A program made the translations under genes and the position numbers. The notes beneath the pieces are model-generated. The model saw only the letters and a list, made by a program, of their open reading frames with translations. It made no database searches and was not told where the DNA came from. From the IMG/VR virus record IMGVR_UViG_3300049215_000227, positions 39,998 to 103,997 of that record: a stretch of 64,000 nt of DNA; one strand, given 5' to 3'. Of this stretch, positions 1-64,000 are shown piece by piece; position 1 is the first letter of the stretch; the number at the start of each line of letters is the position of its first letter. Source of the stretch: a virus.

Positions 1-369
1 ATCGAATTTAGATAAAGGCTGAATATGGTCGATATGCCAACCAGTACGAGACCAATTGTCCCAAGTCATACCTGATTGAAACTTAGATTCTAAGTAACGC
101 TTAAATTCTTCTACAGAACATCCTAAGTCTCGTACCGCAGAACCCGCGCGATAATTACCGTTTATAGCTCGATTTAAACGATTACGCAACCTAACTGATA
201 ACTTAAAATTTATATCTTGTGCGTGCCTAAGTTTGCGCTTTTCATAAGCACGTTTATTATATTGACTTTGTTTTTCTTTTGTTCTTTTGCGATACGCTCG
301 TTGGTATTCGACAGCCTTTTCACGATTTTTTACATACCACTGACGACTATATTCTGCCGTATTAGCCAT
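1..369 (-). CDS. HNH endonuclease, 3' part cut by window edge
   Basis: Reading right to left from ATG at 369, 123 codons stay open to the window edge. The N-terminal 75 residues are basic and rich in Arg, Lys and Tyr, as in DNA-binding arms of phage HNH proteins. The last visible residues contain the motif W-H-I-D-H-I-x-P-L-S-K-F-D, the first half of an HNH nuclease site; the rest of the fold lies outside. It follows the zinc-ribbon gene by 1 nt. Such proteins are usually free-standing homing endonucleases in phages. The family call is good; mobility is inferred. Confidence 0.8.
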   Translation of the reverse strand, partial: MANTAEYSRQWYVKNREKAVEYQRAYRKRTKEKQSQYNKRAYEKRKLRHAQDINFKLSVRLRNRLNRAINGNYRAGSAVRDLGCSVEEFKRYLESKFQSGMTWDNWSRTGWHIDHIQPLSKFD

Positions 370-370
370 A

Positions 371-715
371 TTAACGTTTACTTGGCGGTTTGTTAATTAC
401 TAGTTCACCTTTATCGTTATAGACTAACCATCCTTCTTGGAGACAAGTCTCTAGCGAGTACGTTTGAATGAGCCTAGGAACTTCGACTTCCCAGAAGTAC
501 TCAGTTTTGCGGGCCTTATTCTGCTCCTTCTCGTCAGGAGCAGTCCTTACATTGGTGTAGGGATCAATAACTTCTCTAGCAACCTGAGAACCTTTGCCAG
601 GGAATTGTCGCTTGCTTTTAGCGCCGCACTGGCAGTCGATCTCTTCTACCTTTGGGGAAGCGTAGCGTTCGACTTCAGTCTTACAGTTGTCGCATAGGAA
701 GCGAAACTTTGCCAT
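371..715 (-). CDS. Small zinc-ribbon protein
   Basis: The 114-residue protein begins with a short zinc ribbon (C8, C11, C28, C30), the arrangement of FmdB-type ribbon proteins. A charged, helical remainder with no recognisable catalytic motif follows. Ribbons of this size usually bind nucleic acid or protein partners. It lies 1 nt from the next two genes in a minus-strand run, so it is probably co-transcribed with the HNH gene and the groEL cluster. Function unknown. Confidence 0.75.
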   Translation of the reverse strand: MAKFRFLCDNCKTEVERYASPKVEEIDCQCGAKSKRQFPGKGSQVAREVIDPYTNVRTAPDEKEQNKARKTEYFWEVEVPRLIQTYSLETCLQEGWLVYNDKGELVINKPPSKR

Positions 716-716
716 A

Positions 717-1175
717 TTAGAAACTCAAGCCAACGCTTACACCAGCCATGCCATTTTGAAAGCCAAATACGCCTACCGTGAGAGGTCCAAGGATTGGCTT
801 ACTTACGGAAGCTCCGTAAATAGGCATTCCTGGCTTCGTAACATCAAGAGCAGCAAGTGCGGAAATTGTCACTTTAGAAGTGCTTCGGTCAACTTCCTTA
901 GTTGTGGTCTTATCAATCTCAGTATCAGAATGCGCATCAGAGTGCTTCGTCTGATTATCAGTGATTACAGTAGTCTTTGTCTTGGTGCCATCTGGCTTAG
1001 TGGTCTCAGTGATGGTAGTAGTCTTATCCTTAGTGCTATCGACCTGTTTATCTGTGGTTTTCTTTTCAACCTCAACAGTTTGAATCTTAACCTTTTCAGG
1101 TGCACTCCAACGACCGACAGCGAAGGCGCCCACTAACGCTACAACAGCTACGATAACGATTGTCTTGTTAGTCAT
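717..1175 (-). CDS. Membrane-anchored phage protein
   Basis: The protein has 152 residues. Residues 5-22 form one hydrophobic segment, consistent with an N-terminal anchor or signal. Next comes a long Thr/Lys/Asp-rich region (about 30-95) that is probably extended or coiled. The C-terminus ends in alternating Gly and hydrophobic residues with a final Phe, which resembles a beta-strand terminus. The topology (short inside, long outside) is like an inner-membrane spanin, but the lysozyme is 6 kb away and no partner lipoprotein was found. Its ATG overlaps the stop of the preceding gene. Function unknown. Confidence 0.7.
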   Translation of the reverse strand: MTNKTIVIVAVVALVGAFAVGRWSAPEKVKIQTVEVEKKTTDKQVDSTKDKTTTITETTKPDGTKTKTTVITDNQTKHSDAHSDTEIDKTTTKEVDRSTSKVTISALAALDVTKPGMPIYGASVSKPILGPLTVGVFGFQNGMAGVSVGLSF

Positions 1176-1363
1176 TGCTCCTCCTTTTTCTCGTCCTTCT
1201 TGTCTTGACGCTTACGTCTGGTGGACAAGTTCTCATCGATATACTCAACAATCTTGGTAAGCAACTCTTCTTGCTTAGCTGATTGTGGAGCAAGGTCGTT
1301 GATGTTATAAATCTTTCGCATTATGTCCCAGAGATCGTTAGTGATCTCCTTCTTGCGATTCAT
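1172..1363 (-). CDS. Hypothetical small charged protein
   Basis: This 63-residue helical protein ends in a very basic and acidic tail (many Lys, Arg and Glu). An AGGAG-type ribosome site precedes the ATG at 1363. It sits between groEL and the membrane-anchored gene, with ATGA overlap downstream. No family was recognised. Confidence 0.65.
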   Translation of the reverse strand: MNRKKEITNDLWDIMRKIYNINDLAPQSAKQEELLTKIVEYIDENLSTRRKRQDKKDEKKEEQ

Positions 1364-1364
1364 A

Positions 1365-3092
1365 TTACTCCTGGCCGACCAATCCGCTCTCAGGATTCAT
1401 CATGTCGCGGAAGGCCTGCTTGCTCAACGCAAGCTGATTTTCCAAGCCAAAGTCACGAGGGACAACCACGATGCCTCCGAGTGTAATCAACAGAGAAGCA
1501 ACAGAGAGTGCGTTACCCAAGCTAACTCTGCAAACCTTAGCAGGTTCAATGATACCTGCCTCTTCTGGATCTACTATACGATGGGCATTCGCATCAAAGA
1601 TGAACTTAGGCGGCTCTTGCTTGTCAACGACAAACTGTTCCAAGGCGTTCCAGATGTCTCCAAAGTCCTCACCGCAGTTAGAAAGAAGCATCTCAAATGG
1701 AGCTCTGAGAGCCTTAACCATGATGTCCCACGAGAGGACATGATCAGGATGCTTGGCGATGATGTCAGAGAGAACTAGATGAACTCCACAGCCGCCAGGA
1801 ACAATGCCTTCAGCAATAGCGGAGCGAACAGCCTCAACAGCGTCCTCAACGCGAGCTTTCTTCTCGCGAGCCTCAAGCTCAGAGCCGCCGCCGACCCAGA
1901 TGGTCGACACGCCGCCGGTAAGCTTGCTGATGGCGGCCTTCGCGAACATGCGCTCGCGGTCACTAGGAGCTACTTGCATGATTGACTTAAGCTCAGCGAT
2001 ACGAGCCTCGATCTTCTCGTGATCCACGTTGCTGGTCAAGAACGTCTCGAACATGTTCACCTTTGCATTCTCAAAGAATCCAAATGAATCCTCAAGATTC
2101 TCGTCCGTGATGTAATGATCGATCGTTCCAGCATCCACAACGGTAGCGCCGGTGTACGCAGCCATGTCGTATAAGAACATTGAGCGGGAGTTTGCCACGC
2201 CGCCAAGCGGTGTCTTAACTGGAACTACTGAGTATCCGCCCTTCGTGGTCTTAGCAAACTTGTCAAGCACGACGTCAGAGAAGCCGTGAGCAAACACGAT
2301 GATAGGCTTACCGTAGAGTTCAGTGCCCTCAACAGCTTGCTGGATCGCGGCAGGAACCTTGAGGTCATTCACCGTGCCGTCAAACAGAACGACAACGCCA
2401 TTATCCATCTTCGCTTGCTGAGCCGAGCGATCGTTGATGAACGCCAGGCCGATAGAACCAATGTCCTTCAGACCGGTCGTGACGATGCAGCCGTCGATCG
2501 TCTCTACGCGGATGTCCTCTGCGTCTGCTTCCTCAATGAGAACCTGGCCATCTTCGCCAGCAGCGATAACCGCGTCGACAGCTGCGGTAGCAATTGCAGA
2601 GTCTCCGTTGGCAGAAATAGTGGCAACATTAATAAGCTCATGACGCTCCTTCACAGGTTTTGCATGCTGCTTTAGGAATGGGGTGATAACCTTGCTGTAA
2701 CAATCGTTAAGCTCGTTAACCATTCTTTGGGGGTTGTATTTAGGATTTGCCTCTAGAAACGCAAGTCCGTGATTCGTAATTGCTGAAGCAAGAACAATAG
2801 CCGTAGTTGTGCCATCTCCCGCTTGCTTAGCTGTCCTGAGACAAATCTCTTTAGCAGACTCGATAATGATGTTAGCCTCTGCGTTTGCGACTCCGAGAGT
2901 TTTTGCAACTGTAACTCCGTCCTTCGTTACGAGTGGAGACAGACCGTCACGCTCAAGAATGACCGGACGACCACCTGGTCCAAGGGTTGCGCCAACGACG
3001 TTAGCCATCTCGTTGATGGTTTCGCTGACAACCTTGCGGATCTTTGCCCTATCTGCCGTAATGCTCTTTGCTTTGCTCTTCTCGTAAATCAT
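1365..3092 (-). CDS. groEL: Phage-encoded GroEL-type chaperonin
   Basis: This is a full-length group I chaperonin subunit of 575 residues (E. coli GroEL has 548). Visible landmarks in order are the phosphate-binding TLGPGGRPV (37-44), DGVTVAK (58-64), AGDGTTTA with the metal-binding Asp93, the intermediate-domain ISKLTGGV (388-395), RVED with the ATP-hydrolysis Asp417, and GIIEPAKV (513-520). The ATPase machinery therefore looks intact. The C-terminus lacks the flexible Gly-Gly-Met repeats of cellular GroEL. No GroES gene is visible here. The start overlaps the stop of the 190-residue protein (TAATG). Known jumbo phages such as EL and OBP carry comparable chaperonins. It probably folds phage proteins in the host cytoplasm. 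Confidence 0.97.
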   Translation of the reverse strand: MIYEKSKAKSITADRAKIRKVVSETINEMANVVGATLGPGGRPVILERDGLSPLVTKDGVTVAKTLGVANAEANIIIESAKEICLRTAKQAGDGTTTAIVLASAITNHGLAFLEANPKYNPQRMVNELNDCYSKVITPFLKQHAKPVKERHELINVATISANGDSAIATAAVDAVIAAGEDGQVLIEEADAEDIRVETIDGCIVTTGLKDIGSIGLAFINDRSAQQAKMDNGVVVLFDGTVNDLKVPAAIQQAVEGTELYGKPIIVFAHGFSDVVLDKFAKTTKGGYSVVPVKTPLGGVANSRSMFLYDMAAYTGATVVDAGTIDHYITDENLEDSFGFFENAKVNMFETFLTSNVDHEKIEARIAELKSIMQVAPSDRERMFAKAAISKLTGGVSTIWVGGGSELEAREKKARVEDAVEAVRSAIAEGIVPGGCGVHLVLSDIIAKHPDHVLSWDIMVKALRAPFEMLLSNCGEDFGDIWNALEQFVVDKQEPPKFIFDANAHRIVDPEEAGIIEPAKVCRVSLGNALSVASLLITLGGIVVVPRDFGLENQLALSKQAFRDMMNPESGLVGQE

Positions 3093-3664
3093 TACTCAAT
3101 TCTCTCCGTAATTCCGCCCTCTTCCACGAACACATTCTTCATGTTATTCTTAACATACGTCGATCCCTTTTGGGACAGAGTTACGTAAGAGATAACTAAG
3201 AAGTCAGGTTCCGGTCTATCTGGCGGATATATCTTCAATATACTAAAAGGTACCAATGCAGCTCTAGTAAATCCCATATCTGCCACATGATTTACTGAGT
3301 TAATAACTCTATTGATAGCTACATCTAGCTTCTCTATGCCTGCTCTAGCAACTGCAAAATGAACTAAATCTGCCTTACGAACATAAAGTTGATCAGCATC
3401 GATGTCTTTGTAATACTCGCAGCTTTTTAAGTTCAACTTACCGAGCAAGCGAAGCCACTCTGGAAGCTTCTCGTTGTACTGATGCACTAGATGCTCAGTT
3501 TTGTTTTCAAGCGCCTTGATAGCCTTCTCGTTAAAGTAGCCCTTAAAGATTGGATAGATGTCTGTCATCTCAAAGCCGGGCATAACCGTTACCGGTTGAC
3601 CCTCTTTGTCGGCGTTACCGCTTTTTATTAGTGCGTCGATTGCTAGCGCGATGTCTGACGGCAT
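3092..3664 (-). CDS. Unknown protein containing the KLxLKS motif
   Basis: A 190-residue protein with no recognised family. Residues around 70-95 read W-L-R-L-L-G-K-L-N-L-K-S, followed by a segment that could form a beta-hairpin. This is the signature shared with many tiny proteins at 54-63.6 kb. The start is chosen because AAGGAA lies 7 nt before the ATG at 3664; this makes a 50-nt overlap with the methyltransferase-like gene in another frame. Translation is probably coupled to groEL, whose ATG overlaps this stop. A chaperonin-related role is conceivable only from position. Confidence 0.75.
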   Translation of the reverse strand: MPSDIALAIDALIKSGNADKEGQPVTVMPGFEMTDIYPIFKGYFNEKAIKALENKTEHLVHQYNEKLPEWLRLLGKLNLKSCEYYKDIDADQLYVRKADLVHFAVARAGIEKLDVAINRVINSVNHVADMGFTRAALVPFSILKIYPPDRPEPDFLVISYVTLSQKGSTYVKNNMKNVFVEEGGITERIE

Positions 3665-4361
3665 TGTCCATTTCCTTATTGTATTCTTTTACCACCTTCT
3701 CGTACTTCTTAATCTGCTTCGAGTCGTTGTCAAAGCCAAAGAAGCTGTGACCAAGCTTAAGAGCGGCCTTCAATGAGCCAGTACCTCCGCAATAAGGATC
3801 GAATATGACGGACCCAGGAAGACAGTCAGTCATTCTGATTAAAAGTTCTGCTAACTCAACTGGATATGCTTCATCAAGTGAGCCAGTCTCAACCTCCCAG
3901 GTGTTACCTGGACAAGAGGTCTCGTCGTCAGTATGGAGATACTCGCGGATAGGAAGGCGATCTAATTTCCAGACATCGCCGTTGCAGAAGTGAAGAACAT
4001 ACTCGTGAGAGTTGACTAAGTTAGTTTCAGAGCGCTTGCCAGGAAACCAAGTCTTCTTGATTATGATGTTGTCGACGTGAGTGAAACCAGCGTCAGCCAT
4101 CATCTTGGCTATCTCAAACGGACGCCACTTAGCCTCGATGGGAGCGTAGCAGATGAGAAACACTATCCCGTTGGGGACCATGTGGTTCTTGAGTTTAGCA
4201 GCAAACTCCTTGAACTTAACAGGATCAAAGCCGTCTCGCTTCCTGATTGGAATTCGAGTGATGCAGACTTCAGTATTCTTAGGCCAGATCGCATCAGAAC
4301 TCATGGCATCCATGTTGTTGATGCGTACGTTTGTTTGAAAGATGTTTGAGAGGTTATCCAA
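3615..4361 (-). CDS. Beta-class (N4/N6) DNA methyltransferase-like protein, motif IV altered
   Basis: 248 residues in the circular order of beta-class amino-methyltransferases. The catalytic-motif position comes early (35-39), the target-recognition stretch is in the middle, and the AdoMet motif FDPYCGGTGS (187-196) with following GFDND comes late. Where active enzymes have D/N/S-P-P-Y, this protein has T-R-I-P-I, so the base-binding residues are missing. It may be inactive, have a changed substrate, or act as a binding protein. The open frame begins at TTG (4361), 10 nt after an AGGAG that lies in a hairpin. No restriction enzyme is adjacent. Confidence 0.8.
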   Translation of the reverse strand: MDNLSNIFQTNVRINNMDAMSSDAIWPKNTEVCITRIPIRKRDGFDPVKFKEFAAKLKNHMVPNGIVFLICYAPIEAKWRPFEIAKMMADAGFTHVDNIIIKKTWFPGKRSETNLVNSHEYVLHFCNGDVWKLDRLPIREYLHTDDETSCPGNTWEVETGSLDEAYPVELAELLIRMTDCLPGSVIFDPYCGGTGSLKAALKLGHSFFGFDNDSKQIKKYEKVVKEYNKEMDNAVRHRASNRRTNKKR

Positions 4362-4366
4362 GTGCC

Positions 4367-4386
4367 AATGCTCCTAACGGAGCATT
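4367..4386 (-). promoter_or_regulatory. Hairpin enclosing the ribosome site of the methyltransferase-like gene
   Basis: A perfect 8-bp inverted repeat with a 4-nt loop (AATGCTCC / GGAGCATT) sits between the upstream stop (4391) and the TTG start (4361). On the minus-strand RNA the AGGAG sequence is in the 3' arm, so folding would hide it. No U-tract follows, which argues against a terminator. A TATAAT overlaps its upstream edge (4384-4389). Confidence 0.5.
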
Positions 4387-4390
4387 ATAC

Positions 4391-4843
4391 TTACTCACTC
4401 AACTTTTGATCGATTAGCTCGGTCATGCCGGCACTATATTCTCTCCAGGCATGCTTCTTGAGTTCCACTATAAAGTCATCTAAGTCAAGAAAATAGTACT
4501 CTAGTGTAAAGGTAAAGATAGGTACTGGTCTAGTAGGATCAAGAGTTTGACGTTGCTCGACTCTTTTAGGTCTATACTGCTCGCTGATGGTTGCCTTCCG
4601 CATCATGTCCATGCTAGATAGGTAAAGACTCTTAGTGATACCATCACGATGCAAGGCGACCTCGACAACGAGAGTGTACATCGCAGGTCCTAAGGTAGTT
4701 TGGACTGGACCTGCTGAGCCGACAGACCACATTTGGTCGATATCTTGGTCACGTCGGAGATCAAACGAAACTGCATACCCGTCAAACAGAGTGTGCAGAT
4801 TATCGCCTAATTCTTTAAACTGATTAGCAATATCGCTAGACAT
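4391..4843 (-). CDS. Hypothetical protein
   Basis: The 150-residue soluble protein is mixed alpha/beta with no recognised motif. I place the start at the ATG at 4843, one base into the dUTPase stop (TGATG), rather than at the TTG one codon earlier. It lies between dUTPase and the methyltransferase-like gene in the same run. Function unknown. Confidence 0.7.
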   Translation of the reverse strand: MSSDIANQFKELGDNLHTLFDGYAVSFDLRRDQDIDQMWSVGSAGPVQTTLGPAMYTLVVEVALHRDGITKSLYLSSMDMMRKATISEQYRPKRVEQRQTLDPTRPVPIFTFTLEYYFLDLDDFIVELKKHAWREYSAGMTELIDQKLSE

Positions 4844-5361
4844 CAAGTCTTGCCGGTGCTGCCAAATCCGCCCGCACCGCGAGAAGTATTCGCGTCGACG
4901 GTCTCGACCTGCTCGATGTAAAACTCGGACGAGTAGGGATTCATGATGAACTGGGCAAGCTTCTCGCCCTTCTTGATGACGATCGGATTGACACGCATGA
5001 GAGGATAGCCGTCTGGACCAATCTCCTGCATAACCCAGATGTTAGACATGACGACGTGCGGGATGCCGCGATACTCCTCGTCGATGACGCCAGCATAAAC
5101 AAGCAGACCTTGAGCACCCAACCCAGATTTTGAGGTGATCTCACCCCAAGTTCCCTTAGGGAGCTTCATCTTTATGTTAAGCGGGTGCTTCATCACTTGC
5201 CCTGGGTAGATCGTAATATCTTCCGTTGCAAACAGATCAAAACCGGCGTCAGTCGGATTCTTCTTGGCAGGCAGCTTGCCGCCTTGCAGAACCTCAACCT
5301 CAATCTTGAAGTAGTCTTGTTTAAGTTTATTGAGCAACTCGATCTTCTTGTTTTCGTCCAT
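4843..5361 (-). CDS. dut: dUTP pyrophosphatase (trimeric type)
   Basis: Hydrolyses dUTP to dUMP, keeping uracil out of phage DNA and feeding dTMP synthesis. All five dUTPase motifs are present in order: DAGFDL (1), a SKSG variant of the PRSG loop (2), AGVIDEEYRG with the catalytic Asp (3), GEKLAQ (4) and the glycine-rich RGAGGFGSTG near the C-terminus (5). Length (172 residues) is normal for the family with a short N-terminal helix. I chose ATG 5361, which has a TATAAA box exactly 6 nt upstream; an in-frame TTG at 5385 would add 8 residues. Confidence 0.95.
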   Translation of the reverse strand: MDENKKIELLNKLKQDYFKIEVEVLQGGKLPAKKNPTDAGFDLFATEDITIYPGQVMKHPLNIKMKLPKGTWGEITSKSGLGAQGLLVYAGVIDEEYRGIPHVVMSNIWVMQEIGPDGYPLMRVNPIVIKKGEKLAQFIMNPYSSEFYIEQVETVDANTSRGAGGFGSTGKT

Positions 5362-5367
5362 GGTATC

Positions 5368-5373
5368 TTTATA
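5368..5373 (-). promoter_or_regulatory. -10-like box of a possible leaderless promoter (dut)
   Basis: TATAAA followed by 6 nt and then the dUTPase ATG, with no good ribosome site between. Transcription would start at or next to the A of ATG. Confidence 0.5.
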
Positions 5374-5509
5374 CAAAATGCACAACTTAAGGTCCAGAAA
5401 AAATTTTCAACACTGAGTTAAAAAGTGCATTGTCGCGGGTACTATAGAGATTGTCCTATCCAAACTCGTCTATTCTATCTATTCCCCTAGAAAGTTAAGC
5501 GATCGCTCT

Positions 5510-5551
5510 CGCGCGCAAGCGCGCGGAGTTCGCTCTTCTTCGAAGAGCGAA
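5510..5551. terminator. Two adjacent hairpins in the divergent region
   Basis: The first hairpin is CGCGCG-CAAG-CGCGCG (5510-5525). The second is a perfect 10-bp stem TTCGCTCTTC / GAAGAGCGAA with a 3-nt loop (5529-5551). They lie between the divergent dut and 5621 genes. No clear U-tract follows on either strand, so an operator or RNA-stability role is as likely as termination. The rest of 5374-5605 holds no gene I can support. Confidence 0.45.
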
Positions 5552-5605
5552 GATGAGCCATAGAATTTTTCATTCAGGAGTTTGAAGGGCTGCCTACCAA
5601 ACCCT

Positions 5606-5614
5606 TGATACAAT
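5606..5614 (+). promoter_or_regulatory. Extended -10 promoter, possible leaderless start
   Basis: TGATACAAT is an extended -10 (TGnTAnAAT). It ends 6 nt before the ATG at 5621. No ribosome site is visible in between. Confidence 0.55.
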
Positions 5615-5620
5615 GGTCTT

Positions 5621-6358
5621 ATGGGAATCAGAGAAGACTTTCAACCTTACGTAGACGGCAACAACTTGATGGCACCGCACCAGGTTGCACCCAACTCTGG
5701 CAGGGGTTCTGACAATGGAACCATGTACACGAGCGAGTACTTCATCATGCTGAAGAAGAACAGCGTGCTCACCGAAGAGGACAAGGAAGACTACGAGGAT
5801 CGAATTGAGCCGTGCATCGACCTAGAAGGAATGCTCAACCGTGCACCGAATGACTCCGATCAAGAAGGACCGGACGACTACTATGGGGTTCTCAACGGCT
5901 GCATGGAGCTGGGAAACGTCTCGATCCCGCGAAGATTCCTGAAGGCCTTGATCCGCAACCTTGGCTTCTTGAACAATAGCCAGCCGGAAAAATGGACGCT
6001 GAACTCGTTCTTGGCTCGCCAGATGCAACTTACTTGCTGCATGGTTAACGCCTCATTCCCTAGTTGGGTAAACCCTCTTCACTGGCTGGTACGAATTTTA
6101 GCCAGCCCACTGTATCTCTACAGCGCAATCTGCTTGCTCGTCAGCTGCATCGGTACGGATACCGGAGACACGGACGCCAGGAGACTCGCTTGGCATCTCG
6201 GAAACAACGTTGGCAAGAGATCGCTCCTGTGCTGGCTGGCGTACAAGGTTTGGCTGCGAAGACTTTACAAGGATTATGCTGGCGGGATGAGCGACGTCGC
6301 GAAGATCTATTACGGACCCGCGGGAGATAACGCTTACAGTAGATGGTGGCGCACCTAG
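5621..6358 (+). CDS. Conserved-looking phage protein of unknown function
   Basis: 245 residues. The N-terminal half is acidic and soluble. A hydrophobic stretch around residues 150-175 (containing W-L-V-R-I-L-A-S-P and V-S-C-I) could be one membrane segment. The C-terminus is basic and Trp/Tyr-rich. Its TAG stop lies over the 3' CCA end of the minus-strand tRNA gene, so the two units are interlocked tail to tail. It is the only plus-strand gene between 1 and 10 kb. Expression is probably from the adjacent extended -10 promoter. No family was recognised. Confidence 0.75.
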   Translation: MGIREDFQPYVDGNNLMAPHQVAPNSGRGSDNGTMYTSEYFIMLKKNSVLTEEDKEDYEDRIEPCIDLEGMLNRAPNDSDQEGPDDYYGVLNGCMELGNVSIPRRFLKALIRNLGFLNNSQPEKWTLNSFLARQMQLTCCMVNASFPSWVNPLHWLVRILASPLYLYSAICLLVSCIGTDTGDTDARRLAWHLGNNVGKRSLLCWLAYKVWLRRLYKDYAGGMSDVAKIYYGPAGDNAYSRWWRT

Positions 6359-6421
6359 AGGGACTCGAACCCCCGTCGCACGATGTTAGAGATCGCCGTT
6401 CTGCCGCTGAACTATAGGTGC
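6347..6421 (-). tRNA. tRNA with CUA anticodon (amber suppressor)
   Basis: A complete cloverleaf on the minus strand. It has a 7-bp acceptor stem (GCACCTA/TAGGTGC), D-arm GTTC/GAAC, anticodon stem GCGAT/ATCGT with loop CTCTAAC, T-arm with TTCGAGT, discriminator G73 and an encoded CCA. With U33 fixed, positions 34-36 are CUA, which reads UAG. G73 and the D-arm resemble Asn/Gln/Trp-type tRNAs; charging identity cannot be decided from sequence. The 3' end overlaps the end of the convergent 5621-6358 gene. Confidence 0.93.
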
Positions 6422-6426
6422 AAGAT

Positions 6427-6502
6427 TGGAGATCCCAGCGGGATTCGAACCCGCGACCGTGCGATTTAGAGTTGCCCGCTCTACCAACTGAGCTATGGGA
6501 TC
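6427..6502 (-). tRNA. Second tRNA with CUA anticodon loop (imperfect anticodon stem)
   Basis: The acceptor (GATCCCA/TGGGATC), D-arm (GCTC/GAGC), T-arm (GCGGG-TTCGAAT-CCCGC), U73 and encoded CCA are all well formed. The anticodon loop is CTCTAAA, giving CUA at 34-36. The anticodon stem GGCAA/TCGCA has only three canonical pairs, so function is less certain than for its neighbour 5 nt away. U73 differs from G73 in the other tRNA, so the two are not recent copies and may carry different amino acids. Confidence 0.8.
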
Positions 6503-6638
6503 ATTTAATTTCATGACAATGAGAATTGATGTAATCTAGTTGGCCTTGTAAGAAATCATAATGCTTCGTGAAGAAGTTGAACTCGTAAGACATGAAGCAA
6601 ACAAGACCTAAGATAATCAGCAGATAAAAAGTTCTCAT
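6501..6638 (-). CDS. Small single-span membrane protein
   Basis: A 45-residue protein with one hydrophobic helix at residues 4-18 and a short Phe/Tyr/His-rich tail. The start at 6638 has AAAGGATT upstream. The stop overlaps the 5' end of the second tRNA by 2 nt. It resembles holin-sized or phage inner-membrane peptides only in size and topology. Function unknown. Confidence 0.6.
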   Translation of the reverse strand: MRTFYLLIILGLVCFMSYEFNFFTKHYDFLQGQLDYINSHCHEIK

Positions 6639-6764
6639 ATAATCCTTTGTGCGGGTCGATCGCGAATCGACTATAGTGTTTCCAGATGACCGTTGACGGA
6701 ACCCCACTTAACCCTCAGGGACTCTCACCCTGACACAACCCTTCGCTTTCGCGGATGTTGAAAC

Positions 6765-6851
6765 TCATCTCTTTCTGCGTGTCTCCAGCAAGATCTCCGA
6801 CTCAAACGGATATAGCGTGATCCCATTCGGAATCTCAATCCCTTGCAGCAT
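6765..6851 (-). CDS. Possible 28-residue peptide
   Basis: A short ATG-to-TGA frame with protein-like composition (P-N-G-I-T-L-Y-P-F and a basic C-terminus). The ribosome site is weak (GTGGAT). It lies in the otherwise gene-free stretch 6639-7023, whose remaining part holds hairpins including GTCGAT/ATCGAC (6655-6671) and a GCGAAAGC tetraloop-like fold. Confidence 0.3.
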   Translation of the reverse strand: MLQGIEIPNGITLYPFESEILLETRRKR

Positions 6852-6889
6852 ATCCACGCCGCTCGCACGAGTATTTTATACAATGATGA

Positions 6890-7021
6890 TTTTTGAGGCA
6901 GGCCGGTTTTTGCGGCTCCGTTTAAACCCGGCGTCTACCGACTTCGGCCATAGCGAAAGCACGATCGCGTGAGCGGTTGCCGTCAACTAGGTTGCGGCCG
7001 GACTGTCACCTGCCTCAAAAA
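6890..7021 (-). ncRNA. Candidate structured RNA closed by a 13-bp stem
   Basis: TTTTTGAGGCAGG (6890-6902) is the exact reverse complement of 7009-7021, closing a GC-rich 106-nt interior. Inside, CCGG pairs with CCGG next to the outer stem, and short hairpins such as CAAC-CTA-GTTG and GCGA/TCGC can form. No open frame explains it. It lies among the tRNA genes. The strand is assigned from neighbouring genes; an alternative is a bidirectional terminator, though the complex interior argues against that alone. Confidence 0.55.
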
Positions 7022-7023
7022 AC

Positions 7024-7593
7024 TTATACTAGCTTCCTACTCTTGAGCAGATTCTCTGCGTCAGGACCAAAGCAAGCGTAAGCAGTTACCTTGTTCTCGA
7101 GATCTGGCTCAACAAACTCAGCGTACTGGTGAAGTCCGCCATGCTTGAGAGACCAGTAAGGAAGCATGTCACCCTTGTATCCTGCAGAATCTTTGAGATA
7201 GATTAGGTGCCCGTTGCTCCACTGGGTATTTGGATTCTTTCGCAAGAACTCAGCAACCGCGTGTCCTGCTTGAACTGCTTGTTGAGAAGGATGCAGCTTC
7301 TCGTTCACAACAACGTAAAGCTTCGCGTTGCTGTCGGGATTCATCGACTTGAGGATCCAGTTTACCCAATCCATATTCAGACCAGCAGTACTGTCCATCT
7401 GCTCGACCGTTCGACCCCTTGCGAGACCGTACGCTACGTGCTTATGGCGAAATGCAACTCTGAGCTCGTTCAGGCCTGGAACGTATCCACTTCCGCCCGT
7501 GATCTCTTTGTTCTTGCGTTGACTTTTCTTTTCTTTGATTTGACGAGCCAACTCTTTGAGTTCTAGCTTCATCTTCTTGATTTGTTCTTTCAT
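7024..7593 (-). CDS. Peptidyl-tRNA hydrolase II-like protein with N-terminal extension
   Basis: 189 residues. Residues 91-189 look like the PTH2 fold: K-L-Y-V-V-V-N-E-K-L, then H-P-S-Q-Q-A-V-Q-A-G-H-A, matching the family's first strand and the helix with conserved Gln/His. Residues 40-70 carry R-V-A-F-R-H-K-H-V-A-Y-x-L-A-R-G-R-T-x-E-Q, a pattern I have seen in phage proteins but cannot name. The first 30 residues are Lys-rich coiled coil. Its place between tRNA genes fits a role in tRNA or translation, but hydrolase activity is inferred. A GGAGA ribosome site precedes the ATG. Confidence 0.65.
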   Translation of the reverse strand: MKEQIKKMKLELKELARQIKEKKSQRKNKEITGGSGYVPGLNELRVAFRHKHVAYGLARGRTVEQMDSTAGLNMDWVNWILKSMNPDSNAKLYVVVNEKLHPSQQAVQAGHAVAEFLRKNPNTQWSNGHLIYLKDSAGYKGDMLPYWSLKHGGLHQYAEFVEPDLENKVTAYACFGPDAENLLKSRKLV

Positions 7594-7696
7594 GTTTATT
7601 CTCCGGTTTAAAGTTTAGTGATTGAAGACTAAGAGGACTTTAATCCAGAGTTTTAGGGTGGCTTGCTAACCTACGACATATAAACCTTTCTTTAAG

Positions 7697-7783
7697 TGGC
7701 ACCCGAGGATGGATTCGAACCACCGACCGCACGGCCAACGTTTGCGCGTCAACCGCCCGCTCTAACCACTGAGCTACCCGGGT
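7697..7783 (-). tRNA. tRNA-like gene, class II size, anticodon arm not canonical
   Basis: Acceptor (ACCCGGG/CTCGGGT), D-arm (GCTC/GAGC), T-arm (GGTGG-TTCGAAT-CCATC), G73 and CCA are well formed, so this is clearly tRNA-derived. The 34 nt between the D and T stems do not give a normal 5-bp anticodon stem. The best options are loop GTTGACG (UGA, Ser, only 3 bp) or TTGACGC (GAC, stem unpaired). GGCC-GTGC-GGTC could be a long variable arm as in Ser/Leu tRNAs. It may be a decayed or altered tRNA. The rest of 7594-7804 shows no gene. Confidence 0.65.
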
Positions 7784-7804
7784 ACGTGATGATCTAATTC
7801 TACC

Positions 7805-8338
7805 CTAATTATTATCGAAGTCTGCGATCTTTTTTGCCATCGCTTGAGCCATGAGATCGTTAGGGTCTGAAGGTGCTGCTGGTGCTTGAGGCATAGGCTG
7901 CAAGAATAATGAACGCTCAGCTTCTCTCCTGCGAGTAAGTCCAGGAATGACATTTCCGCCGGCCTTGTTCCATTTGAGGAACTCATCTGCGGCAGCTGAG
8001 TAGTTTCCAGCATTTAGCAGCTTAAGTAGAGTTGACCCTGCAAATCCGCCGCGACCCACATTGTAGGAGAAGCACACTAGAGCATCGAACTGGTTCTGAT
8101 TGATGGGAACGGTGACAAGCTTATTGACGCCTGCGGTCTTCTGGTTCACTTCCCACTCGAGATACTCCAAAGCTTGTTCCTGGGTGATCGGAGGATCATT
8201 TAGAGTGACAGCCTTGCCGTTGGGATACATGATTGTCCCGTAACCAATGGTGGGCACGTGGACGCTGTCTGGATATGGCTTTAGAGACAGGCCTTCGAAG
8301 GAGGTTATGAGATTTAAGCCGTTCTTGCTTATCTGCAT
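7805..8338 (-). CDS. Endolysin, T4-type lysozyme (GH24)
   Basis: Cuts the peptidoglycan glycan strand at lysis. The catalytic triad has T4 lysozyme spacing: Glu15 in S-F-E-G, Asp24 and Thr30 in P-T-I-G-Y-G-T. The core spans residues 1-150 with the family's N-x-x-Q-x-D-A-L-V-x-F-x-Y-N-V-G segment and R-R-R-E-A-E-R. A Pro/Ala-rich linker and short helical tail follow. There is no signal peptide, so a holin or other export is needed. The stop is TAG, close to the amber tRNAs; the frame stays open for about 55 codons beyond. TATAAT lies 7 nt before the ATG. Confidence 0.95.
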   Translation of the reverse strand: MQISKNGLNLITSFEGLSLKPYPDSVHVPTIGYGTIMYPNGKAVTLNDPPITQEQALEYLEWEVNQKTAGVNKLVTVPINQNQFDALVCFSYNVGRGGFAGSTLLKLLNAGNYSAAADEFLKWNKAGGNVIPGLTRRREAERSLFLQPMPQAPAAPSDPNDLMAQAMAKKIADFDNN

Positions 8339-8345
8339 AACCTAA

Positions 8346-8351
8346 ATTATA
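8346..8351 (-). promoter_or_regulatory. -10 box 7 nt before lysozyme ATG
   Basis: TATAAT, then 7 nt, then ATG. Only a weak TAGG could serve as a ribosome site. This fits a very short or absent leader for the endolysin. Confidence 0.5.
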
Positions 8352-8360
8352 CACTAAGTT

Positions 8361-8627
8361 TTACTTCTTAAGGCCTAAGTCCTCTTCAAACTCAGCATCT
8401 GTGTACACGCTATCTACAACAACCCTTAGGGCGTCCCGAAAAGCCATGCCTAGGGCATTACGCATCACTTCTAAGTTCTGTAACTCTTCTGGACCATAAT
8501 GATGACCATAATGGGTGCGGTTATAGTAACTTTGTTCCAAGTAGTGCCTCATGTTGTAATAAAAGGTCCACTCAGCGGCCTGTGCAGCTTGCTCAATTAC
8601 TTCTTCTTTAGGCTTCTTAAAATTCAT
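8361..8627 (-). CDS. Hypothetical protein
   Basis: An 88-residue helical, acidic protein with a His/Tyr-rich middle (Y-N-R-T-H-Y-G-H-H-Y-G). Its ATG overlaps the stop of the UvsW-like helicase gene (ATGA), so translation is probably coupled. No family recognised. Confidence 0.65.
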   Translation of the reverse strand: MNFKKPKEEVIEQAAQAAEWTFYYNMRHYLEQSYYNRTHYGHHYGPEELQNLEVMRNALGMAFRDALRVVVDSVYTDAEFEEDLGLKK

Positions 8628-10015
8628 AGGATCTTTACCTTGTCCGTAATTTCCCTATAGTACTCGACGCGATTGAACCCGTGCCGAGAGAGCATGGTTG
8701 AGCCCATTGGGATGTAATCCAAGACGATGCACTTGGTCTTAGAGTCTTGCTTCCTGAGGCCTCGACCCACGGCCTGAATCACTGGTCCCTTGCTAGCTAC
8801 AAAGTTAGCTAGAACGAGGACGTCAACGTTCTTCGTGTCTGATCCCTCGCCGATCTTTCCGTCTGTCCCAACGAGACCAGGAATCTTCCCGGCATTTAGC
8901 TGCTCGACGTACTCTTGGCTCTTTGAGTCGATGCCGGTCGCAAACGGAATTCCCAGCTCTTTACTTAGTTTTTTTCCGTGCTCCACTTCGTCTACTAGGA
9001 TCAAAACGGATTTTCCAGCGGCCATCATCTTCTGCGCGTCGTCACGGATCTGCGCCTTCATGATGTCGCTGTTGAGAACGTGTTCCTTATAAGACTTGAT
9101 CTTGTCATCCTTGAAATCGCGCCCGATGGTTGGGACTTGACGAACGAAGAAGTATGGCTCCGCAAGCCAGCCGTTATCAACTCCCCACTTGATGTCGCGA
9201 CGAATCAATACCGGACCGCAGCCAGCAGTGATCATTATGTCTTTACCATCCGACCGGTAATCGGTAGCGGTAAGCCCAAAGATCTTTCCAACATTCGCAA
9301 GTCCTTGTGAGATATCAAAGAATGTGGTAGCTGGGGTGTGGTGCGTCTCATCAAGAATAACCACACCCAGTTCTGCGTTCTTGAAGTCGTCGATGTTCTT
9401 AGTAATTGAAGCAGCGATACCAACCGTAATGTCGCCAATGCGTTTCTTTCCGCCGCCAAAGAATCCGACCTTTTGCTTTCCAAAGCACGATTCAAAGAGT
9501 TCATAAAACTGAAGCGCCACAGATTCTGATGGACATACAACGAGAGCCTTCCTCTTGTATTTTTGAATGAAGTGCGTTGCGAGAAGCGTCTTGCCCAACC
9601 CCGTAGCGAGGTTAATAAGACCGCGCGGATTGCGCATCATGAGGTCAACTGCTTCCTCTTGATAGTCTCGCAGAGCGTGAGGCTTGTTGACCCACGGAAG
9701 AGTTACTTTTGCTCCTGTCTGACCGCGAAGATCTAAGGGAGTCAAGCAGTTAAACTTATCCTTCAGCATCTCGACGAAGCACGAGGACACGATTAGCTTG
9801 TCACCATCTTCCTCGTAGAGTTGTCCCTTAACTTCTTTTTGAAGTTGTGCATACGCTGGGGAATTACGAAGGTACATGTTCTTCGCCATGCGCCTAAGTT
9901 GATACTGTTTTGACTTATCGGTGTAAGTCAAGTGCTTCTTCACAAACTCCTGCATCTCGATCGAAGGATCTCTGATGATTAGCTTGTCGTTATAGATTGT
10001 GACATGGCTCAACAT
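8624..10015 (-). CDS. uvsW: UvsW-like superfamily 2 DNA helicase
   Basis: A 463-residue SF2 helicase resembling T4 UvsW, which unwinds recombination intermediates and R-loops and switches replication mode. Motifs: Q/I region with A-T-G-L-G-K-T (137-143), motif II D-E-T-H (222-225), motif III G-L-T-A-T (247-251) and motif VI Q-A-V-G-R-G-L-R near 430. The first 110 residues match the small UvsW N-terminal region. TAGAAT lies 6 nt before the ATG at 10015 and there is no ribosome site, so it may be expressed from a leaderless transcript. Confidence 0.88.
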   Translation of the reverse strand: MLSHVTIYNDKLIIRDPSIEMQEFVKKHLTYTDKSKQYQLRRMAKNMYLRNSPAYAQLQKEVKGQLYEEDGDKLIVSSCFVEMLKDKFNCLTPLDLRGQTGAKVTLPWVNKPHALRDYQEEAVDLMMRNPRGLINLATGLGKTLLATHFIQKYKRKALVVCPSESVALQFYELFESCFGKQKVGFFGGGKKRIGDITVGIAASITKNIDDFKNAELGVVILDETHHTPATTFFDISQGLANVGKIFGLTATDYRSDGKDIMITAGCGPVLIRRDIKWGVDNGWLAEPYFFVRQVPTIGRDFKDDKIKSYKEHVLNSDIMKAQIRDDAQKMMAAGKSVLILVDEVEHGKKLSKELGIPFATGIDSKSQEYVEQLNAGKIPGLVGTDGKIGEGSDTKNVDVLVLANFVASKGPVIQAVGRGLRKQDSKTKCIVLDYIPMGSTMLSRHGFNRVEYYREITDKVKIL

Positions 10016-10021
10016 GATCGG

Positions 10022-10027
10022 ATTCTA
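10022..10027 (-). promoter_or_regulatory. -10-like box 6 nt before uvsW-like ATG
   Basis: TAGAAT then 6 nt then ATG on the minus strand, facing away from the plus-strand TATAAT at 10035-10040. Confidence 0.4.
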
Positions 10028-10034
10028 CTCAGTG

Positions 10035-10040
10035 TATAAT
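10035..10040 (+). promoter_or_regulatory. -10 box for the structured RNA and replication operon
   Basis: TATAAT preceded by GTG. Expected initiation near 10047 coincides with the first base of the outer stem of the RNA candidate. No convincing -35 is seen. Confidence 0.5.
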
Positions 10041-10046
10041 TGAGAG

Positions 10047-10231
10047 GTCAGCGCCGGCGTGGAAGGACACGCATGCAAGGTAGACTGGGGAAGGCACGGC
10101 CGGATGAGCTAGGACTAAACTCATCGAACACCCTAGGACGATGCTAGTGCGCAGGATCACTTGCATAGATTTCGCAGAGGCATATCACTAGCGCCCACTG
10201 CGACAGCTGGAATCAAGCCCAGCGCGCTGAC
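10047..10231 (+). ncRNA. Candidate 185-nt structured RNA with two pseudoknots
   Basis: The outer stem is GTCAGCGC (10047-10054) with GCGCTGAC (10224-10231). Inside, ATGCAAG (10073-10079) pairs with CTTGCAT (10160-10166), and GCTAGTG (10143-10149) pairs with CACTAGC (10186-10192); the two cross, forming a pseudoknot. Hairpin GATGAG/CTCATC (10103-10125) holds loop bases CTAGG (10109-10113) that match CCTAG (10132-10136), a second pseudoknot. GCTGG/CCAGC (10206-10223) stacks on the outer stem. CCGG-CGTG (10054-10061) with CACG-G-CCGG (10095-10103) or a local GCGTG/CACGC hairpin are alternatives. It ends 8 nt before the HNH ORF. No known RNA family recognised. Confidence 0.6.
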
Positions 10232-10239
10232 TCAATTTT

Positions 10240-10605
10240 ATGCGCTACTCAAGTCATAACGTTTTAGTTAGTGATCCCCACCCCAAGAGTCTAGCCGCTC
10301 TAGTCTTGCTCACCAAGAAACTTGCACCTCGTCCACTCGGATACAAGGAGTGGCTTCGCTATCGTAAGTGGTATCTGCGCGAGCACTGGAGAAAGCACAG
10401 AGATTTCCGCTGCGCCTACTGCGGTAAGAGTGGACTCAAGAAGACTACTGACTACGACGATCAGCTTGCAACTCTAGATCACGTCAAGCCTTTATCTAAA
10501 GGTGGAGAGCGATTTCACTCTTCTAACCTAGTTGTCGCTTGCTATTCCTGCAACAGCAAGAAGAAGGACAAATCCGTAGAAGAGTTTTTAAAACCGATCG
10601 TATAA
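10240..10605 (+). CDS. HNH endonuclease
   Basis: 121 residues. Zinc-binding C-A-Y-C (about 64-67) and C-Y-S-C (about 105-108) flank the HNH core L-D-H-V-K-P-L-S-K-G-G followed by N. This is a compact free-standing HNH nuclease of the kind that acts as a homing or packaging-associated endonuclease. There is no ribosome site at the ATG; the start may be further in, or translation may depend on the RNA structure just upstream. It is much too short for an IscB/Cas9-type protein, as there is no RuvC domain. It heads the replication operon. Confidence 0.88.
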   Translation: MRYSSHNVLVSDPHPKSLAALVLLTKKLAPRPLGYKEWLRYRKWYLREHWRKHRDFRCAYCGKSGLKKTTDYDDQLATLDHVKPLSKGGERFHSSNLVVACYSCNSKKKDKSVEEFLKPIV

Positions 10606-10634
10606 TATCCATCGATAACACTTTTGGAGGTTTT

Positions 10635-10844
10635 ATGGGCGATGTTTCTTACGCCAACAAATTGAAGACGCAACTCTACTGGTGGCTTAGTTCTCATAGG
10701 CCATTTATTCTAAACGACGAGTACAGAATCGAGCTCCTGTTCGTCGACAAGAAGAATAACTCAGCCAAGATTCAAATCACAAACTTAAAGACCGGCGCCG
10801 TGATGACTCAGGAGCAGGAAGGTGTTTCCGATGTCAGCGGATAA
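10635..10844 (+). CDS. Hypothetical small protein
   Basis: 69 residues starting at ATG 10635, which follows a good TGGAGG ribosome site. It contains an aromatic stretch Y-W-W-L and a predicted beta-rich C-terminus. The end overlaps the next gene by 14 nt. Position in front of the helicase genes suggests a replication accessory; no family recognised. Confidence 0.7.
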   Translation: MGDVSYANKLKTQLYWWLSSHRPFILNDEYRIELLFVDKKNNSAKIQITNLKTGAVMTQEQEGVSDVSG

Positions 10845-11355
10845 TGCCACTCTCATCTTTGAGCGCTGGCGCGCGTCACTGCGTGACCGCGACAGGAGCG
10901 TTGGAGCTGTCTCTGGTAACTTCGACGATCTGTTCGATCAGCTAAGCAGCGCTGGCGTGTCGTTCGAAGACGCTCACAAGCTTCTTCCGCAAGCCATCAA
11001 GGCGCATCAACCTGCTCCGGCGGTTGCTCGCACCATATGGAAGAATGCCAAGAACAATCCTAAGAATGCTGAGTTCACTGAGAAGGAATTCATCGACAAC
11101 TGGAACAAGGATATCGCGGACAGAGCTACAAACAGCTTCTTTGCATTCTTCCAGGTTCCAGAAGAGAACGATGATGACGGTGAACCTAAGATTTACGGCC
11201 AGATGTCCGCTAAGGAGTACAAGCTTCAGCGCAGACATGCTGATTCTTATCCCATCCTCGATACGGAGGAGTTAGAGCGTAGGTTGCAAGCTGGCGCGTA
11301 TAATCCAGCAGTTGATTTGATGAACGACGAGGACGACAGTGGCAACTCTAACTAA
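10831..11355 (+). CDS. Hypothetical protein upstream of replicative helicase
   Basis: 174 residues from ATG 10831 (AGGAAGG upstream); a GTG at 10822 in frame is less likely. Mostly helical, with a conserved-looking F-F-A-F-F-Q-V segment followed by an acidic stretch, and a very acidic C-terminus. It overlaps the helicase start by 17 nt. A helicase-loader or single-strand-binding role would fit the position, but nothing in the sequence proves it. Confidence 0.7.
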   Translation: MSADNATLIFERWRASLRDRDRSVGAVSGNFDDLFDQLSSAGVSFEDAHKLLPQAIKAHQPAPAVARTIWKNAKNNPKNAEFTEKEFIDNWNKDIADRATNSFFAFFQVPEENDDDGEPKIYGQMSAKEYKLQRRHADSYPILDTEELERRLQAGAYNPAVDLMNDEDDSGNSN

Positions 11356-12376
11356 GGAACAACTAGAGAATCAGTTAAGGAAGGCCGGCATTCAGCCAGG
11401 CGAGGACTTAACAGGTAAGTTCGATAACGTCGACGATTTCGGTAACCGCGAGTCCATCCTTGACATGTATCGCAAGGTTGGAAACTACAACAAGATGCTT
11501 GATGAGCGAATGACGCTCATCAATCGATCTCTCACTGCTGCGATCCCGTTCACCCGTGAAAACCTCTACCTGTTCTGCGCGTATACCGGCTCTGGTAAGT
11601 CCACTGTGGCTGCGAACATCTCGTATCCGCTCTGGAAGCAGCAGAAGAAGATTCTCGTGGTCTCCAACGAGGAGACGTCGCAAGACATCTGCTTTCGAAT
11701 TGCGTGCCTAGAGAAGGGCTACAACTTCAACGATTGGAAGAAGGGCTACATGCCCGTGGAGCAGCAGAAGGAGTGTCTCGCGCTCTTCCCAGAGATTACG
11801 AAGTTCGTCAAGATATGCGACGTTGTCTGGGAAGAGGGTCTAACCACCAAGATTGAAGGCATCAAGGGTCTTCTGGAGGCAGTTAAAGGTAAGGGATACT
11901 CTTGCGTTCTCATCGACTACTATCAGCTCATCAAGGATTCCATCAAGGATAAGACGCGCACTCGCTACGACGTTCTAAACGATCTTCGCATCTGGCTTGG
12001 CCAGTACATCAAGAGTTGCGAGATTCCTGTATGCCTATTCGTTCAGCTCTACTCTCAAGGCAAGCGTCCTTCGAAGGACATCGACACGAGAATTAAGGAA
12101 TGTAGTGCTGTGGTTGAGCCTGCTTCAGTCATCATCGAAGTTGTTCCTAACTTTGACGAGCAGACCTCTGACTTTGTGGTCCACAAGGATCGCTTCGGGG
12201 TGGCAGCCGGCTTCCGCATAGTGTGCCCGTTCGAGAAGGGGCGCTTCATGGATCAACTCAGTCAGCGCGAGATGGCCGAGCGTCGCCTAGATAGGATGAC
12301 TGGGCCCGAGAACAACCTATCAGCTGGCGCTGATTACGAAGCGGCTAAGAAGCTGGGCAAGATGAGCGGCACATGA
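11339..12376 (+). CDS. DnaB-like replicative helicase (RecA fold)
   Basis: 345 residues. Walker A is T-G-S-G-K-S-T (83-89), a catalytic-type Glu follows in S-N-E-E-T (109-113), and Walker B is C-V-L-I-D-Y-Y-Q-L (189-197), very like the DnaB V-I-D-Y-L-Q-L. A later F-V-Q-L corresponds to the S-Q-L DNA-contact motif. It is shorter than cellular DnaB and lacks the N-terminal primase-binding domain, as in many phage ring helicases. The start is GTG at 11339 after GAGGA. The stop overlaps the primase ATG (ATGA), so helicase and primase are made together. Confidence 0.9.
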   Translation: MATLTKEQLENQLRKAGIQPGEDLTGKFDNVDDFGNRESILDMYRKVGNYNKMLDERMTLINRSLTAAIPFTRENLYLFCAYTGSGKSTVAANISYPLWKQQKKILVVSNEETSQDICFRIACLEKGYNFNDWKKGYMPVEQQKECLALFPEITKFVKICDVVWEEGLTTKIEGIKGLLEAVKGKGYSCVLIDYYQLIKDSIKDKTRTRYDVLNDLRIWLGQYIKSCEIPVCLFVQLYSQGKRPSKDIDTRIKECSAVVEPASVIIEVVPNFDEQTSDFVVHKDRFGVAAGFRIVCPFEKGRFMDQLSQREMAERRLDRMTGPENNLSAGADYEAAKKLGKMSGT

Positions 12377-13248
12377 TCAACACCAAGAAGTGCTTAATCT
12401 GCAAGGATGGCAAGAAGAACAACTGCTTGCACTGGCATGTTGATCCGGAAGACGGCTCTATCTGGGTCTGGTGCCAAGGGAAGTGCCAGCGCGGGTACTC
12501 CATCCGCGATTACTGCTGGCACGCAGGCATCGATCTCCCTGAGTTCTTGAAGGGTGACTTTGACTTCAAGGAAGCTCCTCCAAACGAGGTGCAGGCCATG
12601 AACTGGCCAGCGCGCTTCATTCCACTTTCTGATCCACGAGCAGAGGCCGGCGTTGCGTATGTTCGCAGCCGAGGACTCACGCTTGAAGGCGACATGTATT
12701 ATGATTTAGAGAGGAAGGGAATTGTCTTCCCTTACTATTTTGATAACACTTTTTGCGGCGCGCAGACCAGGTTCATAGAACCGCGCGTCCATCCAGACGG
12801 CGAGATTCAAAAGATGGATACGCTTCCTGGAACCCGGTTAGGGTTGCTTTTTTATGGCTGGAATCAGTCGCGCTTCGTTGGAGATGTTAAGGGAGTCATT
12901 GTCACGGAGGGCTCGTTTAACGCAATCGCTATTAACCAAGCGTTCAACTTGGCTAGCGGCGGCGTTGCTCGTAATGCCTGGCGGGCTATTTCTTGTAGCG
13001 GGGCTGGCGCTACGAAGCATCATCAGGAAGCGCTTAAGGAACTTAAGGAACAAGGACTAAAAGTTATCATTGCCCCAGATCTAGACGATGCCGGGATGAA
13101 GATGCTTAAGAAGTTCAAGGAATCTGACTCCTGTACTCACTATGCACTCACCAGCGATACGCGCGACTGGAACGACATGTGTCGAGACCTAGGACACGCT
13201 GAGTTTGCTAAGTGGTTCTGGACCACAGTAAAAAGTATACATGACTAG
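12373..13248 (+). CDS. DNA primase (zinc-binding plus TOPRIM)
   Basis: 291 residues, a minimal T7 gp4-type primase. The N-terminal zinc site has C7, C10, C34 and C38 (C18 and H20 nearby). The TOPRIM fold shows V-I-V-T-E-G-S (176-182) with Glu179 and P-D-L-D-D-A-G (235-241) with the metal-binding Asp pair. It makes RNA primers for the DnaB-like helicase encoded just before it. The stop is TAG, which the phage's amber tRNAs could in principle read, adding about 31 codons. It overlaps the next ATG by 8 nt. Confidence 0.92.
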   Translation: MINTKKCLICKDGKKNNCLHWHVDPEDGSIWVWCQGKCQRGYSIRDYCWHAGIDLPEFLKGDFDFKEAPPNEVQAMNWPARFIPLSDPRAEAGVAYVRSRGLTLEGDMYYDLERKGIVFPYYFDNTFCGAQTRFIEPRVHPDGEIQKMDTLPGTRLGLLFYGWNQSRFVGDVKGVIVTEGSFNAIAINQAFNLASGGVARNAWRAISCSGAGATKHHQEALKELKEQGLKVIIAPDLDDAGMKMLKKFKESDSCTHYALTSDTRDWNDMCRDLGHAEFAKWFWTTVKSIHD

Positions 13249-13543
13249 CGTAGAGCTCGTTGCGTTCAGCAACGACAATCATATCGACACTCACGGTGCC
13301 TATCGTGGAACTCTTTCGAATCCGCGAGACAGACTTCTATCTACGCTTAAAAAACTGGGTCTAAGATCGCCAAACGTTCTCCCTGAGCACGTGTATACAG
13401 TTCCAATCTCTGGGATCTACATGGTTCAGCACATGAACATGAGCAGTGGTCAAAGAGACATGCAGATGACCAGATTCAACGCTGGTGACATAGTTCAAAT
13501 CGACCCCGCTTGCAAGGTGATGATTCACAGGCTCGGTTCCTGA
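13241..13543 (+). CDS. Mini C1q-like domain protein carrying a KLGLRS motif
   Basis: 100 residues. D-T-H-G-A-Y (near 16-21), V-P-I-S-G-I-Y (near 54-60), N-A-G-D-I-V-Q-I-D (about 80-88) and final I-H-R-L-G-S match, in order, segments of the two C-terminal C1q/TNF-like domains of the 1181-residue tail fibre (D-T-H-G-A-Y, V-P-V-T-G-I-Y, N-A-G-D-F-I-D-I, I-H-R-I-G-N). Between the first two lies L-L-S-T-L-K-K-L-G-L-R-S, the signature of the tiny proteins at 54-63 kb. It is translationally coupled to primase and the next gene (TGATG). Function unknown. Confidence 0.75.
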   Translation: MTSVELVAFSNDNHIDTHGAYRGTLSNPRDRLLSTLKKLGLRSPNVLPEHVYTVPISGIYMVQHMNMSSGQRDMQMTRFNAGDIVQIDPACKVMIHRLGS

Positions 13544-13926
13544 TGTCAGTTAAGAAGGCTGTCTGGGATCAGATCAACAAGCGAGTTAAGCGAAAGAAAG
13601 AGCTCGAAGAGAAGATTGCTTCTAGGCGCGACAACGTTGAGTCATTCGTTCTCGAGATGATCGGCGAGGTTGACGAGATGATGGCTTCAACTGTTAATAC
13701 CTCGCTGGCACCTGTACTTGCTGAGTATTACATAGCTTCTGTTCATGAGCGACTTAAGACTCTTGATTCTGGCGTGAAGATTGAGCCTTCGTGGCAGAAT
13801 GACGGTGCCGACGGCACAATGCCTCGTCTAAGTGGCATCTTGTTGAAGTGGTCCAAGAGTTATCAAAAGGAAAACAATTGCGACGCTGAGCTGTTTGTTG
13901 ACGTCGCTAGCTTGCTATTTAAGTGA
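13543..13926 (+). CDS. Hypothetical coiled-coil protein
   Basis: 127 residues from the ATG overlapping the previous stop (TGATG). The first 45 residues are a charged Lys/Arg/Glu helix, probably a coiled coil; the rest is mixed. No catalytic motif recognised. It lies between the C1q-like mini-protein and the oxygenase. Confidence 0.7.
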   Translation: MSVKKAVWDQINKRVKRKKELEEKIASRRDNVESFVLEMIGEVDEMMASTVNTSLAPVLAEYYIASVHERLKTLDSGVKIEPSWQNDGADGTMPRLSGILLKWSKSYQKENNCDAELFVDVASLLFK

Positions 13927-13933
13927 GAACATT

Positions 13934-14500
13934 ATGAAAGATTTAGGCGGACATATCTACCTTTTTGAAGACGCTTTAGCTCCTGAAGTTTGCGACGAGA
14001 TAGTTCGTAGATTTGAGGCGGACGAGCGCAAGGCACCAGGACTAGCATATGGTCCAAACGGACCTTTTATTCATGAGGCCAAGAAGTCGACAGACTTGAG
14101 AATCAGCAGCTTTCAAGACTGGCAAGACTTAGATATGGTGTTATTCACGTCATGCTCTAACGCCATGAATAAGTTTTTGGAGAAGCATCCTGAACTTAAT
14201 ATGGGACAGCTGCGCGATACTGGATATAACATTCAACGTTCTGTTCCTGGAGATCGCTTCACTGCGCACATTGACGCCGCGTTTGGCGCTACTGTTTATA
14301 GGAAAGTTGCCTTCATCTGGTATCTAAACGATGTAGAAGAGGGCGGAGAGACTGTGTTTGAGTTTCAAGGAGTTACGGTTAAGCCTAAGAAGGGAACGAT
14401 GATAATGTTCCCACCATTTTGGACGCATAGACACGAAGGACGAACGCCTTTGTCTGGCACCAAGTACATAATCACGACGTTTGTTGAAGCCGTTAGTTGA
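13934..14500 (+). CDS. 2-oxoglutarate/Fe(II) oxygenase, prolyl-4-hydroxylase type
   Basis: 188 residues. The double-stranded beta-helix iron site is His112-x-Asp114 (in T-A-H-I-D) and a distal His in T-H-R-H-E-G (165 or 167). Lys177 in G-T-K-Y-I-I is placed to bind 2-oxoglutarate, as in prolyl-4-hydroxylases. E-E-G-G-E-T (135-140) is the usual strand preceding the distal His. It hydroxylates an unknown substrate; phage members of this family have been linked to protein or DNA modification. ATG 13934 is chosen over an upstream in-frame start. Its end overlaps the convergent collar gene by 8 nt. Confidence 0.88.
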   Translation: MKDLGGHIYLFEDALAPEVCDEIVRRFEADERKAPGLAYGPNGPFIHEAKKSTDLRISSFQDWQDLDMVLFTSCSNAMNKFLEKHPELNMGQLRDTGYNIQRSVPGDRFTAHIDAAFGATVYRKVAFIWYLNDVEEGGETVFEFQGVTVKPKKGTMIMFPPFWTHRHEGRTPLSGTKYIITTFVEAVS

Positions 14501-14945
14501 TGCGAATGAACCAGTTGATGGTGATGTTCTTGTGACGAGTATCACCAGCAGCGCCAGAGTTATTCTGAATCGTACCGTTGTTGTTGACCCAAATAACGCC
14601 TTGATTGTTGTTACCACCGTTGGTCATCCAGTTGTTGGGACTGGAGTACGTTCCGTGGTTGTGTGTTCCGATACCGTCTGCCTGATATGTTCCAAGTGAC
14701 AGATCGCCGTCAGGGTTTTGATTTCCGTCAGATCGACCGTTATTCTTGCCGCGAAGACCAATGCCTCGAGCATCAGGAACAGTCGTGAAGCCAGTTACTG
14801 TTGCGTAAGCTGATCCTACGCAAGAGCTGCCGTCGGCTAAAACCCAACCAGTCCCGTTGATTGCTTGGAACTGAGCCAGCGTCAGCATCGACGAGTGGAT
14901 GGTTCCAATTGGACTTTGATTTTGAAAAATATTTGTCTTAGGCAT
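14493..14945 (-). CDS. Tail collar-domain fibre protein (second copy)
   Basis: 150 residues. The phage tail-collar signature G-W-V-L-A-D-G-S-S and a D-A-R-G-x-x-L-R-G-K-N-N-G-R-S-D-G-N-Q-N segment match the protein at 15960-16427 closely. G-T-H-N-H-G supplies the His pair that binds metal in T4 gp12-type fibres. The C-terminal trimer-forming tip would follow. It is the last gene of the 39-kb tail operon and converges on the oxygenase gene with an 8-nt overlap and no terminator between. Confidence 0.88.
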   Translation of the reverse strand: MPKTNIFQNQSPIGTIHSSMLTLAQFQAINGTGWVLADGSSCVGSAYATVTGFTTVPDARGIGLRGKNNGRSDGNQNPDGDLSLGTYQADGIGTHNHGTYSSPNNWMTNGGNNNQGVIWVNNNGTIQNNSGAAGDTRHKNITINWFIRIN

Positions 14946-14948
14946 AAA

Positions 14949-15950
14949 TTATCCCACGTAGTACTCTTCAACTATGATGATGCCGGTCCCACCGTCACCA
15001 CCCGGAGATGAAGCGGTACCGTTAGTACCAACTGAATATGAGTAGGTAGCAGCTGGGCTTGGAATAATCGCTTCAATGTATCCGCCAGAAGCACCACCAG
15101 CACCAGACGTGTTAGCGTTTCTTGAACCAGAACCACCACCACCGGAACCAGAGTTTGCAGCTGCAGAACCACCACCACCGTTACCGTTACCGCCACCGCC
15201 GTTACCACCGAACGGAGATGCGCCACCCTGACCACCTTGAATGAAGGTAGCTGAACCTTGAAGCTCGGAACCACCGCCCTGAGAACCTGTCATGGCCACA
15301 ACAGCGATAGCTGGGGAGTTGACAGTTGCAGTGCCGCCAGTCGACGGACCGCCGCCACCAGAACCACCGCCGCCACCACCGCCACCAGTACAGGTGAGGA
15401 GAGACGTTCCGAAGGTAGTCGTTCCACCAGTATTACCGGTGCCGCCGCCACCACCACCACCGCCACCACCGACCATCTTAACTTTTAACCACACAGCGCC
15501 AGCCGGCGTAGTGTATGTTCCTGAGCCAGATAGGAGCCTAGTTACAGTAGGAGCAGTTATGATCGTGTTTTGGATCGTGATGATCCTGTTGTCCATCTGG
15601 AACGTGATCTCAGGCTTCAAGCCCATCTTCAACGCTTGGATGTTCAAGCCAGAAGGAAGAGCTGAGGTCAAGGTGACCTGATTGCTGTTACCGTCTGAAC
15701 CGATGTTCGTGAACGTGTAGTCGTTGCTCGCGCCAAGATTTAGCTTCTTACCGTCGACAAACAGCCACAAGTTGTCGGTGTAACTAGTAGATGTCGTATT
15801 GATGTAGAAAGGCAACGTGATAACCGTCTGACCAGTTGTCGACGTCGCGTAGTAGCTAGCAATCGTTGGCTGATTTAGCTGCGGCGTCGTATCGTTGTTG
15901 GTAAACTTCTTAACGTTACCCTTGCTGCTTAAGCTTTGTGTAATTGGCAT
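14949..15950 (-). CDS. Glycine-rich tail fibre/adhesin
   Basis: 333 residues. Residues 1-160 look like a fibre attachment and shaft part. From about 160 to 300 the protein is dominated by runs of up to ten Gly broken by Ser, Thr and Asn. Glycine-rich sandwich adhesins such as S16 gp38 use such polyglycine helices to display receptor-binding loops. The end V-G-T-N-G-T-A-S-S-P-G-G-D-G-G-T-G-I-I-I-V-E-E-Y is a closing motif common in glycine-rich tail proteins. It lies between two collar-domain proteins. A host-recognition role is likely. Confidence 0.8.
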   Translation of the reverse strand: MPITQSLSSKGNVKKFTNNDTTPQLNQPTIASYYATSTTGQTVITLPFYINTTSTSYTDNLWLFVDGKKLNLGASNDYTFTNIGSDGNSNQVTLTSALPSGLNIQALKMGLKPEITFQMDNRIITIQNTIITAPTVTRLLSGSGTYTTPAGAVWLKVKMVGGGGGGGGGGTGNTGGTTTFGTSLLTCTGGGGGGGGSGGGGPSTGGTATVNSPAIAVVAMTGSQGGGSELQGSATFIQGGQGGASPFGGNGGGGNGNGGGGSAAANSGSGGGGSGSRNANTSGAGGASGGYIEAIIPSPAATYSYSVGTNGTASSPGGDGGTGIIIVEEYYVG

Positions 15951-15959
15951 ACTCTATCC

Positions 15960-16427
15960 TTAGTTGTTAATCTTTATGAAGTGATTAACGGTAACGTTTA
16001 CCATGCGACTCTCTGTATCTGAGTTTGCTCCGTTAACGCCGTTAGTAAAAACTTGCGCTCCAAAGTGAGTAGCACCGTAACCTTGCATAGTGTTGCCGGG
16101 GTTACTTGGGTTAATGTTGTACCACGTTTCAATGTAGTGGTTGTGGGATTGCATAGCGTGATCTTGGAAGGTACCTAATGCTACATCGCCAGCAGGGTTT
16201 TGATGCCCATCGCTTCTACCGTTATTTTTTCCACGCAGAACCATACCGCGCAAGTCAGGAATCGTACTGTTTCCCGTTACGGAGGCGTATGTAGAGCCAG
16301 CAACTGAACTGCCGTCTGCTAAGACCCAACCACTGCCGTTAATGGCTTGAAACTGAGCAAGAGTAAGCAAGGACGATACGACCATGCCGATCGGATTTCT
16401 ATCTGTTTGCTTAAAAACTTTAGCCAT
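15960..16427 (-). CDS. Tail collar-domain fibre protein
   Basis: 155 residues. G-W-V-L-A-D-G-S-S, I-P-D-L-R-G-M-V-L-R-G-K-N-N-G-R-S-D-G-H-Q-N and Q-S-H-N-H are the phage tail-collar and metal-binding motifs of short tail fibre tips. It shares strong local identity with the 14493-14945 product but differs in the surface-exposed middle, as expected for receptor-binding variants. Confidence 0.9.
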   Translation of the reverse strand: MAKVFKQTDRNPIGMVVSSLLTLAQFQAINGSGWVLADGSSVAGSTYASVTGNSTIPDLRGMVLRGKNNGRSDGHQNPAGDVALGTFQDHAMQSHNHYIETWYNINPSNPGNTMQGYGATHFGAQVFTNGVNGANSDTESRMVNVTVNHFIKINN

Positions 16428-16435
16428 AAAACTCC

Positions 16436-19400
16436 TTAGTTGCCAATCCTATGAATAGATATGGATGACGTATACGGAACAGAACTACCTTGAATAGTGT
16501 TTGACGCATCTGGTCTAATGTCAATAAAATCACCAGCATTTAATTGCATCAAGGTAGAACCAGTCAATCTTTGAGAAGACGTGCCGTTTGCTATAGATGA
16601 AAGAAAAGTGTTTGCGCTTCCATTTAAATACGCTGTATAGTCAGTTGTTCCAGGGTTGCTGGTACTGTATATGCAAATGCTCACGTTGTATTTACCTGAA
16701 ACTGGTGCAGTAAACTTCCATGTGCCGTTAGAACCAGCAGTAGTGGTAGTGACTGCTCCATGTGAATCAAACACTTTACTATCAAAGTTAATTTGAGTTC
16801 CAGAGGCACCACTTTGGTTTGTAGATACAAAGTATTTTGCACTAACAGTTTCAGACGCAGCAATAACTGCAGGACCAGAAAGACGCTCAAAAGATACGTA
16901 TGCCGTAGTTTGACCGCCGCTGGCAGTAAACGTTGGAATGCCAGGATCTTTTGAGATGTATACAGCTAATGTATCTCCAGCGTTTGCCTGAATAAGAACG
17001 CTACCAGCAGTCTGAGGTGCGATGTTTCCTGTCGTTTGTGCGGTCCAACGACCTAATTCAGACCAGAATGATCCGTTTTTGTAAGCTCTAACATATATGC
17101 CGTTCGCTAATGTTGCACCAGAAGTTCCAGAAGCAACTGCCAATTCTCCAGTTACACGATATATGCCGGTAACTGGCACAGTGAAGATACCTGTAGAGTT
17201 ATTATAAGCACCATGCGTATCAAACTCTTTAGTAGGTTGAATGTACGCAGCATCAGACGTGGTAATGGTCTGACTTGAACCGTAATACTTAGCCGCAACG
17301 ACGCGAGTGTCCGTGTCATTTGACATTACGCTGTTTGAAGACCAACCAGCGATAGGAAATTTAGCTATAAAGCTAATATAGTCACCACTAGTAAGAACTG
17401 ACGATGCATTGGTTACTTTTTGAAATCCACCTGATGCACCCTGGAACGAAAAGAATAGCTGATTATTGGTAGATCCATCATAGACTAATGAATCGCCGTT
17501 ATTATTTGCAAATAAGCTATTAGGTGAAGCACTTACAGAGATACGGTTTAAATAACCAAGTTGTGTTCCTGCTCCGTAAGATGACACTTTAGACGTATCT
17601 ATAGTGTATCCAGCTGGAAGATTTAGGGTCCAAGCAACGGCAGTTGGAGTTCCACAGGTTGCATTACCAATTACTTCCATGGAATCGCCAACACGTCGCC
17701 AATAAACAGTGCTATTGGTTACGGTACCCATACCACCAAATGTGAAGGCTAGGTTACTGTTCCAATCCGATGTAGCCGATCCTTTTTGAACAGTCTGAGG
17801 ACCAACGACGAAGTCGTCCCAATACATGCTGCAAGCGCCAGCAGAAGAGTTTACTGCAAGTATTGCAAGTCTATATTGTGTGCTATTAGATGTAGACTGA
17901 AAGCTTGCAACCAGTTGTCCTACACCACTATTCTGAACGAAGTTATAAACGCCGGCAGGTTGAATCCATGCAAGGTTTGTTACGTCGTAAAGATATACAG
18001 CAAAAGTGTTAGAACTTGTTCCTGAGAAGTTTAGGTTTGCTGCACCGCTTTGTACTTGGTAGAAGGCGCTGATGGTGAGCATCTTTGATTGATCTTCTGC
18101 GTCGATGTAGAAGGCGTCAGAGATAAAACCTTGTCCAGCGCTCCACGTAATGCTTGCAGATGTTTGCAAGGAGTATTGCTTGCCAAGCGGACTGATGTTG
18201 GTCGTTCCAAAGGTAGAGATTGACGCAGCGCCAGAATTTACTGAGCCAGTAGGAATTACGCCAGTAAGGGTTGTATTAAATAGTGACCAACCAGTAGTTG
18301 TATTGCTCTCAAAGTCACCATTACCTGGGTTAGCCGTACCACCGCCGAATGACGCTTTGTAAGCAGAAAGATAGTTTTTAGCTCCACCGCTCGCCGAGAG
18401 GTTGTTAACCTGAGTTTGAAGTGCCGCAATTTGAGTTGTATTAGTTGTAGACGTATCAACTACAACTGCGCGCTGCAAGATCTCAACAGAGAGGTTCTGT
18501 CCGCTATAATCGCTATCCAACGTGATGACAGAGCCACTAGTTTCTGTATAGCTAGAATCCGGCGTAAGCGTAGGGTTGATGTAGCGAGGAATCAACTGAC
18601 CGTTCAAGTAAACGTCGAGAGATCCGTACGGGCTTCCAGAGTTAACGCCTACTGCGTACTGAAAGTTGGTTAAGGTAATCGTCGTCTTACCGCCGACGAG
18701 AGAGACTGTGCAGTTAACAGGCGTGCCAACGTTGTTAGTGAACGCGTACGCTTGGTTGATGACGCCTCCAGCTCCGTTGGAGACGTACTTCTGCATGAAC
18801 TCCTTGTACATGATGAGGTTGACGATGCCGGTTCCAGATGTCTGAAGGGCAAAGAATCTCAAGTAGGAGTTTGATCCGGCTGCAGGCGTCACTACGCTCG
18901 TGTGCTGCGTGGTGTCAAGAGTAGGTCTAGATGCTACTGCAGACCAACTGGAGTTGTTAGAGGAAGCTGTGTATGCAACGTATGGACCAACATCTGGAGT
19001 GAACAGGTTGCTGTTCGAGACGTTGTTGTCCTTGTAATCAACCATGAACTCCGACATAGTCGTTCCTGGGAACGCCGCGGAGATGGCCGCACCGTCAACA
19101 GCCAAGTTGTAAATATCCTTGGTGTGAACAGCTTGAGAAACTGTAACCTGGGTTCCGTTAGAAGGAACAGGGTTTAGAGTTTCGACAGTGAAGTTGCTTT
19201 GACTGTTTACAGCCGTGATCTTAACAGCCTGAGTGCCAACGATGACCATGTCACCGGCAGCAACAGTGTAGCCAGCAGCGCTGCTCAATACGACGGTCGT
19301 GGAGTTTGTGCCTGCAGCGATGGTCTTAGAAGCATCGTAAGACATCTGCCACATAGTCTTAGCAGCAATATAGGACGCGTTGGTGAATCCTGCGGTGCTG

Positions 19401-19981
19401 TTAACGGAAGTGGTTGAACTTGTAGGAGTATCAGAGAAGAGCTCTGTGAAACTAGCTCTGAAATTTAGCTCATCAAGGTCATCGCCAACGCCGCTGCCGC
19501 CAGAGCCGGTTCCAGGAGCGGAACTCAAGATCCAGCGAGATTGACCGTCGTCGTAGGTGAGCTGAATAACCTGTCCAGAAAGGATGGTGATTGTGCCCTG
19601 ATTGTAAGTAAGAATTCTGTTAGCAGGCGTTGGCTCAGTAGCGTCGTTGTTGTTGATCAACAGAGGCTGAGAGCTCTGGTTGTAGATGACGATGGACTTA
19701 GCGGGGCCAGAAGCCGTTACGCCGTATAGGGTCGAAGTCGTAGAACCTGTAACTCTGATGAGGGAGTTCTGAACTACAGCGGCCGTGAATTGGGCGCTGG
19801 TAAGAGAGGCAGCAGATGGAACGTCAACTCTAGAAGCTAGGTTGATCCAGAATCCGTTCTGATAGAACTCGTAAGTGTTAGCTGTTGAGTCAAAATATAG
19901 GTCGCCGTTTGATGGGCCAGATGGAGCCGCCTGTGGATTGAGGTTGGCACCATTCCTAATTTTCATGAAGTTTAAAGCCAT
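16436..19981 (-). CDS. Large tail fibre with two C-terminal C1q-like domains
   Basis: 1181 residues, rich in Ser/Thr/Asn/Gly and beta structure. The N-terminus has Q-A-A-P-S-G-P-S-N-G-D-L-Y-F-D-S-T-A-N, a fibre-attachment pattern shared in spirit with the neighbouring 777-residue fibre. A short coiled coil (I-A-A-L-Q-T-Q-V-N-N-L) occurs near residue 520. Two C1q/TNF-like modules close the protein: F-D-T-H-G-A-Y to S-F-E-R-L-S (about 925-1040) and F-D-S-H-G-A to I-H-R-I-G-N (about 1060-1181). The C-terminal modules probably contact the receptor. Promoter TATAAT and a GAGGAAAGGG ribosome site precede it. Confidence 0.85.
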   Translation of the reverse strand: MALNFMKIRNGANLNPQAAPSGPSNGDLYFDSTANTYEFYQNGFWINLASRVDVPSAASLTSAQFTAAVVQNSLIRVTGSTTSTLYGVTASGPAKSIVIYNQSSQPLLINNNDATEPTPANRILTYNQGTITILSGQVIQLTYDDGQSRWILSSAPGTGSGGSGVGDDLDELNFRASFTELFSDTPTSSTTSVNSTAGFTNASYIAAKTMWQMSYDASKTIAAGTNSTTVVLSSAAGYTVAAGDMVIVGTQAVKITAVNSQSNFTVETLNPVPSNGTQVTVSQAVHTKDIYNLAVDGAAISAAFPGTTMSEFMVDYKDNNVSNSNLFTPDVGPYVAYTASSNNSSWSAVASRPTLDTTQHTSVVTPAAGSNSYLRFFALQTSGTGIVNLIMYKEFMQKYVSNGAGGVINQAYAFTNNVGTPVNCTVSLVGGKTTITLTNFQYAVGVNSGSPYGSLDVYLNGQLIPRYINPTLTPDSSYTETSGSVITLDSDYSGQNLSVEILQRAVVVDTSTTNTTQIAALQTQVNNLSASGGAKNYLSAYKASFGGGTANPGNGDFESNTTTGWSLFNTTLTGVIPTGSVNSGAASISTFGTTNISPLGKQYSLQTSASITWSAGQGFISDAFYIDAEDQSKMLTISAFYQVQSGAANLNFSGTSSNTFAVYLYDVTNLAWIQPAGVYNFVQNSGVGQLVASFQSTSNSTQYRLAILAVNSSAGACSMYWDDFVVGPQTVQKGSATSDWNSNLAFTFGGMGTVTNSTVYWRRVGDSMEVIGNATCGTPTAVAWTLNLPAGYTIDTSKVSSYGAGTQLGYLNRISVSASPNSLFANNNGDSLVYDGSTNNQLFFSFQGASGGFQKVTNASSVLTSGDYISFIAKFPIAGWSSNSVMSNDTDTRVVAAKYYGSSQTITTSDAAYIQPTKEFDTHGAYNNSTGIFTVPVTGIYRVTGELAVASGTSGATLANGIYVRAYKNGSFWSELGRWTAQTTGNIAPQTAGSVLIQANAGDTLAVYISKDPGIPTFTASGGQTTAYVSFERLSGPAVIAASETVSAKYFVSTNQSGASGTQINFDSKVFDSHGAVTTTTAGSNGTWKFTAPVSGKYNVSICIYSTSNPGTTDYTAYLNGSANTFLSSIANGTSSQRLTGSTLMQLNAGDFIDIRPDASNTIQGSSVPYTSSISIHRIGN

Positions 19982-20008
19982 GCGATTCCCTTTCCTCGCT
20001 TAGATAGC

Positions 20009-20014
20009 ATTATA
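20009..20014 (-). promoter_or_regulatory. -10 box upstream of the large fibre gene
   Basis: TATAAT with a normal leader containing GAGGAAAGGG before the ATG at 19981. This contrasts with the short-leader boxes elsewhere. Confidence 0.5.
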
Positions 20015-20027
20015 CCATATTAAGTTT

Positions 20028-22361
20028 TTATCTTCTAAATGACTTAATATCTGCCCTCATTGTGCGAGCTGCGCCTTGATTTGTGGTTGTGTACTGAATT
20101 AGAACGTTAGCACCGCTAACTGTTGCCGACCATTGAACTCCGCAATCGGCCGTTTCGCCGTACTGGTCAGTTTCAGCGGCAACAATGGTTCCAGCGTTGT
20201 TTGAAGTTACTCTTAAGGTACCCACACGACAATCCTTAGTAGCATTACCGCTCTCAATGACATAGCTAATCTCGTAGCCAGCCACAGAGGCGTAGGCAAA
20301 TTGAAAGGCTGTTGTAGGGGTGGACTGATTGTCTGACAACGATATAGAGTCAGTATAGGTTTGAGTTAGGTAATTAGTGCCGTCAGCTGACCTCTGAAAA
20401 GAGGCGCTGTAGATTTGAATATTTGCTGATCCAGAGTTAATCTGCAGCGGCGTGTTAACGGAAAGCAAGCTAGTTGCGTATACGGTGGCCCATCTTAGAG
20501 CAGCGCTACCGAGATTGAGAACGGCATCGGATCCTGCGATGAGGGAGGCATTGATTGCCACTGATGCCAGATTGCTTAACGCAGTGTTGGCCTTGCCATT
20601 TAACTGAGTTTGGATTGCGCTCGTAACACCGCTGACATAGCCAAGTTCAGTTGCTGTTGTTGTAGAAGCCACAGGAAGACCGTTGGCGTCGGTTGCAACA
20701 GCCCTATTGGCCGTGACAGAGGTGTCCTGCATCACTCCGGCAGAGCTATTAGTTACCCAAGCATAGTTTGTTCCAGAAGCAAGCTTGCTCCTAGCGATTG
20801 CAGCAGAAGCAGAAACTTGAGTGTTCGTGATACCGCCAGCTTTAACTTCTAGCTGGTTAGAACCGTTGATGTCGATGGTCGTGTTGTCAAACAGAACGTT
20901 CAGAACAGATGAAACGTATGTTAAGGCGTTTCCAAGCGCAGTGGATGCTGGACCAGAGAATTGTAGCCATGAGCTGCTTGCGCTCGTAAACGTATAGCTT
21001 TGACCAAAGTGATCAGAGTTTGAGTTAATGACAGAGACGGCGTTTGTGTTGGCAGGAACGGTGAAAGAGTACGTCCATGCGCCAGGTACGCCACCAGTAA
21101 CTTGCACGATAGAGTTAGTGTGTCCAGCAAAGCTGCCGCCGACTAAGCTAGTAGGAAAAAGAGCGTCGTGGTTGATGACGAACCTGTCTCCAGCTTGAAT
21201 AGTTCTTGTAGGAAACAAGTCAATCCATTGAGAACTTTCTGCTCTCCACCACACAGCGTGACCAGCACCAAACGAGGTCCAGGCACCCGTTGGAGATGTT
21301 CCAATGATGTACACCACGCTATCTCTTGGAGATACAGGAGGAGTAGATAGGCTGTCATCTGCCAAGCACATGTCGTTGACGGGAGCCAACCAACTTAATC
21401 CTGAACCAACCGAATCAACGTACGCCTTTGTAACTAAGTCATTTGGGTTAACAGGAGCACCACTGTTAGTGATGATGAATCCGCCCAAGGACTGATTAGC
21501 AGTAAAAGCATTTGCGCCGTTGGCTAAAATTACCTGGCCGTAGTTGACAGCATCGCTTGCGCTAGAACCGGCCGTAAGGTTTGTGATCTTGTTCGAGTTT
21601 AGGTTAAAGTTTCCAGTTGCAGAAACAGAACCATCCGCTAAGAACAAGTTGGTTGACAAGATGCTCGAAGGAGCTACAAAGCCTGATCCATCCTGGATTA
21701 ATACGTCGTTTGTAGAGCCACCAAGAGGAGCAAGCTTGCTGTAAGCGATCGCAGCAGCCGTATTGATGTCACTATCAACTATACTATTGCCAAGATTCAA
21801 CTTGGTATACAGAATGTTAGCGGTGTTACTGATGTCGGTGTTTACGATGCTGCCTGACAAGTTAAGCTTGCTGTACGCAATACTTGCGGTCGGGCTAACG
21901 TCACTATTTACGATGCTTGCAGATAGGTTTAACTTGCTGTAAGCGATCGCAGCAGCTGTGTTGATGTCGCTATCAACTATACTGTTGTTTAGATTTAACT
22001 TAGTATAGGCAATGGCTGCAGAAGGCGAAACCATCGCGTTAACAATTATGCCGCTCTTGATTGAGAGACCTAAGGTTGAGTCAGCAAGAATATCGCCAAC
22101 GGAGCTAGTATCTACTGCGTCAGATTGGTTGGTAGAGTTGTCGCCGATGATAACGTTGTGCGCTGCTAGCGGCAACCCAGTAATAAATCCAGCAATGGGT
22201 GCCCAAGCCGATCCGTTGTAGTATCGTACGGTGTTGCTTACTGAGTTGTAGTACAGATCGCCAGCAACCGCCGTTACCGGATCGGTCGCAGCAATAGGTA
22301 GCGTGAACGGCAAGCCGTTCAAGAACACTACCTTATTACCAAATTGTAGCTGGTTAGCCAT
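20028..22361 (-). CDS. Tail fibre with 22-residue tandem repeats
   Basis: 777 residues. The N-terminus (G-D-L-Y-Y-N-S-V-S-N-T-V-R-Y-Y-N-G-S-A-W) is a typical fibre-to-baseplate attachment motif. Residues about 105-215 consist of four and a half copies of a 22-residue unit, I-A-Y-[ST]-K-L-N-L-x-x-S-I-V-[ND]-[ST]-D. The remainder is beta-rich with Asn/Ser/Thr. Probably part of the long tail-fibre complex together with the genes on both sides, each only a few nt away. Confidence 0.85.
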   Translation of the reverse strand: MANQLQFGNKVVFLNGLPFTLPIAATDPVTAVAGDLYYNSVSNTVRYYNGSAWAPIAGFITGLPLAAHNVIIGDNSTNQSDAVDTSSVGDILADSTLGLSIKSGIIVNAMVSPSAAIAYTKLNLNNSIVDSDINTAAAIAYSKLNLSASIVNSDVSPTASIAYSKLNLSGSIVNTDISNTANILYTKLNLGNSIVDSDINTAAAIAYSKLAPLGGSTNDVLIQDGSGFVAPSSILSTNLFLADGSVSATGNFNLNSNKITNLTAGSSASDAVNYGQVILANGANAFTANQSLGGFIITNSGAPVNPNDLVTKAYVDSVGSGLSWLAPVNDMCLADDSLSTPPVSPRDSVVYIIGTSPTGAWTSFGAGHAVWWRAESSQWIDLFPTRTIQAGDRFVINHDALFPTSLVGGSFAGHTNSIVQVTGGVPGAWTYSFTVPANTNAVSVINSNSDHFGQSYTFTSASSSWLQFSGPASTALGNALTYVSSVLNVLFDNTTIDINGSNQLEVKAGGITNTQVSASAAIARSKLASGTNYAWVTNSSAGVMQDTSVTANRAVATDANGLPVASTTTATELGYVSGVTSAIQTQLNGKANTALSNLASVAINASLIAGSDAVLNLGSAALRWATVYATSLLSVNTPLQINSGSANIQIYSASFQRSADGTNYLTQTYTDSISLSDNQSTPTTAFQFAYASVAGYEISYVIESGNATKDCRVGTLRVTSNNAGTIVAAETDQYGETADCGVQWSATVSGANVLIQYTTTNQGAARTMRADIKSFRR
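21738..22025 (-). repeat. 66-bp tandem repeats coding for fibre shaft units
   Basis: In-frame 66-bp units encode the 22-residue motif of the 777-residue fibre. Two of the units are nearly identical at DNA level, which points to recent expansion or recombination. Confidence 0.7.
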
Positions 22362-22364
22362 CTG

Positions 22365-25300
22365 TTAACTCCACCTTCTCATGAAGTACTTGAACGTTCC
22401 GTTAAAGCCGGTAGCGGTCGAGGTGTACTGCACAAGCACTTGCGATCCTGAGATTACGCTGCTTAAAACTACGCCGGTGGATGCAGTATTCACGAAGTCA
22501 TAGCTTTGAGCTGTATTGATTGTATCATTTGCGATCATGAGTCGGCCAACTTCATACACGCCGTTTCTCAAGATGGAGAACTCGATCACGGCAAATGGAA
22601 ATGTCGAGGCGTCATAGGCAAACAACGTCTGAGGAACTGCTTCATTGTCTAGAATGGTAGCGCCAGAGGATAGGATCGTTTGCTGTAAGCCACCCAAAAC
22701 TAGAGCTTCGTTGACTGTATCGATTAAGAAGTTAGAGTTGCCGTCTAGCAATCCGCCGTTGTTGTACTGAATAGACTCAGCAGGACCGCCGGCTACCGCT
22801 GGAGTAGAAGTTCCGCTGTAGCTAGGAACGCCGCCTGGACCACCAGAAGCGTTAGACCACCTACGAATCATCAACTTCATGATAGCTGAACTACCCGTTG
22901 CAGTTGTTGTGTACTGCAAGATTAGGTTGCCGCCGGAAATTACTCCGCTAAATGCTACTCCAGAGCTTCCAAGATACGAGTTTTCAGCAGAAACTGCTAC
23001 GCTTGTTCCGTCCGACGTGATGTAAAGCACGCCGGTTTCTCTAGCAGAACTTCTGTTAAGAGAGAACTCCACGACCATGTACTCGCTGCCTAAGGCTGCA
23101 ACGCTAAACACCGTTCCGTTGGTAGTGTTATCTGCCAAGCTGGTAGTGATGATGTTGCTCTGTTCCCAGTAGTCAGAGCCATTGAAGTATCTAACCTTGT
23201 CGTTAAATACCCAAGTCGTGTCGTTAAACTTGCCAATCTGATCTTTGAAGCTGTTGCCTTCTTCAATAATGACTGTGTCTGCTGCCGACGGAGATAGATT
23301 GCCGTTGAAGAGATACTGAGCAGTCCAACTCGTGATGTTGGTGCCAGTACCATTAGCCATGTAGATCTGATTGTTATCGCTGCTCAAGTTAGAGAACAAC
23401 ACTAGATCTCCGGCATTAACGCTGAAGCCATCTTCCGTAACTGGATTACCGGTTGGGAGCGTGGTGCTAACAGGGTCGTAATAGGTTGCCTTAACAAGGG
23501 CGGCGCCACTTGGAATAAGCGGAGACGAACCAAGAACCTCAAGACCATTCCAGAGATAAACAGCTTGTCCACCAAGTCTGCTTGCAACAACGATGACGCT
23601 TTCGCCAACTGGAACCGCACTGTTGTCAACGATGGTTACAGTAGGGGTTGTCGCGTTGTTGCGATCAATCGTCACGTACGCAGATTGGTTAGTTTGAAGT
23701 GACCAACCTGGACTTGAATTAGGAAGCGTAATCACCGCATTTCCTGGGGAGCCAGGCTGCAAGATAGTAAGAGTTGCACCTGAAGCTTGAAACGTAAGTT
23801 CTTGAGCTGATCCGTTCGCTGTATTCACTGCGACAGTGGCAGTAGACAAGTACTTGATAGTTTTGTCTTGAGCCTTATCTGCCATCATGGAGGTAAGTTT
23901 AGCAGCACGCAGCGTGATGTTATCACCGGGTCCAGCGTTGAAGTTAGACTGACCGTTTAAGGTGTTGTATCCCGTTGGAACAAGATAAACAGGCGATGTA
24001 GCTGCAAGCGACGGCATGCCGAGGTATGCTTGAATGTTAGCAGAGTCCTTCTCGCCGATATCGATGATAGAACCTTGAACAATCTTAGTGATGCCCTCTT
24101 CAGTGCGAACATCCATGCGCGCAAGAGTAGCTGTGCCTGTACTTTCAGAAGCGTAAGATGCAGGAAGGGCAAATTGAACTTCAGTTGAAGTGCGGTAGTT
24201 GATTACGTAAGCACCATTGTAGTTAGTGGTACCAGCAATCTGAATAGTTTCACCGGACTCAAATCCATGGTCTGCTGATTCAAGTTGCAAACCATAACCG
24301 TTATTTGTCGTAGTTGTAGTCAACAAACCATAGAAGCTAGTGAAAGCGCCAGTGGTTGTGTTAGATGTATTAAAGGAGAACGTGTCAACGTCTATAACGT
24401 CAACAGAGTATGTTCCTGCTTGCGCTGCTGGGGCAGTAACGGTGATCATGTCGCCGTTTACCAATCCGTGCGCGGTAGAGGTGACGGTAGCAACGCTCCC
24501 GGTAGCCGTAGTTAATGTTCCTGATAGGGTTACACTGCTGATAGCAGAGATTCCCTGGATAATGTCACTGCGAAGAACAAGCCACAAGAAGTTTCCACCA
24601 GTATTAGTGATGGCGTTGTCAGTTCTTGGTTGAATCTCAATGTCTGCTGTGTAATAAACACCGCGATCATAAGCGGCGATAGCGTTTGTTGTCGCGCCTT
24701 GATAGTTTCCACTTAATCTTATCGACTTCGCATTTGCAGGAGTAGTAACAGAACCACCAAGATTAGTAGAGTCATAGAACTGTTCCACTCTTAAGAATAA
24801 CGTAGGATCGTCAGTTTGCTGCTTAATCCAGTCGCCCTGCAGCAGGTTGGCAAAGAAGCCGATAGAACCATTAGGCGTATTGACATACGGCTGACCGTTA
24901 GTCCAAGCGACCGCCTGATTCAAAGCGTTGATAGGTTGATTTCTTACGAGAGGCAAGTACGCGACGTTCTCGTTAGGAACAACGATCGTTCCGTTGCCGG
25001 CACCATACGATTGGCCACGGATCATGTAGCTTCTAGGATCCGAGGTGCTTAGAACTAAGATGTCATCCGTATAAGTGAGTTGTCCTGGGTTAGAGCTACT
25101 ATATTGATACTGACCCTTAGACTTAAAGGTGGTAGCAAGAGCGTCATGAAAGATGCTTACAAGGCCGTACGATGATGTATCTGCGTACCAGTACTGACTG
25201 CCGCCAAGCTCAGCGAGCTTAGTCATGACAGCGTCCATCCATTCCTTCATGGACTGGATGTTCTTATCGCCGCCCTCGAATGGATTCTGTCCGCTGGTAG

Positions 25301-25967
25301 ACGTTAAGGTGATAGGTGTTTCCAAGCGCTCGTATGGAGCAGAAGGAAGAGCGCGCCATGCATACCTGTTGTTTGGGTTCGGAGCGATCCCGCCAGAACC
25401 TAACCTGAACATCATCGGCCTAGCGTCTTCGATAGACGTGATCACGGATGGACCAACGTTAACGATAGCGACAGGAACAGTGTTGTCAGGGAAGGAACCA
25501 GTAGAGACGTTCACTTGAACGATAATCACTGACTCTGTGTTGATTTCTTGAGTAAACTCACTACCAGCGCCACCGTTAGCGTCTGGATCCCAGAATGCTC
25601 TGGTGTCTGCAGAGGTGTTCTCCGTAGAGAAGGTGAGGTAGACGTAGTTCGTTGCGTTCTTTCTAAGCTCTGGAACAAGGGGCTGAGCGTTAGGATTTCC
25701 AGCAGGAAGACCGTAGAAGAAGGAGCCAGCGGATGACCCAGGGTAATACATCGCGGAATCAGCAATGTCAATCGAGCAACTCTGGGTGCCGATAGATTGA
25801 ACTGGATTGATGATGTCGAAGCCCTTGATGATGTATGGAGTATCTTCACCGACAAGGGTCTTCATGAAGAACTGCCAGTCCCCAGCAGAGTAAGAATCAA
25901 TGCTGAGTAGATCTGGTAAGTCTGTGCGCTCGCCTGAGCTGACCACTAAACGGCCAAGTACTGCCAC
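22365..25967 (-). CDS. Large tail-fibre/baseplate-associated structural protein
   Basis: 1200 residues. The N-terminal 250 residues (G-R-L-V-V-S-S-G-E-R-T-D-L-P-D-L and a later F-E-G-G-D-K-N-I-Q-S-M-K-E-W-M-D-A-V) look like a folded attachment domain; beta-rich fibre-type sequence follows. Two related stretches near residues 985-1050 and 1130-1200 (each ending in V-L-V/I-L-Q-Y-T-[ST]-T-A-T-G) suggest repeated C-terminal modules, and a similar stretch ends the 777-residue fibre. The start is GTG with AAGGAGA upstream. Confidence 0.75.
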   Translation of the reverse strand: MAVLGRLVVSSGERTDLPDLLSIDSYSAGDWQFFMKTLVGEDTPYIIKGFDIINPVQSIGTQSCSIDIADSAMYYPGSSAGSFFYGLPAGNPNAQPLVPELRKNATNYVYLTFSTENTSADTRAFWDPDANGGAGSEFTQEINTESVIIVQVNVSTGSFPDNTVPVAIVNVGPSVITSIEDARPMMFRLGSGGIAPNPNNRYAWRALPSAPYERLETPITLTSTSGQNPFEGGDKNIQSMKEWMDAVMTKLAELGGSQYWYADTSSYGLVSIFHDALATTFKSKGQYQYSSSNPGQLTYTDDILVLSTSDPRSYMIRGQSYGAGNGTIVVPNENVAYLPLVRNQPINALNQAVAWTNGQPYVNTPNGSIGFFANLLQGDWIKQQTDDPTLFLRVEQFYDSTNLGGSVTTPANAKSIRLSGNYQGATTNAIAAYDRGVYYTADIEIQPRTDNAITNTGGNFLWLVLRSDIIQGISAISSVTLSGTLTTATGSVATVTSTAHGLVNGDMITVTAPAAQAGTYSVDVIDVDTFSFNTSNTTTGAFTSFYGLLTTTTTNNGYGLQLESADHGFESGETIQIAGTTNYNGAYVINYRTSTEVQFALPASYASESTGTATLARMDVRTEEGITKIVQGSIIDIGEKDSANIQAYLGMPSLAATSPVYLVPTGYNTLNGQSNFNAGPGDNITLRAAKLTSMMADKAQDKTIKYLSTATVAVNTANGSAQELTFQASGATLTILQPGSPGNAVITLPNSSPGWSLQTNQSAYVTIDRNNATTPTVTIVDNSAVPVGESVIVVASRLGGQAVYLWNGLEVLGSSPLIPSGAALVKATYYDPVSTTLPTGNPVTEDGFSVNAGDLVLFSNLSSDNNQIYMANGTGTNITSWTAQYLFNGNLSPSAADTVIIEEGNSFKDQIGKFNDTTWVFNDKVRYFNGSDYWEQSNIITTSLADNTTNGTVFSVAALGSEYMVVEFSLNRSSARETGVLYITSDGTSVAVSAENSYLGSSGVAFSGVISGGNLILQYTTTATGSSAIMKLMIRRWSNASGGPGGVPSYSGTSTPAVAGGPAESIQYNNGGLLDGNSNFLIDTVNEALVLGGLQQTILSSGATILDNEAVPQTLFAYDASTFPFAVIEFSILRNGVYEVGRLMIANDTINTAQSYDFVNTASTGVVLSSVISGSQVLVQYTSTATGFNGTFKYFMRRWS

Positions 25968-25986
25968 AATCGTCTCCTTGACTCAA

Positions 25987-25992
25987 ATTATA
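25987..25992 (-). promoter_or_regulatory. -10 box upstream of the 1200-residue structural gene
   Basis: TATAAT about 20 nt before the GTG start, leaving room for an AAGGAGA ribosome site; a conventional promoter. Confidence 0.5.
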
Positions 25993-26015
25993 CTATATCC
26001 GAGGTTGGACTTACC

Positions 26016-28514
26016 TCAGGACGTAATCTGATAAACTGGAATGGTTCCATAAAGTTGCTCTGGGTAGCGCACTAAGAAGTTGACAAAGATACCGGCGCTG
26101 GCCACTGATTGAATTAAGTTCTCTAGAGTTAACCTAACGCTTGAAGGGTTAGTGATGTATGGCGGGAACTCTGTTCCTAGCCCACTCATGATGTGCGGCC
26201 CCTTGTTGTTGATGGCTGTTACGGCCGATCCAGAGGCGTGATTAAACTGAAAGATGTAGCTAGGATCCAAGACGATAGAGCTGTCGTTAGGGGTGTATAG
26301 GTAACGAATAGGACCTTCTTGCGTCTCGAGACCGTAGTCAAAGATGACAAAGCCACCGCCCGATGGGATGGTATTCTGAGTTAAGGATAGCAGTGGAACG
26401 ATCTGACCGGCGTGAATGGCTTGCGTTGTCGATGCTGTGTTTGACGATAGCACGAATGGAGCAGCAAGATCCCAGACGTAAGTTCCTGTGAGTCTAGTAA
26501 ATGTGCTAGGAAGAGCGTTGGTGATTATGACGAGCGAAGCGGTGTCAGATAGCCCAATGTTCTCTACCATTGAGTTTCCTGGAATAGTAGCTGTCCCGTC
26601 GATGCCCACAGCGTCAAACGTAAAGGTATTACTGGTTACTGAAGTAATAATAAAGCTACCATTTAAGTTTTCATTGAAAGTGATAGTCTCAGTAGCACTA
26701 CCAGTTGCAGATAATGTCATAGTGACCGTGTTTCCGGAAACGCTCTGCACCTGTGTTCCAGTTGGAATGTTGGCGCCAACAATGAGCTCGCCGGCCGCGA
26801 TAGTGTTGGTTGGCGAGACGCTCGTGATCAGGTTAAGGCCGTTCGTCACCGTTCCTGTGGAAGTTTGACTGACGATGCCGCTCGATCCAAAGATGGATAC
26901 TGGTTGACCGACCTGATAGTTGTGCGTACCTGCTGTTGTAGCTGTAACAACGCCTCCGCTTCTAACGAGGCTAGTTAACACTTGCTGATCTAGTGTAGCA
27001 ACTGGAGGCAAATCTGGAGTGATGCCGTAAAGCGTGTTGCCAGCAAACTGAACTACTAGGTTCGTTCCACCTTGAGTTACAGGAAACGTAAGGGTAACTG
27101 CGTTTCCAACTATGCTAGCGATCCTAGCGTACGAAGGAACGCCGGGCATAAACACGTTCATGCCCACTGCAAGACCTGCAACGGAGCCAAGGTTGGTGAT
27201 CTGATTTCCGCCGGTCACCGTATCGCCAGTGGTTTGAAGTACTAGCCTACTAGTGTAAGAGTACTTTACAGGCGTACCTTGCAAACGCCCATTAAACTTA
27301 TTAGAAGCTAACGTATCTTCGGTTGGCGTGAAATATCTAGTTTGAATCTCATCTACTGGTTGCAACCAGAAGTTGCCAGCCATAGGAAAGCTGGAGGCGT
27401 CTGCCACCGTGAGGGATGTCGAACTGTTGAACGCAGTCATGGCGCTGACGGCGCCGTTGATATGCATGGAGCCAGCTAGCGATCTCTTGACGACTGGAGG
27501 AGTTGCAGGCATCTCAACGATAGCTTCACCTGGCTTAACTTCCCACGTAACAGCCCTACTATCCTGAGTGTAAACCACATACTTATTAGGCGTGAAGAAC
27601 TTAGTCTGTGTGGCGTCAGTTTGAGTGTATGTTCCAGGCGTACCAAATAGATCGGTCACTGTGAAGCTGTTGTTACCTAGATCAACCTTATTAATAGGAA
27701 ATGATCCAGTGTTGCCAGGCAGAAGTGAGATCAAGATGTCACCAGCTTGAACGCTAGATAGCACAGGAGAAGCGCCTGCCACATACTGATAGGTGGTTTG
27801 ATCGCCAACCTTCGTGATCGTCCACTGGGTGTTAACTCCATTACCAGAGATCGTGTTGAAGCCGTTAAACTGCAGCGCGATGTTCGCTCTACCGCCTACG
27901 ATCTGCAAGGACCCTTTGGAGCCGATGGTGTTGGAGAAGATCTTAACGTAAAAGTTTTTGTTTACGTTGTCATAGTAGTTTTCAGCAAAGCTGTGCTGTG
28001 CCTGCCTGTTGATGGCTGCAACAACTTCCTCTGCTGTAGCGGCAGAAATGTTGGTGAAGTCAGAGGTTGTAAACTTGATGAGCTCGTCATACAACCCGTC
28101 GACCTTGTATTCAAGCTCCCAGCCGTCCTGCAGGAGGTATGTTTGAGGTTGACCAGACACGATGAAGGCCGTAGTGGTTTCCTTCTCAAAAAAGATGTTT
28201 AGCAGCTGATCGATGATGAGCTTGACCTGCTTTGGAGTGTAGGCAAGTATAGGAACATACTTCTTGAATGTGGCGTCATCCATCCCAACGCCTAGAGGTC
28301 TAGAGATACCATCGTTGGCTGCTAAGTTGTCTAAGTATGGTCTGTAAGCTGTCTTGAGGAAGAATTGCTTCTTGACCTCGTTCATCAGATCGAATACAGC
28401 CTGGTCCGAACCGCCTAAGGCTTCTACGACAGCCTTCCAGTTAGGATTGTTCCTAGTGTTGAAGTGACTAGGCATCAGGTCATGAATTTGATCTATTTTT
28501 GTCCTGTTGTCCAT
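26016..28514 (-). CDS. Baseplate protein with tail-protein-I-like N-terminus
   Basis: 832 residues. The first 120 residues (I-H-D-L-M-P-S-H-F, then Y-R-P-Y-L-D-N-L-A-A-N-D-G-I-S-R-P) resemble the start of baseplate wedge/tail-protein-I-type proteins that follow gpJ in contractile tails. The rest is an expanded, beta-rich Thr/Asn/Ser region, possibly decoration or fibre-docking domains. It lies directly after the giant J-like gene, 2 nt apart, which is the usual J-I order. Confidence 0.7.
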   Translation of the reverse strand: MDNRTKIDQIHDLMPSHFNTRNNPNWKAVVEALGGSDQAVFDLMNEVKKQFFLKTAYRPYLDNLAANDGISRPLGVGMDDATFKKYVPILAYTPKQVKLIIDQLLNIFFEKETTTAFIVSGQPQTYLLQDGWELEYKVDGLYDELIKFTTSDFTNISAATAEEVVAAINRQAQHSFAENYYDNVNKNFYVKIFSNTIGSKGSLQIVGGRANIALQFNGFNTISGNGVNTQWTITKVGDQTTYQYVAGASPVLSSVQAGDILISLLPGNTGSFPINKVDLGNNSFTVTDLFGTPGTYTQTDATQTKFFTPNKYVVYTQDSRAVTWEVKPGEAIVEMPATPPVVKRSLAGSMHINGAVSAMTAFNSSTSLTVADASSFPMAGNFWLQPVDEIQTRYFTPTEDTLASNKFNGRLQGTPVKYSYTSRLVLQTTGDTVTGGNQITNLGSVAGLAVGMNVFMPGVPSYARIASIVGNAVTLTFPVTQGGTNLVVQFAGNTLYGITPDLPPVATLDQQVLTSLVRSGGVVTATTAGTHNYQVGQPVSIFGSSGIVSQTSTGTVTNGLNLITSVSPTNTIAAGELIVGANIPTGTQVQSVSGNTVTMTLSATGSATETITFNENLNGSFIITSVTSNTFTFDAVGIDGTATIPGNSMVENIGLSDTASLVIITNALPSTFTRLTGTYVWDLAAPFVLSSNTASTTQAIHAGQIVPLLSLTQNTIPSGGGFVIFDYGLETQEGPIRYLYTPNDSSIVLDPSYIFQFNHASGSAVTAINNKGPHIMSGLGTEFPPYITNPSSVRLTLENLIQSVASAGIFVNFLVRYPEQLYGTIPVYQITS

Positions 28515-28516
28515 AG

Positions 28517-31500
28517 TTACGCGATGCTGATGTTATTAGCCGAAATGATAGCCTTCTCGTTGCTATTCAGAGTTATACTCTGGGTACTTGGTGTAGGATT
28601 CGTGAACGTCACGGACGCCACACCCTTGACCTGCATCACGTTTGCGATGATCTGGGACAAGATGATTGGAGCTCCAACGCCTAGACCCTCAACATAATTG
28701 ATGATGGTTGACTTGATGTTATTGGAGACATCTCCAAGGTTCACACCTTCGTTAGTGATAACGTTCAATCCAAGGTTTACTTGGAATGGAAGTGGAGGTA
28801 GAGTTTCAATCGAGCTACCGACAGCGCGCTGACCTGGGAAGTCAGAGGCATCAGGCTCAAAGCCGTCCACGATTCTCTGCACCTTCTGGAGAAGGCCCGT
28901 GTAGTACGAGTAGCCGTCGATGCCGACGATCGTGTTGTTGCTGTATCCAAGCTTGCCCATGTGGGTGATGCTGGAGTTGTTAGCCGTATTGAACTTGTAG
29001 CTCCTGCTGTACGGATAGACGTAGATCGATCTCAAGCTGCTCGATAGGTCGTCGAGAACGCTGCGAGACACCTGTCTGATCGAGTAGAACTTGTTGGTCA
29101 AACTCTCGATCGTGTAGAAGCCGTTTACGCTTACGGACATCTGAACGCCGGTCTGCGCTACGCCAGAGCTGTTAGCAACCCTAATGAACGGCTTGTAAGT
29201 AGATGGCTCAGTGCCGTACTCGCCGATCGCGAAAGATCCAACGTTGTTAACGTTGAACCAGTTGGAGTCAACGATGTTCTGAATGAACAGCGTGTCGCCC
29301 TCAACAACTGCGTCACCTTCGTACACAGCGATGTCGTCAACGCTCTCAAGGTAAACACCCTTGTCGTAATCTGCAGCCTCGTTGTAGAAAACGCCCACTG
29401 CCGAGTTCGTGGACCCACCGTAGTTACCACCAAGAGTGATGGAGGTAGCAAGCGCTGGATTGACGTTGTTCATGCTGATAACTTGCAGATATAGGTTATC
29501 TGCGTCAGTTTGCTTCTTAACCCAATCACCGACTGCAAGGTACTTAAATGCTCCTGCAACGCCAGTCACCGTGTTGGTGTTAGCGGTGAACGACACCTGT
29601 ATATCTTGATTGTTTAGCAGTCTGATGGTGTTTAGCTGATCTGTTGCCTGCGAGTTCAAGAAGATGATCGAGTCGTTGTCGACTGCAAGCACTCTGAACC
29701 TTCCGTTATTGTTAGAGCTGAAGGTCGTTCCTGCAAGCACCAGGTAGTCATCTACAGCCACGCCGCAACTTAAGAAGCTAGGTGATTGACCATCTTGTCT
29801 GCTCAACCTTACTAGGTTATTGTATCCAAGGCTTTGCAACCTATAACGCGTAGGAGTTAAGGTAGACTTGATGATCGATGCGAAGGTTACAGTTTCGCTG
29901 AAGTCAGATCCTGCGAGAGCAAACGTGAAGGAGGATGCGCTCGTCACGGTGATGCTGGTGTATACGCCATCTGGAACGTTGAAGCTATCGCGAATGCTTA
30001 CGCTGTCGCCGGTGCTCAAGAAGTGAGGGTTGTTGCAGTTGACAGTGACTGTGCCTGACGTTCTGGATAGGCTGTTTGCTGCCACGTAGTTAGCGTGTCC
30101 AAGCGTCCACTTGATGACTGGAGTTGGGCAAATCTGAACTGTTCCTGAGCCCACCGTCGTGGAGGACATAGGCTTACCGAACGGATTCGCAACGTCAAAG
30201 TAGTTTGAGCCAACATTTACGTTGATAATAGGAAGTCCCGAAACCTTAGCATCGCCGGCAAGCTTTACCTGGTTGTTCTGGTCCCAACCTGACAAGCTTC
30301 CGAAAGCGTAGACCAAATCACCAGCATTTACGTTGGTGAAGTTCACTCCAACGCCAGTTGCGGTCCATCTCCACACATAGCCTGATGGCAAGCTGTAAGA
30401 AGCTGACACATCGACGATGGTGAATGACGTAGAAGATGTAATTCCTACAGACTTTGGATTGTAGGTGTACTCGATCACGCCAGCGCTTGGGTTAAGAACG
30501 TTAATGGTATCTGAAGTAGACAAGCGGTTGAGACGCTGGACACCGGCTTCGTTCTGCAGCATGACGATATCGCCGTTGTTGAACGTATCTGGGAACGCAG
30601 GAACTCTAACAGTCAAGAAGCTACCGCTGGAGTCAGTATCAACCTCAGATTCAGCTTGAATAAACATCTTAGATTGATTGCCGGTGCCGCCGATAAACTC
30701 GATAGCTCCTGCAGAACCAAGTTGATTAGACCTAATCTGAACGTTCTTCCTGTCATCTGCAATGTCGACAGTTGCCACGATAGGTAGTTGAGACAAGGCT
30801 TTCTGAGTGAAGTGATGGTAGAGGTTCTGAACCGTCGTTGGGATCAGCTTAAATAGCTCACCGTTCGTTGCGACGTCAAAGTTTGGAGCTGTATCCATCG
30901 AGTAGATGGTCGACACGCCTTGCAGCAAGAACGGAACCTTAGTAGTAAAGTTAGGATTAGCATTCTCGAAGGTCTTAATCCAGTTTTGACCGTCATACAG
31001 AGCTACATAGCCTCTTAGACTTGGACTTGTAGGGTTATGGCCGTATCCTAGGGCCGTAGCATTGCCCGCGTACGAGTAAGATTCTTCTTGCGTAGAAACC
31101 GTGATGAGCAAGCTTGGCGATCCAACTGCTGTTGCAGTCATCGTGGAGCTGTTGTTGATCGTTCCAACGATGCTAGATACTGATGTTCCAGTAAGTGGAA
31201 AGATAACCACTCCAGCAGGGTTTGCGATGAGCTCTGGCGCAGCGTTGCTGCCATCGGTCGACGAAACTCCAAATCCGGACGTTCCTGCGCTAGCGTTAGG
31301 TACGTTTCCGTCGAAGGTGTTAGTGATCGTAACTACGTTGCTGAGAACGCCAGCAGTAAACTTAGTGTCTGTGTTGATTGCTTGCTGAATGGCTAAGGCA
31401 ACTGTGTTAGCGCTTGCACCTGCATTGAAGTTGAAAACTCTGATCGATCTAGTAGCGCCACTAAAAGGCTCTGGAGTTCCTTGATTGCCAACGTCAAACC

Positions 31501-34500
31501 ATACGGATACTGATCCGTTATCGTCATAGATGAGGAAATACTTGCCGTTGAGCGAGGCGTTGTTAGTTCCAGTAGTTGTTGCTACGCCGAATCCGGATGT
31601 GCCAGCAGTTGCGTTAGCTAGAGCGCCATTCTGATTGTTCGTGATGGTGATCTGATTGCCGCTGACGCCAGCCGTGAAAGCGCTGTCTTGATTGAGGGCG
31701 TTGGTAATCTTAGTTGCTACCGTGTTAGCAGAGTCGCCAGAAAGCACCGTACCAACCATGATGTAACGGTTGGTTCCTGCCGAAGGTTGAGCAGCGGTAC
31801 CATTCTCATTGATCCAGACAGCTACTGAGCCAGCGGTATCGTGAATGATAAAGTACGTGCCGTTCAAAGATCCAGAGGAGTCTGCGACAGTTGTGATGGT
31901 GTAATCGGTAGGCGTTCCAAGAACGTCTGCAATCGTCGTGATCGTGTCAATCTCTGGTGATCCTGGTGATGTAGGAGACCCATTAGGATTGAACACACGA
32001 ACCGTGTTGCCGCTAATATTCTTAACGCCAAACTGTCCCTCGTTGGCGTTAGAAACGCCAGATGCATTAGTGATGCTCAGTACATCGCCAACGACAACTG
32101 ATGTGAACGTGCCAGCGGAGAACGTGTAGTCATAGTAGTTGCCAGAAGAAGGCGCACCAGCTGGAAAGTTAGTAGTCGTGTCAGGATATGGGCCGGTGAC
32201 CGTGATGGTGTTACCGCCAGACAGCGCGATAGGTCTTGCAGAACCAGATCCGAAGAAGTACGAGAAGGTTGTGAAGGCTGGCGTGTTGACAAAGCTTGTG
32301 GTTGCGCTCTGATTAGCCTTAGTAGGGTACTGCATGTTGAAGCGGAATGCGTCACCCTGAGGACCGTACTCAGCAGCTCTCAAGATCATTGCGCCTAGAC
32401 CAGAACCAACGCCGCCAGAAGCATACCAGTTATGCGATCTCAGCCAGACAGCGTAGTCATTGAAGTTAGTCTTATTTTGCGTGGTTCCCCAAACCGTTAG
32501 GTTAGAGAAGTCAACGCCAGTCTGATTGTCAAAGTCATTGGCAGAAAACTCAGTAGACGTAGGAATAAACGTTCCAGCATTAGATCCTGAGTTAATTTGA
32601 CCGGTGCGCGCCATGTTGATGTTGATGGTGTTGTTCTGAGGATTATTGTCTAGAACAACTACGACCGTGTCTGTTGCTGAGAGCTGCATAGGCTCAACGA
32701 TCTCAAACTCGTCGCCAACGATGTGATCCAAGCTAGTTCTAGCCAGACCTTGTTGAGTTCCAACTTGATCGCTTCCTAGCAGCGCCGCGATGCTTCTAAT
32801 CTGATCCCTGTTATTGCCTCTGGTGAAAGCAATGATGTTATCTGGATCAACGTACGAGCTGTTGAGCTTGCCAGTTGACGTCAACGTTTCGCTGTAAGGA
32901 GACGAGTACGGAGGAGCATCTGGCACAGCGTCAGATGTTAAAGCACCCTTGGAGTCGACGAACACCTGTCTGTTAAGCCAAGCGTTTGCCTCAGAAGGCT
33001 TAGCAAACTTAAAGTACGTAAGGATGCTCTTGCTAGAGACAATGTTTGCAACTTCTGGCGGATTACCAAGTTGAGCAGCAACTGTTGCGCTGAATAGTGA
33101 GGTTGCGTTACCCATCACAACTGGGATAGCAATGCTGCCGCCTTGCTCAGTGGTAGACGTAATCTTGACAGCATCGGATTGGTAAGCAGTTGCTAAGACG
33201 TTTACGATGTTGTCGTTGATTGAGTTGATGACGTCACTGATAGAAGCTACAGGTGGATTTGGAGTGAAAGTTCCAAGCCACAACTGAGGGTATCCGTTCG
33301 TTGAGAAAGCCTGAATATCTGTTGGATCAGCTACCGTGACAGCTTGAGGAGTAACAGTGGGGTTCAACACGTCGACGTAAGAGTCAACTCCTGGAGTCGT
33401 ATGGCCACCCTTGTCAACGATCTTGAATAGACCGGTGTTGTTGGTTGCAAGCCACGCCGTAGCGCGAGTCGTCATGTAGACAAAATCGCCGGGAAGCAAG
33501 TTTGCAAGTGCTCCAAGCGAATCAGCCATGATCCTCATGACGTTAGTGCTTGGATTGCTGATAGTTAGCGTTGAACCAATGAGAGCTGCGACTGTACGCT
33601 TATTGCAGTAGGTCGAATCTGCAACGATGATCATTTGGGCTGGTCTACCAAAGCCATCAGTTGTTACGCTGTAGTTACCGCTAGGAGTAGCTGTAGAGGT
33701 AACAAAACCCTTAGCGTCAGTGGTGCCTGCCGTGATCGTGTCACCGGGATGAATGGTCGTCAAGATTTCTAGGTTGCCAGTTTGTCTGTTGAGGATGAAC
33801 TGACCAGTTTGACCAACTGAGCTGGTAGCTTGCGTTGGGAATAGCTGCGCAAGCAGGGTGCCGCCTGTTGCAGCCAACGACGAGCTAGAGCCAGTTTGAT
33901 TGGAGTTAATCTGCATTGTCTGATTAGACGTTGCAGTAGCCGTGATACCAGCAAACTGCGAGTTGAACGCTGCAACCCAATCAGCGAGCGTCAAGTTAGC
34001 GAAAGATGTTGCTCCTGGGAAGTTGCTCAAGCTAAAAGATCTGTTCTGCTCTGGAGTTCCGTCGACAGAGAGAATCAAGTTTCCAGCGCCAGTGATATTC
34101 CAGGACGCGAAGCCAGTGGTCTCAATCTGAGCAGTGATGGTTTTCTCTTTCAAGCGAGTGCTGTTTTGATACAGCGAGATGAAGGAGAACTCCGACACTG
34201 GAAACTCCAAGATGGAGTTAGCGTAAAGTGTTGGGTCGTCGCTTGCCTGTAGAGGAGTGACTTGGATTACCTCAGCATCAAAGGCTGTAGGGTAAAGGAG
34301 GATGTTTTGAGAGTTGTTAGTTAAGCGAGCACTAAACGTAGTTGACTGCTTATTGATGGCAACAACAACCTCAGCAACTTGAGCAGCAGTGATATTGACG
34401 AAGTCAGAGGTCGAGAAGAATACTGTCTCTTCCTTGCCGTCGACTGCAACGCGCAAGAAGGAACCGTTGGTGAGCGTGAATGGCCCAACTCCTGCGTTGA

Positions 34501-35608
34501 TAACTTGAGGTCTCGTTACGGGATAGTTGGCAAGTTGCAAGAACTGCTCTTTGCCGGTAGCGTTCGTCAAGAGAACGTCCACTGACTGACCAGCGTACGA
34601 AGGCTGGAAGCCTGTGCCATCATCGATGTATAGAATAGAAGGCTGACCAACGCTAGGCGGCTCCGCGATGACCGCAGAAGCAACCTGCTTGCTGTCATCC
34701 GAGTCAGATACGCCGATAACTGCGGATAAGATTGCCGCCGAAGTTCCTCTAGCAAGAGTATTCGGATACGACTTGATCCTGTTTCTTAGGTCTTGGTCAG
34801 TCTCAACGTCAGTTCCACCAGTGAAGGCAGAAGGGTTGGACACTCCAGCGCCTGGGAAAGGAAGCGTGTCGAACTGAATGATGGTGTTGATCGGAGCGTT
34901 GCTCACTGATCCTGCAACTAGAGCTTGAGCAGCTACGTTAGAAACTTCAGTTTCACCTGCAGGAAGGATTGCGTCACGAAGCGTTACGTAGTCAATCTCT
35001 GGGTTGAGATTGTTCGCTGGGATCTTGATGATAGTTCCAGCAGCAATGATTCTATCTGGCTGACCTTGAGAGTTGACAACGATGTCAGAGATCAAGTGAT
35101 TGTTCTGCAATGCAGAAGCTAAATTGATCTGAGAGAAGGTTGGAAAAACAGTGATAGAGGTGTACGCGATTGGACCTTCAAAGGAAGGCGTGCCGCGACC
35201 GATGTAAAGCGTTCCAGTTGGCGCCCAGCCAGCGGTGTTGTTAACGAACAGTACCGTTTGTCCTGCGATAGGAGCTGGCTTAATGACGTATAGGTTTGTG
35301 CTCTGCTTCGTGATGTTATTGTTGAAGAGAGAGACGTTGCCAGAAGCTTTGGTTGCAGCCTTACGGGATAGACCGTAGTCAGCCGCTCTATTATCAAGGT
35401 CTACACCTTGAACTGTGTCAATGTTAAGAAGGTTTAAGAGACTTAAGATCGCAGCGTTGTTTTCAAAGTCATTAGCAGCCGCTGCCTCAAGAAGAGTGAG
35501 GAGCACTGAGCCCTGATTAACGTCGTTGAGCGGCGTATTGGCGATGATAGTACGAATCATCGCGCCTAGGAGCTGGTTAAAACTTTGGATCTTAATCTGT
35601 GACGCCAT
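28517..35608 (-). CDS. Giant baseplate J-like (wedge) protein
   Basis: 2363 residues, several times the usual 300-700 of gpJ/gp6 baseplate proteins. The N-terminus (L-L-G-A-M-I-R-T-I-I-A-N-T-P-L-N-D-V-N) and the L-D-N-R-A-A-D-Y-G-L-x-R segment near 75-90 are the gpJ start. T-D-V-E-T-D-Q-D-L-R-N-R-I (about 265) is the conserved J core, and the C-terminus (V-A-S-V-T-F-T-N-P) matches the J end. The middle 1900 residues are beta-rich insertions, including a tandem duplication of about 95 residues (around 1243-1459). It links wedge proteins around the hub. Confidence 0.85.
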   Translation of the reverse strand: MASQIKIQSFNQLLGAMIRTIIANTPLNDVNQGSVLLTLLEAAAANDFENNAAILSLLNLLNIDTVQGVDLDNRAADYGLSRKAATKASGNVSLFNNNITKQSTNLYVIKPAPIAGQTVLFVNNTAGWAPTGTLYIGRGTPSFEGPIAYTSITVFPTFSQINLASALQNNHLISDIVVNSQGQPDRIIAAGTIIKIPANNLNPEIDYVTLRDAILPAGETEVSNVAAQALVAGSVSNAPINTIIQFDTLPFPGAGVSNPSAFTGGTDVETDQDLRNRIKSYPNTLARGTSAAILSAVIGVSDSDDSKQVASAVIAEPPSVGQPSILYIDDGTGFQPSYAGQSVDVLLTNATGKEQFLQLANYPVTRPQVINAGVGPFTLTNGSFLRVAVDGKEETVFFSTSDFVNITAAQVAEVVVAINKQSTTFSARLTNNSQNILLYPTAFDAEVIQVTPLQASDDPTLYANSILEFPVSEFSFISLYQNSTRLKEKTITAQIETTGFASWNITGAGNLILSVDGTPEQNRSFSLSNFPGATSFANLTLADWVAAFNSQFAGITATATSNQTMQINSNQTGSSSSLAATGGTLLAQLFPTQATSSVGQTGQFILNRQTGNLEILTTIHPGDTITAGTTDAKGFVTSTATPSGNYSVTTDGFGRPAQMIIVADSTYCNKRTVAALIGSTLTISNPSTNVMRIMADSLGALANLLPGDFVYMTTRATAWLATNNTGLFKIVDKGGHTTPGVDSYVDVLNPTVTPQAVTVADPTDIQAFSTNGYPQLWLGTFTPNPPVASISDVINSINDNIVNVLATAYQSDAVKITSTTEQGGSIAIPVVMGNATSLFSATVAAQLGNPPEVANIVSSKSILTYFKFAKPSEANAWLNRQVFVDSKGALTSDAVPDAPPYSSPYSETLTSTGKLNSSYVDPDNIIAFTRGNNRDQIRSIAALLGSDQVGTQQGLARTSLDHIVGDEFEIVEPMQLSATDTVVVVLDNNPQNNTININMARTGQINSGSNAGTFIPTSTEFSANDFDNQTGVDFSNLTVWGTTQNKTNFNDYAVWLRSHNWYASGGVGSGLGAMILRAAEYGPQGDAFRFNMQYPTKANQSATTSFVNTPAFTTFSYFFGSGSARPIALSGGNTITVTGPYPDTTTNFPAGAPSSGNYYDYTFSAGTFTSVVVGDVLSITNASGVSNANEGQFGVKNISGNTVRVFNPNGSPTSPGSPEIDTITTIADVLGTPTDYTITTVADSSGSLNGTYFIIHDTAGSVAVWINENGTAAQPSAGTNRYIMVGTVLSGDSANTVATKITNALNQDSAFTAGVSGNQITITNNQNGALANATAGTSGFGVATTTGTNNASLNGKYFLIYDDNGSVSVWFDVGNQGTPEPFSGATRSIRVFNFNAGASANTVALAIQQAINTDTKFTAGVLSNVVTITNTFDGNVPNASAGTSGFGVSSTDGSNAAPELIANPAGVVIFPLTGTSVSSIVGTINNSSTMTATAVGSPSLLITVSTQEESYSYAGNATALGYGHNPTSPSLRGYVALYDGQNWIKTFENANPNFTTKVPFLLQGVSTIYSMDTAPNFDVATNGELFKLIPTTVQNLYHHFTQKALSQLPIVATVDIADDRKNVQIRSNQLGSAGAIEFIGGTGNQSKMFIQAESEVDTDSSGSFLTVRVPAFPDTFNNGDIVMLQNEAGVQRLNRLSTSDTINVLNPSAGVIEYTYNPKSVGITSSTSFTIVDVSASYSLPSGYVWRWTATGVGVNFTNVNAGDLVYAFGSLSGWDQNNQVKLAGDAKVSGLPIINVNVGSNYFDVANPFGKPMSSTTVGSGTVQICPTPVIKWTLGHANYVAANSLSRTSGTVTVNCNNPHFLSTGDSVSIRDSFNVPDGVYTSITVTSASSFTFALAGSDFSETVTFASIIKSTLTPTRYRLQSLGYNNLVRLSRQDGQSPSFLSCGVAVDDYLVLAGTTFSSNNNGRFRVLAVDNDSIIFLNSQATDQLNTIRLLNNQDIQVSFTANTNTVTGVAGAFKYLAVGDWVKKQTDADNLYLQVISMNNVNPALATSITLGGNYGGSTNSAVGVFYNEAADYDKGVYLESVDDIAVYEGDAVVEGDTLFIQNIVDSNWFNVNNVGSFAIGEYGTEPSTYKPFIRVANSSGVAQTGVQMSVSVNGFYTIESLTNKFYSIRQVSRSVLDDLSSSLRSIYVYPYSRSYKFNTANNSSITHMGKLGYSNNTIVGIDGYSYYTGLLQKVQRIVDGFEPDASDFPGQRAVGSSIETLPPLPFQVNLGLNVITNEGVNLGDVSNNIKSTIINYVEGLGVGAPIILSQIIANVMQVKGVASVTFTNPTPSTQSITLNSNEKAIISANNISIA
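31230..31880 (-). repeat. Internal duplication in the J-like protein
   Basis: Two adjacent blocks of about 95 codons share the order L-N-G-[TK]-Y-F-[IL]-I, S-V-[AS]-V-W, A-N-T-V-A, F-T-A-G-V, and T-S-G-F-G-V. They probably encode repeated beta-sandwich decoration modules. Confidence 0.65.
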
Positions 35609-35635
35609 TTCTACCTTATTTTACTATGAACAACA

Positions 35636-37234
35636 TTACGTGTAGTTGACGCTAAAGCTAATAGGAACAACCCTGTTGCTGCTTCCTGACAACCTTACTT
35701 CCATGTTGATCACTACTGCTGGAGCTTGTCCAGTATTTGACTGGTATAGAACGTTAAGAGACTCGATGCGGTTGAATCGAGGATCCTGGGAGACCTGGGT
35801 GGTTAAGGAGCTAACAATTGCGTTCTTAACTGCTTCTAAATTGTTGTTTTTATTGCCAATTACGTTAACCAGACCAAATCCCTGGTGATATCTAAGTTCA
35901 CCTAACTCAGTAACAACCTTCAGGCGCATGGCCTGGATAGCGTTGTTTAAACCGTAGCTTAGATTGATGTCGTTGTTTGGCGTAAACACCAAGTCGTCAT
36001 TTTGATCAAGCAATAGGTCAATTCCAGCCTGCTTCTCGTCCTCAGCGCTTCCAGCTAGAAACCACGGAACCGTCTCCTGTCTCTGATTTGGCAAGGGTGC
36101 TTGAGACGGAATCAAGATGAACTGCGAGCTGTTGATGGTGTCTGGAGCAAAGATCCTAACGTACGCGCTGGCGGCCGTAGTATATTGACTAAGATTTGCA
36201 GGTCCATTTAAAGTAATAACTAAGTCGCCAGTGGCTGGGATCTGCACGATGTTGGTGACAACGCGTTGGTCTGGAAATGGCTGCGTATTGCTCTGCAGAA
36301 CTACGTGCTGGTTGACGTAGAACTTGGTGCTGTTGTCTACGCCAGACGAGTCAGTTGCTGAGATGTTGATGTCGTTGCCGCTGCCGTTTGTCTGAAGCGG
36401 AACAGCCGAACCAATCTCATCTATGTATGGAGGTTGCAAGCCGTTAGCGATAGCGATGTCTACCCATCTGTTTGGATCGCCAAGGTACCTATAAGCGATG
36501 GATTCCAGGTCATCTCCGTAGTTGAATCTAACTAGTTGCCCAGACGAGTACTGTCCAATGTTGATGTCGGGGTTGTTAGCGTTTGCTCTCGCGATGGCGA
36601 ACGGATCGACTGCCGTATCAACTGGAAATAGGTTTGCTAGGATGAAGTCCACGCTTTGAATTGTAGTCTGTAAAGTTTCTAGATAAAGAATGTCAGAGAC
36701 ATTTGGATTACCTTGAGTTACAGCAACTGCGCTCCTGTTGAACACAGTGTTATATGTAGCATCTGTAAGTCCAAGAGCATCTGCCTGGCGATCACGATAG
36801 TCGATAACATTGCTCTGCAGCTCTAAGAAGTCGTTCTTGGTGTAGTTTTTGACCGTAGTGATCGTAGAATTGATTACACTCTGCTCCTCAACGCTGAGGT
36901 TGATGGAGTTGATCTGAATGTTGTCCCACACTGCGTAGAACCTAAAGAACGTGTCTGAGGAGGACAGCGGGTTAATGACAGAGGTGCTGTTCCTCTGAAT
37001 CTCAACGAAGCTCGTGAAGTCCTTCAACTGCTGAGCAAATAGGTCAGGATTGAAGTAGGAGGAAACTTTAGCTTCCAGCGTAGGAAGAATTATGTTCCAC
37101 GAGGTTTGGAAGTAGCTCCATCTCATTGGGATGATGGAAGGCACGTCTGCGAGAACAAGCTGATCGCCTGTCTGCAGCTTAAACCAGAGGTTTATGTTTG
37201 CAATGCTTTGGTATGCCTGATTAAGCGTTGCCAT
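35636..37234 (-). CDS. Baseplate wedge protein, LysM-like plus gp25-like domains
   Basis: 532 residues. Around 228-265 is a LysM-like segment (F-N-Y-G-D-D-L-E-S-I-A-Y-R-Y-L-G-D-P-N-R-W), as in T4 gp53-type wedge proteins. From about 415 the sequence D-D-L-V-F-T-P-N-N-D-I-N-L-S-Y-G-L-N-N-A-I-Q-A-M with later G-E-L-R-Y-H-Q-G-F-G matches gp25/gpW-type sheath-initiating baseplate proteins. It seems to be a fusion of two wedge components, upstream of J as expected. Confidence 0.8.
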   Translation of the reverse strand: MATLNQAYQSIANINLWFKLQTGDQLVLADVPSIIPMRWSYFQTSWNIILPTLEAKVSSYFNPDLFAQQLKDFTSFVEIQRNSTSVINPLSSSDTFFRFYAVWDNIQINSINLSVEEQSVINSTITTVKNYTKNDFLELQSNVIDYRDRQADALGLTDATYNTVFNRSAVAVTQGNPNVSDILYLETLQTTIQSVDFILANLFPVDTAVDPFAIARANANNPDINIGQYSSGQLVRFNYGDDLESIAYRYLGDPNRWVDIAIANGLQPPYIDEIGSAVPLQTNGSGNDINISATDSSGVDNSTKFYVNQHVVLQSNTQPFPDQRVVTNIVQIPATGDLVITLNGPANLSQYTTAASAYVRIFAPDTINSSQFILIPSQAPLPNQRQETVPWFLAGSAEDEKQAGIDLLLDQNDDLVFTPNNDINLSYGLNNAIQAMRLKVVTELGELRYHQGFGLVNVIGNKNNNLEAVKNAIVSSLTTQVSQDPRFNRIESLNVLYQSNTGQAPAVVINMEVRLSGSSNRVVPISFSVNYT

Positions 37235-37236
37235 GC

Positions 37237-38247
37237 TTACCTACCAAACAGGTTGATGCCGTTTACCGCAGAACCTACAATTGCCTTAGCAGAACTAGAG
37301 ACATCCTTGATGGTAGACAGCAAGCTAGAAGAATTTACGCCGTTGAGACCAAGATCCGTAAGACGCTGATTGAGATCGTCTGGGTTGATGTTGCTTCCAG
37401 ACGTTCTGATGTTGTAGCCTCTCATAACGATCTGGTAGTAGTAGAGCATTGGGTTCTCTGCTGACCTGCGAAGGACAAAGCTCTTGATGGCAACGTCATA
37501 CTCGTTACCATCCTTGTAGTTGAAGAAGGTAAGTGGATGAGTGGAAGATTCTAAGCCGCTAGGAGTACCGTCATACTTAAGTCCAGCTGCGTCCTGTTTA
37601 TATCTCTTCAAGAAGCGATATAGGTTATGGAATGCTAAGTAGCCAGTTTGATCCGTGTAGACAGCTGTGTTGGGCTCAGCTTGCTTACTGAACGTGTCGG
37701 TGATCTTGTTAACTTGGTTTAAGATATTCGAGATCTGTCCGAGAGTGTTCGAGAAGAATCCGCCCAGGGCTGCACTCGATGCGATGGGGAACTTGGCTCT
37801 TCCAGGCTGTTTTAGAGATTCGTACGCAACCGCGTCGCTGTTCGTTCCGCTGAGACCAGGATTGTTCGTGGTGTTGAGTGGCTGAACAAAGTCTGGCGTC
37901 ATCCCAGTTGTGCCCTCAATGACTATGTCGTAGTACCTTACGTCAGAGTGCTCTTCAACAGTTCCATATAATGTAGGAACAACATTAGTAGCAAAGTTTG
38001 TCGTGATGCTTAGATTGCTAGGACTAATTGGCAAGAACATGACGAACTGGCTACCATACCTAGTGTTCATCCTGAAGCCGTATGGCTTTGCGGAATACCA
38101 ACTAGTAAGTTGAGGCGTGTATACACCGCTGCCGTCCGTAAGGTCAAGAGCTGTCAAACTATTGTCGCCAGCTGGTCCTTTAGGTCCCTGCGATGGAGTA
38201 GGGGAGTTTAGCCCCAAAAGATTCTGTAGTCCGTCAGTTAATCCCAT
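37237..38247 (-). CDS. Baseplate structural protein
   Basis: 336 residues of mixed alpha/beta. A Gly/Pro-rich N-terminal linker precedes a globular part with F-M-N/L-P-I-S-P-type strands and a C-terminal helix. It lies between the spike and the LysM/gp25-like wedge protein, so a hub or wedge connector is likely; the exact counterpart is not recognised. TATAAT is exactly 6 nt before the ATG and no ribosome site is seen. Confidence 0.7.
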   Translation of the reverse strand: MGLTDGLQNLLGLNSPTPSQGPKGPAGDNSLTALDLTDGSGVYTPQLTSWYSAKPYGFRMNTRYGSQFVMFLPISPSNLSITTNFATNVVPTLYGTVEEHSDVRYYDIVIEGTTGMTPDFVQPLNTTNNPGLSGTNSDAVAYESLKQPGRAKFPIASSAALGGFFSNTLGQISNILNQVNKITDTFSKQAEPNTAVYTDQTGYLAFHNLYRFLKRYKQDAAGLKYDGTPSGLESSTHPLTFFNYKDGNEYDVAIKSFVLRRSAENPMLYYYQIVMRGYNIRTSGSNINPDDLNQRLTDLGLNGVNSSSLLSTIKDVSSSAKAIVGSAVNGINLFGR

Positions 38248-38253
38248 AGCTCG

Positions 38254-38259
38254 ATTATA
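38254..38259 (-). promoter_or_regulatory. -10 box 6 nt before a baseplate gene ATG
   Basis: TATAAT, 6 nt (CGAGCT), ATG at 38247. It is placed between two late genes; a leaderless transcript is likely. Confidence 0.5.
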
Positions 38260-38275
38260 ACTCGTTTCGACTCAG

Positions 38276-39277
38276 TTATAGGCTGCCCTTGATTTGATTG
38301 ATCTTTGACTTGATCTGCTCGACAACTGGCCAGTCTGCAACTGCCGATAAAGGCGCGCAGGGTCCAACTGGAGAGATGGTTTGCACTTTACCTAGGGCAT
38401 CAATCAGCTGTGTAAGCTCATCAAGAAGCTCAATGCCTGAAGTACCAATGGCGACTTTAGGAGAGTTAATCTTGACACTTGTCGTTGCGTTCAAGCTAAA
38501 CTCCTTGGTTGACTGAGTAATTGTGTTACTTGAGTTAATAGTCAAATCTACACACGCTAAGTTAACAGCCTGACTACTCTTAGTCATCGATAGGGAGATC
38601 TTACCGGAGTTGATCGTGATAGTTCCAGCAGCCTTATCAATGTGGATAAGCTGTGGATCGCTGGTGGCGTTGTCGTTGACGATCCAACCGCCAGTCTTGT
38701 CGAACTTCATGAAGCTGCTTCCTACAGTCGTATCGTATGTAGGAGCGGGAAGTGCGGCCACTGGAGAGTTGTTTAGAATGCTTGTGTTGGTTGCAAGTCC
38801 TCTAAAGGTAAGAGTCCACTCACCGTCAGCGTTTATGTTAGTGTGTACGCCGTTGAACTCAGCGTCGTACTGAGGACCTTCTTCAGCATCTAAATTGGTG
38901 TGACGAGCAGCGTGCGTTAAGCCGCCAAGAATGACGCCTTCTCTTCCCTGCCCGTTAAGCTGTCCAACTAGAACTGCGTCACCAGCTTTAGCCTCAAAAG
39001 CCTCAACTGGATCTGGAGAGTCGTTAGTCTTGTAGCCTCTGAGAATGTAGTCTTCGTAGTTGAAGATACCGCCGAACCTTCTCATCATTCGGCAGTTCAT
39101 GTTGATCTTCTTGCCGTTGCTTTGAATCTCGACTAGATACCTAAGTTCACCTGTATCAGAGTCATTGAACGCACCCTTAACAATACCTATCCTGATGAGT
39201 CCATCTACTCTATCTAAGGTAGATCGATTGCTAGGATCAACGTATATGGAGCTATCCTTTACGATATTAGTGTCCAT
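38276..39277 (-). CDS. Baseplate central spike (gpV-like OB-fold)
   Basis: 333 residues. The N-terminal part (I-R-I-G-I-V-K-G-A-F, later K-A-G-D-A-V-L-V-G-Q-L-N-G-Q-G-R-E-G-V-I-L-G-G) is the OB-fold pattern of baseplate spike proteins such as P2 gpV. The residues beyond 200 alternate polar and hydrophobic positions (I-T-I-N-S-G-K-I-S-L-S-M), typical of the spike beta-helix. It sits just after the hub gene with 2 nt spacing. Confidence 0.85.
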   Translation of the reverse strand: MDTNIVKDSSIYVDPSNRSTLDRVDGLIRIGIVKGAFNDSDTGELRYLVEIQSNGKKINMNCRMMRRFGGIFNYEDYILRGYKTNDSPDPVEAFEAKAGDAVLVGQLNGQGREGVILGGLTHAARHTNLDAEEGPQYDAEFNGVHTNINADGEWTLTFRGLATNTSILNNSPVAALPAPTYDTTVGSSFMKFDKTGGWIVNDNATSDPQLIHIDKAAGTITINSGKISLSMTKSSQAVNLACVDLTINSSNTITQSTKEFSLNATTSVKINSPKVAIGTSGIELLDELTQLIDALGKVQTISPVGPCAPLSAVADWPVVEQIKSKINQIKGSL

Positions 39278-39279
39278 AG

Positions 39280-41013
39280 TTAGTTACCGCGCAACTTCTG
39301 ACTGTCAGGATCTGAAGGATCGGAGGTTCCAAACGTGTTGGCCGCGTTCTTGTATGCGCGACCTTGCAGCGTAGAAGCGAGTTGATCAAGCGAACCACTT
39401 CCGATGTTATTTTTAGCGTTGTTTACGATGATGCCTCTAACAAACTGAATGGTGGTGACGAAGGTTCTAGTACCCTTCTCATCCACGGTAAAACTGTGCT
39501 CCACACTCTCTACGTGACCTAGAACATATGCCTTGTCGGTGCTCGTGTTCTGACCGTCGTTAAGATTGGCAGTTGGATTGATTAAGCCGGCCTCAAACAT
39601 GATGTTGTTGCCGACGCCGATATACTCGGTGCTGCCCTTCATCGTCAGCGTTCCGTTCAACAGCTTATGCGTGTCGAAGTACCACTCCTTAAGAAGAGCG
39701 ATCCACGTGGTGAGTTGATCGGCGCTGAACGTTCCGGTCGTGCTGCTTGGGTCTACAGGAAACTGCTTAGTTCCAAACACCATAGGTCTGAAGCCTTCAC
39801 GATTGAATGCTAACTCATCAAAGCCCTGAGACTTCTGCGCCGTCCAGTTTTGCAAGATGTTGAAGTCTTGGAACTGAGGTCTAACCTCTATGAAGTTGTA
39901 CTTGTCGCGCCAGTTGGTACCTACGTTCACTCCCATCACCATGACGTTGTCGATGGTGTGAGTTTTGAGTAGGTTAAACGGTGATCTGATCTTCTGCTCG
40001 GCCGCTGATGTATCTAAATCTGTTCTATAAGAGAACGGCTTGATCCTGTTAAAGATGGTGAGAGACGGACCAACATTGCCGGAGTTACTCTGAGTCCAAT
40101 CGATCTCGTTATAGAGCTCATTCATCGTGGGATTACTGTTCTCTAGCAAAATCTGCCAAAACGTGTTGGTGCCTTGCAGCGAGAACGGATCGATGTAGCC
40201 GTAGGCTTCATTTGTATCTGTGTACGAGTCGTAACCAGTCAACCTGCCAGTCTGCAATCCTAGGAGGTCAGAGATCTTGGTAGACGTGTTGACGTTACCG
40301 TCCGCATCTACAAAGTTAAAGTATCTAGCCATCTCGTTGGGAATGATGAAGTCGTATACGGACTTACCAAGCCTGTTGATAGCTCCAGCCGCTTGAGTTA
40401 ACTCTGTCGTTGTAGTGCCAAAGATACCGATGAGAGCGACAAGGTTGTCAGACACCTTAAAGCTTTTTGGGGTGTTGCCGTCGCCAAATAGCATTCTCTG
40501 CAATATGAGCGCAAGAGTATTACCTTGATTAACTGGATCTGACGCAGCAGCAATTAAGTTGTCAATGTATAGAACGTTGTTGAAGATGTATCCCCAGTCA
40601 ACGCCGGTCATTACGTATCTGGTGTGCCTTGCGCCTTCGTCGTCAACAGTAACTTCAGCTCTTACGCTCTCCACCTTACCAATCATCTTCACAAAGTTTG
40701 GGTCAGCGTTTTTAAGCTGAGCTTGCGTAATAGGACTGTTAGACATTAAGATAGTGCACCAGCTTCCCGCGGTGATCTCAGAGACCCAATCTCTGGTTGG
40801 AGCTAGATGAACTTCAAACGTTCCAGCTGGCGATCCTTTAGTCTTGGTCGTGTGAATGCCAACGCACGAAACCGTACTTAGGATTCGCTCGTTGACCGTG
40901 TTAAGAGTGCTGCTATCCGTCGGATCAACACCTAGCCTATCGTCGTAGTTCCATACGATGACGGCAGCGTGAGGTGTAGTTATTTTATAGTTGTTAGTTT
41001 GGTTAAGCGCCAT
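39280..41013 (-). CDS. Baseplate hub protein (gp27/XkdQ-like)
   Basis: 577 residues. The order tape measure, this gene, spike protein is the normal hub position. It contains repeated beta-barrel-like segments, W-V-S-E-I-T-A-G-S-W-C-T-I-L early and a late L-L-N-G-T-L-T-M-K-G-S-T-E-Y-I-G-V-G-N-N-I, the pattern of gpD/gp27-type hub domains that end in V-E-S-V-E-H-S-F. It would connect the tube to the spike. Confidence 0.8.
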   Translation of the reverse strand: MALNQTNNYKITTPHAAVIVWNYDDRLGVDPTDSSTLNTVNERILSTVSCVGIHTTKTKGSPAGTFEVHLAPTRDWVSEITAGSWCTILMSNSPITQAQLKNADPNFVKMIGKVESVRAEVTVDDEGARHTRYVMTGVDWGYIFNNVLYIDNLIAAASDPVNQGNTLALILQRMLFGDGNTPKSFKVSDNLVALIGIFGTTTTELTQAAGAINRLGKSVYDFIIPNEMARYFNFVDADGNVNTSTKISDLLGLQTGRLTGYDSYTDTNEAYGYIDPFSLQGTNTFWQILLENSNPTMNELYNEIDWTQSNSGNVGPSLTIFNRIKPFSYRTDLDTSAAEQKIRSPFNLLKTHTIDNVMVMGVNVGTNWRDKYNFIEVRPQFQDFNILQNWTAQKSQGFDELAFNREGFRPMVFGTKQFPVDPSSTTGTFSADQLTTWIALLKEWYFDTHKLLNGTLTMKGSTEYIGVGNNIMFEAGLINPTANLNDGQNTSTDKAYVLGHVESVEHSFTVDEKGTRTFVTTIQFVRGIIVNNAKNNIGSGSLDQLASTLQGRAYKNAANTFGTSDPSDPDSQKLRGN

Positions 41014-41020
41014 CTCTTAC

Positions 41021-43798
41021 TCATTGATGAGGAGCTGCTTGCCTCGTCCTATTGTCTTGACGACTTGGGATCGGTGACCCACCCTGCCTAGAAATCATCT
41101 TGTCAAGAACTGTGTTTAGTTTGTCAACGGCACCGTTGAAGGCATCCGTGTTTATCCCTTTGCCGCCACCTGTTCCAGCAGACCTAGATGCGGCTGTACC
41201 AGCTGATGCTTCGGTTGCAGGTATAGCACTTTCAAGTCCCTTAAACGCAGCTGTTAACTTGTCAACAGCAGAGACTGCGCCACCAAGTTGCTTAGCTGCA
41301 GTTTGCGCTGCTGTACTAAGTTGTACAAAGCCAAGCGTACGTAAGTCATCCATGGATGTTCTAAGTTTATCAGCCTCTGGACCCATACCGCTGATAGCAG
41401 TTCCGGCCTTACCGCGACCTTCTGCACTAGGAGTAGCATAAAGTGACTGAATTGACCTTGCAAACTCTTGACCGCCAGAGAAGCCAGCAAATGAACCGAT
41501 CCTTCCAAGAACCAACTCATCATCCTTGGAGATCTTGCCCGTCTTGATTCTCTCAAGAAGTGCTGCTGAAGCTCCGCCAGTAGCAAACGCCGATCCTTTA
41601 CCTTCGAGGAGCGTCATTGCCTTGGCGTCGATCATCTTGCGAACTACGTCCTCAGCGCTCTTCTCAGAGACGTTGATACCGCGATTCCTCAAGACCTCAG
41701 AGATGTTCCTACCGCCAGTTCCCTGCAGAGAGCGAAGTGTATCTACGTCTAGCTTCTCAGCTAAGATAGATTCCATGCCGCTGACGCCAGTTGTTCTTCT
41801 TAGGCGAGCAGTTGCAACCATACCAGCATAGCTGACATCGGTGTTAGTGGTAATGTCGCGAGTCAACTCTTGAGCGATGCGAGCTCTTTGAACTGCGAAC
41901 TCTTGGTTCTTTCTGTTAGGATCCACGGATCCAGCAAGCATCGCGGCCGTTGCAGCAGTCGTGTCCACGCCCATAGCTGCACCAGCAGTTGACTGAGCCA
42001 TAGCTGCAGTGTTCTCAACTACCGCATTCAATACCTTAGAACCTTCAAGTCCCTTGGAGAAGGCGTTTTCAAGGACACTCTGCAATCCAGCCTGAGGATT
42101 GTTAGCTCCAGCGTTAGCAAGAGTTGCCATGCGCTGCATGTTGTCTTGCATCGTGCCATAACCAGCTCTTTCAAGATTACGAGAAGCAAAGATCTGACTT
42201 TCGTTAAAGGTCGATCCAATGTTGTTTACGCCGAATGCCGCTTGCTGCACGAACTGCTCAGGGCTTAAGCGAGCGTTTCTAATTCTTGCTAAGTTGTCGT
42301 CAGAGAGGTTGCGCTGTAAGAAGCTCTCACCGTTGGTGCCCATCTGGTTAGCGACTCCGCCAAGTCCAACAGCGTAATCTCTAAAACCTTGGAGCTGCTC
42401 AGCGCCTATAGCCTGAACTGCTTGAGCTACCTGCAAGCGAGCCATGCGACCGGCTATATCTGCTTGACGACCGCTAACGCCTCTTGCTATGTCAAATCCG
42501 CCGACTGCCGTATTAGCGATGCCGCCAGCAATGTCGCCAGTTCCAGCCAATCCACCGGTTGCATACGCTTCAATTCCGCCCGCAATACCTTGAGCGGCAG
42601 AAGCAGCAGTATTGGCACCAACAGCGATGTTGGCTGCAGTTTTAAGTTCTCCACCAAAGTCCTCAGCAGCTGCAAACTGCGGCAGCATCATCAAGGATGC
42701 TATGTCTCCGCCAGCTGCTCTCTTGTACGTCTGGTACATCTGATTTTGGAAATCAGCGTATCCAGTGAGGTTTTGCATCTGCGTTAGGCGTTGGTTGACG
42801 CCGATCTGCATAGCAGCGCCACCGATAGCGTTAAAGCCTTGCTGCGCGATTCCTAACCAGTTAGGACCACGTCCGCCTCCGCCACCAGCGGATGCGATAG
42901 CGTCTTGTGTCTTGGTGAGATTCTCGGCAGTCTTCTCGGCCTTCTTCTGAAGGTCGTCTAGATTGGTTGCGCCGTTTCTAGCAGCTTCCTCAAGCTCTTT
43001 AAAAGCTTCAGCTAGTTTTTTAGCTTGTCTTACTTCAAGTTCCTTAAGTTGATCAACGCTTAAACCTGCTAAGCGACCTCCACCCTTGGGACCTTCGGCA
43101 GCAGAGATGATTCCAACTGCCTCTTGCTGCTTAGCAAAAACTCTATCCATCCTGGACTCAGGGTCAAGTCCAGCGGCACGTTGAGCTCTCATTGCAACGT
43201 TGATAGGAGCTAATTCTTTGAGCTTCTGCTGCAGCTCTCTGTCAGCGCCTTGGATCACTGCCATCGACTGAGGGTTGAGACCTCTCTTCGTAAAGAGAGA
43301 TTCGGCAGCCGTTTGGGCTGTTCCTCTTAGCGCTCCAATATCTTGCTTGAGTGCTGCGGCGCGAGCATACAGCGCAGTGTAGTCAGTAGACGCGTACATC
43401 GACGACGCCTGCTGAATGCCAGCTTGCTCAGTTAAAGTTGTAAGTCCCCTGTTTACTGCGCGCTCGCTGAAGGATCGACCGATCTCGTTGACGGCTTGCT
43501 GAGTGATGCGCTCAAGACGAGCTTCAGCGCCGATGCGGATACGCGGCTCAGTGCGAGATAGGGTGTTGACGTCTCGCTTGTAGAATTCTCTGACAGGCTC
43601 ATAGGCGCGCTGCTCTTCGGTCATCTGCTCGAAGAGGTTCACACCCTTCCTAGCGATCTTAGCTCTGCGTCTAAGTTCACGTTCCTCGGCGGGAACGGTA
43701 TATGCAGCCCTACCGATCTCCTCAATTCTTGAGGATAGGCTCTCGCCAACTTCGTTCTGATTGTTGGCGTTGTCGCTCTCGTTAGGTCTTTTAGCCAT
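41021..43798 (-). CDS. Tail tape measure protein
   Basis: 925 residues, Ala/Gly/Gln-rich and largely helical, placed after the overlapping chaperone-like pair and before the hub. Long charged coiled-coil stretches occur at 20-120 and 220-300. A Gly/Ala-rich hydrophobic region around 310-450 could be membrane-active. If the usual scale of about 0.15 nm per residue applies, it would imply a tail near 140 nm. Confidence 0.85.
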   Translation of the reverse strand: MAKRPNESDNANNQNEVGESLSSRIEEIGRAAYTVPAEERELRRRAKIARKGVNLFEQMTEEQRAYEPVREFYKRDVNTLSRTEPRIRIGAEARLERITQQAVNEIGRSFSERAVNRGLTTLTEQAGIQQASSMYASTDYTALYARAAALKQDIGALRGTAQTAAESLFTKRGLNPQSMAVIQGADRELQQKLKELAPINVAMRAQRAAGLDPESRMDRVFAKQQEAVGIISAAEGPKGGGRLAGLSVDQLKELEVRQAKKLAEAFKELEEAARNGATNLDDLQKKAEKTAENLTKTQDAIASAGGGGGRGPNWLGIAQQGFNAIGGAAMQIGVNQRLTQMQNLTGYADFQNQMYQTYKRAAGGDIASLMMLPQFAAAEDFGGELKTAANIAVGANTAASAAQGIAGGIEAYATGGLAGTGDIAGGIANTAVGGFDIARGVSGRQADIAGRMARLQVAQAVQAIGAEQLQGFRDYAVGLGGVANQMGTNGESFLQRNLSDDNLARIRNARLSPEQFVQQAAFGVNNIGSTFNESQIFASRNLERAGYGTMQDNMQRMATLANAGANNPQAGLQSVLENAFSKGLEGSKVLNAVVENTAAMAQSTAGAAMGVDTTAATAAMLAGSVDPNRKNQEFAVQRARIAQELTRDITTNTDVSYAGMVATARLRRTTGVSGMESILAEKLDVDTLRSLQGTGGRNISEVLRNRGINVSEKSAEDVVRKMIDAKAMTLLEGKGSAFATGGASAALLERIKTGKISKDDELVLGRIGSFAGFSGGQEFARSIQSLYATPSAEGRGKAGTAISGMGPEADKLRTSMDDLRTLGFVQLSTAAQTAAKQLGGAVSAVDKLTAAFKGLESAIPATEASAGTAASRSAGTGGGKGINTDAFNGAVDKLNTVLDKMISRQGGSPIPSRQDNRTRQAAPHQ

Positions 43799-43804
43799 AT
43801 AGGC

Positions 43805-44092
43805 TTATTTTAACCTAAAAAGCTTAAAGACAGTGGGCCCTTTGTAGGTTGGTGGCGTGATAAGAGTATCTACGTCGCTTACGCGCTCGACTTCGTAGAT
43901 TCCGTTGACAATAACCTTAGTGCCGTATGGAGGAGCCATTTGGCCCATCAGTTGAGCCCTAACGTTGTTTACTGGGCTCTGCAGGTCTGCTCCAAAGACG
44001 TCCACGATGCGACCGTTAGCATCCGCTCTAACCTTGATCTTGTAGTTGTTAGAGAATCGGTACTTTGAGTAGGGGTTATTATTTGTCGTCAA
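43805..44092 (-). CDS. Small tail protein
   Basis: A 95-residue beta-rich protein (K-I-K-V-R-A-D-A-N-G-R-I-V-D-V, later V-I-V-N-G-I-Y-E-V-E-R-V). It lies between the chaperone-like pair and tape measure; overlaps the former by 14 nt. A structural or assembly role is inferred from location only. Confidence 0.7.
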   Translation of the reverse strand: MTTNNNPYSKYRFSNNYKIKVRADANGRIVDVFGADLQSPVNNVRAQLMGQMAPPYGTKVIVNGIYEVERVSDVDTLITPPTYKGPTVFKLFRLK

Positions 44093-44588
44093 ACTTTAAC
44101 TCCACATCCTCGCCGAAGGTATCGCCAAACTGCTCCTTAGCGATGCGCATCTGCTCTTCCATCCACTTGACGTTCTCAGGATCTTTTGTTGGGTCGACCT
44201 TCTTAGCTGCTTCTTCAGCTGCCGCCTTAGCCTTCATCTGGGCAAGCTCTTCTTGCTCCATCTTCTCGGCCCAGTCAAGGTCAGCCTTCTCTTTAGCAAC
44301 CTCTTGGTCGATCTCGCCCTGCTTCTGACGCTCTTCTTCTGCAGCTCTACGCTCAATGCGATCGTAGAACTCGTACAGCAGGTCCTCGAGTGTATATTCC
44401 TGCAGAAGCGGATCCTTCAAGGGTCTGTTATACAGACGGGACCACCAGCTTCTCAAGAAGAGTTCGAGCTGCTTCTCGTCGGAGAGCTCAGCGCGAGCGT
44501 TCTTAGCCGCAATCTGTCTTATTGATTCTGCGATTGAGAGTCCGTCGACTCCGCCGGTGTTGCCAGCTTCTTCACGCTCTGACGCCAT
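44079..44588 (-). CDS. Second tail assembly chaperone-like protein
   Basis: 169 residues, strongly helical and acidic, with a long Glu/Lys/Gln coiled coil at about 75-140. Its first 70 nt overlap the upstream gene in the -1 frame, the arrangement of G/GT tail assembly chaperones. It also has its own start with GAGGA upstream. No perfect slippery heptamer is visible, so independent initiation is as likely as frameshifting. Confidence 0.7.
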   Translation of the reverse strand: MASEREEAGNTGGVDGLSIAESIRQIAAKNARAELSDEKQLELFLRSWWSRLYNRPLKDPLLQEYTLEDLLYEFYDRIERRAAEEERQKQGEIDQEVAKEKADLDWAEKMEQEELAQMKAKAAAEEAAKKVDPTKDPENVKWMEEQMRIAKEQFGDTFGEDVELKFDDK

Positions 44589-44911
44589 TCGTCCTCTGCC
44601 TTCAAAACTTTGTCGTATAGGGCAACAAGAACGTTCTCATCCTTGATGGAGGATCCGCCATTGCTTTGCTTCCACCACTCAGGACCTTCTACGATCTTAT
44701 GTCTGAGATTGGAGAAGATGATGGCGTAGCCAAGTAATTCTTCGGTTGGATTCGTGTAGCTGCCTAGCAAGCGACTCTTTTCGAGCTCCATGGAGTGCTT
44801 CTGACCCATCGTCAAGATGCAGCGAACAGTAAACTGTCCGTCGTAGTGCTTGAATGTCGTGTCGCCGACCACATCAATCTCAAATGTTGCTTCGTTTTTT
44901 GGTAGCTCCAT
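44519..44911 (-). CDS. Tail assembly chaperone-like protein
   Basis: 130 residues, beta-rich N-terminus and helical C-terminus, like gpG-type chaperones that coat the tape measure during tail assembly. It lies between tube-like and tape measure genes and overlaps the following helical gene. A TATAAT (44929-44934) and AAGGAAG ribosome site precede it. Confidence 0.7.
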   Translation of the reverse strand: MELPKNEATFEIDVVGDTTFKHYDGQFTVRCILTMGQKHSMELEKSRLLGSYTNPTEELLGYAIIFSNLRHKIVEGPEWWKQSNGGSSIKDENVLVALYDKVLKAEDEWRQSVKKLATPAESTDSQSQNQ

Positions 44912-44928
44912 AAACTTCCTTTTTACCG

Positions 44929-44934
44929 ATTATA
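44929..44934 (-). promoter_or_regulatory. -10 box upstream of the chaperone-like pair
   Basis: TATAAT 17 nt before the ATG at 44911, with AAGGAAG between; a conventional promoter inside the tail operon. Confidence 0.45.
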
Positions 44935-44940
44935 CTCAGC

Positions 44941-45585
44941 TTAGAAGAGTGATGGTGTCTTTATGACGTTCTGTAGACCGGAACCTAAGCTTGGAACCTG
45001 GAGAGGCGGAGCCGCTGGGTTCGTGTTTACTGGGTTAGTTGCTTGCTGCAAGGTATTTTCATAGTTAGTCATCGGAGCTGGAGTCTTCTCGTCCAAGAAG
45101 CCGATAGCTCTCCATCTAAGCGTTACGTTAGCAAGCGAGTCTGTTTTAAGTTCTTCAGAGCGAGTAATAATGACAGCTTTGTCAGTAGCAAAGACAATCT
45201 CATTGTTAGCAGAGTCTCTAACTTCAATGCTGATGTAAGGCGCAAACAAGAAGCTCAATACGTGAGGTTGCCACTGAAGCGTGGTCGCGCTGATGCCTGG
45301 GATGTGCATCGCGGAGATGGTTCCATCAACCGTGATTCTTTGAGGAGCTAGCTCCTTAGGAAGATAGTCATCGATGGTTTGAATCTCAGCGAACTGCGTG
45401 TTGATATTCCACGAGATGCCGAAGGCAAAGCCAACGAGCTTCCCGTTGATCTTGAGAGTGATGCGAGGACCACTAAGAAACTTAGCGTTTGGACGAAGCG
45501 AGAAGATGCCAGCAGCGTTGCCAGCAACGTTGTTGACTAGATTCTCTGCAAAGCCTGGTGAATTATCAAAGCCTGTGCCAGCCAT
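44941..45585 (-). CDS. Third tube-like tail protein
   Basis: 214 residues. The central part (I-T-L-K-I-N-G-K-L-V-G-F-A-F-G-I-S-W-N-I, then R-I-T-V-D-G-T-I-S-A-M) follows the strand order of the two tube-like proteins encoded upstream, with an added Ala/Asn-rich N-terminus and Pro-rich tail. It could form the distal tube ring or a baseplate-tube junction. Start overlaps the upstream stop (TAATG). Confidence 0.7.
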   Translation of the reverse strand: MAGTGFDNSPGFAENLVNNVAGNAAGIFSLRPNAKFLSGPRITLKINGKLVGFAFGISWNINTQFAEIQTIDDYLPKELAPQRITVDGTISAMHIPGISATTLQWQPHVLSFLFAPYISIEVRDSANNEIVFATDKAVIITRSEELKTDSLANVTLRWRAIGFLDEKTPAPMTNYENTLQQATNPVNTNPAAPPLQVPSLGSGLQNVIKTPSLF

Positions 45586-46193
45586 TAGCTATTCTGTTGT
45601 CCTGTCCCGGAAGGTCTTGCCTGATACGCGTCTCCGTCCACGTACAGAGCGACAAACTCAAATCTATCCATTCCTGGAGATTTCTTGTTGACGCTGAAGT
45701 CGGCTCTCGTGATTCGTGCCGATCTAACTTTTATAACGCCCAGCGGATCACCATTTGGGTTGTGCTGATAAACTTCTATGTCGAAGGTTGTGCCCTGAGA
45801 ATAGGTGCTAGGATCAAGGGCCTCGTTAGCTCTACCGTCAGATCCGCCGGCAAAAGGGTTACCCAACGTAGAGGGTAGATTGGAGAGCACTCCACCGCCC
45901 CACACAGAGCCCCAGTTACCGACTCCGTTACCTGCGTCGTTCAAGGCAACTCCGTTGGGAGAACCTTGGATGTTGGCTTCCGCGTTGTGAACGTACCTGA
46001 TGATCGAGAAACCGCCGCTTACGTTATAGGAGAGAGGCTCAACTGAAACGCCTTCATACATTCCTAAGACCTTAGGAGTCTGGTGAAGAATTTGAACAGA
46101 GCAAGTGAAGTCCGTGCAGAAGGCAAGGGTCTTGCCGTTCAGCTTCAACTTCGCATTTGCTCCTGTTATGAAGAAGGGTTTAACGCCTGACAT
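45585..46193 (-). CDS. Second tube-like tail protein
   Basis: 202 residues. F-[IV]-T-G-A-N-A-K at the start, a later Y-E-[AG]-V-S-x-E-P, then Y-[NS]-V-S-G-x-[FL]-S match the main tube protein. A Gly/Asn-rich insertion replaces the middle loop. Probably a tube-end or initiator paralogue. TATAAT lies 8 nt before the ATG and there is only a weak ribosome site. Confidence 0.78.
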   Translation of the reverse strand: MSGVKPFFITGANAKLKLNGKTLAFCTDFTCSVQILHQTPKVLGMYEGVSVEPLSYNVSGGFSIIRYVHNAEANIQGSPNGVALNDAGNGVGNWGSVWGGGVLSNLPSTLGNPFAGGSDGRANEALDPSTYSQGTTFDIEVYQHNPNGDPLGVIKVRSARITRADFSVNKKSPGMDRFEFVALYVDGDAYQARPSGTGQQNS

Positions 46194-46201
46194 ACTCTTA
46201 A

Positions 46202-46207
46202 ATTATA
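46202..46207 (-). promoter_or_regulatory. -10 box 8 nt before the second tube-like gene
   Basis: TATAAT, 8 nt ending AAGAGT, then ATG. The same AAGAGT-ATG context occurs at the 53497 gene. Confidence 0.45.
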
Positions 46208-46237
46208 AGTCTTAGAGGGTTAACTCAGGGGAAATAA

Positions 46238-46263
46238 AAAAGGCAGCCTTTCAGCCGCCTTTT
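46238..46263 (-). terminator. Intrinsic terminator after the tube gene
   Basis: On the minus strand AAAGGCGGC and GCTGCCTTT form a 9-bp stem (one G-U) with a 6-nt loop, followed by a T-rich tract (TTTTTTATTT when extended from the stem). It would cut down transcription from the abundant tube message into later tail genes. Confidence 0.8.
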
Positions 46264-46291
46264 CTATTGACTTAACTAGAACTTACTGCCA

Positions 46292-46867
46292 TTAGCTGAG
46301 ATCGACGTCTCCAGAAGTACCAGCCTGGAAGCTGTCGTCGTAAGCCAAGATGCCTACGAAGCTAAGACGGTCAACCAAGATGCCGCGCTTGTTGATGCCC
46401 GCAGTCTTGCGGTTGAAGCGGCAGTCGGTGATCGTGATGACTGCGCCACTGGTAGGAGCGCCAGTGTTCGTCTCAGCAGGAGACGTAGTGGCTGGATTAC
46501 CAGAAGCAATCTTTTGATAGACGTTCAAGTCCCAAGTTTGAGAGGTCAGCATGCGAGATGGGTTGATCTCGTCAGCGCCGTTACCACCAGTCTTGTAGTT
46601 TACGTTTCCGAGACCGTTACCGTTAGCTGCAGCTCCTGCCATGTTGTTGGCGTTAGCGATGCCGGTGTAGCGAACAACTGAGAGCTCACCGCTCACAGAG
46701 TAGTTCACTGGCTCGTTTGACACTGCTTCGTAGCGACCCATCGTTTCGATCGGTACTGTGTCAACCACTACTTGATAAGAGACGTCAGAGGCGTATGCGA
46801 ACGTAACACCACCTGCGGTGATCTTAGCGTTTGCGCCTGTGACAAATGAAGGGACCTTGCCTGCCAT
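46292..46867 (-). CDS. Tail tube protein
   Basis: 191 residues, beta-rich, directly after the sheath gene, the standard order for contractile tails. The sequence starts F-V-T-G-A-N-A-K-I-T and carries Y-S-V-S-G-E-L-S-V-V-R-Y. Length fits tube proteins of 140-200 residues. Its own leader (46868-46960), a following strong terminator and a preceding one suggest separately controlled, abundant expression. Confidence 0.85.
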   Translation of the reverse strand: MAGKVPSFVTGANAKITAGGVTFAYASDVSYQVVVDTVPIETMGRYEAVSNEPVNYSVSGELSVVRYTGIANANNMAGAAANGNGLGNVNYKTGGNGADEINPSRMLTSQTWDLNVYQKIASGNPATTSPAETNTGAPTSGAVITITDCRFNRKTAGINKRGILVDRLSFVGILAYDDSFQAGTSGDVDLS

Positions 46868-46961
46868 ATACTATCCTTTGCCAGTTCGGTTCTGGCTTAC
46901 CTAGAATTTAACCCCACAACATTGTGGATTACTTATAGGATACCATAGTTGAGGTTAAGCA

Positions 46962-46993
46962 AAGGGCCCAGTAGGTTTCCCCACTGAGCCCTT
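46962..46993 (-). terminator. Terminator after the sheath gene
   Basis: Stem of GGGCTCAGT with ACTGGGCCC on the minus strand (one wobble), 10-nt loop, extended by AA/TT and followed by a short T-rich tract. It separates sheath and tube transcripts. Confidence 0.65.
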
Positions 46994-47029
46994 GCACTAT
47001 AGCGTCGAAACGATATAGGGAGCGACTTA

Positions 47030-49234
47030 TTAAGCCGTCGATGAAGCCCTTTGAAGGGTGATCGTTGCGAGAACGAAGTCGATACCTTCGACAAGCTTCA
47101 CTACAACAGAGATGTTGATCGTGTTGCCGACAATCTGAACAACGAGCTGCTTGTAGCCGTTAGGAGCGTCACTGGTCGAAACCGTGATGCCCTGAGCCAA
47201 GTAGCTGGTCAAGATAGCGTCGCAAGTAGACTTAACTTCAGCCGCAGAGACCGTGTTCTTCACGCCAACGTAGATGTTCTCAAGTTGGTTACGGAAGTCG
47301 AACGCCAACACGTCGGCAGCGTACATGACAGAGCCGCGGTTGAATACCCAGTTAGCATCCTGACCGTAGGTCGTGTTGTCGACAACCAAGCGGAAGCCAC
47401 CAGTTTGAGGATGCTCCCAGAAGGTGATGCCGTTCTGGATAGCGTCGTCATACTGAGAGTTAGGCTGGAAGTCAGTGATGATCTGCGCGTCTGGCGTAGA
47501 CATAGGCTGAGCCGTCTGACGAATGCCTGACATGTTGAAGTACTTGTGGGTCATTGGCAAACCGACTGGCGAACCGCCGCGAGCGCCAGCGAGCAAGCAA
47601 GCGCCTGCCCAAGGCTGGAACCACTGAACGGCGCCCTGCGAGTTAACCTGGCGAATGTCCTGGATAACAAGCTGGATACGAGCATCAGCGAGGTTCTGAG
47701 ACTCGATCTTGCAGTTCACGTACGTGTCCTTGAGGGACAAGTAACCTTGACGTTCAGAGCGAGCCTTAGTCGTAGCCATCAAGCTCAAGTGAGTCTTAAC
47801 AGCCTGATGAATACCAAGGATCGTGTAGTTCGAGGTTGGATCAGTCAATCCATCGTTAATGTCAGCAGAAGCGTCTCTCGAGAAGAGAGGAATCACTGAG
47901 TTCACGCGAACGTTCTGGAACGCTGCGAGAGCGTTAACTACAGCAGCCGTAGAAGTTCCACCGAGCAATCCACCGGTTAGGTAAGTAACCGCAGAACCAT
48001 CAGGAAGACCAACATCAGACTGAGCGCTCATTGCGACGTTAACAGAGTTAGCGAAGAAGTTAGCAACATCAGCTGCATCCTTCTTGATGCGAGCAGGTTG
48101 ACTTCCGCCAGAGCCAGCAGCACCAACGTTCGAAACCTCGTCAAGAACACTTGGAGAGAGCTGTCCGAAGAGAGCCGACTGAACAGTGCAGCTCCAGTTT
48201 CCACCGGTGCTGTTGTTGATGAAGGTAGCAAGAGCGCTAATCGTTGGGAAGTTAGCCAACGTGATTGCGTACTCAGTTGCTGCGTTGTTGATGAGCGTCA
48301 TCTGCGTGCTGTTGATGTTAACTTTAGGAGCAACGCCGCCGTTACGACCGATGCTGATAACTACGTTTCCGCCAACGGTCGACGACTCTTGAAGAGAAGT
48401 ACCGTTGTTCTTCATCGTGATTACCGCCATATCTTCCGTCGAAGATACGTACAGTGCAGCAGGGATGTTTACGTAAGCAAGCAGCGAGCCGCTAACAAGT
48501 TGGAAATCCATTCCCCAGCCATTACGCTGTGGGTTGGTTCCAAGAGATTGAAGTGCGGTGAGCGTTGCAGCAGTATCTGCAGCACCAGCAACAGTGAAGC
48601 TGATTCCAGAAGGAAGACCGCCAGACCAGTTGCCACCGGCATTCAACGCGCTTTGAAGGGTGGCGCGGCTTACAACCGTGTTAGGAACTGTGAAGGTGTT
48701 GTCTGCAGCAGGATCTCCGCCGTTAAGACGAAGAACCATCGTCTTGCCCTGAATTGCCACGTTAGTGGTATCAAATCCAGCGGACGAAGTAACTTCGGCT
48801 GGAGTTGCAGGAACAAGAACGTTTTGATACGTGATTTGGTTTCCGCTTTGACCCCAAACAAGCGAAGTTAGCGTTCCATAGCTATTTGCTAAGGCGAGAG
48901 AAGCTTTAGCAGATGCGTTCGTCTTGTAAATGTAGACGCTCTGAGCTCCGCCAGGGATTGCGCCGTCAGCGCCTGGTGCAAACAAGAAGTTGCAAGCGTC
49001 AACGATCGGACCGCTGCCGTAGATGCTGCGGATCTGAGGAAGTTGATCGGGCGAGAAGACGTTGTTGGAAATATCTGGAATCTGCGAACCAGGAGGTCCA
49101 GCAGTTGCTTCGCCGAAAATTGCTACGAGACCAGTTGGTCCTACTGGGAAACCGCCACCGAGATCGATGAGCTCCTCAGAGTAAGCACCTGGCTTGTAGA
49201 TTGTGGCTCCATTGAATTGTACGTTGATTGCCAT
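47030..49234 (-). CDS. Tail sheath protein
   Basis: 734 residues, the contractile sheath subunit. The N-terminus (Y-K-P-G-A-Y-S-E-E-L-I-D-L-G-G-G, then G-P-T-G-L-V-A-I-F-G-E-A) and the C-terminal domain (W-V-F-N-R-G-S-V-M-Y-A-A-D, then V-V-V-K-L-V-E-G-I-D-F-V) match sheath families. The middle contains extra beta-rich protrusion domains. It is preceded by TATAAT (49268-49273) and AGGAGA, and followed by a terminator and the tube gene. Confidence 0.92.
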   Translation of the reverse strand: MAINVQFNGATIYKPGAYSEELIDLGGGFPVGPTGLVAIFGEATAGPPGSQIPDISNNVFSPDQLPQIRSIYGSGPIVDACNFLFAPGADGAIPGGAQSVYIYKTNASAKASLALANSYGTLTSLVWGQSGNQITYQNVLVPATPAEVTSSAGFDTTNVAIQGKTMVLRLNGGDPAADNTFTVPNTVVSRATLQSALNAGGNWSGGLPSGISFTVAGAADTAATLTALQSLGTNPQRNGWGMDFQLVSGSLLAYVNIPAALYVSSTEDMAVITMKNNGTSLQESSTVGGNVVISIGRNGGVAPKVNINSTQMTLINNAATEYAITLANFPTISALATFINNSTGGNWSCTVQSALFGQLSPSVLDEVSNVGAAGSGGSQPARIKKDAADVANFFANSVNVAMSAQSDVGLPDGSAVTYLTGGLLGGTSTAAVVNALAAFQNVRVNSVIPLFSRDASADINDGLTDPTSNYTILGIHQAVKTHLSLMATTKARSERQGYLSLKDTYVNCKIESQNLADARIQLVIQDIRQVNSQGAVQWFQPWAGACLLAGARGGSPVGLPMTHKYFNMSGIRQTAQPMSTPDAQIITDFQPNSQYDDAIQNGITFWEHPQTGGFRLVVDNTTYGQDANWVFNRGSVMYAADVLAFDFRNQLENIYVGVKNTVSAAEVKSTCDAILTSYLAQGITVSTSDAPNGYKQLVVQIVGNTINISVVVKLVEGIDFVLATITLQRASSTA

Positions 49235-49267
49235 GGCAAATCTCCTAAGTCAGTTAAGTCAAACCTA

Positions 49268-49273
49268 ATTATA
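49268..49273 (-). promoter_or_regulatory. -10 box upstream of the sheath gene
   Basis: TATAAT about 34 nt before the ATG at 49234; the leader contains AGGAGA. A conventional late promoter is likely. Confidence 0.5.
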
Positions 49274-49294
49274 ACATGACGCTGTAGTTAACGG

Positions 49295-49528
49295 TTACGA
49301 TAACAGGCCATACTCTCTAATAGCAAGATTGTAGGTTTGCATCGTCTCTTGCGAAGACAATCCTCTTGCTTTGAAGTCAGCCCAAATAACGTCTTTGGTG
49401 TGCTGTTTAGGAATCTTCTTCTCGTTAAGAGCCCACCAAGCATCAAAGTCTAGCTTTGGAGCCTGTGATGGTTCTGGCGCGATGATTGGTGCCGCAGACA
49501 CCACTGATTCTTTTGCTTTCTTAGCCAT
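49295..49528 (-). CDS. Hypothetical protein upstream of sheath
   Basis: 77 residues with an Ala/Pro-rich start and a helical C-terminus (A-W-W-A-L-N-E-K-K-I-P-K). A ribosome site AGGAGT precedes the ATG. No family recognised. Confidence 0.65.
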   Translation of the reverse strand: MAKKAKESVVSAAPIIAPEPSQAPKLDFDAWWALNEKKIPKQHTKDVIWADFKARGLSSQETMQTYNLAIREYGLLS

Positions 49529-49565
49529 ATGTCACTCCTTACTCAATATTAACGCACTTAAGCGG

Positions 49566-50339
49566 TTAAATGTCATCCTCGTCAATGTCCACGACAGGGG
49601 GATCAATGAAGGTCTCGTACTCATCGTCGTCCCCAATCTGCTGCTGAACTATGCCCTTGTTAGCATGCCTATCAACCTTGTGATGAGGCACGTCTAGACT
49701 AGTGGCGATATCGATCGAGCGAGGCTGCCCAATCTTAGCATCAGTATTAACGCACTCAAACTCCTTAAGGGGATCTGCATCCCAGAAGTTTTGAGTCGTG
49801 CATCTGAACCTAATCCACCTAGTCCAAACGTTGTTGGCCATCTTCTCAGCGTCCTTACTGTAGTCAGAGGCGCTGTAAGTGTGTAACCTAAGTCCAAGCT
49901 TCTCAGCTAGCGGCTTGTACTTGAACAGGATGTAAGAGGTTATGTAGTACATCCATAGGACGTGGTCACCGCCCCTAGGAGCGTGAATGCCGATGTCGAC
50001 CATAACCGTGAAAGCGGCCGTGCCACCTTCAGAGTCGTAACCTACTGCACCTAAGTCATCCATAGCTGCCTTAGACTCATCTTCGGTCTCATTGGCTAGG
50101 TGAACGCTGATGCACGGAATCTTCTGGGCGTTGAAGGACCAAGCTTGGATGACAGGAATCTTGGTGGTGCTGAACCACTGCCAGATCTGCTCTCTATACT
50201 CCTCGCCGTAGTCTTCATCTAAGCCCTCTTCAACGAAGGTTAGGAACAGGTCGTCAAAAGCTTCTCTGTCAGCTCTCAATCTCTTGATGCCAACGTCTAG
50301 TACTTTTCTAACTACAATCTCAGGCATTACGAAAGGCAT
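49566..50339 (-). CDS. Neck/tail-completion-type structural protein
   Basis: 257 residues, mixed alpha/beta with an acidic C-terminus. The location between the Nudix-containing protein cluster and the sheath is where tail terminator and neck proteins lie. Start overlaps the upstream stop. No specific family recognised. Confidence 0.65.
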   Translation of the reverse strand: MPFVMPEIVVRKVLDVGIKRLRADREAFDDLFLTFVEEGLDEDYGEEYREQIWQWFSTTKIPVIQAWSFNAQKIPCISVHLANETEDESKAAMDDLGAVGYDSEGGTAAFTVMVDIGIHAPRGGDHVLWMYYITSYILFKYKPLAEKLGLRLHTYSASDYSKDAEKMANNVWTRWIRFRCTTQNFWDADPLKEFECVNTDAKIGQPRSIDIATSLDVPHHKVDRHANKGIVQQQIGDDDEYETFIDPPVVDIDEDDI

Positions 50340-50971
50340 TAGAATCCCTCCTCGTACGATCTGACGATGTCTCTTACGATGCCTTCCATGGTCTTGGCGA
50401 GCTCAGCGTTGATCGAGCTCACATCTTGAGAGAAATCCTTTGTTTGCGCAGGCTTCACCCACTGAGTGTTGGCGTCTTGCTTGCTAGTTGCTGTCCTAAA
50501 CTTAGATTCCTTCGGAGCAAGCGCCTGATATTGCTTTCTTGCGTTCTCGATGCGCTCAGCGTTGATCTGCTTCCAAGAGTCGTATATGCTCGTAGAAACT
50601 TTTGGTCTATCCTTGCCAGGAGTACCAACTGGAATAACCTTATAAACGCCGGAACCATCTTTCATCGGCTTAGCGTTCTGCAGCAAGCGAGGAAGCATTG
50701 GGAACGGAGGCTCAGTAAACTCCATGTTTCCGCTCTCGGTCGTTAACTCCATGTTGACAGAGTCAAGAGTAAGCTCATTGATGAAGTCTGCAGATCTCTG
50801 CTGAACGCCAGACTCGATGGCAAGCTGCATGGCAGCTTCTGCCTGCTCTTGAAACGCAGAGCTGATCTCGTCGCCAGCCTTCTTCACGATGGATTCGACG
50901 GCTCTGGCATCTAGACCCTTATTGCGGAGAGTGAGGCGAAGTTTCTCTAACTCGAAGATGATGTTAGCCAT
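50339..50971 (-). CDS. Neck-type structural protein
   Basis: 210 residues. The N-terminus is helical, the middle Pro-rich (E-P-P-F-P-M-L-P-R-L-L) and the C-terminus helical (E-L-A-K-T-M-E-G-I-V-R-D-I-V). Overlaps the Nudix gene by 8 nt and the next gene by 1. Head-tail joining is inferred from position only. Confidence 0.6.
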   Translation of the reverse strand: MANIIFELEKLRLTLRNKGLDARAVESIVKKAGDEISSAFQEQAEAAMQLAIESGVQQRSADFINELTLDSVNMELTTESGNMEFTEPPFPMLPRLLQNAKPMKDGSGVYKVIPVGTPGKDRPKVSTSIYDSWKQINAERIENARKQYQALAPKESKFRTATSKQDANTQWVKPAQTKDFSQDVSSINAELAKTMEGIVRDIVRSYEEGF

Positions 50972-52523
50972 TGGACTTGCCCGCCTTGTTGATCACTCTG
51001 GCGCGCATGTCTTTAAGAAAGTTTTCTTTTTCCAAGTCTTGCCAATCCTGGGCAAACATGATGGTGATCTTTCCGTTAGGAGAAATCTCAATCTTTGGCT
51101 TGCTCAGGTACGAGTAATACTCGTCGTGAACCCTGTCCTTATTTGCTGGATTAGAAGAATAAGCCTCAACCTTTTGCGGAATCTTGTCTACGCTCTCGAT
51201 CTTGCTCTGAAGCTCTCTAAGCTTCATCTCGAGTTCGTCAATATCTTTGCCAACCATCTCTGCAAGCTGGTTGTGCTTGCCGGTCATGTCGTGCATGGTC
51301 TCTTCAAGCTTGTCGAAGAGTCTCATTATCTTCTGCTCGACCTGCTGAAGGTCTACCGCCATGCCGTTGCGCATCTGCTCGCGGATGGTTTCCATCTCTT
51401 CGTAGATGTTGCCCAAGTTGTGGCGCTTGTAGTTCTCAACTAGCTCGTGCAGTCCGCCGTGGATAGCATCATCTGGGAGATCAGAGTCTTCCAAGAGATG
51501 AAGTTCCTTTTCGTCTTCTGGGAGATACCACTCAAACACGCTCATGAGTGCAGCGGTAAGTTCAGGAAGAGACTTGTTGGTGAACTGATAAACGGTTTTA
51601 TGTCCGTCGTTGACGCGACCAGAGTAGACGTCGCTCATGTGGCGACGGATGCTGATAGTATAAGTGTCCAGCATCACCTCTTTGAAATCTTCGTCCTGCA
51701 TGTCCTTGACGATGTTGCGAAGAGTGCGGAACATGCCGTTACCGACGAGACGAAGAGCGTCACCGTGAGTAACTTCAAATACAGCGTCAGCTTTCTGACG
51801 GATGATGTTCTTCTCGAGCTTCTCCATGGCAATCATGCCCTTGAGAGACTTTCCAAATCTTTTAGAAACGAAGTCAGAGATAGGTTGCTTGCAGCATGGA
51901 CGCAGTTGACTCCAAGGAATTTGGTCAAGTTCGTACCACTTCCATCCAGTCATCTTCTCCTTGCCGCCGTTAGGATCAACCGTGTCCTTAGGCTTTCCGC
52001 GAGCGATCTCGCCAAGGTAGACAACCGTGTTGTTGCCGTTAGTTCTGCCGCGCCAGATCTCAGTACTTATGCGGATCTCGCAGCCAGTTTCTTCTTGAGC
52101 CTCTCTAACAGCGCCCAGCTCGAACGGCTCGTCAGGATGGCAGTGACCGCCTGGAAATGCAAGTCCGCCCTTGTTGTGCTCAGCTAGAAGGATGCGGTTA
52201 TGCTGATCCATAACTAGGACCGCAGCGCAGTTGTTAGTCTTATGCTTCTTCTCGAGGTACTCCTCAAAGGCCTTTTTCAGATCCTTCTTGGACTTCTTCC
52301 TCTTGATGCGCTCTTCCTTAACTTTTTCTTTTGCAGCTGCGTGATGCTTCTCGCCCCACGTGCCGCCTCTGTCGTTGTCCTTGGATTCTGGCGCGTCTTT
52401 ACCGGGATCGGTATACTTAGCGGCCACAGACTTAGGTGGACGACCGCGCGGTCCGTCCTTCACGTTGCCATGAAGGATGGCCATCATCATGCGATATTGT
52501 CTTCTAGAGACCGCTTGCGGCAT
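50964..52523 (-). CDS. Nudix hydrolase fused to virion-type N- and C-terminal regions
   Basis: 519 residues in three parts. Residues 1-95 are basic (S-R-R-Q-Y-R-M-M-M-A-I-L-H-G, G-R-P-P-K, then a Lys/Glu coiled coil), a segment I associate with capsid-region proteins of large phages. Residues 98-215 are a Nudix domain with an intact box: Gly126, Glu132, Arg140-Glu141, Glu144-Glu145 and Gly147. Residues 220-519 are helical with a strong coiled coil around 380-470. It could cleave a nucleoside diphosphate derivative inside the head or host, or the Nudix fold could be structural. Confidence 0.85.
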   Translation of the reverse strand: MPQAVSRRQYRMMMAILHGNVKDGPRGRPPKSVAAKYTDPGKDAPESKDNDRGGTWGEKHHAAAKEKVKEERIKRKKSKKDLKKAFEEYLEKKHKTNNCAAVLVMDQHNRILLAEHNKGGLAFPGGHCHPDEPFELGAVREAQEETGCEIRISTEIWRGRTNGNNTVVYLGEIARGKPKDTVDPNGGKEKMTGWKWYELDQIPWSQLRPCCKQPISDFVSKRFGKSLKGMIAMEKLEKNIIRQKADAVFEVTHGDALRLVGNGMFRTLRNIVKDMQDEDFKEVMLDTYTISIRRHMSDVYSGRVNDGHKTVYQFTNKSLPELTAALMSVFEWYLPEDEKELHLLEDSDLPDDAIHGGLHELVENYKRHNLGNIYEEMETIREQMRNGMAVDLQQVEQKIMRLFDKLEETMHDMTGKHNQLAEMVGKDIDELEMKLRELQSKIESVDKIPQKVEAYSSNPANKDRVHDEYYSYLSKPKIEISPNGKITIMFAQDWQDLEKENFLKDMRARVINKAGKSNG

Positions 52524-52556
52524 AGATCAACGTAGCTCCCATCCAGTGCTACAGCT

Positions 52557-52562
52557 ATTATA
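52557..52562 (-). promoter_or_regulatory. -10 box upstream of the Nudix fusion gene
   Basis: TATAAT about 33 nt before the ATG at 52523; a GGGAG ribosome site lies between. Confidence 0.4.
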
Positions 52563-52582
52563 ACTTAAGTCAAGAGTTAACG

Positions 52583-53497
52583 TCATTTAACTATAGATTC
52601 CCCGGCAGTAGGAAGGAAGTCTCTCTTCACAAGAACCTGCTGAGGTAGCTTACGCGGCGACTTCTGACCCTTAATATTCATCTCCTGCGTAACTCTAAGT
52701 TCACGCAGAACCTGAACGACCAAGTAAACTGGCGCAGCATAAAAAGACCAAGTAATAACTTCACCATGACCGGTATGAGGATCATAGTGAGGTTCTCTTC
52801 CAGGCACCCATACTATGTTACCGTCGGCGTTGATATTGAAGTCAACTCCGGCCGTATATTTCTTCTCAGTTTGACCGTCTCTGGAGATAGACGAGGCGTA
52901 ATCCACGCTGACGATCGGGTATCTAAGTTCCTGAACGCCACCTGGTCTTGGCTCGTACTCTTTCAGCTCCCATAAGCGGACTGTAAAGTCTGGCAACACT
53001 AACCTGTCAAAGCCGTTGAAGTCAGCTTCACGGCCGTCTGGATAGTGAGATGGAAGCGTAACGACTGCAGAGCCAATCTCCCACACGCCGTGCGCCTCGA
53101 AAGTTTTTTGGATCGAGTTTCCAGAGAAGACGCCGAATATCTCTTCGCGTCCGTAGTGCAGGAAGCCGTTGTTATCGCAGAACGGGCAGTTAGGCTCGTG
53201 AGCGTTGGTATCTACCGTTAAAATGTTTGGGCACGGAGTCGCCTTCTCGTGGATCATCCTGATGCCGCGCTGCGACAGGAGTTGATCGAAGTTGTTTCCG
53301 TTTATGCTCACATCTGGAGTCCACATCGGCATCTCCGATGGGATTGATGTTGGAGCTAGAGCTGGAGGTGGATAAGCCTGCACAGGCGGAACATTTACCG
53401 CTCTGTTAGCTGTCTGCACTGGATTTGGCTGAGTGACAACGTCCGTGTTTATGAACGGAACATCATCTCCTCCTTGCCCTGACCTGGATGACTTCAT
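52583..53497 (-). CDS. Structural protein with Cys cluster, first gene of tail operon
   Basis: 304 residues. After a Pro-rich, probably unstructured start (to about 60) comes a C-P-N-I-L...N-C-P-F-C-D-N-N-G-F zinc-like cluster (near 88-108), then beta-rich sequence. It is the first gene of the minus-strand morphogenetic run. A head-tail adaptor role is plausible. TATAAT is 8 nt before the ATG. Confidence 0.65.
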   Translation of the reverse strand: MKSSRSGQGGDDVPFINTDVVTQPNPVQTANRAVNVPPVQAYPPPALAPTSIPSEMPMWTPDVSINGNNFDQLLSQRGIRMIHEKATPCPNILTVDTNAHEPNCPFCDNNGFLHYGREEIFGVFSGNSIQKTFEAHGVWEIGSAVVTLPSHYPDGREADFNGFDRLVLPDFTVRLWELKEYEPRPGGVQELRYPIVSVDYASSISRDGQTEKKYTAGVDFNINADGNIVWVPGREPHYDPHTGHGEVITWSFYAAPVYLVVQVLRELRVTQEMNIKGQKSPRKLPQQVLVKRDFLPTAGESIVK

Positions 53498-53505
53498 ACT
53501 CTTTC

Positions 53506-53511
53506 ATTATA
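53506..53511 (-). promoter_or_regulatory. -10 box starting the tail operon
   Basis: TATAAT, 8 nt (GAAAGAGT), ATG at 53497. Divergent to the plus-strand TATAAT at 53541. Confidence 0.5.
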
Positions 53512-53540
53512 CAGTGAAAAGACACTATATCCTGTTGCCG

Positions 53541-53546
53541 TATAAT
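53541..53546 (+). promoter_or_regulatory. -10 box of the accessory plus-strand operon
   Basis: TATAAT 23 nt before the ATG at 53570. No clear -35 box. Confidence 0.45.
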
Positions 53547-53569
53547 AGAAGAACGCAGGATCCGATTCT

Positions 53570-53818
53570 ATGGACGGTATATCAATATTGGAACGTATCG
53601 TAGAGGAGGAAGGATCGTGTTGCTGGGCGACTCCAAAAGTCTGTTCCCGATGTCCGTTAAGTCGGCTAACACGATCTGACAATGGTGGCTATATGAGTTG
53701 CGTAGAAGCACTCAACATAGATGGACTAAGTGAAGAAGAAGCTGATGCAAGGTATAAAAAGGCCGCACTTGACAAGCTCGCTGATCTCGCCATCGAGAAG
53801 GCGATCGAGGCCGACTGA
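53570..53818 (+). CDS. Small Cys-cluster protein
   Basis: 82 residues: I-L-E-R-I-V-E-E-E-G-S-C-C, then V-C-S-R-C-P-L (C17, C18, C25, C28) with C44, a probable zinc or Fe-S site, and a helical Glu/Ala-rich C-terminus. It is a diverged paralogue of the next gene (same helix plus C-x-x-C-P pattern). Stop and next ATG abut. Function unknown; similar C-x-x-C-P-F proteins occur in other large phages. Confidence 0.75.
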   Translation: MDGISILERIVEEEGSCCWATPKVCSRCPLSRLTRSDNGGYMSCVEALNIDGLSEEEADARYKKAALDKLADLAIEKAIEAD

Positions 53819-54070
53819 ATGGCATTAAGCTCAAGTGATAAGAATGTACTAGAAGAGATCGTCAAGACCGACGGTCAGTGCCTTGACTCGTCGCGATGCA
53901 GACGATGTCCCTTTAGAGCCGCGTGCCTCCCAGAGTTTTTAAACCCAATCCCGCCAAGTCCGCCTCAACGATTAAAGATGGCTCAGGACGTTCTGGCGCA
54001 CCACTATCTCATCGACGACGACGTCGAGATAGAGGAATTTCAGAAAGACAAAAGTGGAAAAACCAATTGA
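53819..54070 (+). CDS. Small Cys-cluster protein, paralogue of upstream gene
   Basis: 83 residues: V-L-E-E-I-V-K-T-D-G-Q-C-L, then C27-x-x-C30-P-F and C36-L-P-E-F, followed by P-S-P-P-Q-R-L-K-M-A and an acidic C-terminus. This form is closer to the phage family I have seen than its neighbour. Its end overlaps the next start by 17 nt. Confidence 0.75.
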   Translation: MALSSSDKNVLEEIVKTDGQCLDSSRCRRCPFRAACLPEFLNPIPPSPPQRLKMAQDVLAHHYLIDDDVEIEEFQKDKSGKTN

Positions 54071-54197
54071 GACAGAGTACTTTGAGAAAGAGTACGACGA
54101 CAAGATAAGGATGCAGCTGTTCATGCTCGTGTTTAAGTTATTAAGCAACGAGCAGGCTCTCCGCGTCTCTAAGTCATGGCAACCTAGACTTATTTAA
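54054..54197 (+). CDS. Tiny protein, KLGIKS-like family (diverged)
   Basis: 47 residues from GTG 54054 (in the +1 frame relative to the previous gene). The hydrophobic helix L-F-M-L-V-F-K-L-L-S then N-E-Q-A-L-R-V follows the family pattern but lacks Gly. Short and without a strong ribosome site; translational coupling to the upstream gene is assumed. Confidence 0.5.
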   Translation: MEKPIETEYFEKEYDDKIRMQLFMLVFKLLSNEQALRVSKSWQPRLI

Positions 54198-54206
54198 GTT
54201 CTCATC

Positions 54207-54215
54207 TGCTATAAT
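54207..54215 (+). promoter_or_regulatory. Extended -10 promoter
   Basis: TGCTATAAT, a perfect extended -10. Initiation is expected near 54222, followed by an AGGAGG ribosome site before the ATG at 54254. Confidence 0.6.
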
Positions 54216-54253
54216 AATCCTATGCCGCATCCCCGCGGTAGATAGGAGGAATC

Positions 54254-54454
54254 ATGCTTAAATCATTAAGAACACTGAGCTTCCTATTCTCTTGCAATCA
54301 ACCAAAGGAAGTAGTATGGACAGCCGCATCGACAAGATTGATGTTAAGCGTGAACACAAAGAGCTCATTGATCTCTTCTACCGCTTGGAGCTCAAACACT
54401 TCCTACAAGTACTCCTATACCGCCGTTCCCGATAGGGGTACAAGAATCCAATGA
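54254..54454 (+). CDS. Hypothetical protein (alternative frame to nested gene)
   Basis: 66 residues. AGGAGGAATC directly before the ATG is among the best ribosome sites in the window, and the stop overlaps the next ATG (ATGA), both supporting translation. The composition after residue 20 is Ser/Thr-rich and unlike its neighbours, as if the frame were a shadow of the nested 39-residue frame. It may be a leader whose translation controls the nested gene. Confidence 0.45.
   Translation: MLKSLRTLSFLFSCNQPKEVVWTAASTRLMLSVNTKSSLISSTAWSSNTSYKYSYTAVPDRGTRIQ
54316..54435 (+). CDS. Nested 39-residue protein
   Basis: Lies wholly within 54254-54454 in another frame. AAAGGAAG precedes its ATG. L-I-D-L-F-Y-R-L-E-L-K follows the tiny-protein family helix pattern and the composition is protein-like. 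The stop is TAG. Confidence 0.45.
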   Translation: MDSRIDKIDVKREHKELIDLFYRLELKHFLQVLLYRRSR

Positions 54455-54744
54455 GCTTCTACGATCGTTTAAACATGGACCAGGTTGAGAGCACCTATAA
54501 GCTCATCAAGGTCCTAGAACGTCTCAGAGTCATTGGTAGGTTAAAAGCTCACACGGAGAAGGCCATCCCTCTCATAGAGATCTTTGGGCATCAAGACGTG
54601 CTGGAGATTATCGACATGACTGGCAACGACTATTGCATAGTTAAGGATAGCTATTCGTCTGACAAGTCTCAGATGTCTGCCGACGAGATGATCGAGGAGA
54701 TATTTGGGAGACGCGGCGTTGGCTTGAGAGGAATCAACTCTTAG
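54451..54744 (+). CDS. Hypothetical protein with N-terminal family-like helix
   Basis: 97 residues. Y-K-L-I-K-V-L-E-R-L-R-V-I-G near the N-terminus resembles the KLGIKS helix. The middle (L-I-E-I-F-G-H-Q-D-V-L-E-I-I) is alpha/beta and the C-terminus is acidic. It converges on the minus gene ending at 54734 with 11 nt overlap. Confidence 0.65.
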   Translation: MSFYDRLNMDQVESTYKLIKVLERLRVIGRLKAHTEKAIPLIEIFGHQDVLEIIDMTGNDYCIVKDSYSSDKSQMSADEMIEEIFGRRGVGLRGINS

Positions 54745-55009
54745 GCGGTTTGCCTAGTTGCTTCATGAGTCCTTCCATAGCTTGAGAGCTCATGATGAGT
54801 TGGTCAGGCTGTCCGTAGTTTTGATACACCTGCGCCTGCAAGTTTGCCAGCATCTGAGCTAGCACCTCTTCCTTCTTATCCACTGCGGACTTGATGCCGA
54901 GTTTGATAAGAAGATTGCGTAGGTTGTGACGGCACTTTCTGCTCTGCCAGTCCCTATTGTTAAGGCTAGCTTCACTTCCGTACCTTGCAAAGTTATCGTC
55001 GTTGATCAC
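54734..55009 (-). CDS. Tiny-protein family member with helical tail
   Basis: 91 residues. L-R-N-L-L-I-K-L-G-I-K-S-A near residues 30-43 is an exact consensus copy of the family motif. A long helical, Gln/Met-rich extension follows. The start overlaps the PagL-like gene stop. Last gene of the minus-strand accessory block. Confidence 0.7.
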   Translation of the reverse strand: MINDDNFARYGSEASLNNRDWQSRKCRHNLRNLLIKLGIKSAVDKKEEVLAQMLANLQAQVYQNYGQPDQLIMSSQAMEGLMKQLGKPPKS

Positions 55010-55497
55010 CAGGGAATCTCCACGTGTACTAGGATGAAGTCTCGACCTCTGTTTGGGTTGTATATGCCCGCAGAGGATATGTGTTTGTAGTCGAGACCGA
55101 TGATGTGACCCTTGTCGTCCTTCACGCCGATCAAGAAGTCTTGGTTGAACTCAAACCAACCGCCGAGCATGCTGTCTGGAGTTGTGATCGCTCCAATGCC
55201 CCACAGAGATCTAAGAACTAGATAACCTGGATTCGCCTCTACTCCTGCAGAGATGTTGCCGAACCCAGAGGAGCTGCGACCGTTGCCGCCTTGATCCGCG
55301 AAGATGCCGCCTTCGTACTGGTAGATGAACGGACCGAACCACTCGTCCTCGTAACCCAGCGAGAAGCTCTTAGTTTCACCTCTGCCGTAGTCAGCGCTGC
55401 TGAACACTCCCAAGCCGTAGCGACCGAACGTTCCAGCTATCGCTGAGCTCGCAGCTAGCAAGCCCGCTATCATTGCCGCTAAGATAAACTTCTTCAT
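55006..55497 (-). CDS. PagL-like outer-membrane lipid A deacylase family protein
   Basis: 163 residues. Residues 1-22 are a signal peptide (M-K-K start, hydrophobic core, A-I-A-G end). The rest alternates as a small beta-barrel. Near the C-terminus, D-Y-K-H139-I-S141-S-A-G-I-x-N-P-N-x-G resembles the active-site strand of PagL (lipid A 3-O-deacylase), whose His and Ser sit two apart. PagL's Glu lies 14 residues after the His; here that position is Asp153. It may trim LPS lipid A of the infected host or act in exclusion. Activity is inferred. Confidence 0.7.
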   Translation of the reverse strand: MKKFILAAMIAGLLAASSAIAGTFGRYGLGVFSSADYGRGETKSFSLGYEDEWFGPFIYQYEGGIFADQGGNGRSSSGFGNISAGVEANPGYLVLRSLWGIGAITTPDSMLGGWFEFNQDFLIGVKDDKGHIIGLDYKHISSAGIYNPNRGRDFILVHVEIPW

Positions 55498-55730
55498 CGC
55501 CTCAAACTCTCCACGCCGTGTCCCGTTGTTCTTACAAATCTGCTAGCGTTAGATTCAAACCGCTTGGTGCGATCGAACCTGCTAAGATGACTGTCGATCA
55601 TCTGCCTTCGATCGTCGCTCACCTCTGACTGACCAATCTGAAACTGGTAGCCAGTTATGTGACCGAAGCGATTGCCATTCTTGTTTCCCCAGGGGTCATG
55701 AAAGCGGCGGCTCCACGCAGAGATCTTCAT
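55494..55730 (-). CDS. Hypothetical basic protein
   Basis: 78 residues, rich in Arg, Ser and Phe, no hydrophobic segment. ATGA overlap with the PagL-like gene suggests coupled translation. TATAAC lies exactly 6 nt before the ATG. Function unknown. Confidence 0.6.
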   Translation of the reverse strand: MKISAWSRRFHDPWGNKNGNRFGHITGYQFQIGQSEVSDDRRQMIDSHLSRFDRTKRFESNASRFVRTTGHGVESLRR

Positions 55731-55736
55731 GCAGTA

Positions 55737-55742
55737 GTTATA
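55737..55742 (-). promoter_or_regulatory. -10-like box 6 nt before ATG (55730)
   Basis: TATAAC, 6 nt (TACTGC), ATG. Almost the same sequence precedes the 56416 gene (TATAAC, TACCGA, ATG). Confidence 0.5.
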
Positions 55743-55871
55743 CTAAGAACTGATCCCACCGTCGGGCCAGGTGTAGAGCACGGCGCGAAGCCTATGACCC
55801 TCAGTGATGATGTCAAGCTTGTACAGAAGCTCGAACAAGCCTCTGCAAGCTCTGCTGTCCTCATACGTCAT
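55743..55871 (-). CDS. Tiny protein, KLGIKS-type family
   Basis: 42 residues: L-F-E-L-L-Y-K-L-D-I-I-T, then H-R-L-R-A-V-L-Y-T-W-P-D-G-G, the family helix plus a likely beta-hairpin. Start overlaps the upstream stop by 11 nt. Stop TAG adjoins the next promoter box. Confidence 0.6.
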   Translation of the reverse strand: MTYEDSRACRGLFELLYKLDIITEGHRLRAVLYTWPDGGISS

Positions 55872-56097
55872 GAGGTCCTTGCCAGGGCTTGTAATCCTTG
55901 TCGGCTTTCTTGATTGGGACGAACTGGATGAAGTCTTTGCTTAGACTCACCATGGCGAGCTCCAAGCACGGTTCTGGCTTTGGACCGTTTGGCTGCAGGA
56001 GCATCTGCGCGTATGACCAGCTCACCTTCCTCATGCCTAGCACTTCGAGCTTGCACAGCAGGATGAGAATGCGAAGTCTTGGGTCGCCAACGTTCAT
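55861..56097 (-). CDS. Tiny-protein family member with C-terminal extension
   Basis: 78 residues from ATG 56097 (AGGAG upstream, TAATG overlap). L-R-I-L-I-L-L-C-K-L-E-V-L-G-M-R-K-V-S-W carries the helix; a longer C-terminus (L-S-K-D-F-I-Q-F-V-P-I-K-K) follows. Function unknown. Confidence 0.6.
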   Translation of the reverse strand: MNVGDPRLRILILLCKLEVLGMRKVSWSYAQMLLQPNGPKPEPCLELAMVSLSKDFIQFVPIKKADKDYKPWQGPHDV

Positions 56098-56237
56098 TAC
56101 CAAGCTCCTGGCAGAGTTGTGTCCGCGAACATGCGAAAGATTTTAGCCTTGCGAACGCCAAGCTTGTGCAATAGGTACAGAAGATCTCTCTTAGCTACCA
56201 TGCCTCTCTTCTGGGAGTACATCAGCTCGTAGTTCAT
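56097..56237 (-). CDS. Tiny protein, KLGIKS-type family
   Basis: 46 residues: L-L-Y-L-L-H-K-L-G-V-R-K-A-K-I-F in the centre, with a basic N-terminus. ATGA and TAATG overlaps on both sides tie it into the minus-strand run. Confidence 0.65.
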   Translation of the reverse strand: MNYELMYSQKRGMVAKRDLLYLLHKLGVRKAKIFRMFADTTLPGAW

Positions 56238-56416
56238 ACGACCTCGTAAAGATAAGCAGCACTCTTCAAGCCGAGCTTCTTAAGGATGCTAACTAGGCAG
56301 TCGGCGTGATGGTAGTTGGTTCTGTCTGGAAAGATGCCGGTGGTGCTGATGACGTGATGGGAGATTCTAAGCATGTCGATCTCGCGCTCAAAGTAGTACA
56401 GAATACGTCGCTGCAT
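56234..56416 (-). CDS. Tiny protein, KLGIKS-type family
   Basis: 60 residues. L-V-S-I-L-K-K-L-G-L-K-S-A-A-Y-L-Y-E-V-V forms the C-terminus; the N-terminal 35 residues are His/Arg-rich. TATAAC is 6 nt before the ATG. Confidence 0.68.
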   Translation of the reverse strand: MQRRILYYFEREIDMLRISHHVISTTGIFPDRTNYHHADCLVSILKKLGLKSAAYLYEVV

Positions 56417-56422
56417 TCGGTA

Positions 56423-56428
56423 GTTATA
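56423..56428 (-). promoter_or_regulatory. -10-like box 6 nt before ATG (56416)
   Basis: TATAAC, 6 nt, ATG on the minus strand; no ribosome site. Confidence 0.5.
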
Positions 56429-56431
56429 CTC

Positions 56432-56716
56432 TTACTGGCCGACGCCAGGGTTCTGATCCTCGTAGACAGAATCTACTAGATGCGTTGGCTTTCCCCACTT
56501 GCGCCTGCCGACGAGGTGCGCTGGCTTAGGTCGCTTGCCCCCTCCGTGGTCGTGGAGCGCCCCGCGCGTGCCGCGATCTTCCGGAAGTCTTCCCTCTCTG
56601 GTGCTCGCGGAGATGCTCCTGTGAGGCGTGTTGCCCGGCATGTCGGCGTCCTTTGGATCGGTGAGAGCCTTGTGCAAGGTCCACTGACCGTTCTGAGCGA
56701 AGGTGAGATATTCCAT
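56432..56716 (-). CDS. Hypothetical protein (frame uncertain)
   Basis: 94 residues, Arg/Gly/His-rich and probably disordered after residue 30. GAGAG lies before the ATG. Two other long frames cover the same DNA (56476-56781 minus, 56480-56758 plus); this one is preferred because it fits the spacing to the neighbouring minus genes. The gap 56717-56794 shows no gene. Confidence 0.45.
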   Translation of the reverse strand: MEYLTFAQNGQWTLHKALTDPKDADMPGNTPHRSISASTREGRLPEDRGTRGALHDHGGGKRPKPAHLVGRRKWGKPTHLVDSVYEDQNPGVGQ

Positions 56717-56794
56717 AGCTCTCTAGATTCTATCACCCAGCGAAGCTTCTCTTCCTGAGCATCGGCGTGCCCCCACCCCACTCAGTTTTTAACT

Positions 56795-57010
56795 TCAAGG
56801 CAACTTACGTCCAGCGAAGAAGTAGTAGTGGTTCTCGCCGTCCGGCGACATCCTAGCGCTGAGCGCTTGCCTGATGCCGAGCTTGTTGAGAAGCTCGCTG
56901 AGGTTGAACATGGCGATAAACTTGTGCTCGTCGACGCTCGGCACGACCCTGCTGGTCTTCTTGTGGTAGCTGCAGTAAGCGCATGTGCACGCCTGCCCGT
57001 GGTTAGTCAC
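56795..57010 (-). CDS. Tiny-protein family member with Cys cluster
   Basis: 71 residues. C8-x-C10-x-x-C13 near the start, then L-S-E-L-L-N-K-L-G-I-R-Q-A-L-S-A-R-M and a hairpin-like P-D-G-E-N-H-Y-Y-F-F-A-G. The start is GTG 57010, overlapping the upstream gene. Shows the full motif-plus-hairpin layout. Confidence 0.62.
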   Translation of the reverse strand: MTNHGQACTCAYCSYHKKTSRVVPSVDEHKFIAMFNLSELLNKLGIRQALSARMSPDGENHYYFFAGRKLP

Positions 57011-57176
57011 CGCACACCTGCACGGTCTCGTACAAGGGCTCGTAAACGCACGAGTTGCTGCTGCAATCGTGTTCCCTCATGCCGACCACCTTCTTAACGT
57101 CGTGGCACATAGTCTGGTTGACAGGTATGGCCCAAAACGTTATCGTCATCGCGAGTATCAAGATGATGTATCTCAT
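57003..57176 (-). CDS. Small exported or membrane Cys-containing protein
   Basis: 57 residues. Residues 2-18 are hydrophobic (signal or anchor); four Cys (24, 38, 42, 55) in the outer part could form disulphides. ATGA overlap with the upstream gene. No KLG motif. Function unknown. Confidence 0.6.
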   Translation of the reverse strand: MRYIILILAMTITFWAIPVNQTMCHDVKKVVGMREHDCSSNSCVYEPLYETVQVCGD

Positions 57177-57397
57177 TGGTGCCTCTCGTGAAGCAGCTTG
57201 TGCAGCAGCTGAAACAGCCTGTTGCGGGCCACAAACTGGTCAGCGTCATCTATGAGCTGGTAAGTGTTGGGGCACGAGCAGCGCGGCAAGACCGGCCACA
57301 GCTTGAGGTGTTTCGTGTCGAACGTTACGGCCTTAAGTGTGGACTCTAGCGACTCAACGAGTAGGGGACCAGGGCTTGACGTTTTGTTACTCGACAC
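57173..57397 (-). CDS. Tiny-protein family member (motif at C-terminus)
   Basis: 74 residues from GTG 57397, which overlaps the upstream stop. The C-terminus L-F-Q-L-L-H-K-L-L-H-E-R is the helix without the Gly-Ile-Ser end. Confidence 0.55.
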   Translation of the reverse strand: MSSNKTSSPGPLLVESLESTLKAVTFDTKHLKLWPVLPRCSCPNTYQLIDDADQFVARNRLFQLLHKLLHERHQ

Positions 57398-57641
57398 GCA
57401 TGCCTCCGCGGAGACCTAGCTTATGCAGCAACACCATCAAGTAGAGGTGCTGGACGCTTATGAACGGGACCCAGCCCGGGATATGGGTAACTCTGAGTAT
57501 CTCCTGCTTGTACTCCGCGTGGAGCGGCGTGTTAACCAAGAAGCGCATGAGACGGTCGTGGGTGTTGGCCTTCTCGTAAGCGTCCCAGATGTAGGCGCGT
57601 GCGCGGTCGAGGAGTAGGTTTGGTTCTTTGTGAGTTTCCAT
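57387..57641 (-). CDS. Tiny-protein family member
   Basis: 84 residues. The C-terminal L-Y-L-M-V-L-L-H-K-L-G-L-R-G-G matches the motif; the first 65 residues are helical and unrelated to its neighbours. TATAAT exactly 6 nt before the ATG. Confidence 0.68.
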   Translation of the reverse strand: METHKEPNLLLDRARAYIWDAYEKANTHDRLMRFLVNTPLHAEYKQEILRVTHIPGWVPFISVQHLYLMVLLHKLGLRGGMRVE

Positions 57642-57647
57642 ATTCGT

Positions 57648-57653
57648 ATTATA
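57648..57653 (-). promoter_or_regulatory. -10 box 6 nt before ATG (57641)
   Basis: TATAAT, 6 nt (ACGAAT), ATG. A 29-bp repeat with tandem GTACCC units lies just upstream. Confidence 0.55.
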
Positions 57654-57657
57654 CGAA

Positions 57658-57686
57658 GGGTACAGGGTACCGCGCGAACCTATTAG
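57658..57686 (-). repeat. 29-bp repeat, copy 1
   Basis: On the plus strand GGGTAC-A-GGGTACC then AACCTATTAG. It shares 23 of 29 positions with 58045-58073. Both copies lie directly upstream of a minus-strand -10 box, so an operator or upstream promoter element is likely. Confidence 0.65.
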
Positions 57687-57841
57687 GGGTGCTTGTATAG
57701 GCCTAGCTTAGTGAGGAGGTTGAGGAGTTTGTATAGTTGGTTTGAGCTGTAAACCACGGTGCCGACGGATTGGCGGGTAACCTTGTGAGGGCGGTTGTTG
57801 GGTGCGGACTTGAAGATGCGGCGGTGCCAGAAGGAGATCAT
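57683..57841 (-). CDS. Tiny protein, KLGIKS-type family
   Basis: 52 residues: basic N-terminus, then L-Y-K-L-L-N-L-L-T-K-L-G-L-Y-K at the C-terminus. Start overlaps the upstream stop (ATGA); the stop lies inside the 29-bp repeat. Confidence 0.62.
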   Translation of the reverse strand: MISFWHRRIFKSAPNNRPHKVTRQSVGTVVYSSNQLYKLLNLLTKLGLYKHP

Positions 57842-58023
57842 GTGTCGTGAGGAGTGATGGTGAACGGGTTGAGGTAGCTGTTTGGGAAGTTGTGAGCCGC
57901 TGCGAAGAGGGCGAAGGGTACGTCGCGAGTGGTGTTGCTTAGTAGGTAGGTGCGTAGGCTGCTGGGTGTAGTTACCCTGAGCTTAGTGAGTAGAAGCACG
58001 AGGTTGTCGTAATGATCGTACAT
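57838..58023 (-). CDS. Tiny protein, KLGIKS-type family
   Basis: 61 residues from ATG 58023: L-V-L-L-L-T-K-L-R-V-T-T-P-S-S-L, then a Phe/Ala/Asn-rich tail. An in-frame ATG at 58083 would add 20 residues but would place the promoter box inside the gene. Confidence 0.6.
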   Translation of the reverse strand: MYDHYDNLVLLLTKLRVTTPSSLRTYLLSNTTRDVPFALFAAAHNFPNSYLNPFTITPHDT

Positions 58024-58028
58024 TTTTA

Positions 58029-58036
58029 TATTTATA
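58029..58036 (-). promoter_or_regulatory. TATAAATA box before ATG (58023)
   Basis: TATAAATA is the T4-type late promoter sequence and also fits a -10 box; its TATAAA core lies 7 nt before the ATG. Confidence 0.45.
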
Positions 58037-58044
58037 CCCGCGTG

Positions 58045-58073
58045 GGGTACGGGGTACCTGTGAAACCTATTAG
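58045..58073 (-). repeat. 29-bp repeat, copy 2
   Basis: GGGTAC-G-GGGTACC then AACCTATTAG; see copy 1 at 57658-57686. Located just upstream of the TATAAATA box. Confidence 0.65.
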
Positions 58074-58120
58074 AAAAGCTCATGTACGCGGCGTCCGCGC
58101 AGTGGGTACCAGTCCCGACT

Positions 58121-58134
58121 CAAGGGATCCCTTG
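58121..58134. promoter_or_regulatory. 14-bp perfect palindrome
   Basis: CAAGGGATCCCTTG in the divergent region between the minus and plus tiny-gene blocks. It could be a repressor site; a CCTTG/CAAGG hairpin overlaps it. The rest of 58084-58201 has no gene. Confidence 0.4.
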
Positions 58135-58201
58135 TAAGGCAAGGCCAGCGGGCCCTGTTTCAGCATTAGGCACTTAGCAAACCCGATCCTAAGGAGAACG
58201 T

Positions 58202-58360
58202 ATGAGAATGGGATTCGAGAGGAAAGTTAACTACGTATACTGGAATGCGTCCCTGCTTAACAAGCGGATCAGCTATCCAGAGGCGCTGCGGATCGCCAAC
58301 AAGTTTTCGGAAGAGGAGCTGCGCCGAATCTATCTTAAGTTGAAAGCGAGGAACGTATGA
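58202..58360 (+). CDS. Hypothetical small protein
   Basis: 52 residues, basic and aromatic (Y-V-Y-W-N-A-S-L-L) with a helical C-terminus. TAAGGAGA ribosome site. First gene of the right plus-strand block; TGA overlaps the next ATG. Confidence 0.62.
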   Translation: MRMGFERKVNYVYWNASLLNKRISYPEALRIANKFSEEELRRIYLKLKARNV

Positions 58361-58581
58361 CAGTTCAACAGATCAAGAACCAGATCAGGGACTTACAGGT
58401 CGCGCTTGCCCAGAACAACCTGGAGTTGAAGCGGGAGACGAGAGCGAATCGGACCATGAATCTGCCTCGGCTTATGGAAGCTCGATACCAGATCATGCTC
58501 ACGATCGCCCACAGGCAGGGATTGTTGATCCAGATCCTCGAGACAGAGGTTGCATACCAGACTACGAAGGAGGTCGCATGA
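58357..58581 (+). CDS. Hypothetical coiled-coil protein
   Basis: 74 residues, almost entirely helical with a heptad-like pattern (I-K-N-Q-I-R-D-L-Q-V-A-L). ATGA overlap upstream and 4-nt overlap downstream. Function unknown. Confidence 0.65.
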   Translation: MTVQQIKNQIRDLQVALAQNNLELKRETRANRTMNLPRLMEARYQIMLTIAHRQGLLIQILETEVAYQTTKEVA

Positions 58582-58688
58582 AGGTGTTTGATAGAGCGAT
58601 TGAGTGGACGATGATTGGCATAGCGATCTGGGCAGTGGTTGGCGCTGTCCAGATCCTAGGCGAGATTGGGAGGGTATTCCATGGCTGA
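58578..58688 (+). CDS. Tiny single-span membrane protein
   Basis: 36 residues with one hydrophobic helix (I-G-I-A-I-W-A-V-V-G-A-V). A strong AAGGAGG precedes the ATG. Overlaps both neighbours by 4-8 nt. Confidence 0.6.
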   Translation: MKVFDRAIEWTMIGIAIWAVVGAVQILGEIGRVFHG

Positions 58689-58839
58689 TGACAGGAAGGC
58701 GTTCGAGGAGTTCTTGAAGAGAGACGAGAAGGAGCTAACTGTAGCGGACTTAGGTCCGGACGACTTCGAGTGCAACTGCGAGATGTGCACGCTTGGATGG
58801 TCCATCATCCCTGCAGGCACTGACCAGAAGAGCGGATAG
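58681..58839 (+). CDS. Small acidic Cys-containing protein
   Basis: 52 residues, acidic N-terminus, C-N-C-E-M-C cluster near residue 33. GGGAGG upstream. A metal site is possible. Stop TAG. Confidence 0.58.
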   Translation: MADDRKAFEEFLKRDEKELTVADLGPDDFECNCEMCTLGWSIIPAGTDQKSG

Positions 58840-58846
58840 GGCATAG

Positions 58847-58868
58847 GGCGAGGGACATCCACCTCGCC
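58847..58868 (+). terminator. Hairpin after the 58202-58839 operon
   Basis: GGCGAGG/CCTCGCC with an 8-nt loop; no U-tract. It stands before the first copy of the 15-nt element. Confidence 0.45.
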
Positions 58869-58884
58869 TACGCCTATTCCCCTA

Positions 58885-58900
58885 CTGACACTGCTACGCC
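58885..58900 (+). repeat. CTGACACTGCTACGC element, copy 1
   Basis: Intergenic CTGACACTGCTACGCC, found three times in the plus-strand block (also 59581, 60427), each after a hairpin. The CTGACA part resembles a -35 box but no consistent -10 follows. The rest of 58901-59059 is a 160-nt leader with TTGAAA, 18 nt, CATAAC as a weak promoter. Confidence 0.65.
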
Positions 58901-59059
58901 AGCGCCCCGAGACTATATAACAAATTCCCCACAATATTGGTTTAACGGTGATTACCCGACTCTATATCTAGTTGTAAGCGAAACGGTCGATCGGAAATCA
59001 AAATTGAAATCTGAAACGATCGGTTAGCATAACAAACAGGTCTTAACGGAGGAACGATT

Positions 59060-59533
59060 ATGACCAAGATGACTCAGAAGGAAGCAGTTTTCAGCGCAGT
59101 AACCAACGTCTGCCAACCAGTCGGCGAGAACCACTTCGCACCGACGAAGGAAGAGCGCGCTCAGATCAACCAGATCCTGTTCGAAGGTTTTCGGTCTGGC
59201 AAGATCGAGTTGGAGAAGGAGTACGACGACTCTGGTCTCAAGGCATACGTGAGCGGACTTCAGTCCAACTGGCTTCGCAAGGACAAGCGCCTGAACGGTG
59301 GCGTGGCGTACGTCGCCAAGAACCCTGGTTCTCGCGCTGGATCGACTGATCCGCAAGTCAAGGCGATGCGTCAGCTCTTGGCAACCAAGACTGACCCGAG
59401 CGAGCGCGCTGAGATCCAAGCGTTCATCGACAAGCGCGTCGCTGAGATCAAGCCGACCAAGTCCGTCGAGCTGAGCGCTGAGCAGATCGCCACGCTCGAA
59501 GCCGCTGGTCTCGGTCACCTGATCGCTGGCTAA
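59060..59533 (+). CDS. Conserved-looking, probably abundant phage protein
   Basis: 157 residues, helical, with a well-structured core: Q-I-N-Q-I-L-F-E-G-F-R-S-G-K-I, Y-V-S-G-L-Q-S-N-W-L-R-K-D-K-R-L-N-G-G and K-N-P-G-S-R-A-G-S-T-D-P-Q. I recall similar proteins in other large phages, without known function. A long leader, strong GGAGG site and its own downstream terminator suggest high expression. Codon use looks more biased than in the tiny genes around it. Confidence 0.82.
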   Translation: MTKMTQKEAVFSAVTNVCQPVGENHFAPTKEERAQINQILFEGFRSGKIELEKEYDDSGLKAYVSGLQSNWLRKDKRLNGGVAYVAKNPGSRAGSTDPQVKAMRQLLATKTDPSERAEIQAFIDKRVAEIKPTKSVELSAEQIATLEAAGLGHLIAG

Positions 59534-59544
59534 GCAACAAGTTA

Positions 59545-59578
59545 GGTTGGGGACTGGGCGACAAGCCTGGTCCCCACC
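59545..59578 (+). terminator. Terminator-like hairpin after the 59060 gene
   Basis: GGTTGGGGACTGGGC pairs with GCCTGGTCCCCACC (one bulge, two wobbles). There is no U-tract; the 15-nt element starts 3 nt later. Confidence 0.55.
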
Positions 59579-59580
59579 AA

Positions 59581-59595
59581 CTGACACTGCTACGC
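59581..59595 (+). repeat. CTGACACTGCTACGC element, copy 2
   Basis: Exact 15-nt match with copies at 58885 and 60427; 46 nt before the next ATG. GATCCTA follows at 59614, as GATCCTAA does before the 58202 and 60509 genes. Confidence 0.65.
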
Positions 59596-59641
59596 ACGGA
59601 CCCACCCTGTCCCGATCCTACATCTACCTAACGGAGGACAT

Positions 59642-59929
59642 ATGAGAGGACATAAGTTCGTCATCATAGTCGGAGACAGTTACATCCTTGAGGACTACGA
59701 CCTGACTCAAGAAGTCAGCGACCAGATCGAGTGGAACGAAGACCCATACCTCGCCGTGGTTACGCTCCCGCACGAGAACTTCTCCGACAACGTGGTGGTC
59801 CTAACTCACGCTGCCGACGCGGAGGACGAGACGTGGGTCGTGAGGGATGTGAAGGGTCGACTCTGGTATTACATGGACGTAATGTCGAAGATGGACCTGA
59901 TCCTAAACATGGAGCAGACGGAGGATTAA
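59642..59929 (+). CDS. Hypothetical acidic protein
   Basis: 95 residues of mixed alpha/beta (F-V-I-I-V-G-D-S-Y-I-L-E-D-Y), very acidic. ACGGAGGA ribosome site. Function unknown. Confidence 0.72.
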   Translation: MRGHKFVIIVGDSYILEDYDLTQEVSDQIEWNEDPYLAVVTLPHENFSDNVVVLTHAADAEDETWVVRDVKGRLWYYMDVMSKMDLILNMEQTED

Positions 59930-59932
59930 GTC

Positions 59933-60331
59933 ATGAACCATCAACTTTGCTACCTAGCGCTGCTCTGCCAGCAGAAGAACGATCTCAACCGGAGGCGCAG
60001 GCGCTTCCACGCGCTGAGACCCAAGACTAAGTGGCTCGGATACGACGCCAACCAGAAGCCGATGTACGCCGAGTATGCCCCTCACCGCGCCTACACGCTG
60101 GAGGAGATCTACGCCGGCTACCAGAAGGCGCAGTCCGACATGAAGGCGATGACCAAGGAGATGCGCCAGGTCCAGAAGCTGGCAGGTGCAACCCTGCACT
60201 GGGGCGACTCAGGTCAGATCCAAGCCATCGTGCTCAACGGCGAGGGTTATTACAGGGATCGCTGCATCTACCCTAAGCAATGGGCAAGACTCATCGACCT
60301 CTACCAAGCTGACGAGATACTTCTCAAGTAG
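59933..60331 (+). CDS. Hypothetical basic protein
   Basis: 132 residues with an Arg-rich start (N-R-R-R-R-R-F-H) and a helical middle (A-M-T-K-E-M-R-Q-V-Q-K-L-A). It follows the acidic 95-residue protein by 3 nt, so the pair may bind each other. Stop TAG. Function unknown. Confidence 0.7.
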   Translation: MNHQLCYLALLCQQKNDLNRRRRRFHALRPKTKWLGYDANQKPMYAEYAPHRAYTLEEIYAGYQKAQSDMKAMTKEMRQVQKLAGATLHWGDSGQIQAIVLNGEGYYRDRCIYPKQWARLIDLYQADEILLK

Positions 60332-60376
60332 GGAAACAGCTACCGACTACCAGTCAATAGACCCATAGAAGCTCAG

Positions 60377-60409
60377 GGGACTAGCCGAATGTCGGGATAG
60401 GCTAGTCCC
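60377..60409 (+). terminator. Terminator-like hairpin after the 59642-60331 pair
   Basis: Perfect 10-bp stem GGGACTAGCC/GGCTAGTCCC, 13-nt loop, no U-tract. It precedes copy 3 of the 15-nt element. Confidence 0.55.
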
Positions 60410-60426
60410 AACCACCCGATACCCTG

Positions 60427-60442
60427 CTGACACTGCTACGCC
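60427..60442 (+). repeat. CTGACACTGCTACGC element, copy 3
   Basis: Exact 15-nt match; 16 nt identical to copy 1. The rest of 60443-60508 is a leader with TACAAT at about 60484. Confidence 0.65.
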
Positions 60443-60508
60443 GATGCCTCAGGGCCAAGTCGGCTACCCTTCAGGTCCACACATACAATCCTGATCCTAA
60501 TTCCCCAC

Positions 60509-60742
60509 ATGGATGTATGGGAGAGGTGGGTGAGACGATCACTCGAGGATTGTCATAGAGCGAGAAAAGATCTTCAGGTCAAACTCCCTTTGATGCCTGA
60601 AGACCACCTGTTCCTCCTGACCCTTAGGAGGATGGACGCTAGGTATCGGCTGATCAGATTATTGCTTAAGCTTAATTCTAAGTCAGCTGATGCTATTCGG
60701 TGGGCGTCGGGGCTCACCCAGCCTCCAGGAGATGTGGCCTAA
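60509..60742 (+). CDS. Tiny-protein family member with N-terminal extension
   Basis: 77 residues. R-L-I-R-L-L-L-K-L-N-S-K-S-A-D-A-I-R-W at about 48-66 is a clear family motif. The first 45 residues are helical and charged. First gene of an operon of such genes; TAATG overlap with the next. Confidence 0.7.
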   Translation: MDVWERWVRRSLEDCHRARKDLQVKLPLMPEDHLFLLTLRRMDARYRLIRLLLKLNSKSADAIRWASGLTQPPGDVA

Positions 60743-60945
60743 TGAAATCAGCATGTTACATAGCCAGTCGAGTGTTTGGAGCTAGAGTGGACAGTGCGGA
60801 GGTAGCATCCTTAGGGAGGCTTCTAGGACTATTAGGGAAGCTGGGGATCAGTAGCCAATCAGTGCATATCACGTGGTTCTACAGAGGGGCTCGATTGGAA
60901 GGGCTGGGAGTAGGCAGCAAGTATAGGCAGATGAGCCAGAAGTAG
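60742..60945 (+). CDS. Tiny protein, KLGIKS-type family
   Basis: 67 residues: R-L-L-G-L-L-G-K-L-G-I-S-S, then V-H-I-T-W-F-Y-R-G-A-R-L-E-G as a likely beta-hairpin. One of the best examples of helix plus hairpin. ATG 60742 overlaps the previous stop; stop TAG. Confidence 0.7.
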   Translation: MKSACYIASRVFGARVDSAEVASLGRLLGLLGKLGISSQSVHITWFYRGARLEGLGVGSKYRQMSQK

Positions 60946-60957
60946 GGGTTATTCAGC

Positions 60958-61119
60958 ATGAACGGGATGCCACAGTTTGAGCCCTTTGACGCAGTCGTCA
61001 AGCTGCTTAATATCCTGGTTCGCCTCAACGTTAAGAGCGCTAGGAGAGATGTCATATTGAAGTCTTACTTAGGCGGCATAGATTCCTACCTAGAGCGAGT
61101 GGGTAAGAGGCGTGACTAA
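60958..61119 (+). CDS. Tiny protein, KLGIKS-type family
   Basis: 53 residues: V-V-K-L-L-N-I-L-V-R-L-N-V-K-S-A-R-R-D-V-I. AGGGG lies 11 nt before the ATG. End overlaps the next GTG start. Confidence 0.65.
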   Translation: MNGMPQFEPFDAVVKLLNILVRLNVKSARRDVILKSYLGGIDSYLERVGKRRD

Positions 61120-61366
61120 GATTACGAACATTAGGAGTATGGGTTGCGAGGTGTGTAACGGGACTGAGATGTCCTACGCTCGCACTGTTGCTAAAGCCCA
61201 AAATATAGTCTCTAATAAGTGGTTTGCAACCTACAGGGAGAGGTGGCTAGACGAGCTTAGTCCTGGTAGAGATGTTGACTGCATGATGTGCGCTAGGATT
61301 GGGTTCGGTGTTAAGGTCGTTCTCGTTGACCTGCTGGATAAGTTGAGAGTTATGAGACATGAGTAG
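61112..61366 (+). CDS. Double CxxC protein with family helix at C-terminus
   Basis: 84 residues from GTG 61112. C12-x-x-C15 and C57-x-x-C60 suggest one zinc site; G-F-G-V-K-V-V-L-V-D-L-L-D-K-L-R-V ends the protein. A tandem paralogue follows. Stop TAG overlaps the next ATG region. Confidence 0.68.
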   Translation: MTKITNIRSMGCEVCNGTEMSYARTVAKAQNIVSNKWFATYRERWLDELSPGRDVDCMMCARIGFGVKVVLVDLLDKLRVMRHE

Positions 61367-61595
61367 AAAAAGACATAGTTGCTCCGTATGTGGTAATAAA
61401 AGCATAAAGCGCTCGCCAAAATTAACTATCGAATATGCTTCACGATTTGTGCGACGTGGGTTAGTAAATTATCACCTTCAGAGAGAATTTCTATGTTTGG
61501 AAAGAAAACCTGGGGAGTGTGTAACTTGTCTCCAGGTAGGAACGGGATCGAAGATAATTCTAGTTAACATGTTAGAACGATTGGATGTTTTATAG
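61359..61595 (+). CDS. Double CxxC protein, tandem paralogue
   Basis: 78 residues. C8-x-x-C11 and C54-x-x-C57, then G-T-G-S-K-I-I-L-V-N-M-L-E-R-L-D-V-L. Same layout as the gene before it with low identity. The A+T content is higher than in its neighbours. Stop TAG shares a G with the next GTG. Confidence 0.68.
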   Translation: MSRKRHSCSVCGNKSIKRSPKLTIEYASRFVRRGLVNYHLQREFLCLERKPGECVTCLQVGTGSKIILVNMLERLDVL

Positions 61596-61732
61596 TGGAT
61601 AAGGACTTGTTAAGGAATAGGGCTGTAGACGATTTACTTTATCTCCTATTCATGCTTGAGGCGATAAGTAACGACGTTTGGGACGATGCTTGCTCGAGAT
61701 TATCCCTCAGCAGATTGAAGAGCAAGCTATGA
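61595..61732 (+). CDS. Tiny protein, family-like helix
   Basis: 45 residues from GTG: V-D-D-L-L-Y-L-L-F-M-L-E-A-I-S-N-D-V-W. It aligns with the V-D-K-L-I-Y-V-L-F-L-L-G-I-Q-S of the next gene, so the two look like diverged tandem copies. Confidence 0.55.
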   Translation: MDKDLLRNRAVDDLLYLLFMLEAISNDVWDDACSRLSLSRLKSKL

Positions 61733-61893
61733 ATTACAGGGTTAGACGATCCGTAGATAAGCTCATCTATGTCCTGTTTCTGCTTGGCATTCAGTCAACT
61801 AAAGATAGGCGACTTCAGGGAACTGAGACCTTGTACTACTGCGAGCGCGTTTACAGAGTTATAGGTCCAAAGCGCTGGCAGTGGGAGCAATGA
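61729..61893 (+). CDS. Tiny protein, KLGIKS-type family
   Basis: 54 residues: V-D-K-L-I-Y-V-L-F-L-L-G-I-Q-S, then R-R-L-Q-G-T-E-T-L-Y-Y-C-E-R-V-Y as hairpin. ATGA overlap with the previous gene. Confidence 0.65.
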   Translation: MNYRVRRSVDKLIYVLFLLGIQSTKDRRLQGTETLYYCERVYRVIGPKRWQWEQ

Positions 61894-61896
61894 GAT

Positions 61897-62064
61897 ATGG
61901 GCAGCAAGAGGGGTGCTATAGCTACGTTTGGCTTGCTGAGACTGCTGGCATTGCTGGGCAACAAGGGCGTTAAGGCTAAGTTTGAGAGCAACGGGCACGT
62001 AGACGTGGTTGCTATCGGTTACTACGCGAGGAAGTATGAGCGGAAATCACAAGCGGAAGACTAG
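61897..62064 (+). CDS. Tiny protein, KLGIKS-type family
   Basis: 55 residues: L-L-R-L-L-A-L-L-G-N-K-G-V-K-A, then F-E-S-N-G-H-V-D-V-V-A-I-G-Y-Y as hairpin, and a basic tail. It overlaps the next gene by 29 nt in another frame. Confidence 0.6.
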   Translation: MGSKRGAIATFGLLRLLALLGNKGVKAKFESNGHVDVVAIGYYARKYERKSQAED

Positions 62065-62191
62065 AAAACTGAGGCGCGAGCGAAAGTTTAGGTCGACAAA
62101 CGACTTGATCACTCTGCTTCAGAAGCTGGATATCGTTGAGTCCTGGAAGCTAAGAGGTGTGTGGAAGTTTGTGTATAGGTTTGAATCATGA
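62036..62191 (+). CDS. Tiny basic protein, KLGIKS-type family
   Basis: 51 residues: Arg/Lys-rich N-terminus, D-L-I-T-L-L-Q-K-L-D-I-V-E-S, then L-R-G-V-W-K-F-V-Y-R-F. GAGGAAG ribosome site fixes the start. Confidence 0.66.
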   Translation: MSGNHKRKTRKLRRERKFRSTNDLITLLQKLDIVESWKLRGVWKFVYRFES

Positions 62192-62334
62192 GTCAAAAAA
62201 GAATAGAAGAGCAACGACAAGTAAGAGCTGTATATTGTTTATTTCGACTTCTTAGTAAGTTTAAGTTGTTAAAAGGAACTGTCTCTGGTATAAGAGTTGA
62301 AATTAACGGTAGCATGTACAACCTTGATTTCTGA
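62188..62334 (+). CDS. Tiny protein, KLGIKS-type family
   Basis: 48 residues: V-Y-C-L-F-R-L-L-S-K-F-K-L-L-K, then V-S-G-I-R-V-E-I-N-G-S-M-Y-N-L as hairpin. ATGA overlap. Confidence 0.62.
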   Translation: MSQKRIEEQRQVRAVYCLFRLLSKFKLLKGTVSGIRVEINGSMYNLDF

Positions 62335-62361
62335 ACATATCCATGCTTGGAGAAAATCTTT

Positions 62362-62778
62362 ATGAGTCAGATAGTGATGGACAATATTCAGGCTGAGGCA
62401 TATCGCTTCGTCAAGGACGGAACCCCAATGAATGAGCGAGGTCCTCAATGGACTGAGTTCACTCGTTCTGCTATTGCTGAGGCACGCAAGCGAGTAGAGC
62501 ACGAGGAACTTCTTAAGGTTGAGAAGTCTGAACGCAATCTCGCTACTAAGCAAGGATTGTCGTACGACGAGTGGCTTGAGAAAGCTAAGAAGCTTTACTC
62601 TATCGACCAGCAGACAGCTGTCGTCACAAGCATCGCTTTGGGACCAGATCACGGCAAGACTTGGGAATGTGAGAGCTACGTAGACGCTCGCAAGCGCGTT
62701 CTCAAGCTGATGCAATACAAGAAGTACGATCACTTCGTTCGTGGTCACGACTTCGCATACGACCCGGATAAGGCATGA
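62362..62778 (+). CDS. Hypothetical protein
   Basis: 138 residues from ATG 62362 (GGAGA upstream; a TTG at 62347 is less likely). Helical and charged: Y-R-F-V-K-D-G, E-L-L-K-V-E-K-S-E-R-N-L, then W-E-C-E-S-Y-V-D-A-R-K-R-V. Function unknown; ATGA overlap with the next gene. Confidence 0.72.
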   Translation: MSQIVMDNIQAEAYRFVKDGTPMNERGPQWTEFTRSAIAEARKRVEHEELLKVEKSERNLATKQGLSYDEWLEKAKKLYSIDQQTAVVTSIALGPDHGKTWECESYVDARKRVLKLMQYKKYDHFVRGHDFAYDPDKA

Positions 62779-62972
62779 GTGAAGAGAAGATCACTGTCAA
62801 AGACTACACTTCGCACTCTAATCGTGTGCTTAATCGCGCTATTGCATTGCGCAAGAAGCAGATCGAGCGTGCTGAGGCAGGCAACAACAGGACGGATAAG
62901 TCAATAGCTCAACTCAAGTATGAGTTGGAAGCAATGACCAACACTCTCCTAGAAAGGGCGATGACTAAATGA
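62775..62972 (+). CDS. Hypothetical coiled-coil protein
   Basis: 65 residues, helical and charged (A-I-A-L-R-K-K-Q-I-E-R-A). ATGA overlaps on both sides. No family recognised. Confidence 0.68.
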   Translation: MSEEKITVKDYTSHSNRVLNRAIALRKKQIERAEAGNNRTDKSIAQLKYELEAMTNTLLERAMTK

Positions 62973-63262
62973 GAAAGTGCGACAAGAAGCGACTCAAAAA
63001 GATTCGTCACGACCAAAAGATTCAGCGCTGCAAGAGTAGGTTAAGAGCTCGTCTCATCTCTGTTGCTGTCGGCAATAACGTTATGCCTCACACTCCGACT
63101 ATTGAGGTGATAGTTCAACTGGTTCAACTTACTCCATTGAAGGAGCTCAAGATCATTGAGTCTAATCAGTCTCGCTTCCAGAACTTTCCCATGCGAGAGC
63201 ATTTGTTTCGACTGGTTGTAGATGAGATCGCATTAAGATCGTTGAGGATAGATCACGAGTGA
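62969..63262 (+). CDS. Hypothetical basic protein
   Basis: 97 residues with a Lys/Arg-rich first third and a helical I-E-V-I-V-Q-L-V-Q-L-T-P-L. It may bind nucleic acid. ATGA upstream, TGATG downstream. Confidence 0.66.
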   Translation: MRKCDKKRLKKIRHDQKIQRCKSRLRARLISVAVGNNVMPHTPTIEVIVQLVQLTPLKELKIIESNQSRFQNFPMREHLFRLVVDEIALRSLRIDHE

Positions 63263-63591
63263 TGATGCCATCGCCATTTGCTATCAACGATCTAGTTACT
63301 GGCAAAGATAAGTCTTACCTGAGGTCTGTCTACAAATACATTGGTCACACCGACGATCCTGAGTCAGGCATATTTGAGTTGGTAACGTATAAGCGTCAGT
63401 GCGTGGATTACTTTCGTCATGCGAAGGCGAGATCAACTGTCTACACGTTCAAGAGAAGATACGACGAGTTTGTCTTGGCCAGCAGTGAGGAGATTGCTAA
63501 GTCAAATAAAACGCGTGCAACCTACATGCTTTGCTACGTGCTGGACAAATTAGGTGTTGGGTCAGCTCACGACTACACGACTCCCTTCTGA
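63262..63591 (+). CDS. Hypothetical protein ending in the KLGIKS-type motif
   Basis: 109 residues. The first 85 have the look of a small folded domain (Y-K-Y-I-G-H-T-D-D-P-E-S-G-I-F-E-L-V-T-Y-K). The C-terminus Y-M-L-C-Y-V-L-D-K-L-G-V-G-S-A-H is the family motif, so this is a fusion. ATG 63262 overlaps the previous stop; a GTG one codon earlier is possible. Confidence 0.68.
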   Translation: MMPSPFAINDLVTGKDKSYLRSVYKYIGHTDDPESGIFELVTYKRQCVDYFRHAKARSTVYTFKRRYDEFVLASSEEIAKSNKTRATYMLCYVLDKLGVGSAHDYTTPF

Positions 63592-63620
63592 AACAATAAA
63601 CTTGCAGAATCGGAGGAGTT

Positions 63621-63815
63621 ATGGCATTAACTATCAGTTTGCGCATGAATAATCCAGGTCCTGCTAAGTATTTGATCGAGCAGGTCGAACGTCCCACGTT
63701 TAATGAAGCGCTGAAAGCCGCTAGCGATATGGCAGATCGCGCTTCAAGAGACCATTTTGTCGAGATTACCAACGAAGTTGGTGAGACCATGGCAAAGATC
63801 AACGGATCGAACTAA
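63621..63815 (+). CDS. Hypothetical small protein
   Basis: 64 residues, alpha/beta, with F-N-E-A-L-K-A-A-S-D-M-A and V-E-I-T-N-E-V-G-E. Good GGAGGAG ribosome site. Function unknown. Confidence 0.68.
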   Translation: MALTISLRMNNPGPAKYLIEQVERPTFNEALKAASDMADRASRDHFVEITNEVGETMAKINGSN

Positions 63816-63824
63816 GGAGGAACT

Positions 63825-64000
63825 ATGTTTTATTGTCAAGCTACGAAGAAGCTCAGCAAGCCGAACGAACCTGCTCACAAGCTGGTGACGCACGTGCGCA
63901 ACCGCGCTTATACGCGTTGGAACCACAAGAAGAACGACCACGAAGTCATCGGCCACGGAGTTGAGGTTGTTCGTGAGATCCTCGTCTGTCGCGAGTACTA
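63825..64000 (+). CDS. Hypothetical protein, 3' end outside window
   Basis: 58 codons to the edge from ATG 63825 after AAGGAGG. Starts F-Y-C-Q-A-T-K-K-L-S-K-P-N-E-P and continues basic and His-rich with a G-H-G-V-E-V-V-R-E-I-L strand. Similar small proteins that start this way occur in other phages, function unknown. Confidence 0.65.
   Translation, partial: MFYCQATKKLSKPNEPAHKLVTHVRNRAYTRWNHKKNDHEVIGHGVEVVREILVCREY

What the first reader, a model, noticed from the sequence alone, without database searches (positions are those of the whole stretch)
54054..63591. Expanded family of tiny proteins sharing a [LI]LxKLG[IL][KR]S helix motif
At least 20 proteins of 39-109 residues share a hydrophobic helix of the form x-L-[LIV]-x-L-L-x-K-L-G-[IVL]-[KR]-S. 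In the best cases (60742, 61729, 61897, 62036, 62188, 55743, 56795) a probable two-stranded hairpin with a central Gly and Tyr/Phe/Trp follows. They occur in plus and minus runs, overlap by ATGA or TAATG, and differ strongly outside the motif. The motif is also fused to other domains (63262, 61112/61359 with CxxC pairs) and to larger proteins at 3092 and 13241. Such expansion with divergence suggests selection for variety, for example against host defences or to bind different host proteins. I know of no description of this family.
Basis: partly seen in the sequence, partly recalled or inferred. Interest (0 to 1): 0.8.

Follow-up and report, generated by a model that had tools for sequence, protein, structure and literature searches.

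The report
Tiny phage proteins carrying virion-protein pieces
This phage and its relatives carry dozens of tiny, fast-changing genes whose proteins share one short helix, and some of them join that helix to pieces copied from the phage's own shell, tail-tube and tail-sheath proteins, which suggests an undescribed class of molecular mimics, perhaps used to fool bacterial defences that recognise those virion proteins.

Summary
The family is real and larger than reported. A profile of the 22-residue core finds 158 members at >=9 bits in this 176.5-kb myovirus and its relatives, against 4 (shuffled) and 6 (reversed) by chance. Invariant Leu columns use all six Leu codons, so selection acts on protein. 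Only about 17 residues are shared; motif position varies, and no common alpha-beta-beta fold is seen.

New: some members join the helix to segments of the phage's virion proteins: MCP N-terminal arm, MCP A-domain, tail-tube N-terminus, sheath N-terminus, glycine-rich adhesin. One subgroup with an invariant CSCP...LLHxLLH C-terminal part carries an MCP, tube, tube and sheath segment in four phages (0/2000 shuffles each). Residues are kept while codons diverge.

Best reading: modular virion-protein mimics with a common docking helix, most likely decoys for host sensors of capsid, tube and sheath proteins. The modular mimicry is shown; the decoy role is inferred (about 0.4). Rivals are assembly cofactors and interference with co-infecting phages. 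Partner, expression and function are untested.

The parts
54451..54744 (+). motif member, 97 aa; one of two relatively conserved members next to the structural module (homologues in 5 relatives)
   Evidence: 13.2 bits; homologue group of 6 sequences incl. window
54734..55009 (-). motif member, 91 aa; helix followed by a segment like the MCP A-domain (NYGQPDQLIMSSQAMEGLMKQ)
   Evidence: 19.4 bits; group of 8 phages vs MCP hhalign E 3.7e-4; AF2 helix 18-36 then GIKS turn
55743..55871 (-). motif member, 42 aa
   Evidence: 19.3 bits, AGGA upstream of start
55861..56097 (-). motif member, 78 aa
   Evidence: 11.6 bits, AGGAG upstream of ATG 56097
56097..56237 (-). motif member, 46 aa
   Evidence: 21.7 bits
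56234..56416 (-). probable member, 60 aa, motif near C-terminus (LVSILKKLGLKSA)
   Evidence: 7.2 bits in an early iteration; below the 9-bit cut
56795..57010 (-). motif member, 71 aa, with an N-terminal CxCAYCSYH part
   Evidence: 16.2 bits; group with L010:7611-7805 and L011:775-981
57173..57397 (-). virion mimic: MCP N-terminal arm segment (GPLLVESLESTLKAVTFDTKHLKLWPVLP) + CSCP + variant helix LFQLLHKLLH; GTG start with GGAGG
   Evidence: MCP HMM 27.2 bits, 0/2000 shuffles; CSCP/LLHxLLH module shared with three relatives; RBS
57387..57641 (-). motif member, 84 aa, motif at C-terminus
   Evidence: 17.6 bits; homologue in G002
57683..57841 (-). motif member, 52 aa, motif at C-terminus
   Evidence: 16.9 bits
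57838..58083 (-). motif member, 81 aa
   Evidence: 14.5 bits
60509..60742 (+). motif member, 77 aa
   Evidence: 17.5 bits
60742..60945 (+). motif member, 67 aa from ATG 60742 (AGGAG)
   Evidence: 15.3 bits; relative L012:1518-1664
60958..61119 (+). motif member, 53 aa
   Evidence: 17.4 bits
61112..61366 (+). member with CxxC pairs and C-terminal motif, 84 aa
   Evidence: 9.3 bits
61359..61595 (+). probable member with CxxC pairs and C-terminal helix, 78 aa
   Evidence: sequence only; below profile cut
61595..61732 (+). motif member, 45 aa
   Evidence: 13.7 bits
61729..61893 (+). probable member, 54 aa
   Evidence: sequence only (KLIYVLFLLGIQS); below profile cut
61897..62064 (+). probable member, 55 aa, GGAG RBS
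   Evidence: sequence only (LLRLLALLGNKG); below profile cut
62036..62191 (+). motif member, 51 aa from ATG 62036 (GAGG)
   Evidence: 15.9 bits
62188..62334 (+). probable member, 48 aa
   Evidence: sequence only (CLFRLLSKFKLLK); below profile cut
63262..63591 (+). motif member, 109 aa, motif near C-terminus
   Evidence: 15.9 bits
3092..3664 (-). 190-aa protein with internal motif, directly upstream of the phage groEL gene
   Evidence: 12.7 bits; G002 protein (33.5% identical) 8.4 bits and G003 protein L077:6205-6795 6.8 bits keep the motif
13241..13543 (+). 100-aa protein with motif (LLSTLKKLGLRSP)
   Evidence: 10.4 bits
47030..49234 (-). tail sheath gene; its N-terminal 20 aa are imitated by members in G001, L015, G005 and G002
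   Evidence: phrog_279 2.1e-32; hhalign 97%
46292..46867 (-). probable tail tube gene; its N-terminus is imitated by members in G005, G001, L012
   Evidence: tube assignment by position and sequence, no PHROG hit

Best explanation
The tiny genes encode modular mimic proteins. One module is common: a three-turn amphipathic helix with consensus [AS]xx[NRDK]L[LIF]x[LFM]Lx[KR]L[GN][IVL]x[ST]A that ends in a Gly/Asn + hydrophobic helix cap. The other module is exchangeable, and in the cases that can be read it is a short segment of a virion protein: MCP arm, MCP A-domain, tube or sheath N-terminus, adhesin. Shown: the shared helix, its protein-level conservation, the virion segments, and the swapping of segments on a constant C-terminal module. 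Inferred: the exchangeable segment occupies the site on whatever recognises that virion protein, while the helix docks on one common partner (not identified). The most likely use is as decoys: small competitors that keep host sensors from being triggered by newly made capsid, tube and sheath protein. Members without a recognisable virion segment would imitate other triggers or have diverged.
For: Common helix: 158 members vs 4 shuffled and 6 reversed; all six Leu codons at invariant Leu; in long ORFs (405,187 aa) only 2 hits >=10 bits, one of which is a short gene read with an over-long start. Virion segments: masked members vs large phage proteins give 18 matches at E<=0.01 against 0 in five shuffles (one of the 18 is a homologue of the 3092 protein, not a mimic). 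Swapped subgroup CSCP...LLHxLLH: G000 matches only MCP, G001 and L012 only tube, G002 only sheath, 0/2000 shuffles each. The same segments are used independently in other members: MCP arm in the capsid module of G002, L117 and L192, sheath N-terminus in G001, L015 and G005, tube in G005. Codons diverge while residues stay. Turnover is higher than for other small genes. Precedents: CapRel is switched on by newly made MCP, and a short peptide (Gol) inside T4 MCP activates Lit (PMC9712102); DSR2 senses tail tube and phage DSAD1 occupies the same site (PMC11087589); Tha senses tail proteins (PMC11087260).
Against: No host, sensor, expression or interaction data. Most members have no detectable virion segment. 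A decoy does not by itself explain one helix common to all. Some members lie in the capsid module, which suits an assembly role equally well. Mimics are no closer to the phage's own virion proteins than to those of relatives, so they are not tuned to self at this resolution. Segment conservation in the sources is high, so detection is biased to conserved segments.
Confidence: 0.4

Rival explanations
1. Assembly cofactors: the segments let each tiny protein dock into the capsid, tube or sheath lattice of the same phage (placeholder or cap against premature polymerisation), and the helix recruits a shared assembly factor such as the phage's own chaperonin.
For: Sources are lattice-forming proteins and mostly their N-terminal arms; the G002, L117 and L192 MCP-arm members sit in the capsid module; L117:6540-6770 aligns with MCP residues 1-75 with the helix in place of the LNKALTAGYGGAGKPT stretch; a motif protein lies directly upstream of phage groEL.
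Against: Assembly factors should be conserved, yet most members turn over even between phages with 90% identical MCP. GroEL is also present in G007 and Mx1, which lack the family. Far more members than lattices.
Confidence: 0.25
2. Interference with co-infecting relatives: the tiny proteins poison the capsid, tube or sheath assembly of competing phages by mimicking contact segments, as a phage-phage weapon.
For: Rapid turnover; mimics match relatives' proteins as well as their own; a prophage protein (Tab) that blocks tail assembly of other phages is known (PMC10884400).
Against: Own MCP, tube and sheath share these segments almost unchanged, so self-poisoning would be expected; no protecting partner was seen.
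Confidence: 0.15
3. Ordinary paralogous family with a helix-hairpin fold; virion similarities are old gene-fragment captures without a role.
For: Some members have Gly and aromatic residues after the helix; members are collinear with ATGA/TAATG overlaps.
Against: Only about 17 residues are shared and the motif can be C-terminal; AF2 gives no strands; codons diverge but residues stay in virion segments; segments recur in independent subgroups.
Confidence: 0.1
4. Virion-packaged, injected proteins in the manner of the T4 internal proteins, with the helix as a packaging signal.
For: One short shared element on otherwise unrelated small proteins is the logic of the T4 capsid targeting sequence.
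Against: Motif position is free (N-terminal, middle, C-terminal); tube and sheath segments make no sense for head packaging.
Confidence: 0.07

Closest known systems
DSAD1 (phage anti-DSR2 protein) and the virion-triggered sensors DSR2, CapRel, Tha, Lit/Gol
   Same: A small phage protein that sits where a virion protein would bind a host sensor (DSAD1 on DSR2); MCP and tail proteins are the recognised triggers.
   Different: DSAD1 is described as a single inhibitor; here a multi-gene family shares one helix and carries readable segments of MCP, tube and sheath. No sensor is known for this host.
T4 internal proteins (IPI-IPIII) with a capsid targeting sequence
   Same: Small, variable proteins united by one short shared element (from general knowledge; papers listed were not read).
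   Different: Here the element is not confined to the N-terminus, it is a helix with a C-cap, and the variable parts include virion segments.
Tab (tail assembly blocker, Pseudomonas prophage)
   Same: A phage-encoded protein that acts on virion assembly of other phages.
   Different: Tab is a single prophage protein aimed at the tape measure pathway; no mimic segments or shared helix are described in what was read (abstract and outline).
MCP N-terminal element repeated at the C-terminus of the head maturation protease of these same phages
   Same: Reuse of the MCP N-terminal segment (KALTAGYGGAGxPT...ESLE) on another protein.
   Different: That is one conserved large protein without the LLxKLG helix.

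Membership tests
Helix family as defined here | 22-residue profile retrieves members left out of training, above shuffles and reversals | tested here: met
Helix family as defined here | Conservation at the protein, not DNA, level | tested here: met
   AF2 low confidence, no strands; motif is C-terminal in several members, so it cannot be general
Known Pfam/PHROG family | Match to a curated family over the helix | tested here: not met
   no member above a Pfam cut-off; only weak PHROG hits
T4-type internal proteins | Shared element at the N-terminus (capsid targeting sequence) | tested here: not met
   motif position varies freely along the protein
T4-type internal proteins | Presence in the virion | not testable with these tools
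   needs proteomics
DSAD1-like sensor decoys | Mimics or replaces a virion protein at a sensor's binding site | tested here: inconclusive
   virion-protein segments present; sensor binding untested
DSAD1-like sensor decoys | Inhibits a defence system | not testable with these tools
   needs plaque assays
Tab-like assembly blockers | Blocks virion assembly of another phage | not testable with these tools
   needs co-infection or expression assay

The most novel reading that the evidence does not exclude
A class of phage proteins in which one common docking helix is combined with exchangeable segments of the phage's own virion proteins, giving each phage a rapidly changing set of 10-30 miniature bait proteins that divert host sensors of capsid, tube and sheath.
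Probability: 0.35. Interest if true: 0.92.

Novelty: categorically new. Interest (0 to 1): 0.78.

Why it matters
Several bacterial immune systems are now known to be triggered by capsid and tail proteins, which a phage cannot simply drop. A phage gene family that carries short pieces of exactly these proteins on a common handle would be a general answer to that problem, and would give a sequence signature for finding both the decoys and the sensors they address. Even if the role is assembly or phage-phage interference, a family built by swapping virion segments onto one helix is a form of protein evolution I have not seen described.

Tried and rejected
Chance or generic amphipathic helix: rejected by shuffled and reversed controls. 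DNA repeat read in several frames: rejected by codon use. Known family: Pfam and PHROGs gave nothing over the helix; the PDB profile search gave only weak generic helices, e.g. V-ATPase and HTH regulators. Homology of variable parts to named phages: none at E<=0.5 with the concatenated query, an insensitive test. Host: a genome-contig scan with MCP found phage contigs binned in Bacteroidota MAGs, not accepted as host evidence. Hub by phyletic pattern: GroEL and others are also present in phages without the family, so no hub named. 105944 (G000) looked by eye like a tube mimic but fails the shuffle test, so it was dropped. Similarity of the GETDxxLxxRI group to baseplate wedge proteins is only suggestive (E 0.6; hhalign E 0.02 to another tail-module protein). 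Own-versus-other comparison of mimics did not discriminate decoy from interference.
Full report
Setting. The window is bases 39998-103997 of a 176,504-bp IMG/VR virus record. It is a contractile-tailed phage: tail sheath, virion proteins, DnaB-like helicase, primase and its own GroEL are present. The nearest named relative by sheath is Myxococcus phage Mx1 (33% aa); a virion protein also matches SPO1-like phages at about 27%. A lipid A deacylase-like protein (PagL, 55006-55497) points to a Gram-negative host. The host is unknown.

Is the motif real? I took eight minus-strand cores of 18 residues, built a profile and searched all ORFs of the genome. Left-out ORFs on both strands were found at 10.9-16 bits, above the best of ten shuffled sets (9.4 bits). 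In relatives found through a neighbouring virion protein it found 34 hits at >=10 bits against 2 in shuffles. After iteration on own and relative genomes there are 158 members at >=9 bits against 4 shuffled and 6 reversed: 34 in this virus, 28 in G002, 22 in G001, 9 in G005, 5 in G003. An independent search of whole records found none at E<=1 in G006, G007 and Mx1. A further 35 lie in MCP neighbourhoods of other relatives (2 in shuffles). At the invariant Leu columns all six Leu codons occur and third-base identity is 0.23-0.28, so this is protein-level conservation and not a DNA repeat.

What is shared? Only about 17 residues: [AS]xx[NRDK]L[LIF]x[LFM]Lx[KR]L[GN...][IVL]x[STP][A]. Outside them no column shows a clear preference. 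Gly or Asn followed by a hydrophobic residue after the helix fits a helix C-cap of the Schellman type (my reading of the consensus). The motif may be N-terminal, central or at the very C-terminus. AF2 of the 54734 group predicts the helix at 18-36 followed by a turn (overall pLDDT 65.5). The proposed alpha-beta-beta fold is therefore not supported. Clustering gives 122 groups among 157 members. Groups are unrelated to each other outside the helix but conserved within themselves, for example a CxxC group with a C-terminal helix.

Virion-protein segments. A profile of the 54734 group pulled in the major capsid protein (MCP = phrog_752, 1e-58). I then masked the helix and compared members with all large phage proteins: 18 matches at E<=0.01, none in five shuffles. 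One of the 18 is a homologue of the 190-aa 3092 protein rather than a mimic, and three are to unassigned proteins; the rest fall on virion proteins or tail-module proteins. They are: the MCP N-terminal arm (about residues 46-77), MCP A-domain (about 228-267; domain assignment from general knowledge of the HK97 fold), tail tube N-terminus (4-32), sheath N-terminus (1-20), a glycine-rich adhesin, and a 1200-aa protein of the tail module. Profile searches agree, as do hhalign (sheath 97%; MCP A-domain E 3.7e-4) and, weakly, the public PHROG profile of major head protein at the right positions.

Modularity. Four phages carry a protein with an invariant C-terminal part CSCP...LxxLLHxLLH a few kilobases from the same virion gene. 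Its N-terminal half is the MCP arm in this virus (57173-57397), tube N-terminus in G001 (L009:6325-6537) and L012 (4816-5016), and sheath N-terminus in G002 (L068:16173-16349). Each matches only its own source, with 0 of 2000 shuffles reaching the score. Other subgroups use the same segments independently: the MCP arm C-terminal to the helix in G002 (L063:7198-7374), L117 and L192, encoded about 3-4 kb upstream of the MCP gene (in G002 immediately before the head protease gene), and the sheath N-terminus in G001, L015 and G005. In L117 the protein aligns with MCP residues 1-75 with the helix in place of LNKALTAGYGGAGKPT. Codons have diverged while residues are kept, so these are not fresh duplications. 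They are not closest to the phage's own protein.

Turnover. Among small genes passing the same coding-score filter, 3/14 motif genes and 40/66 others have a homologue in G002 (Fisher p 0.016). With length limited to 85 aa the difference (3/10 vs 19/39) is not significant. I take faster turnover as likely, not proven.

Mechanism. Shown: common helix, exchangeable segments, virion origin of some segments. Inferred: the segment competes for whatever binds that part of the virion protein, and the helix docks on one partner. I prefer host sensors as the target, because CapRel is activated by newly synthesised MCP and a short MCP peptide (Gol) activates Lit (PMC9712102), DSR2 senses tail tube and is blocked by DSAD1 at the same site (PMC11087589), Tha senses tail proteins (PMC11087260), and a variable gene set is what a contest predicts. 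Assembly cofactors and interference with competitors (compare Tab, PMC10884400) remain open.

Limits. No expression, interaction or host data. Gene calls are my own and some weak members may be spurious. Most members have no readable segment. Two AF2 models only, both of low overall confidence. The literature search covered open-access papers only and found no description of such a family.

Noticed in passing
window 6347-6421 and 6427-6502: Two adjacent tRNA genes with anticodon CTA (ARAGORN calls them tRNA-Pyl), i.e. possible amber suppressors; several ORFs here end in TAG.
   Followed up: no
window 55006-55497 (-): Secreted PagL-like lipid A deacylase (Pfam 33.5 bits, cut-off 23) inside the cluster of tiny genes.
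   Followed up: no
window 1365-3664: Phage GroEL gene (1365-3092) preceded by a 190-aa gene that carries the helix motif; the motif is kept in G002 (33.5% identical protein) and in a G003 protein.
   Followed up: partly
L002:17385-19067 and L063:7399-9057: Head maturation protease ends in a copy of the MCP N-terminal element (KALTAGYGGAGxPT...ESLE) followed by a zinc-ribbon-like CxxC...CxxC part.
   Followed up: partly
window 56432-56716; L010:7314-7598; L068:804-1115; L098:520-906; L014:2789-3193: A second short element, roughly NGQW[STA]LxK, recurs in otherwise different phage proteins, also inside the tiny-gene cluster.
   Followed up: no
L115:2843, L117:4509, L119:4336, L133:3405, L192:4665: A conserved subgroup upstream of the MCP gene with the pattern LLKxLYRLxII....ALxIAxxFxxFFV.
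   Followed up: no
window 50964-52523 (-): One protein matches NUDIX hydrolase (5e-19) and, weakly, portal profiles in PHROGs.
   Followed up: no
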